A program made the translations under genes and the position numbers. From Micromonospora yangpuensis (GTDB lineage Bacteria; Actinomycetota; Actinomycetes; Mycobacteriales; Micromonosporaceae), in contig NZ_FMIA01000002.1 of the NCBI RefSeq assembly GCF_900091615.1, forward strand, positions 2,356,001 through 2,420,000: a stretch of DNA of 64,000 bases, read 5' to 3'. Shown here piece after piece: positions 1 through 64,000 of this stretch (the stretch's first letter is position 1; each line of letters starts with the position of its first letter). The notes under the pieces are model-generated. The model did not search any database and was not told where the DNA came from. It was given only the letters and a program-made list of their open reading frames with translations.

Positions 1-1482
1 ATGGAGCTGCTGGACAGCCGGGGACTCCTGGCGGAGCTGGGCGACGTCCCGAACGATCGACGCGGGCACTTCGGCGGGATCGGTCTGGAGCTGACCCTGC
101 CCGGCCGCTACCCGGGGCTGTGGAAGATCCCGCAGCAGCGGATCGAGGCGCTGCTGGCACGGCGGGCCGACGCGCTCGGCGTCCAGCTGCGGCGCGGCTG
201 GCAGCTGGTGGACCTGGTCGAGGAGGCCGACCACCTGACGGTGCTGGCCCGCACCCCGCACGGCACCCGACGGCTGCGGTGCGGGTACCTGGTGGCCTGC
301 GACGGCGAGCAGAGCACGGTGCGGACCCTGACCGCTGTCGACTTCCCGGGCCGGCCGGCCCGCCGGGAGTTGCTGCGCGCCGACGTGGCCGGGGTCCAGA
401 TCCGCAACCGGCGGTTCGAACGGCTGCCGCAGGGCCTGGCCATCGCGGCGCGCAACGCCGACGGCACCACCCGGGTGATGGTGCACGAGTTCGGCGCCCG
501 GGTCACCCCGTCGGGCACCGGGCCGGCCTCGGACAGCGGGCCGGCCTTGGGCGGCGAACCGACCTTCGCCCGGGTGGTCGACGCCTGGAAGCGGGTCACC
601 GGCGAGGATCTCAGCGGCGTTACCCCGCTCTGGGTGAACGCCTTCGGCGACGCCAACCGGCAGCTCACCCGGTACCGGCACGGTCGGGTGTTCTTCGCCG
701 GCGACGCCGCCCACCAGCAGATGCCGGCCGGCGGGCAGGCGATGAACCTGGGCATCCAGGACGCGATGAACCTGGGCTGGAAGCTGGCCCGCCACCTCGG
801 CCCGCTACCACCGGTGGGGCTGCTGGACACCTACCACACCGAACGGCACGCGGTGGGGGCCCGGGTGCTGGCCAACATCGGCGCGCAGGCGTCGCTGCTG
901 CTCGGCGACGCCGACGTGGAGCCGATGCGGGAACTGCTGACCGGGCTGCTGGGCGTGGAGGAGAACCGGCTCCGGCTCGCCGGCACGATCAGCGGCCTGG
1001 ACATCCGGTACGACGTCGACGGCGGCGACCATCCGCTGGCCGGGGCCCGGCTACCGGAGCTCGCGCTCACCGCCGCGTCCCCGGATCCGGCCGGTCCCGA
1101 CGGTCCGGCCGGTCCGGGTGGTCCGGTCGGCACCGCCGTGACCAGTACCGTCCTGCTCCGCTCCGGCCGGGGGCTCTTCGTCGACCTGACCGGCGGGCCC
1201 GGCGAGCGGGCCGGCCGGCTCTGCGCGCCGTGGGCCGACCGGGTCACCGTCGCGGTCGCGGACCCGGCACCGGGCGGGCCGCTGGATGCGGTGGCCGCGG
1301 CCCTGGTCCGCCCGGACGGCTACGTCGCCTGGGTCGGCTCCGACGACCCCGGCGCCCGGTTCGGCTCCGACGACCCCGGCACCCGGTTCGGCTCCGACGA
1401 CCCCGGCACCCGGTTCGGCTCCGACGACCCCGGCGCCCGGGGCGCCCTCGAACGGTGGTTCGGCCCGCCGGGCCGGATCTGA
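1..1482 (+). CDS. FAD-dependent aromatic monooxygenase, 5' end outside the window
   Basis: Class A flavoprotein hydroxylase of the PgaE/JadH type, which use NAD(P)H and O2 to hydroxylate aromatic polyketides. Seen: the flavin DG motif (ACDGEQSTVR, about residues 99-108) and the GD motif (FFAGDAAHQQMPAGG, about 230-244), then a thioredoxin-like C-terminal domain. The N-terminal GxGxxG Rossmann motif is missing. Aligned with the next gene, the first residues (MELLDSRGL) match its internal TMETLDQRGL, so the true start lies upstream and base 1 is internal. The C-terminus carries four copies of a nine-residue GSDDPG(A/T)RF repeat where the paralogue has one short GDDADG segment. Followed after 55 nt by a paralogous oxygenase, suggesting one transcript. 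The polyketide assignment is inferred from family and neighbours. Confidence 0.9.
   Translation: MELLDSRGLLAELGDVPNDRRGHFGGIGLELTLPGRYPGLWKIPQQRIEALLARRADALGVQLRRGWQLVDLVEEADHLTVLARTPHGTRRLRCGYLVACDGEQSTVRTLTAVDFPGRPARRELLRADVAGVQIRNRRFERLPQGLAIAARNADGTTRVMVHEFGARVTPSGTGPASDSGPALGGEPTFARVVDAWKRVTGEDLSGVTPLWVNAFGDANRQLTRYRHGRVFFAGDAAHQQMPAGGQAMNLGIQDAMNLGWKLARHLGPLPPVGLLDTYHTERHAVGARVLANIGAQASLLLGDADVEPMRELLTGLLGVEENRLRLAGTISGLDIRYDVDGGDHPLAGARLPELALTAASPDPAGPDGPAGPGGPVGTAVTSTVLLRSGRGLFVDLTGGPGERAGRLCAPWADRVTVAVADPAPGGPLDAVAAALVRPDGYVAWVGSDDPGARFGSDDPGTRFGSDDPGTRFGSDDPGARGALERWFGPPGRI
1336..1443 (+). repeat. 27-bp tandem repeat, 4 copies, in frame
   Basis: Four adjacent 27-bp units (starts at 1336, 1363, 1390 and 1417) encode GSDDPG(A/T)R(F/G). 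The units are nearly identical, so recent slippage expansion is likely. It sits in the C-terminal segment of the first monooxygenase and is absent from the adjacent paralogue. Confidence 0.95.
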
Positions 1483-1537
1483 TTCCCCGCACCCGAAGAG
1501 CTTGACCAGCCAGTACCCCGAAGACAGGAGGAACGTC

Positions 1538-3082
1538 GTGGACACGGACGTGATCGTGGTGGGGGCCGGGCCGACCGGCCTGATGCTCGCCGGTGAACTG
1601 CGCCTGGGCGGCGCCCGGGTGACCGTGGTGGAGAGTCTGACCGAGCCCACCGGGCAGTCCCGCGGCCTCGGCTTCACCGCCCGCACCATGGAGACCCTGG
1701 ACCAGCGGGGCCTGCTACCGCGCTTCGGCACGGTGGAGACCAGCCCGATGGGCCACTTCGGTGGCGTGCAGTTCGACTACTCGGTGCTGCCCGACGCCCA
1801 CTTCGGGGCCCGGGGACTGCTCCAGTCGCAGATCGAGGACGTGCTGGAGAAGTGGGCCGTCGAGCAGGGCGCCGAGCTGCGCCGGGGCTGGGAGCTGCGC
1901 GGGCTCACCGACGGTCCGGAGGGCGTGGAGATCACCGCGCAGACCCCGGAGGGCCCCCGGAGTCTGCGGGCGCGGTACCTGGTCGGTTGCGACGGCGGGC
2001 ACAGCACCGTACGCAAGCTGGGTGGCTTCGACTTCCCCGGCATCCCGGCGAGCCGGGGCATGTACCTGGCCGACGTGTACGGCTGCGAGCTGCGCCCCCG
2101 GTTCCTGGGGGAGAAGCTGCCCAACGGCATGGTGATGGCCGCGCCGCTCGGCGAGGGGGTGTTCCGGATCATCGTGTGTGAGCACGGCACCCCCGCCAGC
2201 GACGGGTCCCGGTCGGTCAGTTTCGCCGAGGTGGCCGACGCCTGGCAGCGGATCACCGGCGAGTCGATCCACGGCGGCGGCGCCCACTGGGTCAGCTCCT
2301 TCACCGACGCCGCCCGGCAGGTCGGCCAGTACCAGCGGGGTCGGGTGCTGCTCGCCGGCGACGCCGCCCACATCCACCTGCCGGCGGCCGGCCAGGGGCT
2401 CAGCGCCGGCATCCAGGACGCGGCCAACCTCGGTTGGAAGCTCGCCGCCGTGGTCCGGGGCTGGGCGCCGGAGGGCCTGCTGGAGACGTACCACGCCGAG
2501 CGGCACCCGGCCGGGGCCCGGCTGCTGATGAACTCCCGGGCCCAGGGCACGGTCTTCCTCGGCGGCGCCGAGGCCGACCCGCTGCGGCTGCTCTTCACCG
2601 AGCTGATCGGCGGGTACGACGTGGTCAAGCAGCACCTGGCCGGCATGGTCAGCGGGCTGGACATCCGCTACGACCTGCCTGACGCCGACCACCCGCTGGT
2701 GGGCCGCCGGCTGCCGCCCCGGGAGCTGACCGGGCCGGCCGGGTCGGTCCGTACCCCGGAACTGCTGCACTCGGGTGGCGGTGTCCTGCTCGATCTCACC
2801 GACGACGCCGGGCTGCGTTCGGCCGCCGCCGGCTGGACCGATCGGGTCGTGGTCACCGTCGCCGCCGGCCCGCGCCCGGACGACCTCTCGTCGGTGCCGG
2901 CCGTGCTGGTCCGCCCGGACGGGTACGTGGCCTGGGTGGGCGACGACGCCGACGGCCTGCGGACGGCGTTGCGCCGCTGGTTCGGCGCACCCGTGACCGC
3001 GCAGGAGTCCGAGCCGACCGAGACGGCTGGGGCGGCCGGTTCGCCGGTGGCTGCCGGGTCGTCCGCCGCTGGACGGCGGTGA
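1538..3082 (+). CDS. FAD-dependent aromatic monooxygenase (second copy)
   Basis: Complete 514-residue class A flavin monooxygenase, a paralogue of the preceding gene. Seen: N-terminal dinucleotide-binding motif VVGAGPTGLMLAGEL (residues about 7-21), DG motif GCDGGHSTVRK, GD motif LLAGDAAHIHLPAAGQG, and a C-terminal thioredoxin-fold domain ending in an alanine-rich tail. GTG at 1538 is chosen because a perfect AGGAGG (1526-1531) lies 6 nt upstream and the flavin motif starts a few residues later; the frame is open further upstream but without a ribosome binding site. Family members hydroxylate, or oxidatively open or dehydrate, polycyclic aromatic polyketides; the substrate cannot be read here. 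Only 6 nt separate it from the carboxylase gene, implying co-transcription. Confidence 0.93.
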   Translation: MDTDVIVVGAGPTGLMLAGELRLGGARVTVVESLTEPTGQSRGLGFTARTMETLDQRGLLPRFGTVETSPMGHFGGVQFDYSVLPDAHFGARGLLQSQIEDVLEKWAVEQGAELRRGWELRGLTDGPEGVEITAQTPEGPRSLRARYLVGCDGGHSTVRKLGGFDFPGIPASRGMYLADVYGCELRPRFLGEKLPNGMVMAAPLGEGVFRIIVCEHGTPASDGSRSVSFAEVADAWQRITGESIHGGGAHWVSSFTDAARQVGQYQRGRVLLAGDAAHIHLPAAGQGLSAGIQDAANLGWKLAAVVRGWAPEGLLETYHAERHPAGARLLMNSRAQGTVFLGGAEADPLRLLFTELIGGYDVVKQHLAGMVSGLDIRYDLPDADHPLVGRRLPPRELTGPAGSVRTPELLHSGGGVLLDLTDDAGLRSAAAGWTDRVVVTVAAGPRPDDLSSVPAVLVRPDGYVAWVGDDADGLRTALRRWFGAPVTAQESEPTETAGAAGSPVAAGSSAAGRR

Positions 3083-3088
3083 ACCGCG

Positions 3089-4639
3089 TTGCCGATCAGG
3101 AACCGGCTGGCCGAGCTGGCGGAGCTGCGCGAACACGTCCGCCAGGGGCCCGATCCGGAAGCGACCCGGCGCCAGCACGCCAAGGGGAAACTGACCGCCC
3201 GGGAGCGGATCGGGCTGCTGCTCGACCCGGACTCGTTCGTCGAGGTGGAGCCGCTGCGCCGGCACCGGGCGACCGGGTTCGGGCTGGAGCACCGCCGGCC
3301 GCACACCGACGGGGTGGTCACCGGCTGGGGCACCGTGCACGGCCGGATGGTCTTCGTCTACGCCCACGACTTCCGGATCTTCGGTGGGGCGCTCGGTGAG
3401 GCGCACGCCGAGAAGATCCACAAGATCATGGACATGGCGATCACCGCGGGGGCCCCGCTGGTCTCGCTCAACGACGGGGCGGGCGCCCGGATCCAGGAGG
3501 GGGTCAGCGCGCTCGCCGGCTACGGCGGGATCTTCCAACGCAACACCCGGGCCTCCGGGGTGATCCCCCAGATCAGCGTGATGCTCGGCCCGTGTGCCGG
3601 GGGCGCGGCGTACTCGCCCGCGTTGACCGACTTCGTGTTCATGGTCCGGCAGACCTCGCAGATGTTCATCACCGGCCCGGACGTCGTGCAGGCGGTGACC
3701 GGCGCCCAGGTCACCCAGGACAGTCTGGGCGGGGCCGACGTGCACGGCGAGCGTTCCGGTGTCGCCCACTTCGTCCACGACGACGAGGAGAGTTGCCTGG
3801 CCGACGTGCGGTACCTGCTCTCCCTGCTGCCGGCGAACAACCGGGAGCTGCCCCCGGTGGAGGCCACCCAGGACCCGGCCGACCGGTCCTGCGCGGCGCT
3901 GGACGAGATCGTGCCCACCGACGGCAGCCGCCCGTACGACATGCGGGCGGTGCTGGCGGAGATCGCCGACGACGGGCAGTTCATGGAGGTCCACGAGCGG
4001 TGGGCGACGAACGTCATCGTCGCCCTGACCCGGCTGGACGGGCAGGTGGTCGGGGTGGTGGCCAGCCAACCGATGTCGCTGGCCGGGGTGCTGGACATCG
4101 CCGCCAGCGAGAAGGCCGCCCGGTTCGTGCAGCTCTGCGACGCCTTCAACATCCCCCTGGTGACCCTGCTGGACGTGCCCGGCTTCCTGCCCGGGGTCGA
4201 CCAGGAGCACGGCGGCATCATCCGGCACGGCGCGAAGCTGCTCTACGCCTACTGCACCGCCTCGGTGCCCCGGATCTCGGTGGTGCTGCGCAAGGCGTAC
4301 GGCGGGGCGTACATCGTGATGGACTCCCGCAGCGTCGGGGCGGACCTGGCGTTCGCCTGGCCGACCAACGAGATCGCCGTGATGGGGGCGCAGGGCGCGG
4401 CCAACGTGATCTTCCGGCGGGAGATCGCCGCGGCGGAGGACCCGGCGGCCGTCCGGGCGCAGCTGGTCAAGCAGTACGAGGAGGAGCTGATGCATCCGTA
4501 CTACGCCGCGGAGCGGGGTCTGGTCGACGACGTGATCGCGCCGGCCGAGACCCGGCAGGTGCTGGTCCGGTCGCTGCGGATGCTGCGGGCCAAGCACGTA
4601 GACCTGCCGGTGCGCAAGCACGGCAACCCGCCGCAGTGA
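3089..4639 (+). CDS. Acyl-CoA carboxylase carboxyltransferase (beta) subunit
   Basis: 516-residue member of the biotin-dependent carboxyltransferase family (AccD/PccB/JadN-like). It moves carboxyl groups from carboxybiotin to acetyl- or propionyl-CoA, giving malonyl- or methylmalonyl-CoA. Seen: both crotonase-like halves, with acyl-CoA and carboxybiotin oxyanion-hole glycines in GPCAGGAAYSPAL (N half) and RKAYGGAYIVM (C half). Start is TTG at 3089, 6 nt after the preceding stop; the ribosome binding site is weak, so coupling to the upstream gene is likely. Its stop overlaps the epsilon gene by 4 nt. Beside two polyketide-type oxygenases it probably supplies malonyl-CoA extender units (inference). 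The biotinylated alpha subunit is not in the window. Confidence 0.93.
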   Translation: MPIRNRLAELAELREHVRQGPDPEATRRQHAKGKLTARERIGLLLDPDSFVEVEPLRRHRATGFGLEHRRPHTDGVVTGWGTVHGRMVFVYAHDFRIFGGALGEAHAEKIHKIMDMAITAGAPLVSLNDGAGARIQEGVSALAGYGGIFQRNTRASGVIPQISVMLGPCAGGAAYSPALTDFVFMVRQTSQMFITGPDVVQAVTGAQVTQDSLGGADVHGERSGVAHFVHDDEESCLADVRYLLSLLPANNRELPPVEATQDPADRSCAALDEIVPTDGSRPYDMRAVLAEIADDGQFMEVHERWATNVIVALTRLDGQVVGVVASQPMSLAGVLDIAASEKAARFVQLCDAFNIPLVTLLDVPGFLPGVDQEHGGIIRHGAKLLYAYCTASVPRISVVLRKAYGGAYIVMDSRSVGADLAFAWPTNEIAVMGAQGAANVIFRREIAAAEDPAAVRAQLVKQYEEELMHPYYAAERGLVDDVIAPAETRQVLVRSLRMLRAKHVDLPVRKHGNPPQ

Positions 4640-4917
4640 CCGCGCCGACCACCGTGGCCGCCGTGGCGGCGCGGACCACCGTGGCCGCGCCGACCGGCCC
4701 GCGGGCGGCGTGCACCCGGCTGAGGGTCCTGCGCGGCGAGCCGACCGACGACGAGGTCACGGCGCTCACCGCCGTCCTGCTCGTGCGGGCCGCCGCCCGG
4801 GACCGGGCCGAGGTCGAGGGGCGGGTGGCCGGCGAGGACCGGGCCGGTGCCGGCGGTCGGCGGGCGGGGTGGGGTCGGCCGGCCGCCGGCTACCGGTCGC
4901 CGGCGAGCTGGCGGTGA
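4636..4917 (+). CDS. Acyl-CoA carboxylase epsilon subunit
   Basis: Small 93-residue protein starting at GTG 4636, which overlaps the beta-subunit stop in a GTGA junction. The motif LRVLRGEPTDDEVTALTAVL and the C-terminal W-G-R-P...P-A-S-W-R end are the hallmarks of the actinobacterial AccE/PccE epsilon subunit, which binds and stabilises the alpha6-beta6 carboxylase and raises activity. The first 25 or so residues are Ala/Thr-rich and poorly conserved. The overlap gives stoichiometric coupling with the beta subunit. Easily missed because of its size and because the frame is open far upstream. Confidence 0.88.
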   Translation: MTAPTTVAAVAARTTVAAPTGPRAACTRLRVLRGEPTDDEVTALTAVLLVRAAARDRAEVEGRVAGEDRAGAGGRRAGWGRPAAGYRSPASWR

Positions 4918-4966
4918 CCGCGACGGCGAGGTGGTCCACGTCGGCCCGCGACAGCCGCACGACGGG

Positions 4967-5752
4967 TCAGTCGGTCAGCTCCAGATGCCGCTCGATCATC
5001 GCCTCGACCTGCGCGGGCACCTCGAGCTGGACGAAGTGCCCGGAGCCGACGGTCTGCCCGATGTCGGCAGGCGGTGCCAGCTCGGCCAGCCGCGCGTAGT
5101 CGGCGAACGGGGCGTTGCTGCCGATATAGAGCAGTGGACGGTCCCACCGGCGCAGGTCCGCCGCGTCGGTGTCGTCGGCGAGGTACGCGGCGAGTCCGGC
5201 GATCGGCGCGTACCCGACCTCGGTGGAAGGTCGGGCCATCGCGGCCACCACCTGCTCCACCAGCCGCGGGTCGGAGCGGGGCCGGAAGTACGACCGGACG
5301 ATCGACTCCCGTACCGTGCCGGCGGTGTCGTCCCGCAGTGACCGGGCCAACTCGGCGGCCGCGGCGGCGGCACCGGGTGCCCCGGCCACCGCCGAGTCCA
5401 GCAGGCCCAGGCCGGTGAAGCGGTCCCGGTCACCGGCCGCGGCGGCCAGCGACCAGACCCCGCCCAGGCTGTGCCCGATCACCACGACCTGCCGCAGGTC
5501 GAGCGCGCCGACGAAGGCGCGCAGCCGGGCGGCCAACTGCTCGACGCCGTAGCCGTCGGTAGGTGGTGGACTCGCGCCGTGGCCCGGCATGTCGACGGCG
5601 ACCACCCGGGTGTGCCGGTCGGCGAGCCGGCGGGCGATCGGCTCCATGAACTCGTGGTCGCAGCACCAGCCGTGGACCAGCAGGATGGTGTCGCGGCGGC
5701 CGTGCCCGTAGGTCCAGTAGCGCAGTCCGGCGGCGGTGTGCCCGGTCGACAT
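4967..5752 (-). CDS. Alpha/beta hydrolase
   Basis: 261-residue alpha/beta-hydrolase fold enzyme. Seen: oxyanion HG motif (LLVHGWCCD), nucleophile elbow GHSLGG with the catalytic Ser, and a C-terminal GSGHFVQLEVP holding the catalytic His. No signal peptide, so cytoplasmic. Start ATG 5752 is chosen because AGGAGG (complement of 5758-5763) lies 5 nt away; a longer in-frame start 51 nt upstream lacks this. Convergent with the polyketide-type genes and divergent from the SCP2/debranching gene. The substrate (ester, lactone or epoxide) cannot be told. A 12-bp palindrome lies in the divergent promoter region. Confidence 0.9.
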   Translation of the reverse strand: MSTGHTAAGLRYWTYGHGRRDTILLVHGWCCDHEFMEPIARRLADRHTRVVAVDMPGHGASPPPTDGYGVEQLAARLRAFVGALDLRQVVVIGHSLGGVWSLAAAAGDRDRFTGLGLLDSAVAGAPGAAAAAAELARSLRDDTAGTVRESIVRSYFRPRSDPRLVEQVVAAMARPSTEVGYAPIAGLAAYLADDTDAADLRRWDRPLLYIGSNAPFADYARLAELAPPADIGQTVGSGHFVQLEVPAQVEAMIERHLELTD

Positions 5753-5812
5753 GGGGGCCTCCTCGGCGGTGGGGTGTCGTTCCACTGGAAGCGCGGTCTC
5801 CACCGGTGGTCA

Positions 5813-5824
5813 TAGCGTACGCTA
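5813..5824. promoter_or_regulatory. Palindromic operator candidate
   Basis: Perfect 12-bp palindrome TAGCGTACGCTA in the 123-bp gap between the divergent hydrolase (start 5752) and SCP2/debranching gene (start 5876). A second short palindrome, CCACCGGTGG, lies at 5800-5809. Position and symmetry fit a dimeric repressor site such as TetR family; no regulator gene is adjacent, so this is inference. Confidence 0.45.
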
Positions 5825-5875
5825 ATTTCATGGTCATTCGTCCCTTATGTCGCCTGTGGCGGGCGGGGCGGGTCA

Positions 5876-8341
5876 ATGCCTGACCACGCCGGACCCGAGG
5901 TGAGCCGACCCCTCGACCGGTTCTTCGAGCAGCTGGCGGAGTCCGCCCCGGACCGGCTGCCCAGCACGCCCACCGGCCTGCTCCAGTTCGTCTTCGACGA
6001 CGGCGCCCACCCCGCCTGGTTCGTCCGCCTCGACGGCCGGCGGGTCCAGGTCGAGCGCACCGGACACCGCCCCGACTGCGTGGTGGAGCTGTCGACGACG
6101 GCGTTCGAGGACCTCGTCGCCGGCCACGACCACGTGGTGGCGATGCTGTTCCGGGGGATCGTCTCGGTCGAGGGGGACCTGTCCCTGCTGCTGGTGTTCC
6201 GGCGGCTGCTGCCGACCGCAGCCGACAGCGGCAACCCGCACCCGGTCGGCGGCGTGGTGCGGCGTACCCCCCGCAACGGCATCGGACTGCACGAGCGGAC
6301 CAGCATCTTCTTCGGCAACAGCTTCATGATCAGCGCTCGTAACGGGGACGTCGAGGCCGAGCCCACCGTCCCGCTCGGCCTCTTCTTCTTCGACACCCGG
6401 TTCCTGTCGACCTGGCGGCTGACCGTCGACGGCGAACAGCTCGCCGTACTCTCCATCGACGACATTCGCTCCTTCGAGTCGAAGTTCGCCCTGGTGCCCG
6501 GCCAACCCACGCACTACGTCAACACCACCACCTCGATCCTGCGGCACCGCTCGATCGGTGACGACTTCGAGGAGGTGCTGACCCTGTTCAACTTCGCGCC
6601 GGAACCGGTGCGCTACACCATCCGACTCGACGTCGGCGCGGACTTCGCCGAGGTGCAGGAGATCCGCGACGGGTTCCAGCGTCCCCGGACGGTCTCGGCC
6701 TCCGTCGACCAGGATTCACTGCGGCTGCACTACCGCCGGCAGACCCTGCACCGGGAGACGGTGATCTCGACAAGCGAACCGGCGCACATCGACGAGCACG
6801 GCCTGACCTTCACCGTCACCATCGAGTCGCACGCCACCTGGTCCACCCGGCTGCGGGTGCTGACCCTGATCCGGGACCTGCGCCGGCACGACCTGCGGGA
6901 CCGGTTGCGCAGCGCCACCGGCCGCTCGCGGGTGGAGGCCGGGCGGGAGATCGACGAGATCGTCTCCAACGTGCCCGAACTGCGTGCCGACCACCTGCCG
7001 CTGAACGAGGCGTACCGGGTGAGCGTGCACGACCTGGCCGCCCTCTACTACCAGGGGGTCAACTTCCGGGAGCGGCTGCCCGCCACCGGTCTGCCCTGGT
7101 CGATGACGCTGCTCGGCCGGGAGAGCCTGGTCAGCAGCTTCCAGGCGCTGCCCTTCCTGCCCGAGCGGGCGGTCAGCACGCTGCGGATCCTGGCGCTCTG
7201 TCAGGGCACCCGCGTCGACGAGTTCCGGGGTGAGCAGCCGGGCCGGATCGTGCAGGAGAGCCGGTACGGCGAGTCGGCGGCCTTCAACGACGCCCCGGAC
7301 GCGGCCGACTTCTCCGCCGCCGACACCACCGCGCTCTTTCTCGTCCTGCTCGACGAGTACGAACGCTGGACCGGCGACCGGGACCTGGTCTGCCGGTACG
7401 AGATCGAGGCCCGCGCCGCGCTCACCTGGATGGACGAGTACGCCGACCCGGTCGGGGCCGGCTACGTCTGGTCCTCGCGCCGGCAGACCAGGACCGGCCC
7501 GATCAACGAGAGTTGGCGCGGCTCGCCGCAGGCGATCTGTTTCCACGACGGTCGACTGCCGACCTTCCCGCAGGCCATCTGCGAGATCCAGGGCTACACC
7601 TACGACGCCAAGCTGCGGGCCGCCCGACTGGCCCGGCGATGCTGGGGCGACCCGGCGTTGGCCGAACGGTTGGAACGGGAGGCCGCCGACCTGCGGGTCC
7701 GGTTCAACCGGGACTTCTGGCTGCCCGACCGGGGTTACTACGCGCTGGCGTTGCAGGCCGACGGGACGCCCGTCGACGCCCTCGCCTCGAACATCGGGCA
7801 CCTGCTCTTCAGCGGCATCGTCGAGCCGGAGCGCGCCGGCAGCCTGGTCGACCACCTGCTCGGGCCGGCCCTCTTCTCCGGCTGGGGGGTGCGCACCCTG
7901 GCCAGCACGGAGGGGCGGTTCAGCCCGCTGGGCCACCACAACGGCGCGATCTGGCCGGCGGACAACTCCCTCATCGCCTGGGGACTGCGCCGCTACGGCT
8001 TCAAACGGGAGGCCGCCCGGATCGCCTGGGGTCTGCTGGAGGCGAGCCGGTACTTCGGCGGACGGCTGCCCGGCTTCTTCGCCGGCTACGACCGGGACCG
8101 GACCCGGGTACCGGTGCCGTACCGCTTCACCGACAGCCCGTACGCCCCCTCGGCCGGGGCGACGCTGCTGCTGCTGCGGGCCCTGCTCGGGCTGGAGCCG
8201 TACGGCAACCACCTGGCGGTCGACGCCGGGCTCCCCGAGGGAACCGGTGAGATCGAGTTGCTCGACCTCCGGGGCCCCTGGGGGTACGCCGACGCACTCG
8301 GCCGGGGCCGCCCCTTCCGCGACCGGCCGGTCGCCCGGTAG
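5876..8341 (+). CDS. SCP2-like domain fused to glycogen debranching/amylo-alpha-1,6-glucosidase protein
   Basis: 821 residues. Residues about 10-115 have the sterol-carrier-protein-2 pattern (FFEQLAESAPDRL, FVRLDGRRVQVERTG, MLFRGIVSVEGDLSLLLVF). Residues about 145-340 match the N-terminal glycogen debranching domain (ISARNGDVEAEPTVPLGLFFFDTRFLS). Residues about 400-800 are an (alpha/alpha)6 glucosidase-like domain with LPWSMTLLGRESLVSS, RLPGFFAGYDR and YAPSAGATLLLLRALLG. Debranching-type enzymes hydrolyse alpha-1,6 branches or related oligosaccharides; the SCP2 fold usually binds lipids. Start ATG 5876 has only a weak G-rich ribosome binding site. No signal peptide. Its 3' end faces a hairpin repeat array. 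Function of the fusion is unknown. Confidence 0.85.
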   Translation: MPDHAGPEVSRPLDRFFEQLAESAPDRLPSTPTGLLQFVFDDGAHPAWFVRLDGRRVQVERTGHRPDCVVELSTTAFEDLVAGHDHVVAMLFRGIVSVEGDLSLLLVFRRLLPTAADSGNPHPVGGVVRRTPRNGIGLHERTSIFFGNSFMISARNGDVEAEPTVPLGLFFFDTRFLSTWRLTVDGEQLAVLSIDDIRSFESKFALVPGQPTHYVNTTTSILRHRSIGDDFEEVLTLFNFAPEPVRYTIRLDVGADFAEVQEIRDGFQRPRTVSASVDQDSLRLHYRRQTLHRETVISTSEPAHIDEHGLTFTVTIESHATWSTRLRVLTLIRDLRRHDLRDRLRSATGRSRVEAGREIDEIVSNVPELRADHLPLNEAYRVSVHDLAALYYQGVNFRERLPATGLPWSMTLLGRESLVSSFQALPFLPERAVSTLRILALCQGTRVDEFRGEQPGRIVQESRYGESAAFNDAPDAADFSAADTTALFLVLLDEYERWTGDRDLVCRYEIEARAALTWMDEYADPVGAGYVWSSRRQTRTGPINESWRGSPQAICFHDGRLPTFPQAICEIQGYTYDAKLRAARLARRCWGDPALAERLEREAADLRVRFNRDFWLPDRGYYALALQADGTPVDALASNIGHLLFSGIVEPERAGSLVDHLLGPALFSGWGVRTLASTEGRFSPLGHHNGAIWPADNSLIAWGLRRYGFKREAARIAWGLLEASRYFGGRLPGFFAGYDRDRTRVPVPYRFTDSPYAPSAGATLLLLRALLGLEPYGNHLAVDAGLPEGTGEIELLDLRGPWGYADALGRGRPFRDRPVAR

Positions 8342-8349
8342 GCGCCCGG

Positions 8350-8443
8350 CCTGCTCAGCGCCGGAGGTATACAACCTGCTCAGCGCCAAAGGCGCCACCA
8401 GGCCTGCTCAGCGCCAAAGGCGCCACCAGGCCTGCTCAGCGCC
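8350..8443. repeat. Tandem hairpin repeats between convergent genes
   Basis: Four copies of CCTGCTCAGCGCC begin at 8350, 8375, 8403 and 8431 (spacing 25, 28, 28). The last three continue as GCGCC-loop-GGCGC hairpins (AAA, AAA and GAG loops). The array fills the gap between the debranching gene (ends 8341) and the CopC gene (ends 8436), and the last copy forms the latter's final codons. It could act as a bidirectional terminator or an mRNA 3'-end stabiliser; no U-tract follows. Confidence 0.85.
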
Positions 8444-9278
8444 GAGGGCGCTGCCGGGTCTTCGGGTGCGGTCGGGCGCGGCCGGCCGCGCCCGACCGCT
8501 TCGGGCCGCCACCGGGGGCCGCCGTCCGGCGGGCCGCCGGGGCGGGACGGGCCGGGGTCGCGCCGGTACGACGCCGGGCGGCGACGACGACGATCGCCGC
8601 GACCACCGCGACCACGATCCCGGGCACGAGCCAGGGGCTGAGGCCACCCTCCGGTGTCTCGTTGCCGGCCGGCGCCGGCGGGTAGGCGGCCTGGGTCTGC
8701 GCGGGGTCGGGGTTGCTCCGGGACGGGTCGGAGTGCCCCTTCTCCAGCAGGGCGAGCAGGTCCGGTGCGGCCTGCGAGGTGGGGGCGACCCAACCGGCGG
8801 GCGCCGCGCCGGTGGGCCCCTGGTAGTCGAAGGTGAGCGAGCCGCGGACCTCGTCACCGTCGGAGGCGATGGAGAGGTAGCTGGCGGTGTAGCGGCCGGT
8901 GACGGGCCAGTGCGAGACGGCGAGCAGCGTGGGGAAGCCGGTGTGGTACAGCTTCGGCTCCAGTTTGCCCTCGACGAGGTAGTACTCCTGGACCGGCTTG
9001 TCGAGCCGGATCGGCTCGCCGCTGGAGCGGGCGCCCTCCACCCGCAGCCCGGAGGGCGCGGTGAGGGTGAAGTGGGCCTGCGGGTGGGGTTGCTCGGTGA
9101 AGACGAGGGTCAACTGGTCCAACGCCTTGGTGACCACGGTGTCGGCCAGCGGGGTGGAGGTGGCGAGCTGGCCGTGGGCGGCGGCCGGGGTGGCGGGCAA
9201 CAGCGCCGTCGACACCGCGACGAGCGCCGCCGTCGCCAGTGTCGCCGCACGTCGCAGAGGGGTGAGGGCTGCTCGCAT
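8436..9278 (-). CDS. CopC-domain copper-resistance-like protein, membrane anchored
   Basis: 280 residues. Sec signal peptide (positive start, hydrophobic core, AAA cleavage near 34) puts His of HGQL at the mature N-terminus, as in CopC/YobA proteins where that His binds Cu(II). The CopC beta-sandwich covers about 35-170 (LDQLTLVFTEQPHP, GRYTASYLSIASDGDEVRGSLTFDY), followed by a Pro/Ser linker and one C-terminal membrane helix (WLVPGIVVAVVAAIVVV) with an Arg-rich cytosolic tail. Expected to be extracytoplasmic. Divergent from a polytopic membrane protein with only 84 bp between the starts, a likely functional pair. The ribosome binding site is weak. Copper role is from the family, not shown here. 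Confidence 0.85.
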   Translation of the reverse strand: MRAALTPLRRAATLATAALVAVSTALLPATPAAAHGQLATSTPLADTVVTKALDQLTLVFTEQPHPQAHFTLTAPSGLRVEGARSSGEPIRLDKPVQEYYLVEGKLEPKLYHTGFPTLLAVSHWPVTGRYTASYLSIASDGDEVRGSLTFDYQGPTGAAPAGWVAPTSQAAPDLLALLEKGHSDPSRSNPDPAQTQAAYPPAPAGNETPEGGLSPWLVPGIVVAVVAAIVVVAARRRTGATPARPAPAARRTAAPGGGPKRSGAAGRARPHPKTRQRPRR

Positions 9279-9362
9279 TTGTTCATGATGGCCATTCCCC
9301 TGGTACGAGACAAGACGTAAAGTTCACAGCCCTGACCTCGGCCCGACACAGCAAAGGCGAGC

Positions 9363-10721
9363 ATGGGCACCTACCCGGAGCTGTTGGCGCACGGCGTCGG
9401 CGGGCGGCAGGATCTGCCGCTTCCGCTGCCCTACCTCGTCGTCGCCGTCGCGTTGACCCTGCTGGCCACCTTCGTCGCGCTCGGCGCGCTCTGGCGGGTA
9501 CCCCGGCTGGACCGCACCGGGACGGCCGGGCAACCCGTACCGGGATGGCTGGGTGGCCTCGTCGACGCCCCCGCCTCCCGGTGGACGCTGCGGGGCGCGG
9601 GCCTGCTCGCCGGCGGGTACTTCTGCGTCGGTCTGCTCGCCGGGCCGGACAGCCCGGAGAACCCCACCGCCGGTGTGCTCTACGTGCTGCTCTGGGTCGG
9701 GCTGGTCCCGGTGTCACTGCTGTTCGGGCCGGTCTGGCGGGCGGTGAACCCGCTTCGTGGGCTCTACCTGCTGGTCGCGACGGCCGCCGGGCGGGACCCG
9801 GACCGGGGGCTGCGCCCGTTGCCGGGCGGCCTGGGGCTCTGGCCGGCCGCCGTGGGGCTGTTCGCGTTCGTCTGGTTGGAGCTGGTCGCACCGGGGCGGG
9901 CCACCCTCCCGGTGATCAACGCCTGGTTGGCCGGCTACGCCCTGGTGATGCTGGTCGGCGCGGTCCGTTACGGGGTCGGCTGGTTCGACCGGGCCGATCC
10001 GTTCGAGGTCTACAGCGCGCTGGTCGGCCGGCTCGCGGTCATCGGCCGGCGCGCCGACGGCGTCCTGGTCTGGCGCAACCCGATGGACGGCATCGCCGGG
10101 CTCCGGCCGGAGCCGGGACTGGTCGCGGTGGTCACCGTCCTGCTCGGCTCGACCATGTACGACAGCCTCTCCACCGCTCCCGCCTGGCTCCGGTTCGGCC
10201 AGGAGAGCGGCCTGCCCCCGGTGGTCACCGGCACCGTCGGGATCACCGGGGTGATCGCCCTGGTGGCGCTGGCCCTGCTCGCCGCCACCCGGGTCGCCGC
10301 CGTCGTCGGACGCCGTGCCGACGCCGCCGGTGGCGAGCCGGTCCCGGCCGGTCGGGTCGCCGGTGAACTGGCCCACTCGATCGTGCCCGTCGCGGTGGGC
10401 TACCTGCTGGCCCACTACTACGCGCTGCTGGTCCTGGAAGGGCAGCGCACCATCGCCCTGCTCGCCGACCCGCGTGGCACCGGGGCCGACTGGCTGGGCA
10501 CCGCGGACTGGTCGATCAACACCGCCCTGATCACACCCGACCAGGTGGCGGCCCTGCAGATCACCGTCATCGTCCTCGGTCACCTGCTCGGCACCCTGCT
10601 CGCCCACGACCGCGCGCTGTACCTGTTCCCCCGGGCCCGGGCGGTGACCGGTCAGCTGCCGATGCTGGTGCTGATGGTCGCCTACACCGTCGTCGGTCTG
10701 CTGCTGCTCTACGCCGGCTGA
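9363..10721 (+). CDS. Polytopic membrane protein of unknown function
   Basis: 452 residues with about nine to eleven predicted membrane helices (for example PYLVVAVALTLLATFVALGAL near the N-terminus and LPMLVLMVAYTVVGLLLLYA at the C-terminus). No family is recognised with certainty; similar proteins occur in actinobacteria as conserved integral membrane proteins. Seen: WRAVNPLRGLYLL and AHYYALLVLEGQ segments with charged or aromatic residues inside otherwise hydrophobic stretches. ATG 9363 has AAGGCGA upstream. It is divergent from the CopC-like gene, so a role in metal or redox handling at the membrane is possible (inference). Its 3' end overlaps the convergent GTPase gene by 13 bp. Confidence 0.75.
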   Translation: MGTYPELLAHGVGGRQDLPLPLPYLVVAVALTLLATFVALGALWRVPRLDRTGTAGQPVPGWLGGLVDAPASRWTLRGAGLLAGGYFCVGLLAGPDSPENPTAGVLYVLLWVGLVPVSLLFGPVWRAVNPLRGLYLLVATAAGRDPDRGLRPLPGGLGLWPAAVGLFAFVWLELVAPGRATLPVINAWLAGYALVMLVGAVRYGVGWFDRADPFEVYSALVGRLAVIGRRADGVLVWRNPMDGIAGLRPEPGLVAVVTVLLGSTMYDSLSTAPAWLRFGQESGLPPVVTGTVGITGVIALVALALLAATRVAAVVGRRADAAGGEPVPAGRVAGELAHSIVPVAVGYLLAHYYALLVLEGQRTIALLADPRGTGADWLGTADWSINTALITPDQVAALQITVIVLGHLLGTLLAHDRALYLFPRARAVTGQLPMLVLMVAYTVVGLLLLYAG

Positions 10722-11317
10722 TCCGCCCGGCTGCGGGTGCCCTTGCCCTTCATCACGTGGTGCAGCAACGCGATCAGCACCTCCTTGCTGGAGTCGCGCC
10801 GCCGGGCGTCACAGAGCACGACCGGCACCTCGGGATCGAGGTCCAGGGCCAGCCGTACGTCGTCGAGGTCGTAGCGGCGGGCCCCGTCGAAGCAGTTCAC
10901 CGCGACGATGAACGGCACCTGGTGGCGCTCGAAGTAGTCGATGGAGGGGAAGGAGTCGGCCAGCCGGCGGGTGTCGGCCAGCACGACCGCGCCGAGCGCG
11001 CCCAGGGCCAACTCGTCCCAGACGAACCAGAACCGGTCCTGCCCCGGGGTGCCGAACAGGTACAGCACCAGGTCGTCACCGAAGCTGATCCGGCCGAAGT
11101 CCATCGCGACGGTGGTGGTGGTCTTGGCCTCCACGCCGGAGAGGTCGTCGACCCCGACCCCACGTTCGGACAGGACCTCCTCGGTTCGCAACGGCTGGGT
11201 CTCGCTGACGGCGCTGACCAGCGTCGTCTTGCCCACGCCGAAACCACCAGCGACGAGGATCTTGATGGCGGTCGGGATGGTCACCCCGGGTACGCCGTCA
11301 GAGTTTCCGTAGTCCAT
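10709..11317 (-). CDS. Conservon GTPase (CvnD-like)
   Basis: 202-residue small Ras/MglA-like GTPase, last gene of the conservon. Seen: P-loop GGFGVGKTTLVSAVSE (about residues 24-39), switch-region DFGRI, G3-like FGTPGQDRFWFVWDEL (DxxG replaced by TPGQ), and NCFD in the position of NKxD. CvnD proteins bind GTP and act with the roadblock partner (GTPase-activating-like) downstream of the sensor kinase. ATG 11317 overlaps the DUF742 stop by 20 nt, the tight packing typical of the operon. Confidence 0.9.
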   Translation of the reverse strand: MDYGNSDGVPGVTIPTAIKILVAGGFGVGKTTLVSAVSETQPLRTEEVLSERGVGVDDLSGVEAKTTTTVAMDFGRISFGDDLVLYLFGTPGQDRFWFVWDELALGALGAVVLADTRRLADSFPSIDYFERHQVPFIVAVNCFDGARRYDLDDVRLALDLDPEVPVVLCDARRRDSSKEVLIALLHHVMKGKGTRSRADQPA

Positions 11318-11669
11318 TGATCAGCGCCTCGAATACCTGGTTGTCCGGCAGAGTGGCGGGCGGCCGGGGCTCGGAGACCCGGACGAGCCCGCGGGCGAGC
11401 AGATCGTCGAGGAGGACGCGCACGGTTCCCAGCGGGAGCCGGAGATGCGCGGCGACCTCGGCGAGGGCGAGTGGCCGTTGGCAGAGGTTGACGATGTGTT
11501 GGTGTTCCGGGCTCAGCCCGAGCTCCAACGGTGGTGCCTGCCCGGTGGCGAGGACCAGCGAGATGACGTTGAAGCCGTTCTTGGGACGGGCCCGCCCGCC
11601 GGTCATCGCGTACGGCCGGACCAGGGGCCCCGCCTCGTCGTCTATCCACATCGGCTCCGCACCGGGCAT
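11298..11669 (-). CDS. DUF742 protein (CvnC-like)
   Basis: 123 residues with the DUF742 winged-helix pattern: LVRPYAMTGGRARP near the N-terminus, then LSPEHQHIVNLCQRPLALAEVAAHL and LPLGTVRVLLDDLLARGLVRV. Third gene of the conservon; DUF742 proteins are proposed adaptor or DNA-binding partners. ATG 11669 begins one base after the roadblock stop. An in-frame extension of 18 codons exists but runs into the roadblock gene and looks unrelated to the family. Confidence 0.9.
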   Translation of the reverse strand: MPGAEPMWIDDEAGPLVRPYAMTGGRARPKNGFNVISLVLATGQAPPLELGLSPEHQHIVNLCQRPLALAEVAAHLRLPLGTVRVLLDDLLARGLVRVSEPRPPATLPDNQVFEALINGLRKL

Positions 11670-11670
11670 G

Positions 11671-12084
11671 TCAATAGACCTGCTTACCCGGCCGGGCCGG
11701 CGCCACCAGGAACCGGCCGGCACGTCCGACCACCATGGCCATCTCGTAGGCGATCAGACCGACGTCGGCGTCCTCGGCGGCGAGCACGGCCAGGCAGGCA
11801 CCGTGCCCCGCCGCGGTGACGAACAGGAAGCGGGTCTCCATCTCGATGACCGTCTGTCGTACCGGGCCACCGTCGAAGCGCTTGCCGGCGCCCTTGGCGA
11901 GGCTCTGGATACCCGAGGCGACCGCCGCCAGGTGCTCGGCGTCCTCCCGGCTCATCCCCGTGGAGGCCGCCATCAGCAGGCCGTCGACGGAGAGCACGAT
12001 GGCGTGTTCGGCCTGCTTGACGCGACCGACCAGATCGTCGAGCAACCAGGCCAGATCACCTGCAGACTTCTGCTGCTGCACCAC
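11671..12084 (-). CDS. Roadblock/LC7 domain protein (CvnB-like)
   Basis: 137 residues spanning one roadblock/LC7 domain (LLDDLVGRVKQAEHAIVLSVDGLLMAAS; FLFVTAAGHGACLAVLA). In conservons this protein partners the GTPase CvnD, in the way MglB partners MglA. GTG 12084 is preceded by AAAGAGGA; a second GTG is directly adjacent, so the start may be one codon shorter. Lies 12 nt after the kinase stop. Confidence 0.93.
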   Translation of the reverse strand: MVQQQKSAGDLAWLLDDLVGRVKQAEHAIVLSVDGLLMAASTGMSREDAEHLAAVASGIQSLAKGAGKRFDGGPVRQTVIEMETRFLFVTAAGHGACLAVLAAEDADVGLIAYEMAMVVGRAGRFLVAPARPGKQVY

Positions 12085-12096
12085 TCGTTCCTCTTT

Positions 12097-14613
12097 CTAC
12101 CGATCGGTGTCGACGGCGGGCGGTTCCTCCGCGTCGGGGCGGGGGACGTCGCTGTCGGTGTCCTTGATCCGTTCGGCGTCGGCACGTCCACGCCGGGTGC
12201 CGTGCTGGTACGAACTCATCGTCCGGCGAACCTGGTCGGGTGACATCACGACAGCGGCGTCGTCGGTGATCTCGCCGGTGTCGGCGCTCTCCCGCAGCTG
12301 CGGGGCGATGCTGGCCTGGCGGACCCGGACGGGCAGACCGGCCGGGGTGCGGGAACTCTCCGCCGACGGGTCAGCGGCCGGCCCGGCCGGCCGGGCCGGC
12401 GGCTCGGCTCGGCGGGGCGGTGTGGACGGCTGGGCGGAACGCGCCGGCGTGATCATCGGCAGCTCCTGGGTGGCCGGGGCGGAGTCGGAGAGCGGGGACC
12501 GGCGCCCGGGACGTCCGGTCGCGGTCCGGGCGGTGTCGGCCGGCGGGGTCTCCCGGCCTCCGGTGGTGGGTCGTGCCGGTCGCTCGGCGAGCGCGACGCC
12601 ACCGGTGGTCTCGGTGGTGGGCTCGGCGGTGGACAGCCGCGACCGGCCGCCCGGTGCGGGGCCGTCCGAGGTCGGTGCCGAGGCACCCGCGTCGCGGCCG
12701 GTGGTCAGGGTCTCCGCCCCGGTCACCAGTTCCATCGGGATCAGCACGACGGCGGTGGTGCCGCCGTACGCGGAGGCCTTCAGCTGTACGCCGATGCCGT
12801 GCCGGGCGGCGAGCTGGCTCACCACGAACAGCCCCAGCTGGTTGGCGTTGGAGAGGGTGAAGTCGCGGGGGTTGCTGATCTGCTCGTTGGCGGCGGCGAG
12901 GTCCTCGACGCTCATGCCGAGCCCGCGGTCCTCGATCTCCACCGCGAAGCCCCTGGCCACCAGGTGCCCCTTGACCTCGACCTGGGTCTGCGGCGGCGAG
13001 AAGGTGAGGGCGTTCTCGATCAGCTCGGCGAGCAGGTGGATCACGTCGCTGACGGCCCGTCCGGCCAGCCCGACCGAACCGAGGGGGAGTACCTGTACCC
13101 GGGTGTAGTCCTCGACCTCCTGGGTCGCGGCGCGGGCCACGTCGAGCATCGGCACGTTGCGCCGCCAGGCCCGACCGGGGGCCGCGCCGGAGAGGACGAT
13201 CAGGTTCTCCGCGTTGCGCCGCATCCGGGTGGCCAGGTGGTCGATCCGGAACAGGTCCTCCAGCTTGTCCGGGGACTCCTCCTGCCGTTCCATCGCGTCC
13301 AGCAGGGTGACCTGCCGGTGGACGAGACCCTGGGTACGCCGGGCGAGGCTGAGGAAGACGTCCCGGACGGCCCGGCGCAGCTCCGCCTGCTCGACCGCGG
13401 TACGCACGGCGGTCTCCTGCACCCGGTTGAAGGCCTGGCCGACCTGGCCGATCTCGTCGTCGCCGAAGTCCAGCGGTGGCGCCTCGGCGTCGACGTCGAC
13501 CTTGTCGCCCCGGCCGAGGCGTTCCACCACCGTCGGCAGCTGCTCGTCGGCCAGGTGCCGGGCCGCCTCCCGCAGCCGCTTCAACTGCGCCATCAACGAC
13601 CGGGCGGTGGTCACCGAGACGATCACCGAGGCGATGACGGCGATCAGACCCAGACCGGCGGCGAGCACCAGCCGGACGATGACCATGACGGCCACCGGCG
13701 CGGCCCGCTCGACCACCGCGTCACCGCTTTCGAGCACGGCCTCCTGCAGGCTGGACAGCGCGGCACCGGCGGCCGGATCCCAGTCCTCGGCGGTGATCGC
13801 CGGCCGGACCGTGTCCCGGTCGCTGAGCACGACCCGGTCCTCGAGACCGCGCAGCCGGTCGAAGTCGGCACCGGAGAGGATGCCGGTGATGTTCTCCCGG
13901 TCCTCCGGACGCAGCTGCGTGACGATCCGGTCGGTGAGGAACCGCTGCGCGGCGACGAGCTGGCTGAACCGGGTGTGCTCGTCGGGCGTGATCCGCCCGG
14001 CGGCGAGCACGCCGGCCAGCAGGCCGTCCTGCCGGGACAGCAGCTCCCGGATGCGGTACAGGTCGATCAGGTTGCGGGTGTCGGCCTGGATCTCGATGTC
14101 GTCGATGCCGCCGACGACGTCGTAGACCTGGAACAGGCTCTCGATGGCCCGGGTGTAGGCGGCCTCGGTGCTGCTGCGGTCGGCGCTGCGGTCGTCGGTG
14201 GCGGCCCGGACCGTGGCGAGCGCGTCGATCTCGGCGATCGCCGTCTCGGTCCGTTGCTGGGCCCGGTTGTTGCTGGCCAGCTTCGCCTGCCAGCTGCGGG
14301 CCGAGGTCTTGAATGTCGCGGCCAGGCCGTCGACCTTGCGGCGACTATCCTCCAGGGCCTCTCGGCCGCTCTGGTCACCGGCGCCGAGGTGGGCGACGGC
14401 GAGACGACGCTCGTCCTGCAGGGCGAGCAGCAGCGGCTCACTGGGGGCGACGACCTGACTGTCGATCGTCTGGACGCCGAGCAGCGAGACACCGTCACGC
14501 AGTGTCACCCAGGCCGCGAAGGACCAGAGGGCAACCAGCGACAGCAGGAGAGCAATGACCTTCGTACGCAGATTGGTGCTGCGATACCGCATCAAACCGT
14601 CCCAGGCGGACAT
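12097..14613 (-). CDS. Sensor histidine kinase with nitrate-sensor-like extracytoplasmic domain (CvnA-like)
   Basis: 838 residues. Order: membrane helix about 18-40; extracytoplasmic helical NIT-like domain about 45-295; second helix about 300-325; HAMP linker; dimerisation-like segment with RIDHLATRMRRNAENLIVLSG; ATPase domain with N box LLAELIENALTFSPP, G1 EDRGLGM and G2 NQLGLFVVSQLAARHG; then a disordered Pro/Thr/Arg-rich tail of about 210 residues. It heads the conservon transcribed leftward and diverges from the diterpenoid operon. No cognate response regulator is adjacent, as usual for conservons. ATG 14613 lacks a clear ribosome binding site; an ATG seven codons later (14592, MRYRSTNL) is an equally good start. 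Confidence 0.9.
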   Translation of the reverse strand: MSAWDGLMRYRSTNLRTKVIALLLSLVALWSFAAWVTLRDGVSLLGVQTIDSQVVAPSEPLLLALQDERRLAVAHLGAGDQSGREALEDSRRKVDGLAATFKTSARSWQAKLASNNRAQQRTETAIAEIDALATVRAATDDRSADRSSTEAAYTRAIESLFQVYDVVGGIDDIEIQADTRNLIDLYRIRELLSRQDGLLAGVLAAGRITPDEHTRFSQLVAAQRFLTDRIVTQLRPEDRENITGILSGADFDRLRGLEDRVVLSDRDTVRPAITAEDWDPAAGAALSSLQEAVLESGDAVVERAAPVAVMVIVRLVLAAGLGLIAVIASVIVSVTTARSLMAQLKRLREAARHLADEQLPTVVERLGRGDKVDVDAEAPPLDFGDDEIGQVGQAFNRVQETAVRTAVEQAELRRAVRDVFLSLARRTQGLVHRQVTLLDAMERQEESPDKLEDLFRIDHLATRMRRNAENLIVLSGAAPGRAWRRNVPMLDVARAATQEVEDYTRVQVLPLGSVGLAGRAVSDVIHLLAELIENALTFSPPQTQVEVKGHLVARGFAVEIEDRGLGMSVEDLAAANEQISNPRDFTLSNANQLGLFVVSQLAARHGIGVQLKASAYGGTTAVVLIPMELVTGAETLTTGRDAGASAPTSDGPAPGGRSRLSTAEPTTETTGGVALAERPARPTTGGRETPPADTARTATGRPGRRSPLSDSAPATQELPMITPARSAQPSTPPRRAEPPARPAGPAADPSAESSRTPAGLPVRVRQASIAPQLRESADTGEITDDAAVVMSPDQVRRTMSSYQHGTRRGRADAERIKDTDSDVPRPDAEEPPAVDTDR

Positions 14614-14977
14614 CGGTAACCCGGCCGGCAGTCCCGGCCGGGCGAGCTATCGGAGTAGGCAGACCGGGAGACGCTAGCAGCTTGCGGACTCTCCACTCAA
14701 GAGCACCCAGATCGCACGACATCGACGGTCCGGTCCATACGCAGGGTAGTGCCGCCCGGTGCTGGTCGGGCGGGTGGGCAGGAGGCCCGCCGAACATTTC
14801 CACTTCGGACGGTGATCGAGGCATCACGGCAGGTCACCGACGGGAATGTCAATGCCTGTAAGGTGAAGCCGATCACGCCCCGCATCGGTGGTCGTACTCA
14901 CAGGACATCGTTAACGTCTCCTCAGTGACCGAAACGTGACGGCTTCGGCATCCGACGCCAGTGAGGGAGTATCCGCT
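14614..14977. promoter_or_regulatory. Divergent promoter region, conservon versus diterpenoid operon
   Basis: About 360 bp between the kinase start and the chosen P450 start, with no supported gene. It has lower GC than the flanks and a GTTAAC-centred 8-bp palindrome (CGTTAACG, 14909-14916). It should hold promoters for both divergent operons. No confident -35/-10 pair could be assigned by eye. Confidence 0.5.
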
Positions 14978-16369
14978 GTGGACAGTGCCGAGGCCACCCC
15001 GGCGGTCGCCGCGCGGGTCGTACCGGCCCGCCGGGTGGTGCCCGCGATGATCCGTGACGCCCACGCCGCGCTTGTCGACGCCGGCCGGTGGTCCGACGGT
15101 GAGGTGGTCCGGCTCGGGCTCGGCGTGGCCCGGCCCTACCTGGTCACCAACCCCACCCACGTGCAGCAGGTGCTGCAGGAACGGGCGGCCAACTACCCCC
15201 GGGGCGACGACACCGCGCTCTGGCGATCGGTGCGCCGGCTGGTCGGCGACGGCATCCTCGCCGAGGGCGACTCCTGGGCGGCCAGCCGCCGGGTGCTGGC
15301 ACCGCTGTTCCGGCCGGCCCGGATCACCGCGATGGTCGCGCCGATGGCCGACGCCGTGGCCGAGGCGGTCGCCGAGCTCGACGGTCCCGCGGCCGCCGCC
15401 ACCCCGGTCGACATCGGCGCCGAGCTGTCCCGCATCGTCTGCGCCGCCATCATGCGGGCCTTCTTCGCCGACCGGATCTCGGTGGCCGAGGCGATGCGGA
15501 TCACCGACGCCCAGGAGACGATCGTCACCTCGATGGCCCCCCGCATCCTCGCGCCGTTCGTGCCGTGGTGGGTCCGGATGCCCGGGGACCGCCGCTTCCA
15601 CGCCGCCGTGCGGTCCATCGACGACATCCTGCTGCCGGTGCTGCGCCGGGCCCGGCAGCACCCCTGCGACGGCGACGACGTGCTCTCCGTGCTGGTCCGG
15701 GCCCGCACCCCGGACGGCGCCCCGCTCAGCGACCAGCGGATGCGTGACGATCTGGTGTCCATGATGGCGGTCACCACCGAGACCAGTCAGACGGTGCTGA
15801 CCTGGCTGTTTCCCGTGTTGGCCAACAATCCCGAGGTGGCCGCGCGGCTGCTCGACGAGATCGACCAGGTGGTCGGCACCGGTCCGGTCCGGGCCGAGCA
15901 GCTACCGGAGCTGCGCTACACCCGCATGGTGATGGACGAGCTGATCCGGCTCTACCCGGCGGGTTGGATCGTGCCCCGTCGGGCGGCGGCCGACGACGTG
16001 CTGGGTGGGGTACGCATCGAGCGGGGGGCGACCATGCTCGTCTCGCCGTACGCCACCGGGCGGATGCCGCTGTTCTGGGGGCCCCGGGCGGAGGTCTTCG
16101 ACCCGGACCGGTTCGCTCCCGGCCGGGCCGCCGCCGAGGGGCGGCACCGCAACGCGCACTACCCGTTCGGGCTCGGCATGCACCGCTGCCTCGGTGAGCA
16201 CCTGTTCCACCTGGAGGCCGCGCTGATCGTGGCGACCCTGTTGAGCCGGTTCAGCTTCACCCCGACCGACCCGACCATCCCCGGCACCCGGGTCGCCGCC
16301 TCACTGCGTCCCAGCCGACCCGTGCTGCTGCGGCTGAGCCGTCGGCAGCGTACCCAGGAGGTTGTCTGA
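14978..16369 (+). CDS. Cytochrome P450
   Basis: 463-residue class I-type bacterial P450. Seen: I-helix oxygen-binding region AVTTETSQT (acid-alcohol pair E-T kept, the usual AGxET glycine missing), K-helix ExxR in MDELIRLYP, PERF-like DPDRF, and the heme-thiolate loop FGLGMHRCLGEHL with the cysteine ligand. GTG 14978 is preferred because GAGGGAG (14963-14969) lies 8 nt upstream; GTG 14936 would add 14 residues but lacks a binding site. Its stop overlaps the terpene synthase ATG (TGATG). Likely oxidises the diterpene made by the next two enzymes; needs a ferredoxin and reductase from elsewhere. Confidence 0.93.
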   Translation: MDSAEATPAVAARVVPARRVVPAMIRDAHAALVDAGRWSDGEVVRLGLGVARPYLVTNPTHVQQVLQERAANYPRGDDTALWRSVRRLVGDGILAEGDSWAASRRVLAPLFRPARITAMVAPMADAVAEAVAELDGPAAAATPVDIGAELSRIVCAAIMRAFFADRISVAEAMRITDAQETIVTSMAPRILAPFVPWWVRMPGDRRFHAAVRSIDDILLPVLRRARQHPCDGDDVLSVLVRARTPDGAPLSDQRMRDDLVSMMAVTTETSQTVLTWLFPVLANNPEVAARLLDEIDQVVGTGPVRAEQLPELRYTRMVMDELIRLYPAGWIVPRRAAADDVLGGVRIERGATMLVSPYATGRMPLFWGPRAEVFDPDRFAPGRAAAEGRHRNAHYPFGLGMHRCLGEHLFHLEAALIVATLLSRFSFTPTDPTIPGTRVAASLRPSRPVLLRLSRRQRTQEVV

Positions 16370-17265
16370 TGCCCGCGACCGTGGACGCCGAGCTCGACTC
16401 GGCCGCGGAGCACGGCCGGATCTGTGCCCTGGCCTCCCGTGGGCAGCGCGACCTGCAGCAGGTCGTCGCCGCCCACCCCGGCCTCTTCCCGGACCCGCCG
16501 GTCGACCCGGCGATGCTCGGCGCGTTGGCCATGTCGACGGCGTTCATCGCGCCCTGGTGCACCGCCGAGCAGCTCCGTACGGCCAACCACACCTCCCTGT
16601 GGGTGACCGCCGAGGACTGGCGGATCGACCGGCTGGCCAGCTCCGCCACCGAGGTCGCCGGGATCGTCGCCGACTGTGTGGCGGTCGCCGAGGGCGGTAC
16701 GCCCCGCGCCGACGACCTGCTCGGCGGCTTCCTGGCCCGCATCCGCGACGACCTGGCCCGCACCGGCACCTTCGCCGAGCTGCGCCCACGCTGGCGCGAC
16801 GAGGTGCACCGGATGCTCACCGCCGACGCCCGGGAGTGGCGGTGGCGGCTCGACCCGGACACCCCGCCGCCCACCGCCGAGGAGTACCTCGCCAACGCCG
16901 ACAACTACGGCGCGACCTTCGTCAACGTGTCGCACTGGCTGGCCACCGGCGACGCCGACACGCTCGCCCACCTGGACGAGCTGACCGCCGCCAGCCGGCA
17001 GGTCCAGGAGATCATCCGGCTGGTCAACGACCTGGCCAGCTACGACCGGGACGTCAAGGCCGGCGACCTCAACATCCTCACGCTCGGTCTCGACCGCGAC
17101 GAGGTACGCCGGTGGACCGGCGACCGGTTGGCGCGCTGCCGGAACACCCTGGCGGAGGTGGCGCGGAGCTGCCCGCAGCAGGCCGCCTACCTCTCCCGGG
17201 AGATCGGCTTCACCACGGGGTTCTACCGGATGACGGACTTCTGGGGTGACGTTGACCAGCACTGA
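16369..17265 (+). CDS. Class I terpene synthase (diterpene synthase-like)
   Basis: 298 residues with the all-alpha class I terpenoid cyclase fold. Seen: the NSE metal-binding triad N220-x3-S224-x3-D228 in LVNDLASYDRD, followed by KAGDLNIL, and a degenerate first acidic motif EDWRID (82-87) instead of DDxxD. These enzymes ionise the diphosphate of (C)PP and cyclise. With a class II cyclase next, the substrate is probably a labdane-type bicyclic diphosphate (inference). ATG overlaps the P450 stop by one base, and its 3' end overlaps the class II gene by 20 nt. Confidence 0.85.
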   Translation: MPATVDAELDSAAEHGRICALASRGQRDLQQVVAAHPGLFPDPPVDPAMLGALAMSTAFIAPWCTAEQLRTANHTSLWVTAEDWRIDRLASSATEVAGIVADCVAVAEGGTPRADDLLGGFLARIRDDLARTGTFAELRPRWRDEVHRMLTADAREWRWRLDPDTPPPTAEEYLANADNYGATFVNVSHWLATGDADTLAHLDELTAASRQVQEIIRLVNDLASYDRDVKAGDLNILTLGLDRDEVRRWTGDRLARCRNTLAEVARSCPQQAAYLSREIGFTTGFYRMTDFWGDVDQH

Positions 17266-18877
17266 GTACCCGAGCGCACTGGCCACCGCGACCGACCCCG
17301 GCACCGAGGCACTGGCCCACCCCGCGCGCGGTGGCTCCGTCGACGGGGCGTCCGAGCTGGTCGCGCAGCTGTTGGCGCGGCCGGCCGGCCAGGTCTCGGC
17401 GTCGACCTACGAGACCGCCCGGCTGGTCAGCCTGGCACCGTGGTTGACCGGGCACGCCCAGCGGGTGCGCTGGCTGCTCGACTGCCAACACGCCGACGGC
17501 GGCTGGGGCCCCGGGGACGGGTACCAGCTGGTGCCCACCCTGAGTGCCACCGAGGCGCTGCTCGCGGTGCTGCGTACCCGGACGGTGTCCGGCCTGGACG
17601 AGGTGGCCCGCGCGGCCGGACGGGGCCTGACCGCCCTGTCCGGGTGGCTCGGCGCGGCCACCCCGCTGCCGGACACCCCGGCGTTGGACCTGATCGTGCC
17701 GGCGTTGGTCGAGGCGGTCAACGAGCACCTCGACCGGCACGGTCACCCACCGACCGGCCGGTCCGCCGGCCGGCTCGGGCTGCCGGTCGGCATGACCGGG
17801 GCGCGGCTGGCCGCCGTCCGGCACCAGGCGGTGGCGGGTCGGTCGCTGGACGTCAAGCTGCACCACGCCCTGGAGGTGCTGGGGCCGCTGGCCCGCGCCG
17901 CGCGGGGAGTCACACCGCAGCCCAACGGCGCGGTCGGCGCCTCCCCCGCGGCGACCGCCGCCTGGCTCGGCGGGCCCGACCGGCCCGACGGGCAGCCGGC
18001 TCCGGTGTCCTATCTGGAACGGGTGGTCGCCGGCGGTGACCGGCTGGCCCCCTGCACCACCCCGATCACGGTCTTCGAGCGGTCCTGGGTGGTCAGCACG
18101 CTGGCCCGCGCGGGGATGCCGGTGGCGGCGTCGCCCGACCTGGTGGGCAGCCTCACCGCCGACCTGACCGAGGCCGGCACGGCGACCAGTCCGGGGCTGC
18201 CGCCCGACGCGGACACCACGTCGGTCACCCTCTACGCGCTGCTGCGGCTCGGCGTGCCGGTGGACCCGGACTGCCTGTGGCGGTACGACATCGGCACGGG
18301 CTTCTGCACCTGGCCGGGGGAGGACGGGATCTCCGTCACCACCAACGCGCACGTGCTCGACGTGTTGGGCGAGTACCTGGCCGGCGGCGCGGCCGTGCCC
18401 GGGCCGGCCGCCGACCGGTACCGGTCGGCGGTCCACCGGCTGGAGGGGCTCCTGCTCGACCAGCAGCACGACGACGGCACCTGGCACGACCGGTGGCACG
18501 CCTCGCCGTACTACGCGACGCTCTGCTGCGCGCTGGCGCTGGCCGGGTACGGCCGCACCCCGGCGGTGGCCCCGGCGCTCGCCCGGGCCGCCCGGTGGGT
18601 GCTGGCCACCCAGCGCCCGGACGGCTCCTGGGGCCGGTGGCACGGCACCCCGGAGGAGACCGCGTACGCGCTGCACCTGCTCGCCGTGGCCGGCGGAGAG
18701 CCGGCCCGGGCGGCGCTCGGCCGTGGCCGCGCCCACCTGCTGCGGGTGGCCGACCAGCCGGGCGACGCGCAGCTCTGGCACGACAAGGACCTCTACCAGC
18801 CGACCATGATCGTCCGTTCGGCCGTGCTGGCCGCCGACCACCTCACCGCTGGCGACACCGCCCTGACCCGCCGCTGA
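17246..18877 (+). CDS. Class II diterpene cyclase (copalyl-diphosphate-synthase-like)
   Basis: 543 residues of beta-gamma double alpha-barrel architecture. Seen: QW-like motifs (DCQHADGGWGPGDG and ATQRPDGSWGRWHG) and the protonation motif D321-A-D323-T-T325, a DxDTT variant of DxDD in which the middle Asp (usual general acid) is kept. Members protonate geranylgeranyl diphosphate and form bicyclic labdane or related diphosphates without ionising the diphosphate. GTG 17246 overlaps the class I synthase by 20 nt, so the three genes form one unit. No prenyl diphosphate synthase is present here. Stereochemistry of the product cannot be read. Confidence 0.87.
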   Translation: MTLTSTEYPSALATATDPGTEALAHPARGGSVDGASELVAQLLARPAGQVSASTYETARLVSLAPWLTGHAQRVRWLLDCQHADGGWGPGDGYQLVPTLSATEALLAVLRTRTVSGLDEVARAAGRGLTALSGWLGAATPLPDTPALDLIVPALVEAVNEHLDRHGHPPTGRSAGRLGLPVGMTGARLAAVRHQAVAGRSLDVKLHHALEVLGPLARAARGVTPQPNGAVGASPAATAAWLGGPDRPDGQPAPVSYLERVVAGGDRLAPCTTPITVFERSWVVSTLARAGMPVAASPDLVGSLTADLTEAGTATSPGLPPDADTTSVTLYALLRLGVPVDPDCLWRYDIGTGFCTWPGEDGISVTTNAHVLDVLGEYLAGGAAVPGPAADRYRSAVHRLEGLLLDQQHDDGTWHDRWHASPYYATLCCALALAGYGRTPAVAPALARAARWVLATQRPDGSWGRWHGTPEETAYALHLLAVAGGEPARAALGRGRAHLLRVADQPGDAQLWHDKDLYQPTMIVRSAVLAADHLTAGDTALTRR

Positions 18878-18908
18878 CGGCCTACCGCCCGGACCCGCCG
18901 CTGACGGA

Positions 18909-18946
18909 CTCCGGCCCGTGACCGCGGGTGCGGTCACGGGCCGGAG
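18909..18946. terminator. Strong hairpin between convergent genes
   Basis: 17-bp perfect inverted repeat (18909-18925 and 18930-18946) with a 4-nt loop, between the diterpenoid operon (ends 18877) and the nuclease gene (ends 18963). GC-rich with no U-tract, as is common in actinobacteria; probably bidirectional. Confidence 0.85.
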
Positions 18947-18962
18947 GGTCAGGCGGATACCG

Positions 18963-21900
18963 CTAGAGGTTGGCGCACTGCTGTCGGGCCGGGCCCTGGA
19001 CCGTGTTGGGCCGGCCCTCGTCGACCGGTGCCGGGTCGTTGCCCTGGCACCGCAGCGGGCCCTGGACGGTGCTGGCGGCGATGACCACCGGCTTGCCGCC
19101 GACGTTGTCGTACAGGTTGACCGGGGCGTCGACCGTGGCCCCGTCGACGCGTACCCCGGCGGTGTTGCGGGAGATGGAGACCGGGCCGGTCACCGTGGAC
19201 CGCAGCACGCTCACCGCCCCGGTCGCGCCGAAGACCGTCAACGGGCCCTCCACCCTGGCCCCGGTCACGCTGAACGAGGCCGGGGAGTTGGCCACCAGCG
19301 CACCCTGCAGGGTGCCGCCCACGACGATCAGGGAGGCGCCCTTGCGGACCGTGGTGTCGCCGACGATGGTGGCGTCGTTCAGACAGGTCACCCGGCCGAC
19401 CCGGACCACCAGCGGCTTGTCGTACCGACCGGTGATCGTCTCGTCGCAGGTCGGTCCGGCGGTGCCCACCGTCGAGCGGGGCGTGGTGTCCGGGGCGACC
19501 GGCGAGTTGGCCGCCAGGTACGCGGTCAGCATGGTCAGGTCGTTGTCACCGGTGGTCACCCGGTCGGTTCCCTGCCCGAGGGTGGTGAAGTTGTCCCCAC
19601 CGGCGGCGAGGAACGAGTTCACCGTGACCCGGTACGTGCCGGACGGATCCAGCGCCGTGCCGTTCAGGCTGATCGACACGATCCGGGAGCCCTTCGGCGC
19701 CTGCGGGTCGTAGACGTAGCTGAACCCCTTGGAGACGCCCAGCCAGAGCACCGGCCGGGAGGCCCCCTCCGGCTGCCACTGCTCCTCCAGCACCTGCTTG
19801 ATCTGGGCGCCGGTGTAGCTCTTGGTGACCACGTCGTTGGCGAACGGCTGCACGGCGAAGGCCCCCGCGTAGGTGACCGTGCCGTCGGTGCCGTAGCGCA
19901 GGTCGGCCCGGAGCCCGCCCGGGTTCATGAAGGCGATCTGCGCCCCGCCCCGACCGGGCTCCCGGGTGCCGGCGAGCTGGACGTCGGCGATCAGGTTGCC
20001 CAACGCCGACTCCTTGCCCCGGTCCTCGTTGCCACCGGTGTAGGCCCGGGTGATGTCCGCGGTGATCTTGCCCAGCGGCTCCTTGCCCAGCTCCTCGGCG
20101 CGGGCCTTCGCGGCGGCCACGATCTCGGCCACCGCCGGGTCCTGCGGCGCGCCGACCACGTCGACCAGGCTGGCGTCGGCGGCGGTCACCGACTTCGTCG
20201 CCGGGTCGAAGGTGAGCGTGACCTTGCCCAGCCGCTTGCCGTAGTCCTCGGCCTGCACCACCGGACGCAACTTGTCCGAGCCGGGGACCGGCACCTCGAA
20301 GGCGTACGGCTGGTGGGTGTGGCCGCTGAAGATGGCGTCGATGTTCGCGTCGACCCGGGTGAACTTCCCGAAGACCGGGTCGGCGGCGAGTTCCGCGGCG
20401 GAGTCGATGTTCTCCGTCGAGGCCCCCTCGTGTGCCAGCAGCACCACCACGTCGGCCTCGCCGTTGGCCGGGTCGCCGTCGGAGAGCTGGCCGGCGACCA
20501 GGTTGGCCTCGGCCACCGGGTCGCGGAAGGTCAACCCGGCGATGCCGTCCGGGCTGACCAGCGAGGCGGTCTGCTCGGTGACCACACCGACGAAGCCGAC
20601 CCGGACCCCACCGACGACACTCACCGAGTACGCCGGCAGCACCCGCTCGGTGCCCCGGTACACGTTCGCCCCGAGGTACGGGAAGTCGGCCCGGTCGGTG
20701 ACCCGGCCGGTCAGGTCGGCCAGGCCCTTGTCGAACTCGTGGTTGCCGACCGCCGAGGCGACCAGCCCGCTGCTGTTCAACGCGTCGATTGTCGGGTTGT
20801 CGTCGTCGATCGCCGAGATGAAGGTCGACGCGCCGATGTTGTCCCCGGCGGAGACGAACGCGGTGTTCGGGTTCTGCTGACGCAGCTGCTTCACCAGACC
20901 GGCCACCTGGGCGGCCCCGCCGACCGGCTGACCGTTGACGGTGGCCGGTGACTCCAGCCGGCCGTGGAAGTCGTTGACGCTGAGCAGTTGCAGCTCCACC
21001 GGTGCGGTGCCGGTGCTGATCCCGACCACCAGCGGGTTGTGGTCGCTGGCCCGGTACGCGTCCGGCGCGTAGAAGGCGGGCAGGCCGTCGTACTGGAAGG
21101 CGTACGACTCGACCGCGTTGATCTGCCAGACGTCGACGCCGGTGACCCGGGTGGCCAGCGACGGCGAGGCCAGGGCGTGGTCCAGCGAGCCGGACTCGCC
21201 GCCGAAGACGTAGCTGGTCTTCGACGTGTCGTTGAGGTTGCGGTACCGCTGGTCGTAGAGGACCCGCATCGGGTCCTCCTGGGTGTAGGCGTTGAAGTCG
21301 CCGAGCAGCAGCACGTCGTCGGTGCCGAGGGAGTCGACGAAGGCGGCCAGCGCCCGCGCCTGGCGGACCCGGTCGCCGTTGAAGGCACCCTGACCGTCAC
21401 CGGCGTCGGCGTTGTCCCCGGTGCCGGTGCCGCTCTTGGACTTGAAGTGGTTGACCACCACGGTGAAGGTGACCGACCCGGCGGTGAAGGTCTGCGCGAT
21501 CGGCTCCCGGGCGTTGAACCAGACCGTCTCGTCGTTCACCGACCGGGACGCGCCCTTCGGGGTGACCGCCGCCGGCTTGAAGATGATCGCCGTGGTGATG
21601 ACGTCCTGCTGCGCCGGGGCCGGCAGGTCCGCCGGGGTACGCACGTAGTCCCAGGTGCCCGCCCCGTCGGCGGTGTTCAGCGCGCCGACCAGCCGCTTGA
21701 GCGCCTGCTGGGAGTCGGTGGAGAAGCGTACCGAGTTCTCGATCTCCTCCAGCGCCACCACGTCGGCGTCCAGCGCGCTGATCGCCGAGACGATCTTCGC
21801 CTCCTGCTTGGCCAGGGCCGCCTCGTCGGCCGCCCCGCGGGCCTCGCCACCGAAGTGGACGAAGTAGTTCAACACGTTGAAGCTGGCCACCCGGATGTCA

Positions 21901-23330
21901 CCGCCGACGTCCACCGGGGCGGCGGTACGCGGGTTGGTGTCCTTGAAGGTGGTCCGGGCGGCGGCCGGGGTGTCGGCGTCGACCGGGGTGGTCGGCTGCA
22001 ACCGCCACTCGGCGAACCCGTACGACAGCACCGTCGGGCCGAACGCGTCCACCTGGTCGCCCACGCGCAGCGGGTCGGCCTTCGACAGGTACGGCGGGGC
22101 CAGCCCGGCGGTGGCCAGGTTGGTGGTGCGACCGTCGTCGAGCAGCACCCGGGCCAGCCGGTTGGCGGTGGCGATCTGCGTCGCCTCGGCCGAGCCGGGC
22201 CGGGCCAGGTCGGTGGGGGTACGGGCCGGCTGCTCGCCGGCGGTGAGCACGACCTCGCCGTACCGGTTGGTGTTGTAGACCTCGGCGACCGCGTACCGGC
22301 CGACCGGGGCGACCAGCATGGACTCGACCGACTCGCGGGCGGCCTCGTCCAGCGGGAAGGTGACCGGCACCGGGGCCGGCAGCGGCACGCCCCGCTCGCA
22401 GACCTGCACGTCGCTGCGGGCGGTGATGCCGAGCTGGGTGAGCCCGTTGAACTCGGTGGCGGTGCCGCTGACCCGCACCCGGTCACCGACGGCCACCGCC
22501 GGGTGGTTGGCGGTGTTGGTGGTCAGGTAGACGAAGATGCCGTCGGAGGCGGTGCCGCCGGCGACCGGCCGCTCGCCGCCACTGCCGGCGGTCTGCAGGT
22601 ACACCCCGTTGTAGCCGCCGGTGCGGTGGTCGGCGGTGACCACGCCCTCGACGGTGACCCGGGTGCCGGACAGCGGCGTCGCGTCCCCGGTGCCCTGCAC
22701 CTCGGCGATGCTGCGGTCCACGGTGACGTCACAGCCGGTGCCCGGCTCGGGCTCCGGGTCCGGGTCACCGCCGCCGCCGTTGCGTACCCCGAAGGTGTGC
22801 GGCGCGGGCGCCCGCCAGCTGCCGTCGATCTTCTGCAGCGAGTGCCCGACCGGGGTGGAGCTGGTCTCCTGGACGCCGATGTCGGTGCTGGCCCGGCCGC
22901 CCGCCGGACCACCGACGGCGGTGAAGGTCCCCTCGTAGCTGAGGAACTCGGCCACCTCGCCGGTGGGGGAGACCAGCGCGACGCCGTCGGGGGAGCCGTT
23001 CTGGATGCCGTCGGTCGGCCAGGTCTGCACGACCACCCCGGCCGCCGGCACCGCACCGGTAAGCGTCCTGGTGTGGTACGGCGCGCCGCCGGTGCCGTTG
23101 TAGAGGACGATCTGCCATCCGGTGAGGTCGAACCCGGACGGGGCCTCGATCTCGATGGCCTCGCCGGTGTCGGTGCCGGCGTTGTCATAGTGGATCTCAC
23201 TGACCGTGGGCGTCGTCGCCGTCGCCGCCGGTTGGGCGTGGGCGGAAATGCCGGTCGTTGCGATGAGCGCACCACTGGTGAGGAGTACGCCCAACACGTT
23301 GCGTGTCCGTCTACCGCTGTTCCGGTCCAT
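18963..23330 (-). CDS. Secreted ExeM/NucH-like nuclease fused to 5'-nucleotidase
   Basis: 1455 residues, extracellular. Order: Sec signal peptide (about 1-33); lamin-tail domain (about 38-150, VSEIHYDNAGTDTGEAIEIEA); OB-like region (about 200-300); endonuclease/exonuclease/phosphatase domain (about 480-770; FNVLNYF, VVALEEIEN, LLGDFNAY, DHNPLVVG); calcineurin-like 5'-nucleotidase/cyclic phosphodiesterase domain (about 775-1060; VNDFHGRLE, GNHEFDKG, FSGHTHQPY) and its C-terminal domain (about 1080-1285; FMNPGGLRADL); then a Thr/Val-rich beta-solenoid-like tail (about 1290-1455). Together it could degrade extracellular DNA to nucleosides and phosphate. ATG 23330 is preferred: it starts the signal peptide and has GGAG/GGAGG upstream. 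No sortase signal. Confidence 0.92.
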   Translation of the reverse strand: MDRNSGRRTRNVLGVLLTSGALIATTGISAHAQPAATATTPTVSEIHYDNAGTDTGEAIEIEAPSGFDLTGWQIVLYNGTGGAPYHTRTLTGAVPAAGVVVQTWPTDGIQNGSPDGVALVSPTGEVAEFLSYEGTFTAVGGPAGGRASTDIGVQETSSTPVGHSLQKIDGSWRAPAPHTFGVRNGGGGDPDPEPEPGTGCDVTVDRSIAEVQGTGDATPLSGTRVTVEGVVTADHRTGGYNGVYLQTAGSGGERPVAGGTASDGIFVYLTTNTANHPAVAVGDRVRVSGTATEFNGLTQLGITARSDVQVCERGVPLPAPVPVTFPLDEAARESVESMLVAPVGRYAVAEVYNTNRYGEVVLTAGEQPARTPTDLARPGSAEATQIATANRLARVLLDDGRTTNLATAGLAPPYLSKADPLRVGDQVDAFGPTVLSYGFAEWRLQPTTPVDADTPAAARTTFKDTNPRTAAPVDVGGDIRVASFNVLNYFVHFGGEARGAADEAALAKQEAKIVSAISALDADVVALEEIENSVRFSTDSQQALKRLVGALNTADGAGTWDYVRTPADLPAPAQQDVITTAIIFKPAAVTPKGASRSVNDETVWFNAREPIAQTFTAGSVTFTVVVNHFKSKSGTGTGDNADAGDGQGAFNGDRVRQARALAAFVDSLGTDDVLLLGDFNAYTQEDPMRVLYDQRYRNLNDTSKTSYVFGGESGSLDHALASPSLATRVTGVDVWQINAVESYAFQYDGLPAFYAPDAYRASDHNPLVVGISTGTAPVELQLLSVNDFHGRLESPATVNGQPVGGAAQVAGLVKQLRQQNPNTAFVSAGDNIGASTFISAIDDDNPTIDALNSSGLVASAVGNHEFDKGLADLTGRVTDRADFPYLGANVYRGTERVLPAYSVSVVGGVRVGFVGVVTEQTASLVSPDGIAGLTFRDPVAEANLVAGQLSDGDPANGEADVVVLLAHEGASTENIDSAAELAADPVFGKFTRVDANIDAIFSGHTHQPYAFEVPVPGSDKLRPVVQAEDYGKRLGKVTLTFDPATKSVTAADASLVDVVGAPQDPAVAEIVAAAKARAEELGKEPLGKITADITRAYTGGNEDRGKESALGNLIADVQLAGTREPGRGGAQIAFMNPGGLRADLRYGTDGTVTYAGAFAVQPFANDVVTKSYTGAQIKQVLEEQWQPEGASRPVLWLGVSKGFSYVYDPQAPKGSRIVSISLNGTALDPSGTYRVTVNSFLAAGGDNFTTLGQGTDRVTTGDNDLTMLTAYLAANSPVAPDTTPRSTVGTAGPTCDETITGRYDKPLVVRVGRVTCLNDATIVGDTTVRKGASLIVVGGTLQGALVANSPASFSVTGARVEGPLTVFGATGAVSVLRSTVTGPVSISRNTAGVRVDGATVDAPVNLYDNVGGKPVVIAASTVQGPLRCQGNDPAPVDEGRPNTVQGPARQQCANL

Positions 23331-23424
23331 AAACTCCGAGCCTCCGAGAGGGAACTGGCTGCTGGAGGATAGACGCAACGGGTTACCGAGAAGTAGACCC
23401 GCGGGGACCGATCTGGGTCACCGG

Positions 23425-23901
23425 CTAGGCGAGACGGATGGTGTCCCCGTCGACCGCGACGTTCGCCGCCGGCAGCGGGGCCCGCGCCGGACCGCCGCGC
23501 ACCGAACCGTCGGCGATGTCGAAGACGCTGTTGTGGCAGGCGCAGACGATGGTGCCGTCGGTGACCTCGGTGACCGTGCAGCCCTGGTGGGTGCAGGTGG
23601 CCGAGAACGCCTTGACGGTCTCCGCCGTCGGCCGGGTCACCACCACCTTCTCGTCGGCGAAGATCTTCCCGCCGCCGACCGGGATGTCGGCGAGCGCGGC
23701 CAGGGCCGGCGCCGGCGCGCCGTCGGGCGCGGCGGTGCCGCCCGATCCGTCCGGAGCCGGGGCGGGCCCGCCGGGCGCGGCGACCGGTGCGGTGCCGTAG
23801 GTCTGGCAGCCGGCCAGCGCCGCGGTGACCCCCACCGCGCAGGCGCCGGCCAGCAGGGCCCGCCGGGGCGGGCAGGACCGCCCGGGTACGTCGTTCGACA
23901 C
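23425..23901 (-). CDS. Rieske [2Fe-2S] lipoprotein
   Basis: 158 residues. Twin-arginine-like start (PPRRALLAG) and lipobox LAGC (Cys about 29) indicate export and lipid anchoring. An Ala/Pro/Gly linker follows, then a Rieske domain with CTHQGC and CACHNSVFD, the Cys-His pairs for a [2Fe-2S] cluster. GTG 23901 is chosen for AGAGG 4-5 nt upstream; the frame is open further upstream inside the next gene. Last gene of a three-gene operon with a DUF6529-like membrane protein (29 bp gap), which suggests electron transfer at the outer face of the membrane (inference). Confidence 0.9.
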   Translation of the reverse strand: MSNDVPGRSCPPRRALLAGACAVGVTAALAGCQTYGTAPVAAPGGPAPAPDGSGGTAAPDGAPAPALAALADIPVGGGKIFADEKVVVTRPTAETVKAFSATCTHQGCTVTEVTDGTIVCACHNSVFDIADGSVRGGPARAPLPAANVAVDGDTIRLA

Positions 23902-23930
23902 GGTGCCTCTTCTCGTCTCTCCGCCGGGGC

Positions 23931-24578
23931 TCACAGGTGCACCCCGAACGTGGTGAAGTACCAGACCGACGAGGTCAACCAGACCCCGACGAGGGCGGTG
24001 AAGACCACCCCGCCGACCACCGGCAGCACCCAGCCGGCCAGGCCCTTCTTCGGCAGGGTGAGCATCTTGGTGGTGAAGACGCCGAAGAAGAAGCAACCCA
24101 GCACCGAGTGGACCAGCGACCGCAGGTCGTAGTCGGCGAAGCCGATCGCGTACAGGCAGTGCACGGCCACCGGGATGGCGGCCAGGAAGGCCAACCGGCC
24201 GCACCAGCGGTGCGCGGCGGCGGCCCAGGACGGCGAGAAGCCGCCGAGCCGGCCCCACATCGCCAGCGCGGAGAGCAGTTGCAGCACCGCGAAGCCGGCC
24301 GCCACGCTGCCCAGCCACACCTTCACCGTCTGCGGCCCGGAGAAACCGGCCACGTTGACCGCGATGCCGGTGGGCGTGTGCAACCGCCCGTAGACGCCCA
24401 GCGCCACCGCGACCGCCGCGCCGGCCAGCAGCGGGACGAACAACGAGGCCCGCCGGCCGGCCCCGGGGCCGGCCGGCGGATCCGGCGGCCCCGCGTCCGG
24501 GTCGGGCAGCACCCGCAGGTCGAGGTCACCGACGTCCGGGAAGTCCTCCGTGGAGAACCGGCGGCGGGCCTCCATCAC
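23931..24578 (-). CDS. DUF6529-like membrane protein, possible b-type heme protein
   Basis: 215 residues: hydrophilic N-terminus (about 45), then five to six membrane helices. Histidines lie inside or at the ends of helices (AAAHRWCGRLAF, IPVAVHCLYAIG, LVHSVLGCFFFG), recalling cytochrome b561/ferric-reductase-like heme ligation; KKGLAGWVLP links the last helices. GTG 24578 overlaps the preceding stop as GTGATG, so ATG 24575 is an alternative. Co-transcribed with a Rieske lipoprotein and a secreted protein. Heme binding is inferred from His placement only. Confidence 0.78.
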   Translation of the reverse strand: MMEARRRFSTEDFPDVGDLDLRVLPDPDAGPPDPPAGPGAGRRASLFVPLLAGAAVAVALGVYGRLHTPTGIAVNVAGFSGPQTVKVWLGSVAAGFAVLQLLSALAMWGRLGGFSPSWAAAAHRWCGRLAFLAAIPVAVHCLYAIGFADYDLRSLVHSVLGCFFFGVFTTKMLTLPKKGLAGWVLPVVGGVVFTALVGVWLTSSVWYFTTFGVHL

Positions 24579-25345
24579 GAACCGGCGCCGGCGCTCGGAA
24601 TCACCGGTACGGCGGTGATGCTCACCCCGTTGACGATCGTGGTGCCGAAGGCGGGGTCCAGCGGCGGCGCCGGAACCGGGGAGCCGTTCCAGGTGACCAC
24701 CCCGATCTGGCCGCCGGTGGGCAGCATGATCCAGCCACCGTCGATGCCGGCGTTGCGGACCTGCTCGCTGGCGCGGTACAGCACCGGGGTCTTCGACCCG
24801 TTCGCCTGGGCGGTGAACGTCGACGTCCGCCCCTCGGCCACCAGCTCCCCGGTGGCCTTACCGTCGGTGACGGTACCGGTGAGCCGGGCACCGTCCTTGC
24901 CGTCCAGCGCCAGCTGACCGTCCTTGTCGGCGGTGCCCTGGAGCCAGATCTCCAGGCTCTTGCCGTCGCAGACGTACGCGGTGGCGTTTCCGCCGGTGAC
25001 CGTGATGGCGATGGTGGCCCCGGCGTTGCCGACCTGACCGGTGTAGGTGACGTCGACCTTGGCCGGTGAGTTCGCGGCCGGCGCTTCCGTGGCCGACGGG
25101 GTCGGCGCGGGCGTCGGCGAGGCCGGCGCGGGCTCCGGAGGTGGCGTGCCGGGACGCTGCACGGACGGCTCCGGGACGGCCGGTGGGGCCGAGGCGGCCA
25201 CCGGTGGTGCCGAGGCGCCGGCAGGAGGTGGGGCCTCCGGTGCCGACCGCGCGGTCGGCGGTGCCGCCTGCGCACTCATCGTGAACAGCACAGCCGCCAG
25301 TCCGGTTCCGGTCAGCAGCGTGAGCAACGGCGTCAAGCGCTTCAT
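24575..25345 (-). CDS. Secreted protein with Pro-rich linker, unknown function
   Basis: 256 residues. Signal peptide (MKRLTPLLTLLTGTGL, AQA cleavage near 28), a 60-residue Pro/Ala/Ser linker, then a beta-rich domain of about 160 residues (VDVTYTGQVGNAGATIAITVTG; LTGTVTDGKATGELVAEG; WIMLPTGGQIGVVTWNG). A single Cys near YVCDGK. No known family recognised. ATG 25345 has AAGGGAG 8 nt upstream. First gene of the operon with the DUF6529-like and Rieske genes, so it may be the substrate-facing partner of that redox pair (inference). Confidence 0.85.
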   Translation of the reverse strand: MKRLTPLLTLLTGTGLAAVLFTMSAQAAPPTARSAPEAPPPAGASAPPVAASAPPAVPEPSVQRPGTPPPEPAPASPTPAPTPSATEAPAANSPAKVDVTYTGQVGNAGATIAITVTGGNATAYVCDGKSLEIWLQGTADKDGQLALDGKDGARLTGTVTDGKATGELVAEGRTSTFTAQANGSKTPVLYRASEQVRNAGIDGGWIMLPTGGQIGVVTWNGSPVPAPPLDPAFGTTIVNGVSITAVPVIPSAGAGS

Positions 25346-25416
25346 GAGCAGCTCCCTTCTCCTGTTCGTACGGCAGGGACGCGCCGGACGTTCAACCGCA
25401 GGAGAAGAACCTGGCC

Positions 25417-25454
25417 GGGTCGGGCCGTGGACCCGAAGATCCGCGGCCCGACCC
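25417..25454 (-). terminator. Hairpin terminator after the coiled-coil gene
   Basis: 11-bp perfect inverted repeat (25417-25427 and 25444-25454) with a 16-nt loop, 7 bp beyond the stop of the leftward coiled-coil gene. It separates that gene from the secreted-protein operon. Confidence 0.7.
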
Positions 25455-25461
25455 CGGCAGC

Positions 25462-26817
25462 TCAGGCGTTGGTGGTGGCCGGCTTCTCGGCCTGCTCGGC
25501 GGGCCGCTCGGCGTGCCGGGGGGCGGGACGTTCGGCACCCGGCCGGCCGACCATCGGGTACTCGGCGGTCTCGCCACCGCCGGCGGCGGCCGCCATGACG
25601 GCCGCGGCGGCCAGGTCGGCGACCCGCTTCGCCTCGCGCTGCACCCGGCTGCGGACCTCCTTGGCGTGCCGCTCGACGGACTCCGAGGCCTGCCGGGCCT
25701 TCTCCAGCCGCTCGACCTCGACGCCGATCTCCTGCCGGAGCTCACCGAGCCGCTGCTGCGACTGGGTGATCTCGCGTTCGGCGGTGGCCTGCTCGGCGCG
25801 GACCCGGGCGAGCTGCTGCTGGGCGGCGTCCAACTCGGTCTGCAACTGGGTGAGCGCCTGCCGACGCTCCCGGATGCCCTGCTGGACGAGGGTCAGTTGC
25901 TGCTGGCCGGTGGCGGCCTGCTCGTCGGCGTGCTGACGGACCTTGGCCGCGTACTGCTGGGCCTCGGTGATCAGGGTGCCGATCTCCTGCTCGGCGGCGG
26001 CGCGCTGGGCCGCCACCTCCCGCTCGGCCGCCGCGTGCTGCTCGGTGATGTCCTGCTCGGCGGTGGCCCGCCGCTCGTTGGTCTCCCGTTCGACGCCGGC
26101 CTGCCACTGGGCCAGCTCCTGCTGGGCCTGGGTGCGGGCGGTCTGCATCTCCTGCTGGATCTGGTTGCGGGCCGCGGTGGTGAACGCCTCGGCCTCGGCC
26201 CGGACCTGCTCGACGTGCTGGGCGGTCTGCTCCTCGATCCGCTTCGCCTCCTGCTGGGCACGCTCGTGCGCGGCCTGGCTCTCCGAGAGCAACCGGTCGC
26301 CGGTCTTGCGGATCTCGGTCAGCTCGGCCTGCGCGGCCTTGCGGCGTTCCTCGTGGGCCCGGTCGTGCTCCTCGCGTCGCGCGGTGGCCTGCTCGGTCAG
26401 CTCCCGCAGGGTGGACTCGGCCCGCTCGCGGGCCTCGACCAGGGTCTTCTCCGCCTCGGTGCGCAGCTCGTCGGCGCGCCGGCTGGCGGTGTCGGTGATC
26501 GCCGCGGCCTGCTTCTCGGCCAGGGCCAGGATCTGGTCGACCATCGGACCCAGGTCACGGAAGGTAGCCCGGTCCACCTGGACCGGTCGTTGGTGCAGCT
26601 CGGTCAGCTGCGAGTGCACCTGGTTCAGCTCGACGGTCAGCTCGCGCAGCTTGCCGTGGGCCCGATCCCGGTCGGCGGTCAGGGTGGACAGTTGACTGGT
26701 GAGCTGTTCGACGTGGCGATCGACCTGTCGTTTGTCGTAGCCGCGCAGACCGGTGTCGAAGGTCGGCCGCGAGGTCGTGTCCGGGCGTGCTGCGAAGGTG
26801 TCTTCGCCGTGGGACAT
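25462..26817 (-). CDS. DivIVA-like long coiled-coil protein
   Basis: 451 residues. A DivIVA-type N-terminal signature (FDTGLRGYDKRQVDRHVEQL, about 19-38) is followed by about 370 residues of almost continuous Gln/Glu/Ala/Arg-rich coiled coil, then a disordered Pro/Ala-rich tail. Resembles actinobacterial FilP/Scy/DivIVA-like cytoskeletal or polarity proteins. No signal peptide or membrane helix. ATG 26817 has GGAGG 7 nt upstream. Monocistronic, with a hairpin just after the stop. A role in polar growth or septation is by family only. Confidence 0.85.
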   Translation of the reverse strand: MSHGEDTFAARPDTTSRPTFDTGLRGYDKRQVDRHVEQLTSQLSTLTADRDRAHGKLRELTVELNQVHSQLTELHQRPVQVDRATFRDLGPMVDQILALAEKQAAAITDTASRRADELRTEAEKTLVEARERAESTLRELTEQATARREEHDRAHEERRKAAQAELTEIRKTGDRLLSESQAAHERAQQEAKRIEEQTAQHVEQVRAEAEAFTTAARNQIQQEMQTARTQAQQELAQWQAGVERETNERRATAEQDITEQHAAAEREVAAQRAAAEQEIGTLITEAQQYAAKVRQHADEQAATGQQQLTLVQQGIRERRQALTQLQTELDAAQQQLARVRAEQATAEREITQSQQRLGELRQEIGVEVERLEKARQASESVERHAKEVRSRVQREAKRVADLAAAAVMAAAAGGGETAEYPMVGRPGAERPAPRHAERPAEQAEKPATTNA

Positions 26818-26990
26818 GCGTCATCCTCCGGGTACGTCACGAGCGCCACGAGGTGACGGACGACCGCCCCACGGCCGTGGCGTTGCGCCACGCTACCGCC
26901 CGTACCCGGGTCGGTCACAGCGGCACCCGTCGTTTCCCGCCGGCGGTGGCGCCCAGCAGCGGCTTGTCCGGGACTGTCAGACTCGCTGCC

Positions 26991-27587
26991 ATGCAGCCTG
27001 GTGTTTCGTCGCTCGACCTGTCGGTCGGCTTCCAACGCAGCCGCACCGGACGGGTGATCTCCCTGACGGTGGCCGGCTTCCTGCTGGTGGTGCTCTGCGG
27101 CTGCCTCGGGGCCATTCTGGGGCAGTTCGTGACGATGGGCCGCAACGCACAGCTCTCGGCCGTCCTCGCCCTGGCCTCGGGCGCGCTGGCGGCGCTGGGC
27201 ACGACCCTGCTGGTGGTGCGTACCGCCCGGCTGGGCGCCACGCTTACCGGCACCCGGCTCACCGTCACCGGGCTGACCAGCCGCACCGTGGACCTGCGGA
27301 CCGCCACGTCGGTGAGCCTGCACGCCACCGCCGACAGCCACACCGGGGTGGCCAGCGACGGCTCGGTCGTCGCCACCGGGGGATCGACCCGTACCCCGGT
27401 GCTCACCGTCACCGGCCCGGAGGGGACCGTGCGGCTGCGGCTGCGCGGCGCCGAGGGGGTGCTCGTCCCGGCCGGACAGATGGTGGCGCTGGCCGACGCG
27501 CTCGGGTGGGCGCACTGTCCGGGTGCCCGGGAGGCGGCCGGCTGGTTGCGCGCGATGGCCGCCGACCCCCGCACCATGCTGCTCTGA
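26991..27587 (+). CDS. Small membrane protein, PH-like C-terminal region, unknown
   Basis: 198 residues: two membrane helices (about 24-46, LTVAGFLLVVLCGCLGAILG; about 55-76) then a beta-rich cytosolic part (LTGTRLTVTGLTSRTVDLRTATSVSL; VLTVTGPEGTVRLRLRG) ending in an alpha-helical WAHCPGAREAAGWLRAMA. The shape resembles bacterial PH-like membrane proteins, but the family is not certain. ATG 26991 is taken as start because it precedes the first helix; there is no clear ribosome binding site, so the message may be leaderless. Confidence 0.72.
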   Translation: MQPGVSSLDLSVGFQRSRTGRVISLTVAGFLLVVLCGCLGAILGQFVTMGRNAQLSAVLALASGALAALGTTLLVVRTARLGATLTGTRLTVTGLTSRTVDLRTATSVSLHATADSHTGVASDGSVVATGGSTRTPVLTVTGPEGTVRLRLRGAEGVLVPAGQMVALADALGWAHCPGAREAAGWLRAMAADPRTMLL

Positions 27588-27839
27588 CAACGGGGCGGCT
27601 CCGACCATCGGGCTGCTCCGACCATCGGGGTGCTGTGACGGGAGACCTGCGGCACTCTGATTCCCTGCGCCGAGCCTTCTCACACCTGCCTGGCGATGGT
27701 GACCCTGCTCGCCGAACCGACCTTGGCGACCGGGGTTTTCCGGAGCCGCCTGGCGGGCATCGCTGCCTACCTCCGACGGTTCTCGGCCGCTGCCGAGGCA
27801 CCGCACGGAGCTTCAGGTGCGGCGGAGGAGGCGGTGTGG

Positions 27840-29630
27840 GTGCGCGAGAATCCCGTGGACCGACAGCACCTCGACGGTGCCCCCGACGGCGTGGCGGAGC
27901 TGGACGCGGCGGTGCCGGCCGGCTGGTTCCGGGCGCTGTACGAGACCCCGCTGCTGCTCTGCGTCATCCTGGACCGGCAGGGGCGGGTGCTCGACGGCAA
28001 CCACCCGGCCATCGAGGGGGCTGGCCTGGCCCGGGCCGACGTGCTCGGCCGGGAATTCGCCGACGGCGGCTGGTGGGCGCGTGACCCGCACGTCTGCGGC
28101 AACGTCCGGACCTGGTGCCGCACCGCGCTGCGCACCGGCACGCCGGTGCGCACCACCACCCGGTACTACCTGGGCGACGGCGAGCCCCGGATGGCCGACC
28201 TGGCCCTGCACCCGGTCCGCGACGACCACGGGTCGGTCAGCCACCTGGTGGTGACCGGACTGGACATCACCGCCGTGCTGACCGCCGAGCGGGAACGTGA
28301 CGAGCGGGTGGGCGCGCAGGCCGCGGCGGTGCGCCAGGTCGCCGAGGCGCGGGAACGGGAGTTCGAGTCCGCGCGGCGGGCCGAACGCCGGGCCGACGAA
28401 CGGCTCAACCGGCTGGCCGTGGTGGCGTTGGAGCTGCTCAGCGCCGAAACCCTGGACGACCTGACCCGGATCGTGGTGGACAGCGCCATGCCGGTGCTCG
28501 GCGGTGACGGCGGCGCGCTGATCGTCGCCGACGGCGAGCGACTGCGGCTGGCGGTCAGCGAGCGGCTCGGCGAGCAGGTCGCGGTGACCTACGACGACCT
28601 GCCGTTCGACAGCCCGCTGCCCGGGGCGTACACCGCGCGCACCGGGTTGCCGCTGCTGCTGCCCGACCGCACCGCCGGGCTGGAGTTCACCCCGGCGATG
28701 GCCGAGGTGTACGACCTGACCGGGCGGGACGCCTGGGCGTTCCTGCCGTTGCGGGTCGGTACCCGGCTGCTCGGCGCGTTGGCGGTCTCCTGGCCGGACG
28801 AGCGGGTCTTCGCCCCGGACGAGATCACCATGCTGGAGGCGGTCGCCGCGCAGTGCGCCCAGGCACTGGACCGGATCCAGCACCTGCGTGCCCAGCGGGA
28901 GAGCGCGCTGGCCCGGCAACGGCTCTCCGAGGCGTTGCAACGCAGCCTGCTCACCCAACCGCCGACCAGCGGTCTGTTGGACATCGCGGTGCGCTACCAG
29001 CCCGCCGCCCACGAGGCCCACGTCGGCGGCGACTGGTACGACGCCTTCGAGACGGCCAACGGGGCCACCGTCCTGGTCGTCGGGGACGTCACCGGGCACG
29101 ACCGGGTGGCCGTGGCCGCGATGGGGCAGTTGCGCAACCTGCTGCGCGGGCTCGCCCACGACAGCGACGACCACCCGGCGACCCTGCTCACCCGCCTCGA
29201 CCGGGCGATGAAGGGGCTCCAGGTCGGAGCCCTGGCGACCGCGGTGCTGGTCCGGCTGGAAGCCGGCCGACCCGGTACCCCGACCCAGCTGCTGTACTGG
29301 TCCAACGCCGGGCACCCACCGCCGCTGCTGCGCCACCCCGACGGCACGGTGCAGGTGCTCCACTCGCATGACCTGCTGCTCGGGGTCAACCCGGCGGCTC
29401 CCCGGCACGACAGCAGCCTGGAGTTGCACGCCGGAAGCACGCTGGTGCTCTACAGCGACGGGTTGATCGAGCGGCGCACCGGGGTCCTCGACGAGGGCAT
29501 CACCGAGTTGTCCGAGGTGCTCCGCCAGGTCGGGGACACCTCCGCCGAGAAGGTCTGCGACCTGCTGCTCGGCGTGGCCCCGGCCGACCACTCCGATGAC
29601 ATCGCCCTGCTGGTGATGCGTTGTGGCTGA
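27840..29630 (+). CDS. PAS-GAF-SpoIIE (PP2C) serine phosphatase
   Basis: 596 residues, cytoplasmic. Order: PAS fold (about 25-140; LLCVILDRQGRVLDGN, HLVVTGLDITAVL), short coiled coil (about 145-185), GAF (about 195-340; GGALIVADGERL, AWAFLPLRVG), and SpoIIE/RsbU-type PP2C phosphatase (about 375-596) with metal-binding Asps in GGDWYDAF, VGDVTGHD and DHSDDIALLVM. Such proteins dephosphorylate anti-sigma-factor antagonists in partner-switching stress control. GTG 27840 is chosen for the ideal GGAGGAGG (27824-27831) 8 nt upstream; an ATG at 27696 would add 48 residues without a binding site. Confidence 0.9.
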   Translation: MRENPVDRQHLDGAPDGVAELDAAVPAGWFRALYETPLLLCVILDRQGRVLDGNHPAIEGAGLARADVLGREFADGGWWARDPHVCGNVRTWCRTALRTGTPVRTTTRYYLGDGEPRMADLALHPVRDDHGSVSHLVVTGLDITAVLTAERERDERVGAQAAAVRQVAEAREREFESARRAERRADERLNRLAVVALELLSAETLDDLTRIVVDSAMPVLGGDGGALIVADGERLRLAVSERLGEQVAVTYDDLPFDSPLPGAYTARTGLPLLLPDRTAGLEFTPAMAEVYDLTGRDAWAFLPLRVGTRLLGALAVSWPDERVFAPDEITMLEAVAAQCAQALDRIQHLRAQRESALARQRLSEALQRSLLTQPPTSGLLDIAVRYQPAAHEAHVGGDWYDAFETANGATVLVVGDVTGHDRVAVAAMGQLRNLLRGLAHDSDDHPATLLTRLDRAMKGLQVGALATAVLVRLEAGRPGTPTQLLYWSNAGHPPPLLRHPDGTVQVLHSHDLLLGVNPAAPRHDSSLELHAGSTLVLYSDGLIERRTGVLDEGITELSEVLRQVGDTSAEKVCDLLLGVAPADHSDDIALLVMRCG

Positions 29631-29647
29631 CCGGTCCGGCCGCCGGC

Positions 29648-30694
29648 TCAGGGCACGATGACCGCGCGGCCCTCCAGGGTGCCCTCGCTCAACTGCTGGT
29701 AGGCCCGCGGCGCGTCGGCCAGGTCGAACGTGGTGATCTTCGGCTTGACCAGGCCACGGGCCCCGAGGTCGAGCACCTCGATCAGCTCGGGCCGACTGCC
29801 CCAGTAGGTGGTCTGGATGCTCAGCTCGTAGGGGACGCCGAAGAACGACACCGGCAGGGTGCCACCGCCCAACCCGACGATGGTCAGGTCACCGACGGTG
29901 CGGGCCACCGCCGCGCCCAGCCGTACGGTCGGGTCCGCGCCGACGAAGTCCAGCACCACGTCGGCCCCGCGCCCACCGGTGATCCTGCGGATCTCGTCGG
30001 CGGTGCCGTCCGAGCTGACCATGACCTCGTCCGCGCCGTACTCCTGGGCCAGCCGCAGCGTGTCCGGGCGGGTGTCCACCGCGATCACCCGCGCCGCGGT
30101 GGTCGCCTTGAGGAGCTGCACCCCCAAGTGCCCCAGGCCGCCCACTCCGATCACCACGGCGAAGCTGCCAGGTGGCAGCTTCGGCCAGGACCGACGGATC
30201 GCGTGGTACGGGGTGAGGCCGGCGTCGGTCAACGGCGCGGCGTGCACCGGGTCGAGCCCGTCCGGCAACGGCACCAGGTGCCGGGCGTCCGGCACCAGCT
30301 CGTACTCGGCCATGCCGCCGTCGAGGCCCAGCCCACCACCGCCGCCGGGCACCGGCGCGCCGGCCGGGTTCTCGCAGTACGGGTCGATGCCGAGCCGGCA
30401 CCGGGGGCAGGTGCCGCAACCCCACGGGCCGTAGACCGCGACCGGCTGCCCCACCTCCAGCCCGGTCACCCCGGCACCGAGGGTGTGCACCCAACCGGCG
30501 TTCTCGTGCCCGAGGGTGAACGGCGGGTTCCAGGGCACCGCGCCGGCGGTGAAGTCGTGCATCAGGTGCAGATCGGAGTGGCAAGCCCCGGCCGCACCCA
30601 CCTTGACGACCACCTCGCCGGGGCCGGGACTCGGCTCGTCGACCTCGGTCAGCTCGGGCTCGGACTTCCAGTTCAGCAGCCGTAGTGCGCGCAT
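29648..30694 (-). CDS. Zinc-dependent alcohol dehydrogenase
   Basis: 348 residues, MDR superfamily. Catalytic zinc ligands in ACHSDLH and GHENAG; structural zinc loop with four Cys (GCGTCPRCRLGIDPYC); Rossmann NAD(P) motif VGGLGHLGVQ with VDTRPD after it. Oxidises primary or secondary alcohols, or reduces the matching carbonyls; the substrate is unknown. ATG 30694 is the conserved family start and has GGGAGA upstream; a long in-frame extension upstream is repeat-like and non-homologous. Convergent with the phosphatase gene. An 8-bp inverted repeat lies 39 bp upstream and may be its operator. Confidence 0.93.
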   Translation of the reverse strand: MRALRLLNWKSEPELTEVDEPSPGPGEVVVKVGAAGACHSDLHLMHDFTAGAVPWNPPFTLGHENAGWVHTLGAGVTGLEVGQPVAVYGPWGCGTCPRCRLGIDPYCENPAGAPVPGGGGGLGLDGGMAEYELVPDARHLVPLPDGLDPVHAAPLTDAGLTPYHAIRRSWPKLPPGSFAVVIGVGGLGHLGVQLLKATTAARVIAVDTRPDTLRLAQEYGADEVMVSSDGTADEIRRITGGRGADVVLDFVGADPTVRLGAAVARTVGDLTIVGLGGGTLPVSFFGVPYELSIQTTYWGSRPELIEVLDLGARGLVKPKITTFDLADAPRAYQQLSEGTLEGRAVIVP

Positions 30695-30732
30695 CGCACC
30701 AATCTCCCGTCCTCGTCGGTCGCTGCTGGCTG

Positions 30733-30758
30733 CCCGGTTTGCCGCCCGACAAACCGGG
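30733..30758. promoter_or_regulatory. Inverted repeat upstream of the alcohol dehydrogenase
   Basis: CCCGGTTT (30733-30740) and AAACCGGG (30751-30758), 10-bp spacer, 39 bp upstream of the dehydrogenase start. It is directly followed by a 17-bp direct repeat (CCGGGCGCGGGTCTYGT, about 30755-30787). Possible operator or leader hairpin. Confidence 0.4.
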
Positions 30759-30849
30759 CGCGGGTCTCGTCCGGGCGCGGGTCTTGTCGGCCACAGCTCG
30801 CGTGACGCCCACCCACGCCACCGGGAAGCGCCGTCACAGATGTGGCGCA

Positions 30850-30949
30850 ACAACCAGGATGTCGTCTTCGCCTGCCCCGCCCGGCTCCACTACAACCAGG
30901 ATGTTGTGTCCCGCCTGTTCCGGTCGGGGCACTACGACCGGGATGTTGC
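30850..30949. repeat. Three inverted-repeat motifs at an exact 42-bp period
   Basis: ACAACCAGGATGTCGT (30850), ACAACCAGGATGTTGT (30892) and ACGACCGGGATGTTGC (30934) are spaced exactly 42 bp apart, about four helical turns. The middle copy has ACAAC/GTTGT arms. Flanks share GCCTG and CACT, so this is a decayed 42-bp tandem repeat or a multi-site operator. It lies in a gene-free stretch. Confidence 0.8.
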
Positions 30950-31031
30950 CCGCCTGCCGGCTTTTCGTTGGCGGTGTCAAGGCCCGCGACTTCCACGCCA
31001 CCTGACCCCCCGCCCGAGGGTGTGCTGGCGT

Positions 31032-31108
31032 TGATCGACTCGGTTGCGCTGAAATGGCGGGGTCCGGGGCCCTTCGACACAGCCATTTCGGCCCAACCGA
31101 GTCGATCA
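31032..31108. repeat. Long imperfect inverted repeat (palindromic element)
   Basis: Outer arms TGATCGACTCGGTT (31032-31045) and AACCGAGTCGATCA (31095-31108) are perfect; inner arms GAAATGGC (31051-31058) and GCCATTTC (31082-31089) are perfect, with a 5-bp segment of two mismatches between. Total arm 27 bp around a 23-bp centre. No coding capacity. Size and form suit a MITE- or REP-like intergenic element. Confidence 0.8.
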
Positions 31109-31110
31109 TG

Positions 31111-31295
31111 CCCCGCCCCGCCCCGCCCTGCCTTGCCTCGCCTTGCCTCGCCTTGCCCCGTCTTGCCTCGCCTTGCCTCGCCTTGCCTCGCCTTGCCTTG
31201 CCTCGCCTTGCCCCGTCTTGCCTCGCCTCGCCTTGCCTCGCCTTGCCCCGTCTTGCCTCGCCTCGCCTTGCCTCGCCCCGCCTCGCCCCGCCTCG
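31111..31295. repeat. Pentanucleotide simple repeat, 37 units
   Basis: Thirty-seven consecutive in-phase pentamers of the form (C/T)C(C/T)(C/T)G: CCTTG, CCTCG, CCCCG, TCTTG. Strongly pyrimidine-rich on the + strand. Starts 2 bp after the palindromic element and ends about 230 bp before the DUF6541-like gene. Open in several frames only because of its composition. Confidence 0.95.
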
Positions 31296-31528
31296 CCGGT
31301 CAGGTCGACCGGAGCCAGCCCGGCTAGCCGTACCAGGGTGGGCGTCGGCGGGGGACGACGTTCAGGTGCGGGTCGTCGGTCAGGGCGGTGATGTCCGTCT
31401 GCCCACCAGGCGGGCGGGCAGGCATCGGGCTTGGTTTGCCGGGGCACTGGGAAGATCCACCGGGATTCCTATACTTGCCGCGCCGGGCCGCCCCGTGTCC
31501 CGGTGTGCCACGGGGAAGGCCGTCACCG
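31296..31528. other. Gene-free leader of the membrane protein gene
   Basis: No supported gene between the pentamer repeat and the TTG start at 31529. The stretch around 31470-31480 (TTCCTATACTTGCC) is locally AT-richer and contains a TATACT-like -10 hexamer, a plausible promoter; no confident -35 was assigned. Confidence 0.4.
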
Positions 31529-33667
31529 TTGACCGTCGTCATCGCGCTGCTCGTCGCCGTCGTGCCGGGGGCGCTGCTCGGCTTCGTCCTGCCGCCCGGG
31601 CGGTACCGCTGGGTCGCCTGGGCGGCGGCGCCGACGCTCACCCTCGGTCTGATCGCGCTCGCCATGGCCTGGCTGCCGCTGCTGGGGCTGCCCGACAGCG
31701 CGGGCGCGGTCCTGATCGCCGAGCTGGTGCTGGCCGGCGCGGTGGTCGCAGCGGCCCGCTGGTTCGGCCGGGGCCGGCCGCTCGCCCCGGCCTGCTGGTT
31801 CGGCCGTGGTCGGCCGTTCGCCCCGGCCTGCTGGTTCGGCCGGGGCCGGCCGTCCGCCCTGGCGCGCTGGTTCGGCCGGGGTCGGCCGTCTGCTTCGGCG
31901 GAGGTCCCGGGCGGGCGGTCGCGCCGGTGGCTGCCGACGGTCCGGCCGTCGTGGGCGGACCTGCTCGGGGTGGCTGTGCCCGCGACGGTCGCGGTCGGCT
32001 ACGGCTGGCTGATCCTCGGCCGGCTGGTCGCGCCGCCCGGGTGGGACCTGATGAACCACGGCTACCTGACCCGCCGGATCCTGGACAGCGGCAGCACCGT
32101 GATCGGCGAGGTCTGCAGCTCCGGCTCCACCGAGACGATCGCCTCCTGCGGGTTCTACCCGCTGGCCGGCAACGTCGCCTGGGCGCAGGCGACCCAGCTC
32201 TCCGGTGGCCGGCTGAGCACGGTCATGGCGACCTGGGCGATCGTCGTCGCGCCGGTGGCCCTGGTGGCGGGGATCTACGCCTGCGTCCGGGTGCTCGGCG
32301 GTCGGCCCGCGGTGGCGGCGGCCGCCGCCACCGCGCCGGTCTTCCTCGGCCCGCTGTGGACGTCGATGCTCACCGGACGGCTCAACGAGCAGGCCGCGCC
32401 CTGCCTGGCCGGCGGTGCCGCGCTGCTGATCGGTCTGGCCCTGCGGGGCCACCATCCGGTCCGGACCGGGCTGCTGGGGGGTCTCGCCGGGGCCGGCATC
32501 CTGCTGACCCACAGCTACGACGTGCTCTTCGTCGGGGTGCTCGCGCTCGGTGTCGCGTGGGCCCTGGGGCGGGACCGGTCCTGGCGGCGTACCGGCGTCG
32601 GTGTGGGGGCGCTGGTGGTGGGCGGGCTGGTGCCGATCGTGCCGCTGCTGGGCGCGATCTTCGGTGCCGGCGGTGAACGCCGCAGCGAACCCCCCAGCCT
32701 GCTCGGGCGGTGGGGTGAGGCGGTCGGGTTCTGGGTCACCGACCCGCAGCGTTACGTGCTGCTGGGCTACCCGGCGCCCGGCGGGGCGGACTTCCAGCTG
32801 GGGGTGCCGAGCATCCAGGTCGCGCTCGGAATCACCGTCGCCTGCCTGCTCGCCGCGCCGTTGGCGCTGGTGCTGCGGCCGCTGCGGTGGGCCCGGCCGT
32901 GGTTGCTGGCCGGGGTGGTGTTCACCCTGGTCGGCATCGCGACGGTGAGTTCCGACGCCGGCGTGGTGCAGGCCGTGGCCGGTCTCTGGTACGGCATCCG
33001 GGAACGCCCCCGGACCATGATCTTCCCGGTGTACGGCGTGGCCACCGTGGCCGGCGCGGTGGTACTCGGCACCGGTCTGCGCTGGCTGCTCGACCGCCTC
33101 GCCCGCCGGGCCACCCCGACCCGCGAGGGTGCCCGCGACGGTGGGCGGCCGGCGGCGTTCACGGCGGTGGCGGTGGTGGCCGGTCTGGCGGTGCTCGCCG
33201 CGCTGCCGGCCACCTGGCGACCGTTGCGCGCCGAGGTGGAACGGCAGGCGCCGGTCGGCCCCTCCTACCGGGCGGCGTTCGCCTGGGTGGCCGAGCGCGT
33301 ACCGCCCGGCGGGGTGGTCGCCTACGAGCGGCACCTGCACTTCATGTCCTGGCTGCACGCCGACTACGGGGTGCCCACCCTGTTCGGCATCCCGCCGCTG
33401 TCGCCCAGCGATCCGACCGACTATCCGGCCCGCTTCGCGGCCTGGGACTGGCTGGCCGAGGTCCCCGACGCGGCCGCGGACGGGTGCACGGTCCGCCGGT
33501 TCGGCATCGAGTACGTCATGGTGGGCGACCGGCAGGTGCCCGGCTGGGCGGCCCGCTACCGACCGGAGCGACTGCCCGCCAGCGAGCGGGTACGGCTGGT
33601 CCACCAGGTCGGCGGGATCCAGGTCTACCAGGTGACCGAGGCGGGACGGGCCTGCCCGACCGGCTGA
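31529..33667 (+). CDS. Polytopic membrane protein, DUF6541-like
   Basis: 712 residues with about 12-14 membrane helices and a soluble C-terminal part (about 590-712). The layout (WDLMNHGYLTRRI, LTHSYDVLFVGVLALG, AFAWVAERVPPGGVVAYE, YVMVGDRQVPGW) matches the actinobacterial DUF6541 family, related in topology to GT-C-type glycosyltransferases; catalysis is unproven. TTG 31529 is chosen because GGGGAAGG lies 9 nt upstream and the first helix follows at once. Residues 78-125 are a fourfold 12-residue repeat WFGRGRPxAxAx between the second and third helices, adding Arg-rich positive charge to a loop. Confidence 0.78.
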   Translation: MTVVIALLVAVVPGALLGFVLPPGRYRWVAWAAAPTLTLGLIALAMAWLPLLGLPDSAGAVLIAELVLAGAVVAAARWFGRGRPLAPACWFGRGRPFAPACWFGRGRPSALARWFGRGRPSASAEVPGGRSRRWLPTVRPSWADLLGVAVPATVAVGYGWLILGRLVAPPGWDLMNHGYLTRRILDSGSTVIGEVCSSGSTETIASCGFYPLAGNVAWAQATQLSGGRLSTVMATWAIVVAPVALVAGIYACVRVLGGRPAVAAAAATAPVFLGPLWTSMLTGRLNEQAAPCLAGGAALLIGLALRGHHPVRTGLLGGLAGAGILLTHSYDVLFVGVLALGVAWALGRDRSWRRTGVGVGALVVGGLVPIVPLLGAIFGAGGERRSEPPSLLGRWGEAVGFWVTDPQRYVLLGYPAPGGADFQLGVPSIQVALGITVACLLAAPLALVLRPLRWARPWLLAGVVFTLVGIATVSSDAGVVQAVAGLWYGIRERPRTMIFPVYGVATVAGAVVLGTGLRWLLDRLARRATPTREGARDGGRPAAFTAVAVVAGLAVLAALPATWRPLRAEVERQAPVGPSYRAAFAWVAERVPPGGVVAYERHLHFMSWLHADYGVPTLFGIPPLSPSDPTDYPARFAAWDWLAEVPDAAADGCTVRRFGIEYVMVGDRQVPGWAARYRPERLPASERVRLVHQVGGIQVYQVTEAGRACPTG
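31760..31903 (+). repeat. 36-bp tandem repeat, 4 copies, in frame
   Basis: Units at 31760, 31796, 31832 and 31868 encode WFGRGRP(L/F/S)A(P/L/S)A(C/R/E). In-frame minisatellite in the loop between early membrane helices of the DUF6541-like protein. Confidence 0.93.
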
Positions 33668-33909
33668 CCGGCGGCCTCACCTTCGACGTCAAGGCGTTCA
33701 GCCTGTTCACCGGCCACCCGACGCCGGTCACGGCGCTGCCGAGGGACCTGCGACCGGCCGGGGACCGGCGCCGGGTGCACCGTCGGGACCTGCCAGTCGG
33801 GGCGTACGACGAGTTGTGGAGCCGGTTCCGCGCCGCCGCCGGATCGGGCCGGAGCCGTCGGTCCGACCGGAACCGGCCGGACCGGTGGACTCCTGGCTGA
33901 CGGTGCCGG

Positions 33910-34563
33910 TCAGCGCAGCGACATCGCCGACCGGCGCCTGGCGGCGGCACCCCGCGCGGCGAGCATGCTGACGCCGGTGGCGCCCCGCGCCAGTCCGCCG
34001 GCACCGGTCATCATGCCGCCGGCGCGCCCCAGCATCCCCCGCAGCACCTGGCCGGGCTTCTGCTGCTCACCCATGTACGCGGTGACCACGATCAGCGCCC
34101 CGGTGAGCGCCGGGATCGCCCACTGCAGCATCTTCATCTGTCGTTGGCAGGCGGCCACCTGCTGGGGTGTGTCGGGGTTGGGTTCGGTGGTGCCCCCCAC
34201 CGAGGGTGCGCCGGCCCGTTCCAGCCGCATCCCGAGCAGCCGGCTGTAGCCGGTCACGGCGAGCGCGCTGACGGTGAGGGCGGTCTTCACCGCACTCATC
34301 CGCCCGACCCCGGACTGGGCGACCATCCGGGGGCTCTCGGTGACCAGTTCGCCTGCCGCGCCGGCCAGGTGCGCGCCGATCGCCGCCGCGTTGACCGGGG
34401 TCCACCGGGCCCAGCCGGCCGCGGCCACCGGTAGCCGTTGGGTCGAGTCGTTGATCTGGGTCGCCGCCCCGTTGACCCCGAGCGCTCCCATCAGGGAGCC
34501 GCCGAACCAGGCCGCCAGGCCCAGGTCGTGCATCGAGCGCAGGGTGGTGTGAGTGTCGGACAT
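33910..34563 (-). CDS. Predicted membrane-associated protein, unknown
   Basis: 217 residues. Starts MSDTHTTLRSMHDLGLAAWFGGSLMGALGVNGAA, with helices near 15-35, 55-75, 95-115 and a clear one at about 155-175 (WAIPALTGALIVVTAYMG), then a Gly/Ala/Arg-rich tail. Family not recognised with certainty. ATG 34563 has AAGGGGA 6 nt upstream. Convergent with the DUF6541-like gene; the 242-bp gap between them shows no supported gene. Confidence 0.75.
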   Translation of the reverse strand: MSDTHTTLRSMHDLGLAAWFGGSLMGALGVNGAATQINDSTQRLPVAAAGWARWTPVNAAAIGAHLAGAAGELVTESPRMVAQSGVGRMSAVKTALTVSALAVTGYSRLLGMRLERAGAPSVGGTTEPNPDTPQQVAACQRQMKMLQWAIPALTGALIVVTAYMGEQQKPGQVLRGMLGRAGGMMTGAGGLARGATGVSMLAARGAAARRRSAMSLR

Positions 34564-34992
34564 CTGATCCCCTTCCGCCGTATCGGGCGGTGCGGCATAC
34601 CCCGCACCCGCCGGACCATTCACCCGTACGGGGATCTCGCTCGCTATGGGCCAGGGGATGGACAGGTCGGAGAAACCCGAAGATCATCTGTGGCATGTGT
34701 CACCGGAGCGGCCGGCCGGCTCGCCCCGGCTAACATCTATGCAACAAGCGGCACTCGCTGTGTCTGGATGCTGGCGTAAGGTAGTTTTTCGTGAACGATT
34801 GCCGAAAGACAAATTCCTGTTTTCTGGATTTGAAAGGGAATTCTGCGTTCATGTTTGGCTGATTAGGCTCCGACGTCCTGTTCTTACCGGAACGTAATAG
34901 TCTGGTTTTGCGGCCCGTTGTCCAGGTCAAGGGGCTGCTGATTCAACGGTGCGTCAGTGTGCAAACACTACTTACTTGGTTACAGTTGCGCT
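34564..34992. promoter_or_regulatory. AT-richer divergent intergenic region
   Basis: About 430 bp with no supported gene. GC falls sharply from about 34730 to 34990 compared with all flanking DNA (runs such as TAGTTTTTCG and GGATTTGAAAGG). It should contain the promoter of the Rrf2 regulator. A short open frame here (34646-34897) lacks protein-like codon use. Confidence 0.5.
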
Positions 34993-35520
34993 GTGAAGGT
35001 AAACCGGGCGACAGATATGGCGTTGCGAATTGCCATGATGACGGCGACATTGCAGTCCCGGGCCACGGTGGACGAGTTGGCGATGGCGCTGGTGCTGCCC
35101 CGCAGCCACGTTGCCAAGGTGGTGCAGCGGCTCAGTAGACTCGGCGTCCTGGTCACCATCCGGGGGCGCTCCGGTGGAGTGGTGATCGCCGAGGGGGCCG
35201 GCGAGATGACCGTCGGTGAGATCGTCCGGGCCTTCGAGGGTGACGACGAGGTGGTGGAGTGTCATCGGCCACCGTGCCCGCTGCTCTCCAGTTGTCAGCT
35301 CCGGGTCGAGTTGCGCCGGGCCCACGAGGCCTTCATCGACGTGCTCGACGGCGTGCGGATCAGCGACCTGATCACCGGGGCACCCGGTGCCCTGCTGCGT
35401 ACCCTGGCCGCGACGCCGGCGATGGGTCCGGTGCTGGTCGGTCAACCGACGGTCGGCCCGCCCGGCCCGGTGGGCCGGCCGGGCCTGCCGCAGGCGGCGG
35501 ACCTGCCCGTGGTCGGCTGA
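34993..35520 (+). CDS. Rrf2-family iron-sulfur regulator (NsrR-like)
   Basis: 175 residues. N-terminal winged helix (VNRATDMALRIAMMTA; HVAKVVQRLSRLGVLVTIRGRSGGV) and the three-Cys cluster C-HRPP-C-PLLSS-C (CX4CX5C) typical of Rrf2 sensors such as NsrR, whose Fe-S cluster reacts with nitric oxide. A Pro/Gly-rich C-terminal extension of about 30 residues is unusual. GTG 34993 is preferred to an open frame 12 codons longer because family members begin just before the first helix; no ribosome binding site is evident, so translation may be leaderless. No obvious hmp-like target lies nearby, so targets are likely elsewhere. Confidence 0.87.
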   Translation: MKVNRATDMALRIAMMTATLQSRATVDELAMALVLPRSHVAKVVQRLSRLGVLVTIRGRSGGVVIAEGAGEMTVGEIVRAFEGDDEVVECHRPPCPLLSSCQLRVELRRAHEAFIDVLDGVRISDLITGAPGALLRTLAATPAMGPVLVGQPTVGPPGPVGRPGLPQAADLPVVG

Positions 35521-36795
35521 TCAGCCGAGGGTGACCGTACCGTCGGGGGAGCGGACGCAGGTCACCGCACGGGCGGTGGCGGTGGCCGCACCGGTCAGAC
35601 ACTGCCCGAGCACCCGGTGTCCGGCCGCGTTCGGGTGCCAGGACTCCTGGCAGGTCTGGAAGTAGGAGACACAGGTGTTGGCGATCCGCTGGATGGCGAT
35701 CTTGTCCTTGCCGGCGAGGCTGGTCACCACGGTGCCGTTCGGGCCGTCCTGCAACCGGATCGGGGTGGCCAGCGTCCCGTCCGGGCTGCCCGCCGACTCG
35801 CAGAGCCGGGCCGCGTCGAAGGCCCGTTGCACGTTGAGGTACACCAGATCGGCGGCGGGGAACTCGGCGGCCAGGGTGCTGCGCACCGCCCCCACCATCG
35901 TGCCCAGCCCCTGGGAGAAGCGGTGACCGGGCAGCAGGCTGGCCCGGTGGATCGGGCAGCCGGCGGCGTACCGCTCGGCGCCGAGGTCGCGGAACTTGTC
36001 CCGGGTGTCGTCCCGGCTGTCCTCGGAGTGGTAGGTCGGTGCGAGGTCGAACGGCAGCGGGTTGGTGTAGTCCTGCAGCACCACCCGGTGCTGCCCGTCG
36101 GTGTCGATCTCGGCCAGGGTGGTGAGGATCTGCCGTACCGCGTCGGTCGTCTCGGTCGTCGCGGCGTTGAGCTGGGCCGCGGTGGCCAGGTCGGCGTCGG
36201 CGCAGGGCTTCTGCTCCACCGGCCCGCCCAGGTACGCCCAGAACTCCCACCAGCCGGTCCAGGCGTCGGCGATGAACCGGTTGGCGCACTTCTCCGCGAC
36301 GTTGCCGAAGGTGAAGGAGCTGTTGTTGGAGCCCAGCCCGACCAGGACCAGGTCGATGTCGTGACTCGCCCCGACCGCCCGCAGCTGGTCGAGCTGCGCG
36401 GCCACCTGGCGGCCCTTGGCCCGATTGGCGCTGGGGTTGGCGATGTCCTGCGGCTGGCCACCGGAGCAGGCCAGGTTGAACCGCGCGCTGATGCCCGGCA
36501 GGCTGGCCTGGTGCAGCGAGGCGTTGGCCGAGCGGTGACAGAAGAAGGCGTTGCTGTTCGGCGCGGTCCAGCCGGGGAAGGGTTGGGCCACCCCGGTCAC
36601 GTCGACCACCGGGGTGTACGCCCCGGCGCCCTCGCCGCTGACGAAGCTGTCGCCCAGGGCCACCGCGGCGGTGGGTGGGGCCGCCGCCGCCGGGCGTGGC
36701 CGGGCGAGGTCCGTCGACAGGGCGACGGTGGTCGACAGTGCCACCGTGGCGACGCTGAGGGCCGCCACGAGGGCGGTACGCCGGATCCGGGCCAT
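35521..36795 (-). CDS. Secreted SGNH/GDSL esterase-lipase
   Basis: About 424 residues. Signal peptide MARIRRTALVAALSVATVAL with AAAA cleavage near 40. SGNH blocks: I GDSFVSGEGAG (catalytic Ser), III VGLGSNNS, V SWHPNAAGH (catalytic Asp-like/His). Multiple Cys suggest disulfides, as in actinobacterial secreted lipases. Hydrolyses ester bonds outside the cell; substrate unknown. ATG 36795 is used as start of the signal peptide; an ATG at 36810 would add five residues and neither has a good binding site. Convergent and abutting with the Rrf2 gene (stops adjacent). Confidence 0.88.
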   Translation of the reverse strand: MARIRRTALVAALSVATVALSTTVALSTDLARPRPAAAAPPTAAVALGDSFVSGEGAGAYTPVVDVTGVAQPFPGWTAPNSNAFFCHRSANASLHQASLPGISARFNLACSGGQPQDIANPSANRAKGRQVAAQLDQLRAVGASHDIDLVLVGLGSNNSSFTFGNVAEKCANRFIADAWTGWWEFWAYLGGPVEQKPCADADLATAAQLNAATTETTDAVRQILTTLAEIDTDGQHRVVLQDYTNPLPFDLAPTYHSEDSRDDTRDKFRDLGAERYAAGCPIHRASLLPGHRFSQGLGTMVGAVRSTLAAEFPAADLVYLNVQRAFDAARLCESAGSPDGTLATPIRLQDGPNGTVVTSLAGKDKIAIQRIANTCVSYFQTCQESWHPNAAGHRVLGQCLTGAATATARAVTCVRSPDGTVTLG

Positions 36796-36860
36796 GGCCA
36801 CCCCATCCATCCATGGAAATGTGAAAGTTTCTACGGATGGCCGATCACATCACGGCAGTG

Positions 36861-36872
36861 TGACGTACGTCA
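36861..36872. promoter_or_regulatory. 12-bp palindrome in divergent promoter
   Basis: Perfect TGACGTACGTCA in the 220-bp region between the secreted esterase and the parE-like gene. Candidate dimeric regulator site; regulator unknown. Confidence 0.4.
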
Positions 36873-37015
36873 ACGTCCGGACGCCTGGGGCCGTGCGCAT
36901 TCGCGCGGGGCATCGTCAGCATGTCGGGGTGTCGGGCTAGGCTCGCTGCGGCGCGCCGCAAAGGATCTTGCCGGAAGTCGGCCGCCCGCGCCGCCGAGAC
37001 CGGGAGTACGACCAG

Positions 37016-39073
37016 TTGACCGCAGAGCCTGAGACCCTGTACGGGGCAGACGACCTGACCCACCTGGAGGGCCTGGACGCCGTCCGCAAGCGCCCCGGGA
37101 TGTACATCGGCTCGACCGACAGTCGTGGCGTGGGTCACCTCGTCAACGAGATCCTGGACAACTCCACCGACGAGGGGGTGGCCGGGCACGCCAGGACGGT
37201 CGAGGTGATCCTGCACGCCGACGGTTCGGTGCAGGTCGACGACGACGGCCGGGGCATCCCGACCGACGTGCACGCCCGCTCCGGCATCTCCGGCGTGGAG
37301 CTGGTGCTGACCCGGCTGCACGCCGGTGGCAAGTTCGGCGGCACCGGCTACAAGACCTCCGGCGGGCTGCACGGGGTGGGCGCCTCGGCGGTCAACGCGC
37401 TGGCCCGACGGTTCGACGTGACCGTCCGCCGAGGCGGCAAGATCCACACGATGTCGTTCCGGCACGGCGTACCCGGGGTCTTCGACGGCGACGGCCCGGA
37501 CGCGCCCTTCACCCCCGGGCCCGGCCTGCAGGTGGCCGGCGCGATGAAGCGGGGCCAGTCCACCGGCACCTCGATCCGGTACTGGCACGACGCCCGCTAC
37601 TTCGAGACCGGCGCCACCCTGGACGTGGCGGCGGTCCGGATGAAACTTCGCAACACCGCCTTCCTGGTGCCCGGGGTCGACTACCGGCTGCGCGACCACA
37701 CCGGCGAGGAGCCCACCGAGGAGCGCTTCCACTACCCCAACGGGCTCACCGACATGGTCGAGTTCCTCGCCCCGGCCGGCGACCGGCCGGTCTCCGGCAT
37801 CCTGCTGGTCACCGGCGAGGGCGGCTACCGGGAGAACGCCGCCGACGCCAACGGCGTGATGCAGTCAAACGTGCAGCGACGCGCCGAGGTCGAGGTGGCC
37901 CTGCGCTGGGGCACCGGCTACGACCGCACCGTGGAGTGCTTCACCAACACCATCCGCAACGCTCACGGCGGCACCCACCGCAAGGGCTTCGAGCGGGCCC
38001 TGGTGCGCACCCTCGGCGACGCCGTGCGCAACACCCGTGGTCTGCTGCGGGCCAAGGAGGAGCCACCCACCCTGGACGACGTCCTGGAGGGGATGACCGC
38101 GGTGGTGCACGTGCGGCTGCCCGAGCCGCAGTTCACCTCGCAGACCAAGGACGAGCTCTCCACCGCCGGCATCACCAAGGTCATCCAGACGCTTGTGGAC
38201 CAGCACCTGCGGGCCTGGCTGGAGGACAAGCGCAGCAAGGCCGAGGCGCGCACCGTCCTGCAGAAGATCGTCGACGCGGCCCGGGTCCGGCTGACCCAGA
38301 AGCAGCAGAAGGACGCCGCCCGGCGCAAGACCGCCCTGGAGGGCGCGTCCATGCCGCCGAAGCTGGTCGACTGCCGCTCCACCGGCGTCGAGCGCAGCGA
38401 GCTGTTCATCGTCGAGGGTGACAGCGCCCTGGGTTCCAGCCGGATGGCCCGGGTCGCCGAATACCAGGCCCTGCTGCCGATCCGAGGCAAGATCCTCAAT
38501 GTCCAGAAGGCCAACCTCCAGCAGGTGCTGGACAACGCCGAGTGCGCCGCGATCGTGCAGGTGCTGGGGGCGGGCTCGGGGCGTACCTTCGACCTCTCGG
38601 CGATGCGCTACGGCCGAGTGCTGATCATGGCGGACGCCGACGTGGACGGCGCGCACATCCGGACCCTGCTGATCACCCTCTTCGCCAGGTACATGCGACC
38701 GCTGGTCGAGGCGGGCCGGCTCTACGCCGCGATGCCGCCGCTGCACAAGATCACCACGAAGGGGCGCAGCCCGCAGACCGTCTACACCTACACCCAGGCC
38801 GAGATGGAGGCGACGATCCGCAAGCTGGAGAAGGCCGGCAAACAGATCGTCACCCCGGTGCCCCGGTTCAAGGGCCTCGGCGAGATGGACGCCGACGAGC
38901 TGTGGGAGACCACGATGAACCCGGCGACCAGGGCGGTCCGCCGGATCACCCTGGACGACGTCGAGGCCGCCGAGCGGATCCTCGAACTGCTGATGGGGGA
39001 GAAGGTCGAGCCGCGCCGCAACTGGCTGATCGACTCCGCCGACCGCGTCGACCGCGAGGCGATCGACGCGTGA
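37016..39073 (+). CDS. parE: Type IIA topoisomerase subunit B (ParE/GyrB-like)
   Basis: 685 residues. GHKL ATPase: NEILDNSTDEG, DDDGRGIP, GGLHGVGASAVNAL; transducer domain; Toprim with EGDSALGSS and DADVDGAHIR; C-terminal GLGEMDADELWETTMNP. Passes DNA strands with the downstream subunit A. TTG 37016 is chosen because CGGGAG lies about 9 nt upstream. It forms a two-gene operon with a ParC/GyrA homologue (44 nt gap). Called topoisomerase IV-like because it is not in a dnaN-recF-gyrB context; subunit identity cannot be proven from sequence alone. Confidence 0.88.
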   Translation: MTAEPETLYGADDLTHLEGLDAVRKRPGMYIGSTDSRGVGHLVNEILDNSTDEGVAGHARTVEVILHADGSVQVDDDGRGIPTDVHARSGISGVELVLTRLHAGGKFGGTGYKTSGGLHGVGASAVNALARRFDVTVRRGGKIHTMSFRHGVPGVFDGDGPDAPFTPGPGLQVAGAMKRGQSTGTSIRYWHDARYFETGATLDVAAVRMKLRNTAFLVPGVDYRLRDHTGEEPTEERFHYPNGLTDMVEFLAPAGDRPVSGILLVTGEGGYRENAADANGVMQSNVQRRAEVEVALRWGTGYDRTVECFTNTIRNAHGGTHRKGFERALVRTLGDAVRNTRGLLRAKEEPPTLDDVLEGMTAVVHVRLPEPQFTSQTKDELSTAGITKVIQTLVDQHLRAWLEDKRSKAEARTVLQKIVDAARVRLTQKQQKDAARRKTALEGASMPPKLVDCRSTGVERSELFIVEGDSALGSSRMARVAEYQALLPIRGKILNVQKANLQQVLDNAECAAIVQVLGAGSGRTFDLSAMRYGRVLIMADADVDGAHIRTLLITLFARYMRPLVEAGRLYAAMPPLHKITTKGRSPQTVYTYTQAEMEATIRKLEKAGKQIVTPVPRFKGLGEMDADELWETTMNPATRAVRRITLDDVEAAERILELLMGEKVEPRRNWLIDSADRVDREAIDA

Positions 39074-39117
39074 GCGCCCTGGACGCCACCCCCGCCCGCC
39101 GAGAAGAGAGCTGACCG

Positions 39118-41607
39118 ATGGCACGCCGCAAGGACACCAGCGCGAAGGCGGACCTCGCCGCGTTCGACCAGGCCGGCGCGCGGGTCTTCGACAACCCGCT
39201 GGTCACCGAGGTCTCCGACTCCTACCTGGAGTACGCCTTCTCGGTGATCCACTCCCGGGCGCTGCCCGACGCCCGCGACGGGCTCAAGCCGGTGCACCGG
39301 CGCATCCTCTACTCGATGCACGAGTCCGGGTTCCGCCCGGACCGCCCGTACGTCAAGTCCGCCCGGGTGGTCGGCGACGTGATGGGCCGCTACCACCCGC
39401 ACGGCGACACGGCCATCTACGACGCCATGGTCCGGCTGGCCCAGGACTTCTCCCTGAACACCCCACTCATCGACGGGCATGGAAATTTTGGGAGCCCAGA
39501 CGATGGACCGGCAGCTGCCCGTTACACAGAGTCACGGATGTCGCGGGAGGCGATGCTGCTCGTCGGCGAGCTGGGGGAGGAGACCGTCGACGTCGAGCCG
39601 AACTACGACGGCTCACTGACCCAGCCGACCGTGCTGCCGGCCGCCTTCCCCAACCTGCTGGTCAACGGGGCGTCCGGGATCGCGGTCGGGATGGCCACCA
39701 ACATGATCCCGCACAATCTCGGCGAGGTGGTGGCCGCCGCGCGGTGGCTGATCCGGCACCCGGATGCCACCCTGGACAAGCTGATGGAGTTCGTGCCCGG
39801 CCCGGACCTGCCCACCGGGGGCACCCTGCTCGGCCTTGACGAGGTGCGCCGGGCCTATGAGACCGGCCGGGGTGTGGTCCGGATGCGGGGCAAGGTGCGC
39901 ATCGGGCCGGTCGAGGGCAGCCGGGGCCGGCAGGCGATCACCGTGGTGGAGTTGCCCTACGGCGTCGGCGCGGAGAAGGTCATCACGGCGATCACCAACG
40001 AGGTCAACAAGACCAAGCGGCTGACCGGCATCGCCGACGTCAAGGACCTCACCGACCGGGAGAACGGCACCCGGCTGGTCGTCGAGTGCAAGGTCGGGGT
40101 CAACCCGCAGGCGCTGCTGGCCGACCTCTACCGGCTCACCCCGCTGGAGCAGTCCTTCGGCGTCAACAACCTGGTCCTGGTCGACGGGCAGCCGCGTACC
40201 CTCGGGTTGAAGTCGCTGCTGGAGGTCTTCCTGGCCCACCGCTACGAGGTGGTCACCCGGCGCACCGCGCACCGCCGCCGCAGGCGCGAGGAGCGGCTGC
40301 ACCTGGTCGACGGGCTGCTGATCGCCCTGCTCGACATCGACAAGGTGGTCAAGCTGATCCGGGCCGCCGACGACGCGCAGGCGGCCAAGGACGGATTGAT
40401 GCAGAAGTTCCGGCTCTCCGATATCCAGGCCAGCTACATCCTGGACACCCCGCTGCGCCGGCTCACCAAGTTCGACCGGCTGGAGCTGGAGGCCGAGCAG
40501 GAGAAGCTGCGCCGCGAGATCGCCGAGCTCTCCGCGATCCTCGACGACGAGAAGGTGCTGCGCAAGCTGGTCTCCGACGAGCTGGCGGCGGTGGCCAAGC
40601 AGTTCGCCGCGCCCCGGCGGACCACCCTTGTCGACGGTGACCTCAAGGAGGTGCTCGCCGCCTCTGCCCCCGCCGGCCCGCTGGAGGTGGCCGACGACCC
40701 GTGCCAGGTGATCCTCTCCGCCACCGGCCTGGTCGCCCGGACCGCCGCCGAGTCGGAGGAGGCCGTCGAGGGTCGCCGCAGCAGCGGCCGGGACAAGCAC
40801 GACACGGTACGCGCCGTGGTGCACTCCACCGCCCGGGGTCGGGTCCTGCTGGTCACCAGCGCCGGCCGGGCCTTCAAGGTCGACGTGCTGCCGCTGCCGG
40901 TGCTGCCGCAGCAGGCCGGCACGGTGTCGCTGCGCGGTGGGATGGCCGCCGCCGAGCTGGTGCCGCTGGCGGCCGGGGAGACCGTGGTCGGGCTGGCACC
41001 GGTCGGGCCGTCGGCCGATGGCTCACCGGGCCTGGCCCTGGGCACCCGGCAGGGCGTGGTGAAGGTCTGCGCCCCCGACTGGCCGGTCCGCTCCGACGAG
41101 TTCGAGGTGATCGGGCTGCGCGACGGCGACGAGGTGGTCGGGGCGACCTGGCTCACCGACGGCTCGGAGAGCCTCACCTTCGTCACCAGCGAGGCGTCCC
41201 TGCTGCGGTTCGCCGCCACCCTGGTCCGGCCGCAGGGGCTCAAGGGTGGCGGCATGGCCGGGGTGAACCTGCCCGGTGACGCCCGGGTGGTCTTCTTCGG
41301 CGCGGTCCGCACCGACGACCCCAGCCACGGCGAGCCGATGGTGGTCACCTCCACCGGCGCCACGGTCAAGGTCACCCCGTTCGCGGCGTACCCGGCCAAG
41401 GGGCGGGCGACCGGCGGGGTGCGCGCCCAGCGGCTGCTCAAGGGCGAGGTGGACCTGACCGCCGCCTGGGTCGGCCCCCGCCCGGCTGGCGCCACCGCGA
41501 TCGGCGACCCGGTGGAGCTGCCGCCGGCCGACCCGCGCCGCGACGGCTCCGGCTTCGCCGTCATGCTCGGCCCCACCCTGATCGGCCACCACCTGGAACG
41601 CCCGTAA
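39118..41607 (+). CDS. parC: Type IIA topoisomerase subunit A (ParC/GyrA-like)
   Basis: 829 residues. Winged-helix/tower region with catalytic Tyr136 (AARYTESRM) and quinolone-determining region [13 protein letters not shown], where Thr98 occupies the E. coli GyrA Ser83 position and Asp102 that of Asp87. The C-terminal beta-pinwheel (about 520-829) lacks a canonical GyrA box (QRRGGKG), which favours topoisomerase IV over gyrase. ATG 39118 follows GAAGAGAG. A patch of about 20 codons around Tyr136 (39478-39537) uses many A/T-ending codons, unlike the rest of the gene. Confidence 0.88.
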
Positions 41608-41624
41608 CCGGCCGGGTGGTCGGG

Positions 41625-42953
41625 TCAGGCGGTGGGGGGTGGGGTGGTGCCGCGCAGCCGGGCCACCAGGCGCATGCCGTGGTAGATCAGCAGGGCGGCG
41701 GCGGTGCCGAGGGCGATGCCGTTGAAGGAGAGGTCACCGGCGGTCAGCGTGTAGTTGGCCGCGCCGACGATCACCGCCACGGCGGCGGTCATCAGGTTCA
41801 CCGGATCGTGGAAGTCGACCCGGCTCTCGATCCAGATCCGGGCACCGAGGATGGCGATCAACCCGTACAGGGCGGTGGTCGCCCCGCCCAGCACCCCGGC
41901 CGGCACGGTGAGGATCAGCGCGCCGAACTTCGGGCTCAACCCGAGCAGCACGGCGGTCAACCCGGCCACCCAGTACGCGGCGGTGGAGTAGACCCGGGTC
42001 GCCGCCATCACCCCGATGTTCTCCGCGTACGTGGTGGTGCCGGAGCCGCCCCCGGAGCCGGCGAGCACGGTGGCCAGCCCGTCGCCGAGGAAGGCCCGCC
42101 CCAGCTGTTTGTCCAGGCTGCGCCCGGTCATCGCGGCGACCGCCTTGACGTGGCCGGCGTTCTCGGCGATCAACACCAGGATCACCGGGATCACCAGTAC
42201 CGTCGCGCGCAGGCTGAAACTGGGGGCGTGGAACTCCGGCAGCCCCACCCAGGCGGCGTCGCGCAGCCCGGTCAGCGCGGCGTCGTCGAGCCCGCCGACG
42301 GCGGCGGCGAAGAGCCAGCCGACCACCACCCCCAGCAGAATGCTGAGCCGGGCGGCGAAGCCCCGGAAGGCGACCGTGGCGAGCAGGATCGCGGCCAGCG
42401 TGACCACGGCGATCAGCGGCTGGGCCTTGACCCCGGTGCCGCTGCCGTCACCGTCCCAGGCCACCGGGGCCAGGTTCAGCCCGATCAGCGCGACGATCGC
42501 CCCGGTGACCACCGGCGGCATCAACACCTCGATCCACCGGGTGCCGACCACCTGCACCAGCACCCCGACCAGGGCCAGCGCCGCCCCGGCCACCACGATC
42601 CCACCGAGCGCCGGCCCGATGTCGCCGCCGGCCTTCGCCGCCAGCACCGGCGCGATGAAGGCGAAGGACGAGCCCAGGTACGACGGCAGCCGGTTCCCGG
42701 TGATCAGCAGGAACAGCAGGGTGCCCAGCCCGGAGAAGAAGAGCGTGGTGGCCGGCGGGAATCCGGTGATCAGCGGCACCGTGAAGGTCGCCCCGAACAT
42801 CGCCACCACGTGCTGCACGCCGATGCCGACCGTACGCGGCCAGGAGAGCCGCTCGCCGGGGTGCACCACGTCGCCGGGGCGTACGGTCCGGCCGTCGCCG
42901 TGCACGGTCCACGCGGCCCAGCGGGAGCGCGGCTCGGTGGGGGTGTCGGTCAT
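41625..42953 (-). CDS. NCS2 uracil/xanthine permease family transporter
   Basis: 442 residues, about 14 helices, with the NCS2 landmarks GVQHVVAMFGATFTVPLI near the N-terminus, SSFAFIAPV, and the binding-site motif AENAGHVKAVAAMTGR (E-N-x-G). Probably a proton-coupled nucleobase symporter of the UraA/RutG type; substrate cannot be fixed. ATG 42953 has AAGGA 6 nt upstream. Convergent with parC (17 bp apart). No pyrimidine genes nearby. Confidence 0.9.
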   Translation of the reverse strand: MTDTPTEPRSRWAAWTVHGDGRTVRPGDVVHPGERLSWPRTVGIGVQHVVAMFGATFTVPLITGFPPATTLFFSGLGTLLFLLITGNRLPSYLGSSFAFIAPVLAAKAGGDIGPALGGIVVAGAALALVGVLVQVVGTRWIEVLMPPVVTGAIVALIGLNLAPVAWDGDGSGTGVKAQPLIAVVTLAAILLATVAFRGFAARLSILLGVVVGWLFAAAVGGLDDAALTGLRDAAWVGLPEFHAPSFSLRATVLVIPVILVLIAENAGHVKAVAAMTGRSLDKQLGRAFLGDGLATVLAGSGGGSGTTTYAENIGVMAATRVYSTAAYWVAGLTAVLLGLSPKFGALILTVPAGVLGGATTALYGLIAILGARIWIESRVDFHDPVNLMTAAVAVIVGAANYTLTAGDLSFNGIALGTAAALLIYHGMRLVARLRGTTPPPTA

Positions 42954-43044
42954 GGGCCGTCCTTCGCCTCGCAGGTGACGGGGCGTGATCGACCCCGGAC
43001 GTTTCTAGCAGAACCCCGATTCGTCGATGTTTCGGCCCGGCTTG

Positions 43045-43074
43045 TTGGCCATAATTCAGACCGGTCGCTAAAGT
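43045..43074 (+). promoter_or_regulatory. Promoter for leaderless antitoxin transcript
   Basis: -35 TTGGCC (43045-43050), 18-bp spacer, -10 TAAAGT (43069-43074). The antitoxin ATG at 43082 lies 7 nt beyond the -10, so the start site would fall at or next to the ATG. No ribosome binding site precedes that ATG, which fits leaderless translation. Confidence 0.55.
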
Positions 43075-43081
43075 GGCTGCT

Positions 43082-43366
43082 ATGGAGACCATTCCGATCA
43101 CGGATGCCAAGGCCCGGATCGCCGAACTCGCCGACCGGGTCGCCCGGGAGCACGACCACTTCACGATCACGCGGAACGGTCGCGCCGACGTCATGCTGAT
43201 CTCGGTGGCCGAGTACGAGTCGATGCGGGAAACGCTGGATCTCCTCTCCGATAGTCAGGCCCTCGCGGACCTGCGGCAGTCGCAGGAGGATTTCGCGGCC
43301 GGCGACACGTTCTCGGCCGACGAGGTCCGCGCCGAACTGGAGCGGCGTCGCAGCCGGGCGGCCTGA
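43082..43366 (+). CDS. Antitoxin, Phd/YefM family
   Basis: 94 residues. METIPITDAKARIAELADRV and TITRNGRADVMLISVAEYESM are the Phd/YefM DNA-binding fold; the acidic/charged C-terminal half (DLRQSQEDFAAGDTFSADEVRAEL) is the toxin-wrapping tail. Represses its own promoter and neutralises the RelE-like partner. ATG 43082 is used; GTG 43073 is in frame but overlaps the -10. Stop and toxin start overlap by one base (TGATG). Confidence 0.92.
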   Translation: METIPITDAKARIAELADRVAREHDHFTITRNGRADVMLISVAEYESMRETLDLLSDSQALADLRQSQEDFAAGDTFSADEVRAELERRRSRAA

Positions 43367-43671
43367 TGTCGGCGGAGGGCAGGTGGCCCGACGAAGGCGC
43401 CAACGAGCCCTACGTGGTGCTCTTTTCCCGGCAGGCGCGCCGCAACCTGCACGAAGATCTGCCATTGGAGGTGGCACTGGCCGCGACGGAGACGATCCAG
43501 CACGCGATCGCAGTCAACCCACACCGGGTTGGCAGGCCGCTCGACGAGCCCTTCGATGGTTTCCATTCCGCGCGTCGCGGCACGTACCGGATCATCTACC
43601 GGATCAACCAGGCCAAGCGGGTCGTGGAGATCCACTCCATCCGTCATCGGCGGGACGCCTACCGCCCGTAG
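43366..43671 (+). CDS. Toxin, RelE/ParE superfamily
   Basis: 101 residues: VVLFSRQARRNLHEDLP, RPLDEPFDGFHSARRGTYRIIYRINQAKRVVEIHSIRHRRDAYRP. The central R-G-T-Y-R-I-I-Y-R-I and C-terminal H-R-R-D-A-Y are RelE-superfamily signatures; most RelE members cleave ribosome-bound mRNA. Translationally coupled to the antitoxin. Its last 13 bp overlap the end of a convergent small gene. Confidence 0.92.
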   Translation: MSAEGRWPDEGANEPYVVLFSRQARRNLHEDLPLEVALAATETIQHAIAVNPHRVGRPLDEPFDGFHSARRGTYRIIYRINQAKRVVEIHSIRHRRDAYRP

Positions 43672-43979
43672 ACGGCGTCTCGATATGACCTGCTGGTGCT
43701 GGTGCTGGTGCTGGTGCTGGTGCTGGTGCTGGTGCTGGTGCTGGTGCTGGCGCTGGTACTCATGAGCCGTAGCCCTGCCCATTGCACGAAGATCTCCCGT
43801 TTCCGGGTGGCGTCGCCATCCTGGTCCAACTCGTACCCTTCGAGCCAGACCCAGCCGTGGTAGGTGACGAGGTCTTCCCGCACGCGGATCAGCCGGAGCA
43901 TGATCGGCGCGGCGACGAACTGGACGCTTGCCGCCCTGTTGAGGTGCAGGACGTCCCCGGCCCTGATCGTCAGGGTCAC
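43659..43979 (-). CDS. Small protein with Ser-Thr repeat tail, unknown
   Basis: 106 residues, not recognised. Compact N-terminal domain of about 70 residues (VLHLNRAASVQFVAAPIMLRLIRV; TYHGWVWLEGYELDQDGDATRKREIFVQWAGL), then a run of alternating Ser-Thr encoded by a hexanucleotide repeat, and an SYRDAVYGR end. GTG 43979 overlaps the upstream stop as GTGA, so it is coupled to the 53-residue Cys protein. Third gene of a micro-operon divergent from a GntR regulator. Confidence 0.7.
   Translation of the reverse strand: MTLTIRAGDVLHLNRAASVQFVAAPIMLRLIRVREDLVTYHGWVWLEGYELDQDGDATRKREIFVQWAGLRLMSTSASTSTSTSTSTSTSTSTSTSRSYRDAVYGR
43691..43750. repeat. Hexanucleotide repeat (TGCTGG)10
   Basis: Ten perfect hexamers on the + strand, coding Ser-Thr repeats on the minus strand. 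Slippage by one unit adds or removes two residues without a frameshift. Confidence 0.97.
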
Positions 43980-44137
43980 GACCCGAACCGCCGCCAGGCC
44001 GCGATGCGGGCGCGGGCTGCCGCGACCCTCGGGCACCAGCCGCCGAGACGGCAGGCGGCGCACCGGTGGTGCCGGTGCTCATCGAGTACGCCCCAGGCGG
44101 CCCGGATGAGTGTCGGTAGCCGGCGGTTGACCATCAC
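43976..44137 (-). CDS. Small Cys-containing protein, unknown
   Basis: 53 residues: LIRAAWGVLDEHRHHRCAACRLGGWCPRVAAARARIAAW. The H-H-x-C-x2-C-x5-C cluster suggests a metal site. GTG/ATG (44137 or 44134) overlaps the stop of the preceding 80-residue gene, and its own stop overlaps the next start, so it sits in the middle of a three-gene coupled unit. Too short for the usual gene callers. No family recognised. Confidence 0.65.
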   Translation of the reverse strand: MMVNRRLPTLIRAAWGVLDEHRHHRCAACRLGGWCPRVAAARARIAAWRRFGS

Positions 44138-44376
44138 GCCGGCCAGTTCTCGCGGCTGATCGGGATGGGGCGACGCCCTTCGCAGGGCAGATCCCGCCCG
44201 CAGCGGCAGGTGACCCGCTTCAGGATGTGGTTCCACCCGGGAGTGTGTGTCCGCGCCAGACTCAGCGCCACCGCGGCCAGATACTCGTCGTAACTGATCC
44301 GTCGAGACACGTACGGCCCCCACTTCGGATGGTCGATCGTTTCGCGCGCCTGCCTCCGGCGGGCATCCATCGGCAC
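44134..44376 (-). CDS. Small protein with C-terminal Cys motif, unknown
   Basis: 80 residues. Helical middle (ISYDEYLAAVALSLARTHTPGWNHIL) and a C-terminal CRCGRDLPCEGRRPIP motif that could hold a metal. GTG 44376 is used; ATG 44370 is equally possible and neither has a strong ribosome binding site. First gene of the leftward micro-operon, divergent from the small GntR regulator, with a GTCTC/GAGAC inverted repeat in the promoter region. Function unknown. Confidence 0.65.
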   Translation of the reverse strand: MPMDARRRQARETIDHPKWGPYVSRRISYDEYLAAVALSLARTHTPGWNHILKRVTCRCGRDLPCEGRRPIPISRENWPA

Positions 44377-44487
44377 CCGCGCGAAGCGGGGTTGAGGTCC
44401 GGGCGAGGCGATTCGGGGGATCTCGGATCGCCTCGCCCGGTAGGGCGCACCGTCGCCGAACGGAGAGCGCCACTGCCATCACGCTAA

Positions 44488-44500
44488 GTCTCATTGAGAC
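44488..44500. promoter_or_regulatory. Operator candidate between micro-operon and GntR gene
   Basis: GTCTC-ATT-GAGAC perfect inverted repeat in a locally AT-richer stretch 73 bp before the GntR ATG and 112 bp before the divergent micro-operon. Form and size suit a GntR-type dimer site, so the adjacent regulator may control both directions (inference). Confidence 0.55.
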
Positions 44501-44572
44501 CAAAGTCAACGAAGAGGTTGAAGCGGGTGAGGAGGCGTGGTCGAATCGGCTAGCCGAACGGAGACACCACCC

Positions 44573-44800
44573 ATGACCATCCCGATGGGCTATCGAAAGA
44601 TCGCCGCCGACCTGCACGCCCGAATCCAGCAGGGGGAGTACCCGCCGGAGACCCGACTGCCGACGTACGCGGAGTTGGCCCAGCTCTATTCCGCCAGCGT
44701 CTCCACGGTGCAACGCGCGGTGATGCTGCTCCAGGCCCAGGGCGTCATCGTCGGTGTGCAGGGTGCCGGCCTCTATGTCGCGCCGACTCCGCCCGCCTGA
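44573..44800 (+). CDS. Small GntR-family winged-helix regulator
   Basis: 75 residues: YRKIAADLHARIQQGEYPPETRLPTYAELAQLYSAS and VSTVQRAVMLLQAQGVIVGVQGAGLYV are the full GntR DNA-binding domain. No effector domain follows, so it is a stand-alone winged helix. ATG 44573 is used with GGAG about 9 nt upstream; a GTG at 44537 is in frame but too close to its GAGGAGG. Confidence 0.87.
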   Translation: MTIPMGYRKIAADLHARIQQGEYPPETRLPTYAELAQLYSASVSTVQRAVMLLQAQGVIVGVQGAGLYVAPTPPA

Positions 44801-44921
44801 ACCGTGCGGCGGACACCCCTCTGCCGTCGGCTTCGTGCTGACCGGACGGTGCCGGGGGTGATCAGCTTGATCTGCTCTGCTCGGTCCATCACGCATCGTG
44901 GTAGTGGAGGTGAACTCGTCT

Positions 44922-45143
44922 GTGCCTATCTACTCGTCGATGTACGAACGTATCGCCGATGAGCTGACGGAGCAGATCAGGTCCGGAGAGTTCCCGCCTG
45001 GCGGCAAGCTGCCCAGCAGGGCCGAACTCTGTGCGGAGTACGAGGTCTCCGACTTCGTCGCCGATCGGGTGTTCCTGACGTTGCGAATGCGCGGCCTGAC
45101 CGAGACGGTCCCCGGTCGAGGCGTGTACGTCCGACAGGCTTGA
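44922..45143 (+). CDS. Second small GntR-family winged-helix regulator
   Basis: 73 residues: YERIADELTEQIRSGEFPPGGKLPSRAELCAEYEVSDFVADRVFLTLRMRGLTETVPGRGVYV. Same stand-alone GntR winged helix as the gene 120 bp upstream. GTG 44922 is chosen, with GGAGG 11 nt upstream; GTG 44898 would add eight residues. Convergent with alkB, 7 bp between stops. Confidence 0.85.
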   Translation: MPIYSSMYERIADELTEQIRSGEFPPGGKLPSRAELCAEYEVSDFVADRVFLTLRMRGLTETVPGRGVYVRQA

Positions 45144-45150
45144 GCCGTGC

Positions 45151-45786
45151 TCAGGCGACCCCGGTCGGGCGGAACTGGACGCTGACCCGGGGGCCGACCG
45201 GGCGGGTGGTCTTCGGGACGGCGTGCTCCCAGGTGCGTTGGCAGGAGCCGCCCATCACCACCAGGTCACCGTGGCCGAGGGGGAAGCGCAGGGTGTCCCC
45301 GCCGCCTGCGCGGGGCCGCAGCAGCAGGGGTCGGGGTGAGCCGAAGGAGACGATGGCGACCATGGTGTCGACGTGCGCGGAGCGGCCCAGGGTGTCGCCG
45401 TGCCAGGCGACGCTGTCCCGCCCGTCCCGGTAGAGGCACAACCCGGCGGTGACGAACGGCTCGCCCAGCTCCGGCGCGTAGTGCGCGCTCAGCGCCTGCC
45501 GGGCGGCGGTCAGCGTCGGGTGCGGCAGCGGCCGGCCGGCGGCGTACCAGCAGAGCAGGCGCGGCACGTCGACCTCGGTGTCGTACATGGTGCGGCGTTC
45601 GGCCCGCCAGGGCACCCGGTCGAGCAGGGTGCCGAACACCTCGTCGGAGCCGTGCACCCAGCCGGGCAGGTGGTCGACCCAGGCGCCCCGGCTCAGCGGG
45701 TGTCGACGCAGCCCGGTCAGCGGGCCCAGCGACGGCCCGTCGGTGGCGAGGTCGAGCATCGACGGCTGGTACGCGGCCCCGGACAT
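45151..45786 (-). CDS. alkB: AlkB-like 2-oxoglutarate/Fe(II) dioxygenase
   Basis: 211 residues. Iron ligands HxD in AWHGDTLG and the distal His in WEHAVPKT; the 2-oxoglutarate Arg in RVSVQFRP; FGSPRPLLLRPR in between. Removes alkyl groups from 1-methyladenine and 3-methylcytosine in DNA or RNA. ATG 45786. Downstream of, and probably co-transcribed with, a HAD phosphatase (17 bp). Confidence 0.9.
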   Translation of the reverse strand: MSGAAYQPSMLDLATDGPSLGPLTGLRRHPLSRGAWVDHLPGWVHGSDEVFGTLLDRVPWRAERRTMYDTEVDVPRLLCWYAAGRPLPHPTLTAARQALSAHYAPELGEPFVTAGLCLYRDGRDSVAWHGDTLGRSAHVDTMVAIVSFGSPRPLLLRPRAGGGDTLRFPLGHGDLVVMGGSCQRTWEHAVPKTTRPVGPRVSVQFRPTGVA

Positions 45787-45803
45787 GCACCCACCCTACC
45801 TGC

Positions 45804-46502
45804 CTATTCGTACGCCTGTGCTATCTCCCGGTGTGGTCGGCGAGCGGGCCGGGCAGCCGCGTTGTGTCCCGCCACCAGGGCCGGGAGTTCGTCCAGCGAG
45901 TCGATGCGGAACAGGCACTCCCCGGACACCGCCGGGAGGTCGAGGATGTGACCCCACGGACCACGCCTGATCAGGCACGTCTTCATGCCGGCGGCGCTGG
46001 CCGGGCGGGCATCGTTGTCGGGCCGGTCGCCGACGTACAGGATCGAGGACGCCTCGCCGCCGCCGGCCCGGACGACCCGTTCGAAGAAGGCCGGTGCCGG
46101 CTTCGCCACGCCCCAACCGTGCGACGTGCCGATGACGTCCACGGGCAGGTCGAGGGCGCGGAGGCTCGCCTCGGCATGGGCTGGCTGGTTGCCGGCCAGA
46201 CCCACCCGCAGGCCCTGGTCCCGCAGGGCGGTCAGGCACGCCCGCGCGTCCGGGTACAGATCCTCCTCGCCGAACGTCTCCGGCTTGCCGGCGGCTGCTC
46301 GGCGCTCGTTCTCGACCGCGAGATCGAAGCCGGGCCGGAAGACCCGGAACACCTCCTGGTAGTCCAACCCCCGGGCGATCACCGCACCGAAGACCGCGGA
46401 GAAGGTGTGCCGGGGCACGCCGAGCCAGTCCGCCCAGTCCGCGAACTCGCGGGACTCGTCGAGGATGGTGCCGCCCACATCAAAGAAGACCGCGTCGATC
46501 AC
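45804..46502 (-). CDS. HAD-superfamily hydrolase
   Basis: 232 residues. Motif I DVGGTILDE (the second Asp of the usual DxDGT is replaced: FFDVGGT keeps the nucleophile only), motif II-like GLAGN, Lys in GVAKPAPAFF, motif IV YVGDRPDNDARPASAAGM. Phosphatase or related phosphotransfer activity. GTG 46502 is chosen for GGAGG 7-8 nt upstream; a longer open frame is not homologous. Divergent from a hydrolase gene (88 bp). Confidence 0.85.
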   Translation of the reverse strand: MIDAVFFDVGGTILDESREFADWADWLGVPRHTFSAVFGAVIARGLDYQEVFRVFRPGFDLAVENERRAAAGKPETFGEEDLYPDARACLTALRDQGLRVGLAGNQPAHAEASLRALDLPVDVIGTSHGWGVAKPAPAFFERVVRAGGGEASSILYVGDRPDNDARPASAAGMKTCLIRRGPWGHILDLPAVSGECLFRIDSLDELPALVAGHNAAARPARRPHREIAQAYE

Positions 46503-46590
46503 GTGTCTGCCTCCGTCCCGTTCGTACCCGGGGACGACGCTAGACCGTTGGCGGTCAGCCGTGGGGGCGGTGACCTGACACGATCGGCCG

Positions 46591-47289
46591 GTGACCGATC
46601 CCGTGCTCGTCCTCCTGCACAGCCCGCTCGTCGGACCACTCACCTGGCAGCCCGTCGCCGCCTGCCTGCGGCGCGCCGGGCACACCGTGCTGACCCCGGA
46701 CCTGACCCCGGCGGCGACCGGTACGCCCCCGCACCAGCCGGCCGTCGCCGAGGCGGTGGCCGGGAGTCTGGTCGACCTGGGTGGTGACGCCCCGGTCGTA
46801 CTCGTGGGGCACAGCGGGGCCGGACCGCTGCTGCCCGGCGTGGCCCGGGCCGTGCCGCGAGAGGCGCATGCCCTGCTCTACGTGGATTCGGCGTTGCCCT
46901 GTCCGGGTCAGAGCTGGTGGGAGAACGCGCCACCGCCGCTCGTCGAGCAGCTCCGGGGGCTGGTCACCGACGGTAAGCTGCCGCCCTGGCACGAGTGGTT
47001 CCCGCCGGAGGCCGTCACCGAGCTGCTGCCCGACCCGCGACTACGGGCGGACTTCGTCCGGGAGCTTCCGCGCCTGCCCTACACCTACCTCACCGAACGG
47101 ACCGTGCCCCAGGAGTGGACCGGGCGGGCCGGCTACCTGCTGCTCAGCGAGGGCTACCGGCCGGACGCCCGGGTGGCGCTGCGTGCGGGCCTGCCGGTGG
47201 TGGAACGCAGCGCGCACCACCTGGCCATGCTCACCGCGCCGCAGCTGGTCAGCGACGCCCTGGCAGACCTGCTCACCGAGACGCGCTGA
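46591..47289 (+). CDS. Alpha/beta hydrolase
   Basis: 232 residues. LVLLHSPLVGPLTW, nucleophile elbow VGHSGAGPLLPG, and C-terminal SAHHLAMLTAPQLV with the catalytic His. Lacks a signal peptide. GTG 46591 with weak binding site. Its 3' end overlaps pseG by 17 bp on the opposite strand. Substrate unknown; unlikely to be part of the surface-sugar operon because of its orientation. Confidence 0.85.
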   Translation: MTDPVLVLLHSPLVGPLTWQPVAACLRRAGHTVLTPDLTPAATGTPPHQPAVAEAVAGSLVDLGGDAPVVLVGHSGAGPLLPGVARAVPREAHALLYVDSALPCPGQSWWENAPPPLVEQLRGLVTDGKLPPWHEWFPPEAVTELLPDPRLRADFVRELPRLPYTYLTERTVPQEWTGRAGYLLLSEGYRPDARVALRAGLPVVERSAHHLAMLTAPQLVSDALADLLTETR

Positions 47290-48361
47290 GGCCGGGACGT
47301 ACGGTGTCCGGCCCGGTGGTGACCAGGGCGAGCACCGCGTCGGCGACCCGGGCCCGGCCCTGTCCGTCCACGGTCGACCAGGCGCGGGCGGCCAGCTCGG
47401 CGCGCCGCTGCGGGGAGGTGAGCAGGGCGCGCAGGGTGCCGACCGCGTCCGCCCGCGCGGCCTCGCCGGCCGGACCGGCGGCGGCCAACGCCGGTAGCTC
47501 ACCCAGGCCGGCCACGATGCCCTCGGCGACCACCCGGTGGTACGACTCGCGCTGGTTGTCCACCACGCAGACCAGTCCGGCGGGCGTACCCAGGCAGCAC
47601 AGCTCCCAGGTGGCGGTGCCGGCGGCGCTGACCACCAGGTCAGCGACGGTGATCATGGTCGGTAGCTCGTCGGTGGGGCCGACCGCTCGCAGCGTCTGGC
47701 CCGGACCGGGGGCCAGTGCGGCCAGTTCCCCGGCGACGTCGGGCCGGCCGACGACCACGGTCAGCTCCATCGGGCACCCGGTGGCCAGCAGCAGCCGGGT
47801 CAGCACCGGCGCGGCCCCGAAGGCGTCGGTGCCACCGAAGAAGGCGAGCACCCGCGGCCGGTCGGCGGGCACCGCCGCTCGCGGTGCCGCCGGGCGGGCG
47901 GCCCGCACCGTGTCACGCAGCAGCGGGTACGCCGTGCCGGCGAGCAGCCGGCCGGGCAGCGGCGGGTCGTACGCCGCGCCGAGGTTCTGGTCCAGGTAGA
48001 GGTCGGCGTCCTGGCCCCGGGTGTCCCCGTCCACGATGGCCAGGGTCACCACGCCGGCCGCCCGTAGCGCCCCCGAGGAGGCCGGGTCCAGCTCGTACGA
48101 GTCGAGCACCATGACGTCCAGCCGGTGCCGGGCGGCCACCGCCACCAGTTCGGCGGGGTGCTGCGGGCCGGGATGCCGCGCGATGCCCCGGTCGGCGAGC
48201 TGGCGGGCCGCCCAGTCGAGGCCCTCGACGGTGCCGAAGAACTCCACCGTGTGGCCTCGGGCCAGGAACTCCTCGGCCAGGGCGAGACACCGGACCAGGT
48301 GCCCGACCCCGCGTACCGGGCCGGCGTCGCAGCGCATGCCGACCCGGACGGGCCGGACCAC
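47273..48361 (-). CDS. pseG: UDP-2,4-diacetamido-2,4,6-trideoxy-altropyranose hydrolase (PseG-like)
   Basis: 362 residues, GT-B fold. N-terminal RCDAGPVRGVGHLVRCLALAEEF contains the catalytic His of GxGH; C-terminal half GPTDELPTMITVADLVVSAAGTATWELCCLG is the MurG-like UDP site, with VDNQRESYHRVVAEG. Cleaves UDP from the diacetamido sugar in step 4 of pseudaminic acid synthesis. Last gene of the leftward operon, 35 bp after pseF. GTG 48361 has no clear ribosome binding site. Confidence 0.9.
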   Translation of the reverse strand: MVRPVRVGMRCDAGPVRGVGHLVRCLALAEEFLARGHTVEFFGTVEGLDWAARQLADRGIARHPGPQHPAELVAVAARHRLDVMVLDSYELDPASSGALRAAGVVTLAIVDGDTRGQDADLYLDQNLGAAYDPPLPGRLLAGTAYPLLRDTVRAARPAAPRAAVPADRPRVLAFFGGTDAFGAAPVLTRLLLATGCPMELTVVVGRPDVAGELAALAPGPGQTLRAVGPTDELPTMITVADLVVSAAGTATWELCCLGTPAGLVCVVDNQRESYHRVVAEGIVAGLGELPALAAAGPAGEAARADAVGTLRALLTSPQRRAELAARAWSTVDGQGRARVADAVLALVTTGPDTVRPGLSASR

Positions 48362-48396
48362 CGGCGGATCGGCGGGGAACTGCCCGCGTACCGTGT

Positions 48397-49128
48397 TCAG
48401 GACTCCTCCAACCGCTTCTGCCGGACATCCGCGTTGAGCGATCGTAGCGCCGGTTGCCCGGTGAGCCAGTCGGCGAGCTTGGCCAACGGGACGCTGACGT
48501 CGCCGAAGTGGTCGACCACCGCCCGGACCAGCGCCCAGTCCTGCTCGGTGTCGAGGGTCAGCCGCAGGTCGGAGCGGTCCGGGGTGAGCGTCAGGCCGAG
48601 CACCCGGAACAGCTCCGGATGGGTGTACGCGTACGAGGTGACGTGCACCCGGTGGTGGTCGGTGGCGAGCCGGTCCAGGGTGCGCAGCACGTCCGCACGG
48701 ATGATCTCCACGTCCAGCCCCCGGGGCAGGGTACGGGCGATCGAGGTGCTGACGTAGTCCAGGCCCGGCACCGCCTGGTAGACCCGGGCGACCAGGGTGA
48801 CGATCTCCGGGTCGAGCAGCGGGCAGTCGGCGGTGAAGCGCATCACCGCGTCACCGGGGTACCGGTCCACCGCGCCCACGAACCGACCGAGCACGTCGTC
48901 GACGGACCCCCGGTGACACGGTACGGCCAGCCGCCGGCACTCCTCGACGACCGCGTCGTCGACCCCGTCGGTGCTGGTGGCGACGACCAGTTCGGCAAGC
49001 ACGCCGCTGTCCCGGGCGGCCCGGACCACCCGGCCCAGCACGCTGCGGCCGGCCAGCGGACGCAGCACCTTGCCCGGCAACCGGGACGAACCCATCCGGG
49101 CCTGCACCACGCCGACGATCCGGTTCAC
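48397..49128 (-). CDS. pseF: Nonulosonate cytidylyltransferase (PseF/SpsF-like)
   Basis: 243 residues. VGVVQARMGSSRLPGKVLRPL is the nucleotidyltransferase P-loop of the CMP-NeuAc-synthetase-like/SpsF family; TADCPLLDPEIV has the metal-binding Asp; LRLTLDTEQDWALV is typical of the SpsF branch. Activates pseudaminic acid with CTP (last cytosolic step). GTG 49128 overlaps the preceding stop (GTGA). The 609-residue gene upstream is open in the same region in another frame; homology fixes this start. Confidence 0.87.
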   Translation of the reverse strand: MNRIVGVVQARMGSSRLPGKVLRPLAGRSVLGRVVRAARDSGVLAELVVATSTDGVDDAVVEECRRLAVPCHRGSVDDVLGRFVGAVDRYPGDAVMRFTADCPLLDPEIVTLVARVYQAVPGLDYVSTSIARTLPRGLDVEIIRADVLRTLDRLATDHHRVHVTSYAYTHPELFRVLGLTLTPDRSDLRLTLDTEQDWALVRAVVDHFGDVSVPLAKLADWLTGQPALRSLNADVRQKRLEES

Positions 49129-50954
49129 TGTTGCTCCCCACCGTGCTGTTGGCGGCGTACCGCCGTGCGGACCTGTCGTTTCGCCGCCCCGGCCCCCCGG
49201 CGGGCCAGCCGCAGCGGGGTGATCGCGAGCTTGCCCATCCGGTAGCCGAGGGTGCCGCTGAGCAGGTCGAGCTTGGTCTCGGCCCGGCGCAGCGCCCGTT
49301 CCCGGTGGGTGAGCAGCTGCTCGGTCCACGCCAGCCGGGCGGTCAGCCGGGTCAACTCGGCACGCTGACGCAGCCACGCCTCGCGCAGCTGCTGGACGCT
49401 CTCCCGGCCGGTCGGCGGGGCCGTCGGTGTCACCGCCCGCAGGGCCGCCGCGAGGTCGGCGCGGGCGGTGTCGTCGAGCCCACGGCGGGCCGCGACGACT
49501 GCCGCCTCCACCTCGACGGCGATGGCCACGATGGCCCGGTCCAGGTCCCGGCCGGTCAGCCCACCGAGGACCACGGTCAACCCGACGACGTCCAGGGTGG
49601 ACGGCCACGGGTGGGCGTACCCGCCGGTGAGCAGGTCGGCGGCGAACCGCCACAGGGCCCGGGCCAGCACCACCTCGGTCGCCAGCGGGTCGATCGCCTG
49701 CCAGCCCGGGTCGAGTACCGCGTGGTCGCCGGCGGCACCGACCACCACGTTGTCCAGGCCGGACACCGCCACCGCCCCGGTCAACCGGTCGTCGACGCCC
49801 TGCCCGGCCAGCCACCGCGCATAGGCCGTGAGCAGTCGCCGCAGGGCGCCCAGGTCCCGGCGCAGTACGGCGTCGAGCAGCACGGTGCGCAGCAACCGCC
49901 CCTCGGGGACCCGGCCGGTCGACGTACCCGGGTCCCGGTACGCCACCTCCCGGCTGGCGAACGGCGGTGCCGGTTCGGCGGCCGGGTTCGGCGTCGGTGC
50001 GGCGAGCGCCCGCCAGCGCCAGCCGTCTGCGCCGTCGTACACCTCGGTCACCCCGCTACCTGGCGGCCCGGCGCACAACAGGGCGACCGGCAGGGTGATC
50101 CGGTCCGGCGCGGCGGCGACCACCGCTCCGGCCGCACCGGTGACGGGCCGGTGGGCGAGGACCAGCCAGCCGGGGGCGAGTGCGGCGGCGAGGCCGGTGT
50201 GCAGCGCGTCCACCGCCAACCGTGCCGGATCCTGCAACACCGGCCGCTCCCCAACCGCGCAGGCGTCGTGCAGGACCGCGTCGAACAGGCCGGAGCCGCG
50301 CTGCTCGGCCAGCGGGCCGGTGGCCAGCAACGCCGTCGCCGACCGCCACCGGGGGTAGGCGGCGAAGCTGCCCCACGGGTGCAGCCCGGCGGCGGTGAGC
50401 CGGTCGGTCAGCTGGTCCAGGTCGGCCGGCCGGTCGGGGGCCAGGATGCCCTCCACCGCCCAGTCGGCGTCGTCCCGGCCGGCGTACCAGGGGACCGGGT
50501 CGACCAGCCGGCCCAGGCCGAACGGGTTCTCCGCGCCCAGCAGCAGGAGACCACCGGGGCGCAGCGCCGTCACCAGGCGCTCCAGCAGCGCGGTCCAGCC
50601 CAGCGGTCGGTCCTGGGCCGACTCGATCGCGGCCAGCCCGGCGGCGGCCACCACCACGTCGTACGCGCCGTCGATCCCGGTCGCGCCACCGACGAGCGTG
50701 CGGGCCGCGCGGGCGGCGACCGCGGTCCCGTCGGGTTCGCCGCGCAGCAGGCAGGTGACCTCGGCGTGGGCCAGCCGGTCCAGCAGCGCCGGATCGTGCG
50801 GGCCGGCCAGCAGCACCCGGGCCCCGACCGGCACCAGCCGGGCGAGCAGCGCGAGCAGCGGCTCACCCCCGGCGGCCCGGCCGGTGGCCAGGTCCGACCA
50901 GGCAGGCATCTCACCCCCGGGCAGCTCGACCGCGGGTACGGTCTCAGCGCTCAC
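49125..50954 (-). CDS. Methyltransferase-like protein with C-terminal coiled coil, unknown role
   Basis: 609 residues. The N-terminal 160 residues look like a Rossmann SAM-methyltransferase fold (ARVLLAGPHDPALLDRL, YDVVVAAAGLAAIES, LVTALRPGGLLLLGAENPFG), though the glycine loop is degenerate. The middle resembles no family I can name (phosphotransferase-like VSGLDNVVVGAAGDHAVLDPGWQ). About 520-580 is a coiled coil, then a basic tail. GTG 50954 overlaps the previous gene by 11 nt, and its stop overlaps pseF, so it belongs to the Pse operon. May modify or tether the Pse-containing glycan (inference). Confidence 0.75.
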   Translation of the reverse strand: MSAETVPAVELPGGEMPAWSDLATGRAAGGEPLLALLARLVPVGARVLLAGPHDPALLDRLAHAEVTCLLRGEPDGTAVAARAARTLVGGATGIDGAYDVVVAAAGLAAIESAQDRPLGWTALLERLVTALRPGGLLLLGAENPFGLGRLVDPVPWYAGRDDADWAVEGILAPDRPADLDQLTDRLTAAGLHPWGSFAAYPRWRSATALLATGPLAEQRGSGLFDAVLHDACAVGERPVLQDPARLAVDALHTGLAAALAPGWLVLAHRPVTGAAGAVVAAAPDRITLPVALLCAGPPGSGVTEVYDGADGWRWRALAAPTPNPAAEPAPPFASREVAYRDPGTSTGRVPEGRLLRTVLLDAVLRRDLGALRRLLTAYARWLAGQGVDDRLTGAVAVSGLDNVVVGAAGDHAVLDPGWQAIDPLATEVVLARALWRFAADLLTGGYAHPWPSTLDVVGLTVVLGGLTGRDLDRAIVAIAVEVEAAVVAARRGLDDTARADLAAALRAVTPTAPPTGRESVQQLREAWLRQRAELTRLTARLAWTEQLLTHRERALRRAETKLDLLSGTLGYRMGKLAITPLRLARRGAGAAKRQVRTAVRRQQHGGEQQ

Positions 50955-51786
50955 CGGTCACCTCCCGGCCACGCGACCAGCCGAGCAGTTCGCGCAGTTC
51001 GGCGGGGGAGCACCGGTGGTCGGTGCCCAGTTCCTCGCGGGCGATCCCGGCGGCCAGCCCCGGATCGATCCTGGCGCCGTGCAGCTGCGGCCACTGCCGG
51101 CGGATCCGTGCGGTGCCACCGAAGGTGGGATCGTCGTCGGCCAGGGTCATCGGGTCGCCGTAGACCGCCGGCTCGCAGCCGGCCGCGATGCCGTAGAAGA
51201 TCGCGCTGGTCAGCCGGTTGGAGGCGACCCGCCGGTGCCGCCGCAGCTCGGTGAGCTGCCGGTCCAGGAAGTCCGGGTCGGTGTCGCGCCACCAGTGCCC
51301 CCGGTAGCCGTGGCAGACCACCCGGAAACCGGCCTCCTCGTAGTGCCGCCGGATGCGGGTCGTGCGGTACTCCTGCCAGTACAGGCAGACGGTCACCGGG
51401 CCCGGTTCAGTGGCCCGGATCTCGGCGATCAGCCGCCGGTGGTCGCCGTGCACCCGCTGGCCCTCCCAACCGTGGAACGGGTACCAGATGGTGCCCTCGC
51501 GCCGCTCGGCCGGCGGGTCGTCGGGGCGCATCGCCAACAGGTAGGCGAAGGGCGCGCCGATCACCACCACGTTGCGTCGCCCCAGCGACCAGGCCCGCCG
51601 CCGGGTCGGCTCGGACCAGAGCAGGCTCGGCGTGCCGGCGACGTACGGGTGGCCGGGGGCGAGCCCGTCGCCGACGTTCCAGCCGTGCTGGACGTACCCG
51701 TCGATCCTGGGCGGGTGGCCCGCGCCCAGCCCGCAGTAGCGGGCCAGCACGTGGGCGTGGCCGTAGAAGTGGTTGGCGTGGTGCAT
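50944..51786 (-). CDS. Unrecognised protein of the Pse operon, possibly a glycosyltransferase-like enzyme
   Basis: 280 residues, His/Arg/Trp-rich: HHANHFYGHAHVLARYCG, PPRIDGYVQHGWNVGDG, WYPFHGWEGQRVHGDH, VCHGYRGHWWRD, SNRLTSAIFYGIAAGCEPAVYGDPMT. The last block (conserved S-x-R, small-residue-rich, YGDP) resembles the donor-binding half of capsule/CDP-alditol-type transferases, but I cannot place it. ATG 51786 has GGAGA 4-5 nt upstream and lies 11 nt after pseC. Position argues for a role in transfer or modification of the nonulosonate. Confidence 0.7.
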   Translation of the reverse strand: MHHANHFYGHAHVLARYCGLGAGHPPRIDGYVQHGWNVGDGLAPGHPYVAGTPSLLWSEPTRRRAWSLGRRNVVVIGAPFAYLLAMRPDDPPAERREGTIWYPFHGWEGQRVHGDHRRLIAEIRATEPGPVTVCLYWQEYRTTRIRRHYEEAGFRVVCHGYRGHWWRDTDPDFLDRQLTELRRHRRVASNRLTSAIFYGIAAGCEPAVYGDPMTLADDDPTFGGTARIRRQWPQLHGARIDPGLAAGIAREELGTDHRCSPAELRELLGWSRGREVTGER

Positions 51787-51797
51787 CGCTCTCCGTC

Positions 51798-52964
51798 TCA
51801 GGCGAGGACGGTCCGGGCCCGGGGCCGGCCGACGTCCAGCGCCGCGCCGAGGGCGTCGACGACGCGGTCCTGGTCGGCGTCGGTCAGACCGGGGTACAGC
51901 GGCAGGGAGAGCTGCTCGGTGTAGAACGACTCGGCCACCGGGCAGGATCCGCGCCGGTACCCGAGGTCGGCGAAGACCGGGTGCCAGTGCGCCGGCAGGT
52001 AGTTCACCTGCACCCCGATTCCGGCGGCGCGCATCCGGTCGTACACCTGGCGACGGCGACCGTCGAGGACCCGGATCGGGTAGAGGTGCCAGGCCGGTTC
52101 CGCCCAGGCCCGGCGACCGGGGGTCCGGACCCCGGGCAGGTCGGCCAGGGCCTCGTCGTAGCGGGCGACCAGCCGGGCCCGGGCGGCGAGGAAGTCGCCG
52201 AGGCGGCGCAGCTGGCTGCGGCCCAGCGCGCAGAGCACGTCCGGCAGCCGGTAGTTCAGCCCGAACTCGGGCACCTCCTGGTGCCAGCCGCCCTCGTCGG
52301 GCCAGCGCAGCTCGTCGGGGTCGCGGACCAGGCCGTGGCTGCGGAACCGGCGGGCCCGCTCCAGCAACGCCGGGTCGGTCGCGGCGACCGCGCCGCCCTC
52401 GGCGGTGGTCAGGTTCTTGGTCGGGAAGAACGAGAAGGTGGTCAGGTCGGCGAGCGACCCGACCGGCCGGCCCCGGTAGGTCGCGCCGATCGAGTGCGCC
52501 GCGTCGGCCAGCAGCAGGGTGCCGGTGCCGGCCAGGGTGGCGCGCAGCGCGTCGTAGTCGGCCGGGTGACCGGCGTAGTCCACCGCCGACACCACTCGGG
52601 TCCGGCCGGTCACCGCCGCCGACACCGCCGCCGGGTCCAGGGTGTACGTCTCGGGTTCGACGTCGGCGAAGACGACAGTCGCGCCGAGGGCGACCGCGGT
52701 GCTGGCGGTGGCCACGAAGGTCATCGGCGCGACGACCACCTCGTCACCGGGGCCGATGCCGGCCGCCGCGTAGGCGGTGTGCAGGGCGGCGGTGCCGTTG
52801 GAGACCACCGCGCAGCCGGCCCCGCCGGTCCAGCCGGCCAGGTCGGTCTCGAAGGCGACCACCTGCGGGCCGGTGGTCAGCCAGTCGCTGCGCACGGCCG
52901 CGGCCACCGCCGCCACGTCGTCCTCGGTCACCGACTGCCGGCCGTACGGCAGCAGCCCGGTCAT
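51798..52964 (-). CDS. pseC: UDP-4-keto-6-deoxy-sugar aminotransferase (PseC-like)
   Basis: 388 residues, DegT/DnrJ/EryC1 family. Seen: SNGTAALHTAYAA, LLLADAAHSIGATYRG, and PLP-lysine motif FSFFPTKNLTTAEGG; C-terminal GVQVNYLPAHWHPVFADLGYRRG is characteristic of PseC. Transfers an amino group to C4 of the 4-keto sugar made by PseB. ATG 52964 overlaps the pseB stop (ATGA). Confidence 0.93.
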   Translation of the reverse strand: MTGLLPYGRQSVTEDDVAAVAAAVRSDWLTTGPQVVAFETDLAGWTGGAGCAVVSNGTAALHTAYAAAGIGPGDEVVVAPMTFVATASTAVALGATVVFADVEPETYTLDPAAVSAAVTGRTRVVSAVDYAGHPADYDALRATLAGTGTLLLADAAHSIGATYRGRPVGSLADLTTFSFFPTKNLTTAEGGAVAATDPALLERARRFRSHGLVRDPDELRWPDEGGWHQEVPEFGLNYRLPDVLCALGRSQLRRLGDFLAARARLVARYDEALADLPGVRTPGRRAWAEPAWHLYPIRVLDGRRRQVYDRMRAAGIGVQVNYLPAHWHPVFADLGYRRGSCPVAESFYTEQLSLPLYPGLTDADQDRVVDALGAALDVGRPRARTVLA

Positions 52965-53944
52965 CCGGTCACGCCGAGCATGTCGCGCAGCTGCTCGACG
53001 CTGAGCCACTGGTCGTTGCTGTCGGACTGGTACGCGAAGCCGTCGCCCACCTGCTGGCAGTCCTGCGGCGGCTGGTAGCCCCAGGTGGCGATGGTGGGCT
53101 GGACGATGAACCGGTCGGAAGCGCGCAGTGTCCGACGGCTGTCGTCCGGGGCGATCATCTCCTCGTGCAGCTTCTCGCCGGGCCGGATGCCGATCTCGTG
53201 GGTGGTGGCGTCCGGGGCGACCGCCTCGACCAGGTCCAGGATCCGCATGCTGGGGATGCGGGGCACGAACAGCTCGCCGCCCTGCATCTGGTCGAAGGAG
53301 TCGAACACGAACCGCACCGCCTGGTCGAGGGTGATCCAGAAGCGGGTCATCCGCTTGTCGGTGATCGGCAGCGGTTTGCCCTCGGCGGCGAGCCGGCGGA
53401 ACAGCGGCACCACCGAGCCCCGGCTGCCGACCACGTTGCCGTAGCGGACCACGGCGAACCGGGTCGGGTGCTGGGCGGCGTAGTGGTTGGCCGAGACGAA
53501 GAGCTTGTCGCCGACCAGCTTGGTCGCGCCGTACAGGTTGATCGGGCTGGACGCCTTGTCGGTGGAGAGCGCGATGACCTTCCGCACGCCGGCCTCGATC
53601 GCCGCGTCGACCACGTGCTGCGAGCCGGTGATGTTGGTGGCGATGAACTCCGAGGGGTTGTACTCGGCGGTGTCCACCTGCTTGAGCGCGGCGGCGTGCA
53701 CCACGTGGTCCACTCCGTGCATCGCCCGGGCCAGCCGGTACCGGTCCCGGACGTCGCCGATGAACCAGCGCAGCCGGGGGTCGTCGCCGAGCTGCTGACG
53801 CAGCTCGTACTGCTTGAGTTCGTCCCGGGAGAAGACCACCACCCGGGCCGGGTCGCACTCGGCCAGCAGATGCCGCAGGAAGGTCTTCCCGAACGACCCC
53901 GTACCCCCGGTGACCAGGATCGACGACCCATTCAACTCACTCAA
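52961..53944 (-). CDS. pseB: UDP-GlcNAc 4,6-dehydratase, inverting (PseB-like)
   Basis: 327 residues, extended SDR. NAD motif VTGGTGSFGKTF; FSRDELKQYELRQQ; ALKQVDTAEYNP; active-site region STDKASSPINLYGATK; substrate part MTRFWITLDQAVRFV. Converts UDP-GlcNAc to the 4-keto-6-deoxy-L-altrose-type sugar (step 1). Start is TTG 53944, with GGGGAG 5 nt upstream. A hairpin array of about 115 bp separates it from pseI. Confidence 0.94.
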   Translation of the reverse strand: MSELNGSSILVTGGTGSFGKTFLRHLLAECDPARVVVFSRDELKQYELRQQLGDDPRLRWFIGDVRDRYRLARAMHGVDHVVHAAALKQVDTAEYNPSEFIATNITGSQHVVDAAIEAGVRKVIALSTDKASSPINLYGATKLVGDKLFVSANHYAAQHPTRFAVVRYGNVVGSRGSVVPLFRRLAAEGKPLPITDKRMTRFWITLDQAVRFVFDSFDQMQGGELFVPRIPSMRILDLVEAVAPDATTHEIGIRPGEKLHEEMIAPDDSRRTLRASDRFIVQPTIATWGYQPPQDCQQVGDGFAYQSDSNDQWLSVEQLRDMLGVTG

Positions 53945-53970
53945 CTCCGCTCCCCAAGGTCGTTACTGTC

Positions 53971-54083
53971 GGCGGGCCGTGCGGCCCGCGCAAGGACTCG
54001 GCGGGCCGCCAGGCCCGCGCAGGTAATCGGGCGGGCCGCCAGGCCCGCGCAGGTGGTCGGGCGGGCGGCGCGGCCCGCGCGGT
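53971..54083. repeat. Array of four hairpin repeats inside the Pse operon
   Basis: Units begin at 53971, 54000, 54030 and 54060 (spacing 29, 30, 30). Each contains a hairpin such as GCGGGCC-GCCA-GGCCCGC (54001-54018). The array fills the pseI-pseB gap. Likely effects are partial termination or mRNA stabilisation that sets pseB-G expression relative to pseHI. Confidence 0.88.
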
Positions 54084-54089
54084 GACGGC

Positions 54090-55136
54090 TCAGATCAGGT
54101 CCCAGCTCAGCGGGGTGCCGCGGGCGGCGTCCCGGGTGAAGACGCGGCCCAGCACCCGGTCCAGCTCGACCGGGGGCAGGCCGCCGGCCGGCCGGATCGA
54201 CCGGACGTTGTCCCGGGTCACCGGCGTACCGGTGGCGACGTCGGCCACGACGTAGAGCGAGCGGCGGAACCGCAGCCCCTCCCGCTCGGTGGGGGTGGGG
54301 CCGACGACGGTGTCACCGAGCGCCGCCCAGGCCCGCTCGGACTCCACCCGCAGTGCGGCCAGCTCGGCCGGCTCCAGCGAGAAGTCGGCGTCCACCCCGC
54401 CGTCGCCGCGGCGCAGCGTCACGTGCTTCTCGATCAGGCAGGCGCCCAACGCCACCGCCGCCACCGGCACGCCGATGCCGGGCGTGTGGTCGGACAACCC
54501 GACAGGTACGCCGAACGCGTCGGCCAGCACCGGCAGCCGCCGCAGGTTGCTGTCGCGCGGCGGGGCCGGGTACGCGGCGGTGCAGGCCAGCAGCACGATG
54601 CCGGCGGCCCCGCCGTCCCGGGCGGTACGCACCGCGGCGTCGATCTCGGCCAGGGTGGCCATCCCGGTGGAGATGACCATCGGCTTGCCGGTGCTGGCGA
54701 CCAGCCGGATCAGCGGCAGGTCGACCAGCTCCGACGAAGCGATCTTGTATGCCGGGGTGTCCAGTCGCTCCAGCAGCGCCACCGCCGTCGCGTCGAACGG
54801 CGAGGAGAAGACCGTCAGGCCGTGCCGGCGGGCCCGTTCGAAGATCGGCTCGTGCCACTCGTACGGGGTGTGGGCCCGCTCGAAGAGCCGGTAGAGGTGC
54901 TCACCACCCCACAGGTCGTGGCCGCGGGAGATCCGGAACCCGGGCGCGTCGACGTCGATGGTGAGGGTGTCCGGCCGGTACGTCTGGAGTTTCAACGCGT
55001 GCGCCCCGGTGGCGGCCACCGCGTCCACGATCTCCAGGGCCCGGTCCAGGCTGCCGTTGTGGTTGCCGGACATCTCCGCGACCACCAACGGGCGCTCCCC
55101 GGCACCGACCACGTGCGGACCGATCTTGACTGTCAT
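54090..55136 (-). CDS. pseI: Pseudaminic acid synthase (PseI-like, NeuB family)
   Basis: 348 residues: NeuB TIM barrel (VVAEMSGNHNGSLDRALEIVDAVAATGAHALKLQTY; FSSPFDATAVALLERL; YKIASSE; STGMATLAEI; GLSDHTPGIGVP; EKHVTL) followed by a SAF antifreeze-like domain (LRFRRSLYVVADVATGTPVTRDNVRSIRP). Condenses the 6-deoxy diacetamido-altrose with phosphoenolpyruvate. ATG 55136 overlaps the pseH stop (ATGA). Confidence 0.95.
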   Translation of the reverse strand: MTVKIGPHVVGAGERPLVVAEMSGNHNGSLDRALEIVDAVAATGAHALKLQTYRPDTLTIDVDAPGFRISRGHDLWGGEHLYRLFERAHTPYEWHEPIFERARRHGLTVFSSPFDATAVALLERLDTPAYKIASSELVDLPLIRLVASTGKPMVISTGMATLAEIDAAVRTARDGGAAGIVLLACTAAYPAPPRDSNLRRLPVLADAFGVPVGLSDHTPGIGVPVAAVALGACLIEKHVTLRRGDGGVDADFSLEPAELAALRVESERAWAALGDTVVGPTPTEREGLRFRRSLYVVADVATGTPVTRDNVRSIRPAGGLPPVELDRVLGRVFTRDAARGTPLSWDLI

Positions 55137-55636
55137 GGCTCTCTGCTCAATTCCGTCCACACCACCTGGTGCGGCACTCCGTCGACGTCCCGCTGGTAGC
55201 GGCGGACACTGTGGAACCCGAAGCGCCGGTGCAGGGCCAGCACCGGCTTGTTGTCGGCGAGCGTCTCGCCGCCCAGGCTCCGGGCGCCGAGTTCTCCGAA
55301 GGCGTACGCGATCGCCGCCTCCTGCATCGACATCCAGGCCCGTAGCAGCTCCCGCCGCGCGTCCAGGCCGTCGATGTCCAGGTAGAAGCCCCAGACCAGG
55401 GCGCGGTGCGCCGAGGTCAGCCCGCTGAAGGTCACCACCGCGCTGTCGGCCTCCCGGTGCCGGTGGACCAGCACCCGCCGGTCCGGGTCGGTGCGGGTCC
55501 GCGCCCACCAGGCGGCGTGTTCGGCGGGGGTGATCTCGTGCCGGGTCAGGCTGACCGCGCGGACCTGCGGATGGTTGCGCCAGCGCAGGATCCGCGCCAG
55601 GTCGTCGTCGGTGGCCGGGCGCAGCGAACCGGTCAT
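55133..55636 (-). CDS. pseH: GNAT N-acetyltransferase (PseH-like)
   Basis: 167 residues. RWRNHPQVRAVSLTRHEITPAEHAAWWAR is the typical start of PseH; acetyl-CoA-binding region and NKPVLALHRRFGFHSVRRYQRDVDG. Acetylates the 4-amino group of the PseC product using acetyl-CoA. ATG 55636 overlaps the glycosyltransferase stop (ATGA). Confidence 0.92.
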   Translation of the reverse strand: MTGSLRPATDDDLARILRWRNHPQVRAVSLTRHEITPAEHAAWWARTRTDPDRRVLVHRHREADSAVVTFSGLTSAHRALVWGFYLDIDGLDARRELLRAWMSMQEAAIAYAFGELGARSLGGETLADNKPVLALHRRFGFHSVRRYQRDVDGVPHQVVWTELSREP

Positions 55637-56901
55637 CGCCGCCTCGCCAGCACCTTCGACCCGTCGGCCGCCACCGCACCCTGGCTCGCCGCACCCTGGG
55701 CCGTGCCGCCCGGGGCCGTGCCGCCCTGGGCCGTGCCGTCCTGGGTGGTGCCGTCCGGGGCCGTGCCGCCCTGGGTGGTGCCGTCGGCGGTCGGCCCGTC
55801 CGGGTCCGTGTCACCCGGGGTCGTGCCGCTCGGGGTGGGCCCGTCGGCGGTGGCCTCGGCGGGGCGGGTGGCGCGCAGCCGGCCGGCCATCCGGTGGGCC
55901 CGCCGCAGCGCCACGTACGCCAGGTAGCTGTCCCGGCCGACCAGGCGGTGCTTGAGCCCTGGCACCCCCTCCGGCTGCGGGTAGCCCTCGGCGGGCAGGT
56001 ACCGGCGGTAGTGCTCGGCGACCCGGCGGAAGAAGTCCCGGCGCAGGTGCGGGTGGAGCCGGTCGTCGTTGCCCACCACCACCAGGTAGTGGCTGATCAT
56101 CAGGGCGAACAGGTCGGCGCGCAGCCGGGGGTCGACGCCGTGCCGGTCCACCCAGTCGAAGAGCCGTTCGTACTGCGCGAAGGCGTCGAAGTGCCGGTCG
56201 CTGCGGGTGGAGGTGATCGCACCGAGGCGGCCCTGCCGGTACCGGTAGCAGACCTGGTCCAGCACCGAGATCCGGCGTGCGCCGATCAGCAGCGGGTGAC
56301 TGAACGGGATGTCCTCGTACCAGCCGGGGTGGAAGCGCAGCCCCAGCTCGTCCAGGAAACCCCGCCGGACGACCTTGTTCCACGCGGTGTGCTGCAACCG
56401 CAGCAGCTCGGGACGCTCGGTCAGGGTCACCGGGCCGGGCACCCCACGCAGCAGGTGACTGCTGGCGTCGACCTCCAGCCGGCCGTTGTCGTGCACCCGC
56501 AGGTGGTCCAGGAGCAGCACGTCGGGCCGGTCGCGGCGCAGCCGCCGCAGCACCGTGGCGACGGTGCCGGGTGGCAGCCAGTCGTCGCTGTCGACGAACC
56601 AGACGTACTCGCCGGTGGCCTGGTCCAGGCCGGCGTTGCGGGCCGGGCCGAGCCCGACGTTGCGGGCCAGCCGGACCACCCGCACCTGCGGGCGGCCGGC
56701 GGCGTACGAGTGGAGCATCTCGCCGCACCGGTCCGGGGAGGCGTCGTCGACGGCGACCACCTCGACCGCCGCGGACTCCTCGGCGGTCAGCCCGCCGAGG
56801 ATCGACTCCAGGCACTGGTACAGGTACGCCTCGACGCCGTACACGGGCACGACGAAGCTCAACAGGGGGGTTCGCGTCGGATCGGTGACCACGCCCGCCA
56901 C
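55633..56901 (-). CDS. Family 2 glycosyltransferase with repeat tail
   Basis: 422 residues. GT-A fold: LLSFVVPVYGVEAYLYQCLESIL, VVAVDDASPDRCGEML, WFVDSDDWLPPGTV (DxD-type), HPGWYEDIPFSHPLL. No membrane helices. The last 70 residues are a low-complexity Gly/Thr/Gln tail (G-T-A/T-Q-G/D pentapeptide-like units) ending in a basic cluster. First gene of the pse operon in reading order. Donor and acceptor unknown. GTG 56901 with AAGG upstream. Confidence 0.88.
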   Translation of the reverse strand: MAGVVTDPTRTPLLSFVVPVYGVEAYLYQCLESILGGLTAEESAAVEVVAVDDASPDRCGEMLHSYAAGRPQVRVVRLARNVGLGPARNAGLDQATGEYVWFVDSDDWLPPGTVATVLRRLRRDRPDVLLLDHLRVHDNGRLEVDASSHLLRGVPGPVTLTERPELLRLQHTAWNKVVRRGFLDELGLRFHPGWYEDIPFSHPLLIGARRISVLDQVCYRYRQGRLGAITSTRSDRHFDAFAQYERLFDWVDRHGVDPRLRADLFALMISHYLVVVGNDDRLHPHLRRDFFRRVAEHYRRYLPAEGYPQPEGVPGLKHRLVGRDSYLAYVALRRAHRMAGRLRATRPAEATADGPTPSGTTPGDTDPDGPTADGTTQGGTAPDGTTQDGTAQGGTAPGGTAQGAASQGAVAADGSKVLARRR

Positions 56902-56986
56902 CTTCGACGGCGTGGGTGGCCGGCCCCGGAACCCCGCGTGTACGGGTGACGGGCGGTTACTTAACAGCCCGTCACCCTCCGGTGAA

Positions 56987-58312
56987 CTATCGGTTGAGGA
57001 TCTGCTTCACCCGGCCGCCGACGGCCTGCCGGACCCGGGTCCGCAGCCGCTGCCCCTGCAACTCCTCCAGGCTCGCGCGCAGCTCGGCGTTCTGCTCCCG
57101 CAGCCAGTCCACCCGGGTGATCCACTGCTCGGCCGGGGTGGACACCTGCGGCTGCACCGGCGGCGGGAAGACGGTCTGGCGGACCTGCTCGTCGAAGCGG
57201 GCCGCGCTGTCGCCGTCGGCGAAGGAGTTGCCCAGGTCGTGCTTGTTGAGGAAGGACAGCATCGTGGCGTACCGGGCCTTGTGCCCGTTGTTCAGCGCCG
57301 TGTAGTCCGCCTCGTCGTAGAGCTGCGCGGCGTCGACGTCACCGGAGACGTCGGTCATCTCCCGGTACGGGATGTCGAAGTAGCGGGCCAGCTCCAGGGT
57401 GCGCGAGTCGTGCGCGAAGAGGTAGCCGGGGGTGCCGGCGATCAGCGCGGTGATGGTGCCGTGGATCCGGGTGCCGAAGTTGAAGTCGAAGTCGGACAGG
57501 TGGTCCATCCACGTCCACGGGTCGACGAACATCCGGATCTTGTCCTCGGTGAACAGCGGGTGCGAGGTGTGGATCGGGATGTTGCTCTTCTTGCCCCGGT
57601 CCTCCGGCGCGTCGCCGAAGAGCAGCACGCCGAGGGTCTTGACGTCCTGCGGGATGTAGCAGAGGTTCGGGTACTTCTTGTGGTGCGCGCTGATCACCTT
57701 GGCCATCGACTTGACGTACGGCGAGACGGTCAGCGCGATCTTGTCGTTCGGGCCCAGGTACGGCTTCTTCTTCTCCACCCGCAGGTTGTCGCCGTGCAGG
57801 AACATCGACGGGCAGCCGATCACCTCGACCGCCGAGAAGCCAAGCGTCCGCAGGTAGCTCTCGGTGATCTCACCGCGTACCCCGATGGTGTGCGACCGGT
57901 CGAGCACGGCGGAGACGAAGTCCTTGACCGTGTCGTCGATCGGGCGCAGGTACTCCCGGTCGCCCTTGAGGTTGGTCTGCGCGCCGACCCCGAGCACCAC
58001 CACCGGGATCTTCAGCTTGCGGATCAACCGGGTCATCCCGGCCAGCCGGTGGGCGAAGCTGCGGCGGAAGGCGTTGGCCAGCGGCACCACGAAGACGTCG
58101 TACGACTCGTTGATGATGTCGGCCTCGCGGGCGTCGGCCCGGAAACCGGTGGAGGTGATCTCCGCCGTCGCGGTCCGCAGCAGCTTGTGTGCCGAGTGGC
58201 TGAAGACCAGGTTGCCGGTGTTGTCGCCGATCCAGTTCCGTTCGAAGGTCTCCTCCGGGGAGTAGATGTCGAACGGCCCCTTCTTGGCTCGGAGCAGAAT
58301 CCGCTGGTGCAT
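56987..58312 (-). CDS. Polysaccharide pyruvyl transferase family protein
   Basis: 441 residues. PS_pyruv_trans fold: NWIGDNTGNLVFSHSAHKLL, VVVLGVGAQTNL, SHTIGVRGEITESYL, and FNFGTRIHGTITALIAGTPGYLFAHDSRT (the conserved GxRxHG block near the C-terminus); a short coiled coil follows (about 400-430). Family members add ketal pyruvate to glycans from phosphoenolpyruvate. ATG 58312 has AGAGGGA upstream. 85 bp upstream of the glycosyltransferase gene, so it may head the operon. Confidence 0.87.
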   Translation of the reverse strand: MHQRILLRAKKGPFDIYSPEETFERNWIGDNTGNLVFSHSAHKLLRTATAEITSTGFRADAREADIINESYDVFVVPLANAFRRSFAHRLAGMTRLIRKLKIPVVVLGVGAQTNLKGDREYLRPIDDTVKDFVSAVLDRSHTIGVRGEITESYLRTLGFSAVEVIGCPSMFLHGDNLRVEKKKPYLGPNDKIALTVSPYVKSMAKVISAHHKKYPNLCYIPQDVKTLGVLLFGDAPEDRGKKSNIPIHTSHPLFTEDKIRMFVDPWTWMDHLSDFDFNFGTRIHGTITALIAGTPGYLFAHDSRTLELARYFDIPYREMTDVSGDVDAAQLYDEADYTALNNGHKARYATMLSFLNKHDLGNSFADGDSAARFDEQVRQTVFPPPVQPQVSTPAEQWITRVDWLREQNAELRASLEELQGQRLRTRVRQAVGGRVKQILNR

Positions 58313-58570
58313 CGCTGGTCCCTCTCGTCGTTCCCGCGCCTGCGGTCATCCGGTAGACGCCGCAGGCGAAGCGGTGCGGCCCCGTCGTACTTCCGCCCCT
58401 TCGGCGAACCGAATCGTCAACTCTCTGGAGACCGGAATTTTAGGGCATCGGTCCGCTGCGGACCCAGGTGCCCACCGTGATCATGATCGTCGGATGTGCC
58501 GGAACCGGGCATCCCGGGCCCGGGTAAGGTGCCCCGCGGCGGTCGATGCCCGGCCGCCGGAAGAGGAGAC

Positions 58571-58612
58571 GTGGTGCTGGTGGTCCCGAGCATGCCCGGC
58601 GTAGCGGCATGA
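58571..58612 (+). CDS. Putative 13-codon leader ORF coupled to the acyltransferase gene
   Basis: GTG GTG CTG GTG GTC CCG AGC ATG CCC GGC GTA GCG GCA TGA, preceded by AGAGGAGA. Its stop overlaps the acyltransferase ATG (ATGA at 58609), while that ATG lacks a binding site of its own. Could serve as a translational coupling leader. Prediction only. Confidence 0.4.
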   Translation: MVLVVPSMPGVAA

Positions 58613-59811
58613 CCAGCGTCGCGGCGACCGGTACGCCGTCGGCCCTGTCCCGCCTGCCCTCGCTGACCGGCCTGCGCTGGATCGCGGCCCTGCTGGTCTT
58701 CGGATTCCACGCGGCCACCATGCGGGTCGTCGCCGAGCCGGGACACCAGGCCGTGCTGGAGCGGATCTTCACGCTCGGCCTCTCCGGCGTGCAGTTCTTC
58801 TTCATCCTCAGCGGTTTCGTGCTGGTCTGGTCGGCCCGGCCGGAGGACACCCGGCGGGCGTTCTGGCGTCGCCGGGCGGCGAAGATCTATCCCAACCACA
58901 TCCTGATGTGGGCGGTGGCCCTGCTGGTCGGCCTCTGGTTCGCCGACCCGGTCAGCCTCCGGGCCGCGCTGAGCAACCTGGTGCTGATCCAGGCCTGGGA
59001 CCCGACCCCCGGCATCTTCTACAGCATCAACACGGTCAGCTGGTCGCTCGCCTGCGAGATGTTCTTCTACCTCTGCCTGCCCTTCGCGCTGCCGTGGATC
59101 CGGCGGGCCCGCCCCGGGGCGCTCTGGGCAGTGGTGGTCGCCGTGCCGCTGCTGATCGTGGCGCTCTGGCCGGCCCAGCTGCTGGTCGCCGAGGAGAACC
59201 GCTGGTGGTTCACCCAGGTCTTCCCGATCACCCGGTCGCTGGAGTTCTGGATGGGCGTCGCCGCGGCCGAGCTGATGCGGCGGGGCAGCTGGCGTGGTCC
59301 CCGGCTCACCGTGGCCACGATCGTCTTCGTCGCGACCTGGGTGGTCGCCGGCCAGTGGATCCGGGCCGAGCTCTGGGCCGGGCTGCTGTCGGTGGCGTAC
59401 ATCCTGGTGATCACCGCCGCCGCAGACGCCGACGTGCACCGGCGGCCCTCGCCGTGGCGGTCCCGGCCGCTGGTCTGGCTCGGCGAGGTCTCGTTCGCCT
59501 TCTACCTGGTGCACGTCCTGGTGATGGTCACCGTGCTGCGGCTCACCGGCCACTACGGTGTCGGGCTGCCCGGCTGGTGGGGGCCGTTCGCGGTGGTCGC
59601 CTTCCTGCTGGTCAACCTGGGGCTGGCCGCGATGCTGCACCGCTGGGTGGAGAACCCGATGATGCGGCTGTTCGGCCCACCCCGCCGGGCCGCGTCCGCC
59701 GGTGACCGCGGGCTGGGGCCGGTGCCCGCCGGTGCCCGCCGGTCGGAGTCGGTGCCCGCCGGTGACGGTCGGCCCGGATCGGCACCCGCCGGCACCGGTC
59801 GGACCGACTGA
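58609..59811 (+). CDS. Acyltransferase family 3 membrane protein
   Basis: 400 residues, about ten helices. SLTGLRWIAALLVFGFHAAT contains the conserved R and H of the family; SGVQFFFILSGFVLVWSAR and AKIYPNHILMW follow; C-terminal WVENPMMRLF. Acylates surface sugars in the membrane (O-acetylation is usual). A Gly/Ala/Pro tail has three PAG(A/D/T) repeats. ATG 58609 is the conserved start. Divergent from the pyruvyltransferase gene, with about 260 bp between the two. Confidence 0.88.
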   Translation: MTSVAATGTPSALSRLPSLTGLRWIAALLVFGFHAATMRVVAEPGHQAVLERIFTLGLSGVQFFFILSGFVLVWSARPEDTRRAFWRRRAAKIYPNHILMWAVALLVGLWFADPVSLRAALSNLVLIQAWDPTPGIFYSINTVSWSLACEMFFYLCLPFALPWIRRARPGALWAVVVAVPLLIVALWPAQLLVAEENRWWFTQVFPITRSLEFWMGVAAAELMRRGSWRGPRLTVATIVFVATWVVAGQWIRAELWAGLLSVAYILVITAAADADVHRRPSPWRSRPLVWLGEVSFAFYLVHVLVMVTVLRLTGHYGVGLPGWWGPFAVVAFLLVNLGLAAMLHRWVENPMMRLFGPPRRAASAGDRGLGPVPAGARRSESVPAGDGRPGSAPAGTGRTD

Positions 59812-60090
59812 CGCCAAAATTCCCGTGACCCCGGTCACAGGGGTCTCGGATTCGGGCACCCGACACATCCGGGCCGAATGCTGCCGGGTTTTTCCCGACG
59901 ATGCTCACCGGTCGTCCGGTTGTCGACCACCGGTGCCGTCACAAACGCTCGTCCCATTGAGTCACGTCAGCGGGTTAATGGGTTGTCGGGTACTTCGCTG
60001 ATCAAGGTTTCCGCAGGTGAAGTGGGGTTGGCAGGAGAAATGTCGGCCAGTAGTGTCGCTGCGGTCCGGCGCGGTTCCCGTTCGCACAAG
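59812..60090. other. Upstream region of the riboswitch-controlled gene
   Basis: About 280 bp with no supported gene. It contains a CRP-like palindrome (59824-59839) and an AT-richer segment (59940-60060) that should contain the promoter for the riboswitch transcript. No -35/-10 pair is assigned with confidence. Confidence 0.5.
59824..59839. promoter_or_regulatory. CRP/FNR-type box candidate
   Basis: cGTGA-CCCCGG-TCACa, a match to the GTGAN6TCAC core bound by CRP-family regulators. It starts 13 bp after the acyltransferase stop and about 260 bp upstream of the riboswitch. Could activate the peptidase transcript from a distance, or be a chance palindrome. Confidence 0.4.
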
Positions 60091-60235
60091 CGCGACCGCC
60101 GCGTCGACCCGCTCAATCGTCGTACGACGAACCGGGGACCCACAGCACCACTGGGGTGAATCCGCGCAGCCACGGCTCGCGGTAGGGCGAATTCTTCCCG
60201 CCCGAATCCGTCAGCTAACCCGGTAGGCGGCACCG
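60091..60235 (+). ncRNA. c-di-AMP riboswitch (ydaO/yuaA class)
   Basis: In the leader of the C39-type peptidase. Seen in order: GACGAACCGGGGACC, TGGGGTGAATCCGC, a hairpin around GCAGCCACGGCTCGC, TAGGGCGAATTC, CCCGAATCCGTCAGCTAACC and GGTAGGCGG. These match the conserved blocks of actinobacterial ydaO motifs that precede rpf and cell-wall hydrolase genes. The ligand c-di-AMP normally turns expression off. An AAGGAG ribosome binding site lies just beyond (60237-60242), 11 nt before the GTG. Limits are approximate (a 14-bp palindrome at 60117-60130 forms part of P1 or its flank). Confidence 0.92.
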
Positions 60236-60253
60236 GAAGGAGTTCCATTCCCC

Positions 60254-61180
60254 GTGCCTCACCCCCTCAAACGGCAGTTCCGTCGACTCGCTGTGGACCG
60301 TTCGTACCAGGTCGTCGCCGCCTCGGCCGCGACCCTCGTGGTGGCCTCGGGCACCGGTCTGCTGATCGCCACCGGTGACCGGCCGGAGCCCGACCGGCAG
60401 CAGCCCAGCGCGGTGGCCGAGGTGGCGCCGCAGGCCGGCGAGATCGCCGCCCGCAGTGAACTGCGGGTGCCGGCGAGCGTGGCCCCCTCGCTGACCACCG
60501 CCGCCCCGTCGCCGACCGCCACCGCGTCCCCGTCGGCCGCGTCACCCTCGGCCGCATCGCCCTCGGCCGCATCGCCCTCGGCCGCGCCGTCGCGGGCCGC
60601 CAAGCCGGTCGCCGCCGCCAGCTCCGCCGCGCCGGACCCCGACCTGACCCGCCCGGCCGCGCCCAAGCCGCCGGCGTCGAAGGTCCTCGACCACGTCTAC
60701 CAGGCGCAGACCACGTACTTCTACTGCGGCCCGGCCGCGGTGCGCAACGCGCTCAACGCCGCCGGGATCGAGCGCAGCCAGGACACCCTGGCCGGGATGC
60801 TCGGCACCACCGAGTTCGGCACCAACTCCGCCGCCGACACCACCCGGGTGCTCAACCAACTGGTCGACGGGGCGCCCTACCGGACCCGGATGATCCCCGG
60901 CGGGGCCGCCACCGCGGCCCAGACCGACCGGCTCGTCGACGACGTGGTCACCGCGATCGCCGCCGGCCGCAGCCCGGTGGTGAACATCGCCGGCACCGCC
61001 ACCGACGTCGCCGGTGGCTGGCACTCCTTCCCCGGCGGGCACTACGTCGCGGTGGTCGGCTACCGCGACAACGGCCGGACCGTCCGGATCTCCGACTCGG
61101 CGGACCCGGGCAACGCGCTCTACTGGATGTCCACCTCCGCGCTTGCCGACTGGATCGCCACCCGCGGCTACTCCGCCTGA
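60254..61180 (+). CDS. Exported C39-type cysteine peptidase-like protein
   Basis: 308 residues. N-terminal membrane helix or signal (VVAASAATLVVASGTGLLIATG), a long Ala/Pro/Ser linker with four SAASP repeats (60533-60592), then a C39_2-type papain-like domain (about 145-308): catalytic Cys in YFYCGPAAVRNALNAAG, His in FPGGHYVAVVGY, Asp in ISDSAD. Expected at the cell surface. The upstream c-di-AMP riboswitch links it to osmotic and cell-wall control, as for Rpf-type hydrolases. GTG 60254 with AAGGAG 11 nt upstream. Substrate (peptidoglycan peptide or protein) unknown. Confidence 0.88.
   Translation: MPHPLKRQFRRLAVDRSYQVVAASAATLVVASGTGLLIATGDRPEPDRQQPSAVAEVAPQAGEIAARSELRVPASVAPSLTTAAPSPTATASPSAASPSAASPSAASPSAAPSRAAKPVAAASSAAPDPDLTRPAAPKPPASKVLDHVYQAQTTYFYCGPAAVRNALNAAGIERSQDTLAGMLGTTEFGTNSAADTTRVLNQLVDGAPYRTRMIPGGAATAAQTDRLVDDVVTAIAAGRSPVVNIAGTATDVAGGWHSFPGGHYVAVVGYRDNGRTVRISDSADPGNALYWMSTSALADWIATRGYSA
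60533..60592 (+). repeat. 15-bp tandem repeat in the peptidase linker
   Basis: Units at 60533, 60548, 60563 and 60578 encode SAASP (last copy SAAPS), in frame, in the disordered linker. Confidence 0.9.
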
Positions 61181-61240
61181 CCGGGCTGCCCGCTCCTCGC
61201 CCGGCCCAGCCCCGCACACCGGGGCCGGCCCGGAGACCAA

Positions 61241-61277
61241 CGACGCCGGTCCCCCCGTCACGGGGGGACCGGCGTCG
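61241..61277. terminator. Strong hairpin between convergent genes
   Basis: 17-bp perfect inverted repeat (61241-61257 and 61261-61277) with a 3-nt TCA loop, between the peptidase (ends 61180) and the glycerophosphotransferase-like gene (ends 61320). Bidirectional, no U-tract. Confidence 0.88.
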
Positions 61278-61319
61278 GTCGTCGTACCGGGCGGGGTGGG
61301 TCTCCGCCGGTAGGGGGCC

Positions 61320-63026
61320 TCAGCCGGTGGGGGAGAGGCGTACGCCCCCGCCGGCCTGCGACGGCGTGGCCCGGGGCTCCGGCGGGCTCCAGCCCGGCTC
61401 CAGGTGCCGCCGGGCGGCGGCCAGGAACACCTCGGCGTACGTCTCGGCCGGGAAGTCACCGAGGTAGTGCGCCCGGGTGGCCCACCGGGCCGACGCCGCC
61501 GGATCGGTCTCCAGCAACCGGGTGAGCACCTCCTCGACGTCGGCCAGGTCCCGCCGCAGCAGGTAGCCGGAGGCGGCCAGCGGGAACCGCTCGACGAACC
61601 GGTCGTCGCCCAGCATGTCGGTGACCGCGTACGGCTTGCCCGAGTAGAGGTAGTCGGAGATGACCCCGGAGACGTCGGAGATCAACGCGTCGGAACGGTT
61701 GACGCACTCGGTCAGGGTCAGCTCCCGGCTGGCCGCGCCGAAGACGTGCTGCCGGCCGGTGCGGGACCGGTCCGCGGCGAGCAGCTCGGTCACCCGGGCC
61801 AACTGCCGGGCCGAGGTCGGGTTCTGCGTGGTGTACGGGTGCGCCCGCAGGATCACGGTGGCACCCCGGGCCAGCAGGGCCCGGATCAGCCCCTCGGCCA
61901 CCGGCAGCGAGCAGTAGTTGGCGTCGGCGTGGTGCCCCGTCCAGGTGGGGGTGTAGAGGACGGTCGGGTTGGCCGATGCGGTGACCGGCTCCCGCCGGAC
62001 CTGGATCGCCTCCACCTGCGGGCGGCCGACCACCTCGAACTTTTCGGCCGGGATGGCCACCCCGGCGCGGGCGTACCGCTCGATGGCCGCCGGCCCGGCG
62101 ACGAAGATCCGGTCGAAGATCCCCGACACCGGGTTGGCACTCGGCGCCTTGTCGCTGTCGCCGTGGTGCAGCTGGATGTGGGTCAGCTGGGTGAACCGTA
62201 CGCAGTGGCTGTTCTTCGCGCCGTGGTTGACGTAGAAGGCCGCCCGCAGGCTCGGCACCAGCACCTCGTCCAGCGCCTTGAGCGTCGGGCAGAACACCAC
62301 CGGGGCGCTGGTGGCCGCCGACACCGAGCCGAGGAACTCCGGCTCCCGCAGCACCACCAGGAACGGGCGGCCGAGTCGTTCCAGGTACGGCAGCCACATG
62401 GTGACCTGGTACTCCGAGCCGGGCGGGGCGGAGAAGTAGAGCAGGAACTCCGGCTGGTGCCGGCGCAGCGCCCGCCCCACCGGGGTGCCCGCCTGTGGAC
62501 GCAGCCGGCCCCGGGCCAGGCCCAGGGCCACCGTACCGGCGGCGGCACCGACGGCGAGGGTGGCCAGCAGGGCCACCACCGCCGGCAGCACCAGCAGGGC
62601 GGCCAGGGCCACCACCGCGAGCAGCGCCAGCACGGCGTTGCCCAGCTGGGCGGCGATGGTCGCCGACCACTGCCGGACCGGTAGGTTGGCCGCCCGCAGC
62701 TCCAGCAGGCCGGCCTCGCGCAGCGGCCCGGCGAACAGGATCAGCCCCAGCACTGCCAGCGCGGTGACCGCCAGCACCGGATCGAAGCCGGCGTCGAGCC
62801 GGCGGGCGTAGCCGACCAGGACGCCCGCCGCCACCAGGGTCGTCTCGGGCAGCACGTCGGCGGCGGGCCGGACCCGGCGCTCCCACGCGGCGGCGGCCAG
62901 CGCCGCCACGGCCAGCGCCAGCCCCCAGCCGGTGGCCCCGGTGAGGGCGACGACGCCGAAGGCGAGCAGGGCCAGGCCGGTGGTCAGGCACCTGGCGATC
63001 AGCTTCCTGACCAGGTCACCACGCAT
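61320..63026 (-). CDS. CDP-glycerol/ribitol glycerophosphotransferase-like protein (TagF/TarL family)
   Basis: 568 residues. N-terminal third has five to six membrane helices (GLALLAFGVVALTG to VVALLATLAVGAAAG); the rest is a GT-B poly(alditol phosphate) transferase: YVNHGAKNSHCVRF, HIQLHHGDSDKAPS, VLYTPTWTGHHADANY, LRAHPYTTQNP, and DVSGVISDYLYSGKPYAVTD. Extends poly(glycerol/ribitol phosphate) or a similar chain. ATG 63026 has GGAGTGAC upstream. 42 bp downstream of the cytidylyltransferase/SDR gene, which supplies CDP-alditol, so the two form a teichoic-acid-like pair. Confidence 0.85.
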   Translation of the reverse strand: MRGDLVRKLIARCLTTGLALLAFGVVALTGATGWGLALAVAALAAAAWERRVRPAADVLPETTLVAAGVLVGYARRLDAGFDPVLAVTALAVLGLILFAGPLREAGLLELRAANLPVRQWSATIAAQLGNAVLALLAVVALAALLVLPAVVALLATLAVGAAAGTVALGLARGRLRPQAGTPVGRALRRHQPEFLLYFSAPPGSEYQVTMWLPYLERLGRPFLVVLREPEFLGSVSAATSAPVVFCPTLKALDEVLVPSLRAAFYVNHGAKNSHCVRFTQLTHIQLHHGDSDKAPSANPVSGIFDRIFVAGPAAIERYARAGVAIPAEKFEVVGRPQVEAIQVRREPVTASANPTVLYTPTWTGHHADANYCSLPVAEGLIRALLARGATVILRAHPYTTQNPTSARQLARVTELLAADRSRTGRQHVFGAASRELTLTECVNRSDALISDVSGVISDYLYSGKPYAVTDMLGDDRFVERFPLAASGYLLRRDLADVEEVLTRLLETDPAASARWATRAHYLGDFPAETYAEVFLAAARRHLEPGWSPPEPRATPSQAGGGVRLSPTG

Positions 63027-63068
63027 GTCACTCCGCTTTCCGGTCGCGCTCGGGGGGTGGGCGCCGGT

Positions 63069-64000
63069 TCAGCCGGTCACCACGGCGGAGGGCCGGGTGG
63101 CCTGACTCGGCACGGTCGCCGCCGCCGGGGCCTCGCCGGGTGCCCGCCGGACGTCGATGACCTGCCCGGTCAGCTCGGAGATCAGCACGTCCAGCGAGGC
63201 CTGGGCGACGGTCTCGGCGGCCAGCAGGGTGTGCTCCGGCTCCTCGCCGAAGGCCCGGGTCCGCATCGGGGTGGCGGTGCGCTCCGGGTTGATGCAGTTG
63301 ACCCGGACGCCCAGCTCGGCCCACTCGTCGGCGAGCGCCTGGGTCAGGTTGACCAGGGCGGCCTTGGTGGAGGAGTAGAGCGCGTACTGGGAGCGGCCCC
63401 GGGTGTAGGAGCTGGACGTGTAGAGCAGCAGCTGACCCTTGGTCTGCTGCAGGTAGGGCAGCGACTGCCGGGCGATGGTGACCGGCCCGACGAAGTTGAC
63501 CTGCAGGACCCGGTCCATGGTCGCCTCGTCCATGTCGACCAGGGCGCCCTTCTCCAGGATGCCCGCGGTGACCACGACGTGGTCGATGCGCCCGGTGGCC
63601 TCGAACGCGGTCTTCAACGCCGCCTCGACGTCGGTGGCCTGCTCCACGTGGGTGCCGGTGCCGGAGCGGCTGAACGGGAACACCTGGGCGCCGTAGCGGC
63701 GGGCCAGCTCGGTCAGCTCGTGGCCGATGCCGTAGCTGCCGCCGAAGACCACGATCGTCCGCCCGGCCAGCTCCTCGGAGTAGCTGCGCGGGTCGGTCAG
63801 CCGGGGCACCTGGGCGGCGGCGAGCTGGAACAGCTTGTCCGCCAGGTGCACGTCCACCGGGTGGGTGACCTTGATGTTCTCGTCCGAGCCGTCGATCACC
63901 TTGATCGGGGTGCCGGGCAGGTAGCGCAGCACCACGCCGCAGTCGTCGGTGGCGGCGAAGTGCGGGTCGTCGGCGGCCAGCCGGTACGCCTCGCGGATGG
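63069..64000 (-). CDS. Bifunctional cytidylyltransferase/SDR (ribitol-5-phosphate type), 5' end beyond the window
   Basis: The frame runs off the right edge; a GTG at 63935 is internal. Seen in the part present: the end of an IspD/TarI-like cytidylyltransferase (ATDDCGVVLRYLPGTP, IDGSDENIKVTHPVDV) followed by a short-chain dehydrogenase of the TarJ/Bcs1 type (VVFGGSYGIGHEL, VTAGILEKGALV, YTSSSYTRGRSQYALYSSTKAAL with Ser-Tyr-Lys triad, INPERTATPM). Such proteins reduce ribulose-5-phosphate and form CDP-ribitol. Pairs with the downstream transferase for wall-polymer synthesis. Confidence 0.9.
   Translation of the reverse strand, partial: IREAYRLAADDPHFAATDDCGVVLRYLPGTPIKVIDGSDENIKVTHPVDVHLADKLFQLAAAQVPRLTDPRSYSEELAGRTIVVFGGSYGIGHELTELARRYGAQVFPFSRSGTGTHVEQATDVEAALKTAFEATGRIDHVVVTAGILEKGALVDMDEATMDRVLQVNFVGPVTIARQSLPYLQQTKGQLLLYTSSSYTRGRSQYALYSSTKAALVNLTQALADEWAELGVRVNCINPERTATPMRTRAFGEEPEHTLLAAETVAQASLDVLISELTGQVIDVRRAPGEAPAAATVPSQATRPSAVVTG

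Follow-up and report, generated by a model that had tools for sequence, protein, structure and literature searches.

A probable CMP-pseudaminic acid transferase of a new family encoded within a pseudaminic acid gene block of Micromonospora yangpuensis

The gene block described here raises the question of which protein transfers the pseudaminic acid, a bacterial sugar resembling sialic acid, that its enzymes would produce, and onto which acceptor. In the window, that is, the whole 64,000-nucleotide stretch of DNA from the soil actinomycete Micromonospora yangpuensis that was analysed, gene calls and HMM scans delimited a leftward block of 10 genes on the minus strand (47273–58312). Homologues of the six Pse steps (PseB, C, H, G, I, and F) are all located between 47273 and 55636, and, judged by homology, the gene set for pseudaminic acid biosynthesis is complete. 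NCBIfam and Pfam scans thus confirmed what a preliminary description of this DNA had claimed, including the presence of a GT2 glycosyltransferase and a pyruvyltransferase-family protein, which lie in this order upstream of the Pse genes and extend the block to 58312. Two proteins that the description could not place, termed unk1 (609 amino acids, 49125–50954) and unk2 (280 amino acids, 50944–51786), are indeed encoded between pseC and pseF. The statement that most genes overlap by 4 bp was not borne out: coordinates and sequence gave such overlaps at four of nine junctions (GT2/PseH, PseH/PseI, PseB/PseC, and unk1/PseF), an 11-bp overlap of unk2 with unk1, and gaps at the remaining four, of which the one between pseI and pseB spans 145 bp.

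The assignment of the Pse homologues was based on the equivalog cut-offs of NCBIfam, which were passed by PseB and PseI. The UDP-GlcNAc 4,6-dehydratase (inverting) PseB (52961–53944) scored 491 bits with TIGR03589 (cut-off 407.75), and the pseudaminic acid synthase PseI (54090–55136), which carries NeuB and SAF domains, scored 444.6 bits with TIGR03586 (cut-off 340.25). The homologues of the aminotransferase PseC (51798–52964; PF01041; TIGR03588, 398 bits, cut-off 423.5), the UDP-sugar hydrolase PseG (47273–48361; TIGR03590, 139.1 bits, cut-off 153.55), and the N-acetyltransferase PseH (55133–55636; TIGR03585, 79.3 bits, cut-off 93.1) stayed narrowly below their thresholds. The CMP-sugar cytidylyltransferase (48397–49128) matched the CTP_transf_3 domain (PF02348, 90.5 bits) and reached only 28.7 bits with the PseF equivalog (cut-off 205.7); because of this low score, its name refers to domain and position only. 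Tandem Repeats Finder detected a 30-bp unit repeated 3.7 times between pseI and pseB (53971–54080). By eye, this repeat is palindromic.

A search of the protein database with unk2 yielded 982 homologues (E ≤ 0.001); those named among the best 120, whose source genera we take to belong to the Micromonosporaceae, were mostly annotated as "hypothetical protein". A further homology search revealed no named distant family among the best 120 of 1028 matches. No Pfam family matched unk2, either as a single protein or as sets of 65 and 27 members, and PDB sequence searches with the two proteins gave chance-level matches or none, with no credible relative of unk2. A few homologues bear the UniRef name polysaccharide pyruvyl transferase; this identity was rejected, as no Pfam match was found among the members and no profile similarity to the PS_pyruv_trans protein of the window. 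The structure prediction and profile search proposed for unk2 were carried out and yielded a compact GT-B-fold model (mean pLDDT 86) for a protein without a Pfam family. The nearest folds are the wall teichoic acid polymerases TagF/TarL and UDP-GlcNAc 2-epimerases. While the predicted model shares the GT-B fold with TagF/TarL, unk2 has no PF04464 match, and profile comparison revealed no similarity to the window's TagF-like protein. The resemblance to the 2-epimerases would also suit an enzyme that epimerizes or hydrolyzes a sugar-nucleotide intermediate of the pathway. We regard such a function as quite unlikely, because homologues of all Pse steps, including PseG, are already present, unk2 is 280 amino acids long compared to 357 to 384 for the fold-matched epimerase chains, and no epimerase Pfam model matched in the 65 or 27 members. 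The family alignment displayed the conserved segments QHGW and FHG. CMP-sugar GT-B enzymes are described as carrying a (K/R)XHP motif where CMP is bound (PMC12887879); it was not spotted by eye in the unk2 alignment, in which QHGW and FHG lie elsewhere.

The same 150 Micromonosporaceae genomes were searched with unk2 and with PseI. The former was found in 34 genomes and the latter, at E ≤ 1e-30, in 36, of which 33 had PseI at 62% to 100% identity and three (G007, G026, and G030) at only 37% to 38%. All 33 genomes with a close PseI also encode unk2. The sole unk2 genome without PseI, G094, is 87% complete and consists of 830 contigs. In the genus sample of 16 genomes, both genes occurred together in seven and neither in nine. 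Fisher tests gave 2e-32 for the family sample and 9e-5 for the genus, values that serve as guides only because the genomes are related. The concern that unk2 might be common without pse genes was thereby met with the opposite result, a close PseI being present in 33 of the 34 unk2 genomes, and this also supports a transfer role of unk2, for which the pair had been put forward as a candidate. Among 296 genomes sampled across the class (unk2 at E ≤ 1e-5, PseI at E ≤ 1e-60), relatives of unk2 were detected in 10 genomes, PseI in 14, and both in eight. Seven of the eight genomes with PseI at ≥60% identity contained unk2; the eighth, G267 (82% complete, 530 contigs), carries PseI on a contig of 5 kb that breaks off within pseC (L149), and unk2 often lies beyond pseC. 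Six genomes had PseI at 44% to 53% identity, with a weak unk2 relative in G341 only. Weak relatives were also present in G348 and G420, which have no PseI at E ≤ 1e-60; the G348 locus holds homologues of PseB, PseC, PseF, and PseG together with a 35% PseI-like gene. Since some Pse clusters in this sample lack unk2, the protein goes with one branch of pseudaminic acid producers rather than with all of them.

Gene neighborhoods were compared in the best 80 of 305 confirmed loci from a scan of the genome collection, each extending only 10 kb upstream of unk2. PseB and PseC directly precede unk2 in 56 of these loci, and in 53 of the 56 PseF follows unk1; the other three (L002, L034, and L038) end earlier. 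In the remaining 24 loci, no PseB or PseC was found within the 6 to 21 kb examined, although L074 has PseI and PseH at a distance of 6–7 kb. Hence, the pairing of unk2 with pse genes held at the level of genomes, whereas physical linkage did not hold in these 24 loci, where the copies lie away from pse. In a tree of 64 rows, 25 detached copies formed one clade (support 100/100) inside the pse-linked copies and therefore appear to derive from a single old duplication that was relocated together with unk1; five further rows labelled as detached were placed elsewhere. Genes for GT4 and GT2 glycosyltransferases recur in 22 and 19 of the 24 detached loci, respectively. In five genomes of four other families (L140–L144), unk2 is located within 10 kb of pse genes in rearranged order and orientation. 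A reading in which a LuxC/LuxE insert was tied to a diverged PseH was dropped.

The GT2 glycosyltransferase of the block (55633–56901, 422 amino acids; PF00535, 111.5 bits) could itself be the pseudaminic acid transferase, in which case unk2 would add another sugar or modify the glycan. Its gene shares 4 bp with pseH, GT2 matches occur in 44 of the 80 related loci, many of the others ending before the GT2 position, and pse loci hold several glycosyltransferases. However, in six loci (L114–L117, L124, and L141) that contain both PseI and unk2, with sufficient sequence flanking PseI, no GT2 match was found, even if a GT2 gene could sit elsewhere in these genomes, and unk2 follows PseI genome by genome. 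Moreover, UDP- or GDP-sugars are the usual donors of GT2 enzymes. The assignment of pseudaminic acid transfer to GT2 is thus considered rather improbable. Association and predicted fold support the proposed transferase assignment of unk2 well.

The second protein, unk1, adjoins unk2 in 99 of 106 places with an intact unk2 ORF, a count that includes a few genomes twice. An intact unk1 ORF lies within 250 bases of unk2 in 90 of these places; in nine, the adjacent unk1 matches are cut by contig ends or were not recovered whole in the ORF calls, and in seven unk1 is not adjacent (L067, L140, L141, the second copy in L144, L145, L146, and L147). In the 80-locus set, unk1 was seen beside unk2 in 79 loci. 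The homology search, which scored only the 7995 candidates sharing most words, returned at least 201 homologues, and among the 120 listed most were annotated as "class I SAM-dependent methyltransferase". Structure prediction, likewise proposed beforehand, resulted in a model with a methyltransferase-like N-terminal fold and a long C-terminal helix. The comparison to solved folds covered the N-terminal part, and the middle of the protein (about 273 to 510) is unassigned; in the alignment, the methyltransferase motif and cofactor site are altered. By eye, the secondary structure of the middle part is compatible with a kinase, but this reading was dropped because the marker residues vary (of 35 rows, 12 retain N402 and 15 retain D415). 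One long helix, a putative coiled coil, is predicted from 517 to 605, with low-confidence stretches, and the tail is basic. The predicted order of parts resembles that of WbdD, the chain terminator of the O9a O-antigen, which comprises a methyltransferase fold, a second part, and a long C-terminal helix (PMC3482155). In contrast to this similar architecture, profile similarity was not detectable (hhalign probability 0.1 and 0.3%), and unk1 shows an altered methyltransferase motif and no conservation of the kinase-marking residues, so that homology to WbdD was rejected. Based on the models, unk1 is probably a scaffold or terminator partner of unk2.

Flagellin was considered as the target of pseudaminic acid, as in Gram-negative bacteria, with the pair acting as the flagellin glycosylation system. 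In the family sample, 16 of the 34 unk2 genomes have a flagellin match, and flagellar use of pseudaminic acid may occur in these flagellated strains. The other 18, including all seven of the genus, have none, and of the 41 flagellin-positive genomes among the 150, 25 lack unk2. The genome of the window gave no Flagellin_N match in a search whose control was positive in four of 14 genomes. Flagellin decoration by the pair is accordingly held to be extremely improbable, and flagellar glycosylation is ruled out for this genus, in which the flagellin searches were empty for all seven unk2 genomes. The genome of the window also gave no match to PF01973 (MptE-like), which we take to include the Maf proteins and whose control was positive only in archaea, and no match to PF05159, presumably the KpsS/KpsC type with the GT118 assignment.

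A different target is suggested by the genes next to the block. A TagF-like protein of the CDP-glycerol glycerophosphotransferase family (61320–63026, minus strand; PF04464, 33.9 bits) is followed by the C-terminal SDR part of a fused IspD cytidylyltransferase/SDR protein (63069–64000, minus strand), which continues past the window end. The IspD–SDR fusion was located at L111:1069-2571 and exporter genes, an ABC ATPase and permease, outside the window at L111:2711-4418. Poly(alditol phosphate) genes had been noted 5 kb away; the genes were verified (PF04464, IspD–SDR), but the closest of them starts at a distance of 3.0 kb. The TagF-like protein was matched in 53 of the 150 Micromonosporaceae genomes. 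In all seven pse genomes of the genus (G000, G003, G065, G107, G131, G138, and G144), its gene precedes pseI by 6.1–8.6 kb on the upstream side and has the same orientation, so that the place of the pse block beside this locus is fixed in the genus. An earlier impression that this neighbor is not conserved with pse was corrected by this genome search; the 80 loci could not show it because they reach only 10 kb upstream of unk2. The wall-polymer setting was thus strengthened inside the genus, with two restrictions: a TagF-like protein at ≥75% identity occurs in 14 of its 16 genomes, that is, also in seven of the nine without pse, and outside the genus only three of 27 unk2 genomes (G051, G071, and G076) have a match, at 34% to 36% identity, which makes the link between TagF and pse local to the genus. 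Because flagellin is absent and the TagF-like gene lies beside pse in seven of seven genomes, a cell-envelope polymer is the likely target of pseudaminic acid.

Alternatively, the operon might make a secreted glycoside or a capsule instead of a wall-bound polymer, the same two proteins assembling the glycan. The block itself revealed no wall ligase gene, and the pyruvyl transferase and a nearby acyltransferase (58546–59811) would also fit a capsule. Against this, the TagF-like neighbor in all seven pse genomes of the genus sample and, here, the adjacent IspD–SDR and ABC exporter genes can be cited, as can the detached pair in L057, which lies approximately 3 kb from an LCP-family gene of the wall-ligase type. 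A capsule or secreted glycoside is therefore judged unlikely.

The reading that we favor, with somewhat better than even confidence, is that the block makes CMP-pseudaminic acid, that unk2 transfers pseudaminic acid to a cell-envelope glycan, and that unk1, from the same operon, is its partner. PseB, C, H, G, I, and F would make CMP-activated 5,7-diamino pseudaminic acid for use within the same operon, and unk2, as a small GT-B enzyme, would move the sugar from CMP onto a membrane-linked glycan of the envelope, probably a wall glycopolymer. Most likely, unk1 would hold or position unk2 on the nascent chain or end the chain. The analysis established the genes, the conservation of their order, the pairing of unk2 with PseI at the genome level, the constant position next to a TagF-like gene in the genus, and the folds as predictions; from these, we infer the CMP-pseudaminic acid donor, the acceptor, the partnership of both proteins, and the envelope location. 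The unk2 protein itself probably represents a new family of CMP-pseudaminic acid transferases. A more far-reaching version is only tentatively suggested and regarded as doubtful: unk2 might found a glycosyltransferase family specific for CMP-pseudaminic acid and form a fixed complex with unk1, which would have lost its usual cofactor site and whose putative coiled-coil tail, as a ruler or anchor, would set the length or end of a pseudaminic acid-bearing wall glycopolymer. Such a system would parallel the WbdD principle in a Gram-positive organism, with unrelated sequences. If unk2 is the transferase, it would represent the missing step of pseudaminic acid use in several actinobacterial families, a marker gene predicting strains with surface pseudaminic acid, an additional glycosyltransferase family not modelled in Pfam, and an enzyme that could attach pseudaminic acid in vitro.

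In the parts of the literature surveyed, KpsS1 (PMC12887879) and the Maf proteins are named as transferring pseudaminic acid. KpsS1 (GT118) is described in that source as the retaining pseudaminic acid transferase of an Acinetobacter capsule and a relative of KpsC/WbbB. The CMP-pseudaminic acid donor and the glycan-building role proposed for unk2 would be common to both, whereas KpsS1 is of the KpsC/KpsS type and unk2, with its 280 amino acids, has no PF05159 match, nor do its 65 and 27 members. With Maf, the flagellin nonulosonic acid transferases, unk2 would share the use of nucleotide-activated pseudaminic acid; the unk2 members, however, have no PF01973 match, and the genome of the window lacks both PF01973 and flagellin. 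The teichulosonic acids of actinobacterial walls resemble the proposed product as envelope glycans with a nonulosonic acid. Among the titles and abstract beginnings of the literature matches listed for pseudaminic acid and its transferases, actinobacteria, and teichulosonic acid, no description of the pair was present.

Beyond the ABC exporter genes lies another sugar cluster, which contains AMP-binding, LuxE, and SDR genes. At the upstream end of the pse block, the PS_pyruv_trans family protein (56987–58312, minus strand, 441 amino acids; PF04230, 83.0 bits) is regarded as accessory. It was found in six of the 80 related loci, most of which stop short of its position, and is absent from L035 and L051, in which the neighboring acyltransferase and GT2 are present. 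Its C-terminal tail is basic and, by eye, coiled-coil-like.

The interval between pseI and pseB holds extra genes in relatives, with two kinds of insert in the loci L005, L008, and L015 from other genomes. The first kind (L005:2974-7132) comprises LuxC, LuxE, and AMP-binding genes and is accompanied by a PseH resembling that of the window (75% in L005). The second (L008:3519-5651 and L015:5745-7646) consists of genes for an AMP-binding protein, a PseH-like acetyltransferase, which is only 41-51% like the PseH of the window, and a PMT_2-like membrane protein. The two kinds of insert possibly lead to different N-acyl groups on the sugar. In the window, a repeat (30 bp x 3.7, 53971-54080) lies at this same place between pseI and pseB. 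The window's own genome carries an SDR/AMP-binding/LuxE set just past the window end (L111:10781-13997).

Detached second copies of the unk2-unk1 pair, lacking PseB and PseC within the 6-21 kb stretches covered, were found in the loci L057-L081 except L068. Almost all of them belong to one clade, and inverted GT4 and GT2 genes are located nearby.

A second NeuB-family gene, encoding a protein with 36% identity to PseI, is located elsewhere in the genome, away from the pse block (G000:C2:4974939-4975955), and possibly represents another nonulosonic acid pathway. Elsewhere in the window, gyrB-type and gyrA-type topoisomerase genes, candidates for either a second gyrase or topoisomerase IV, lie side by side (36968-41607).
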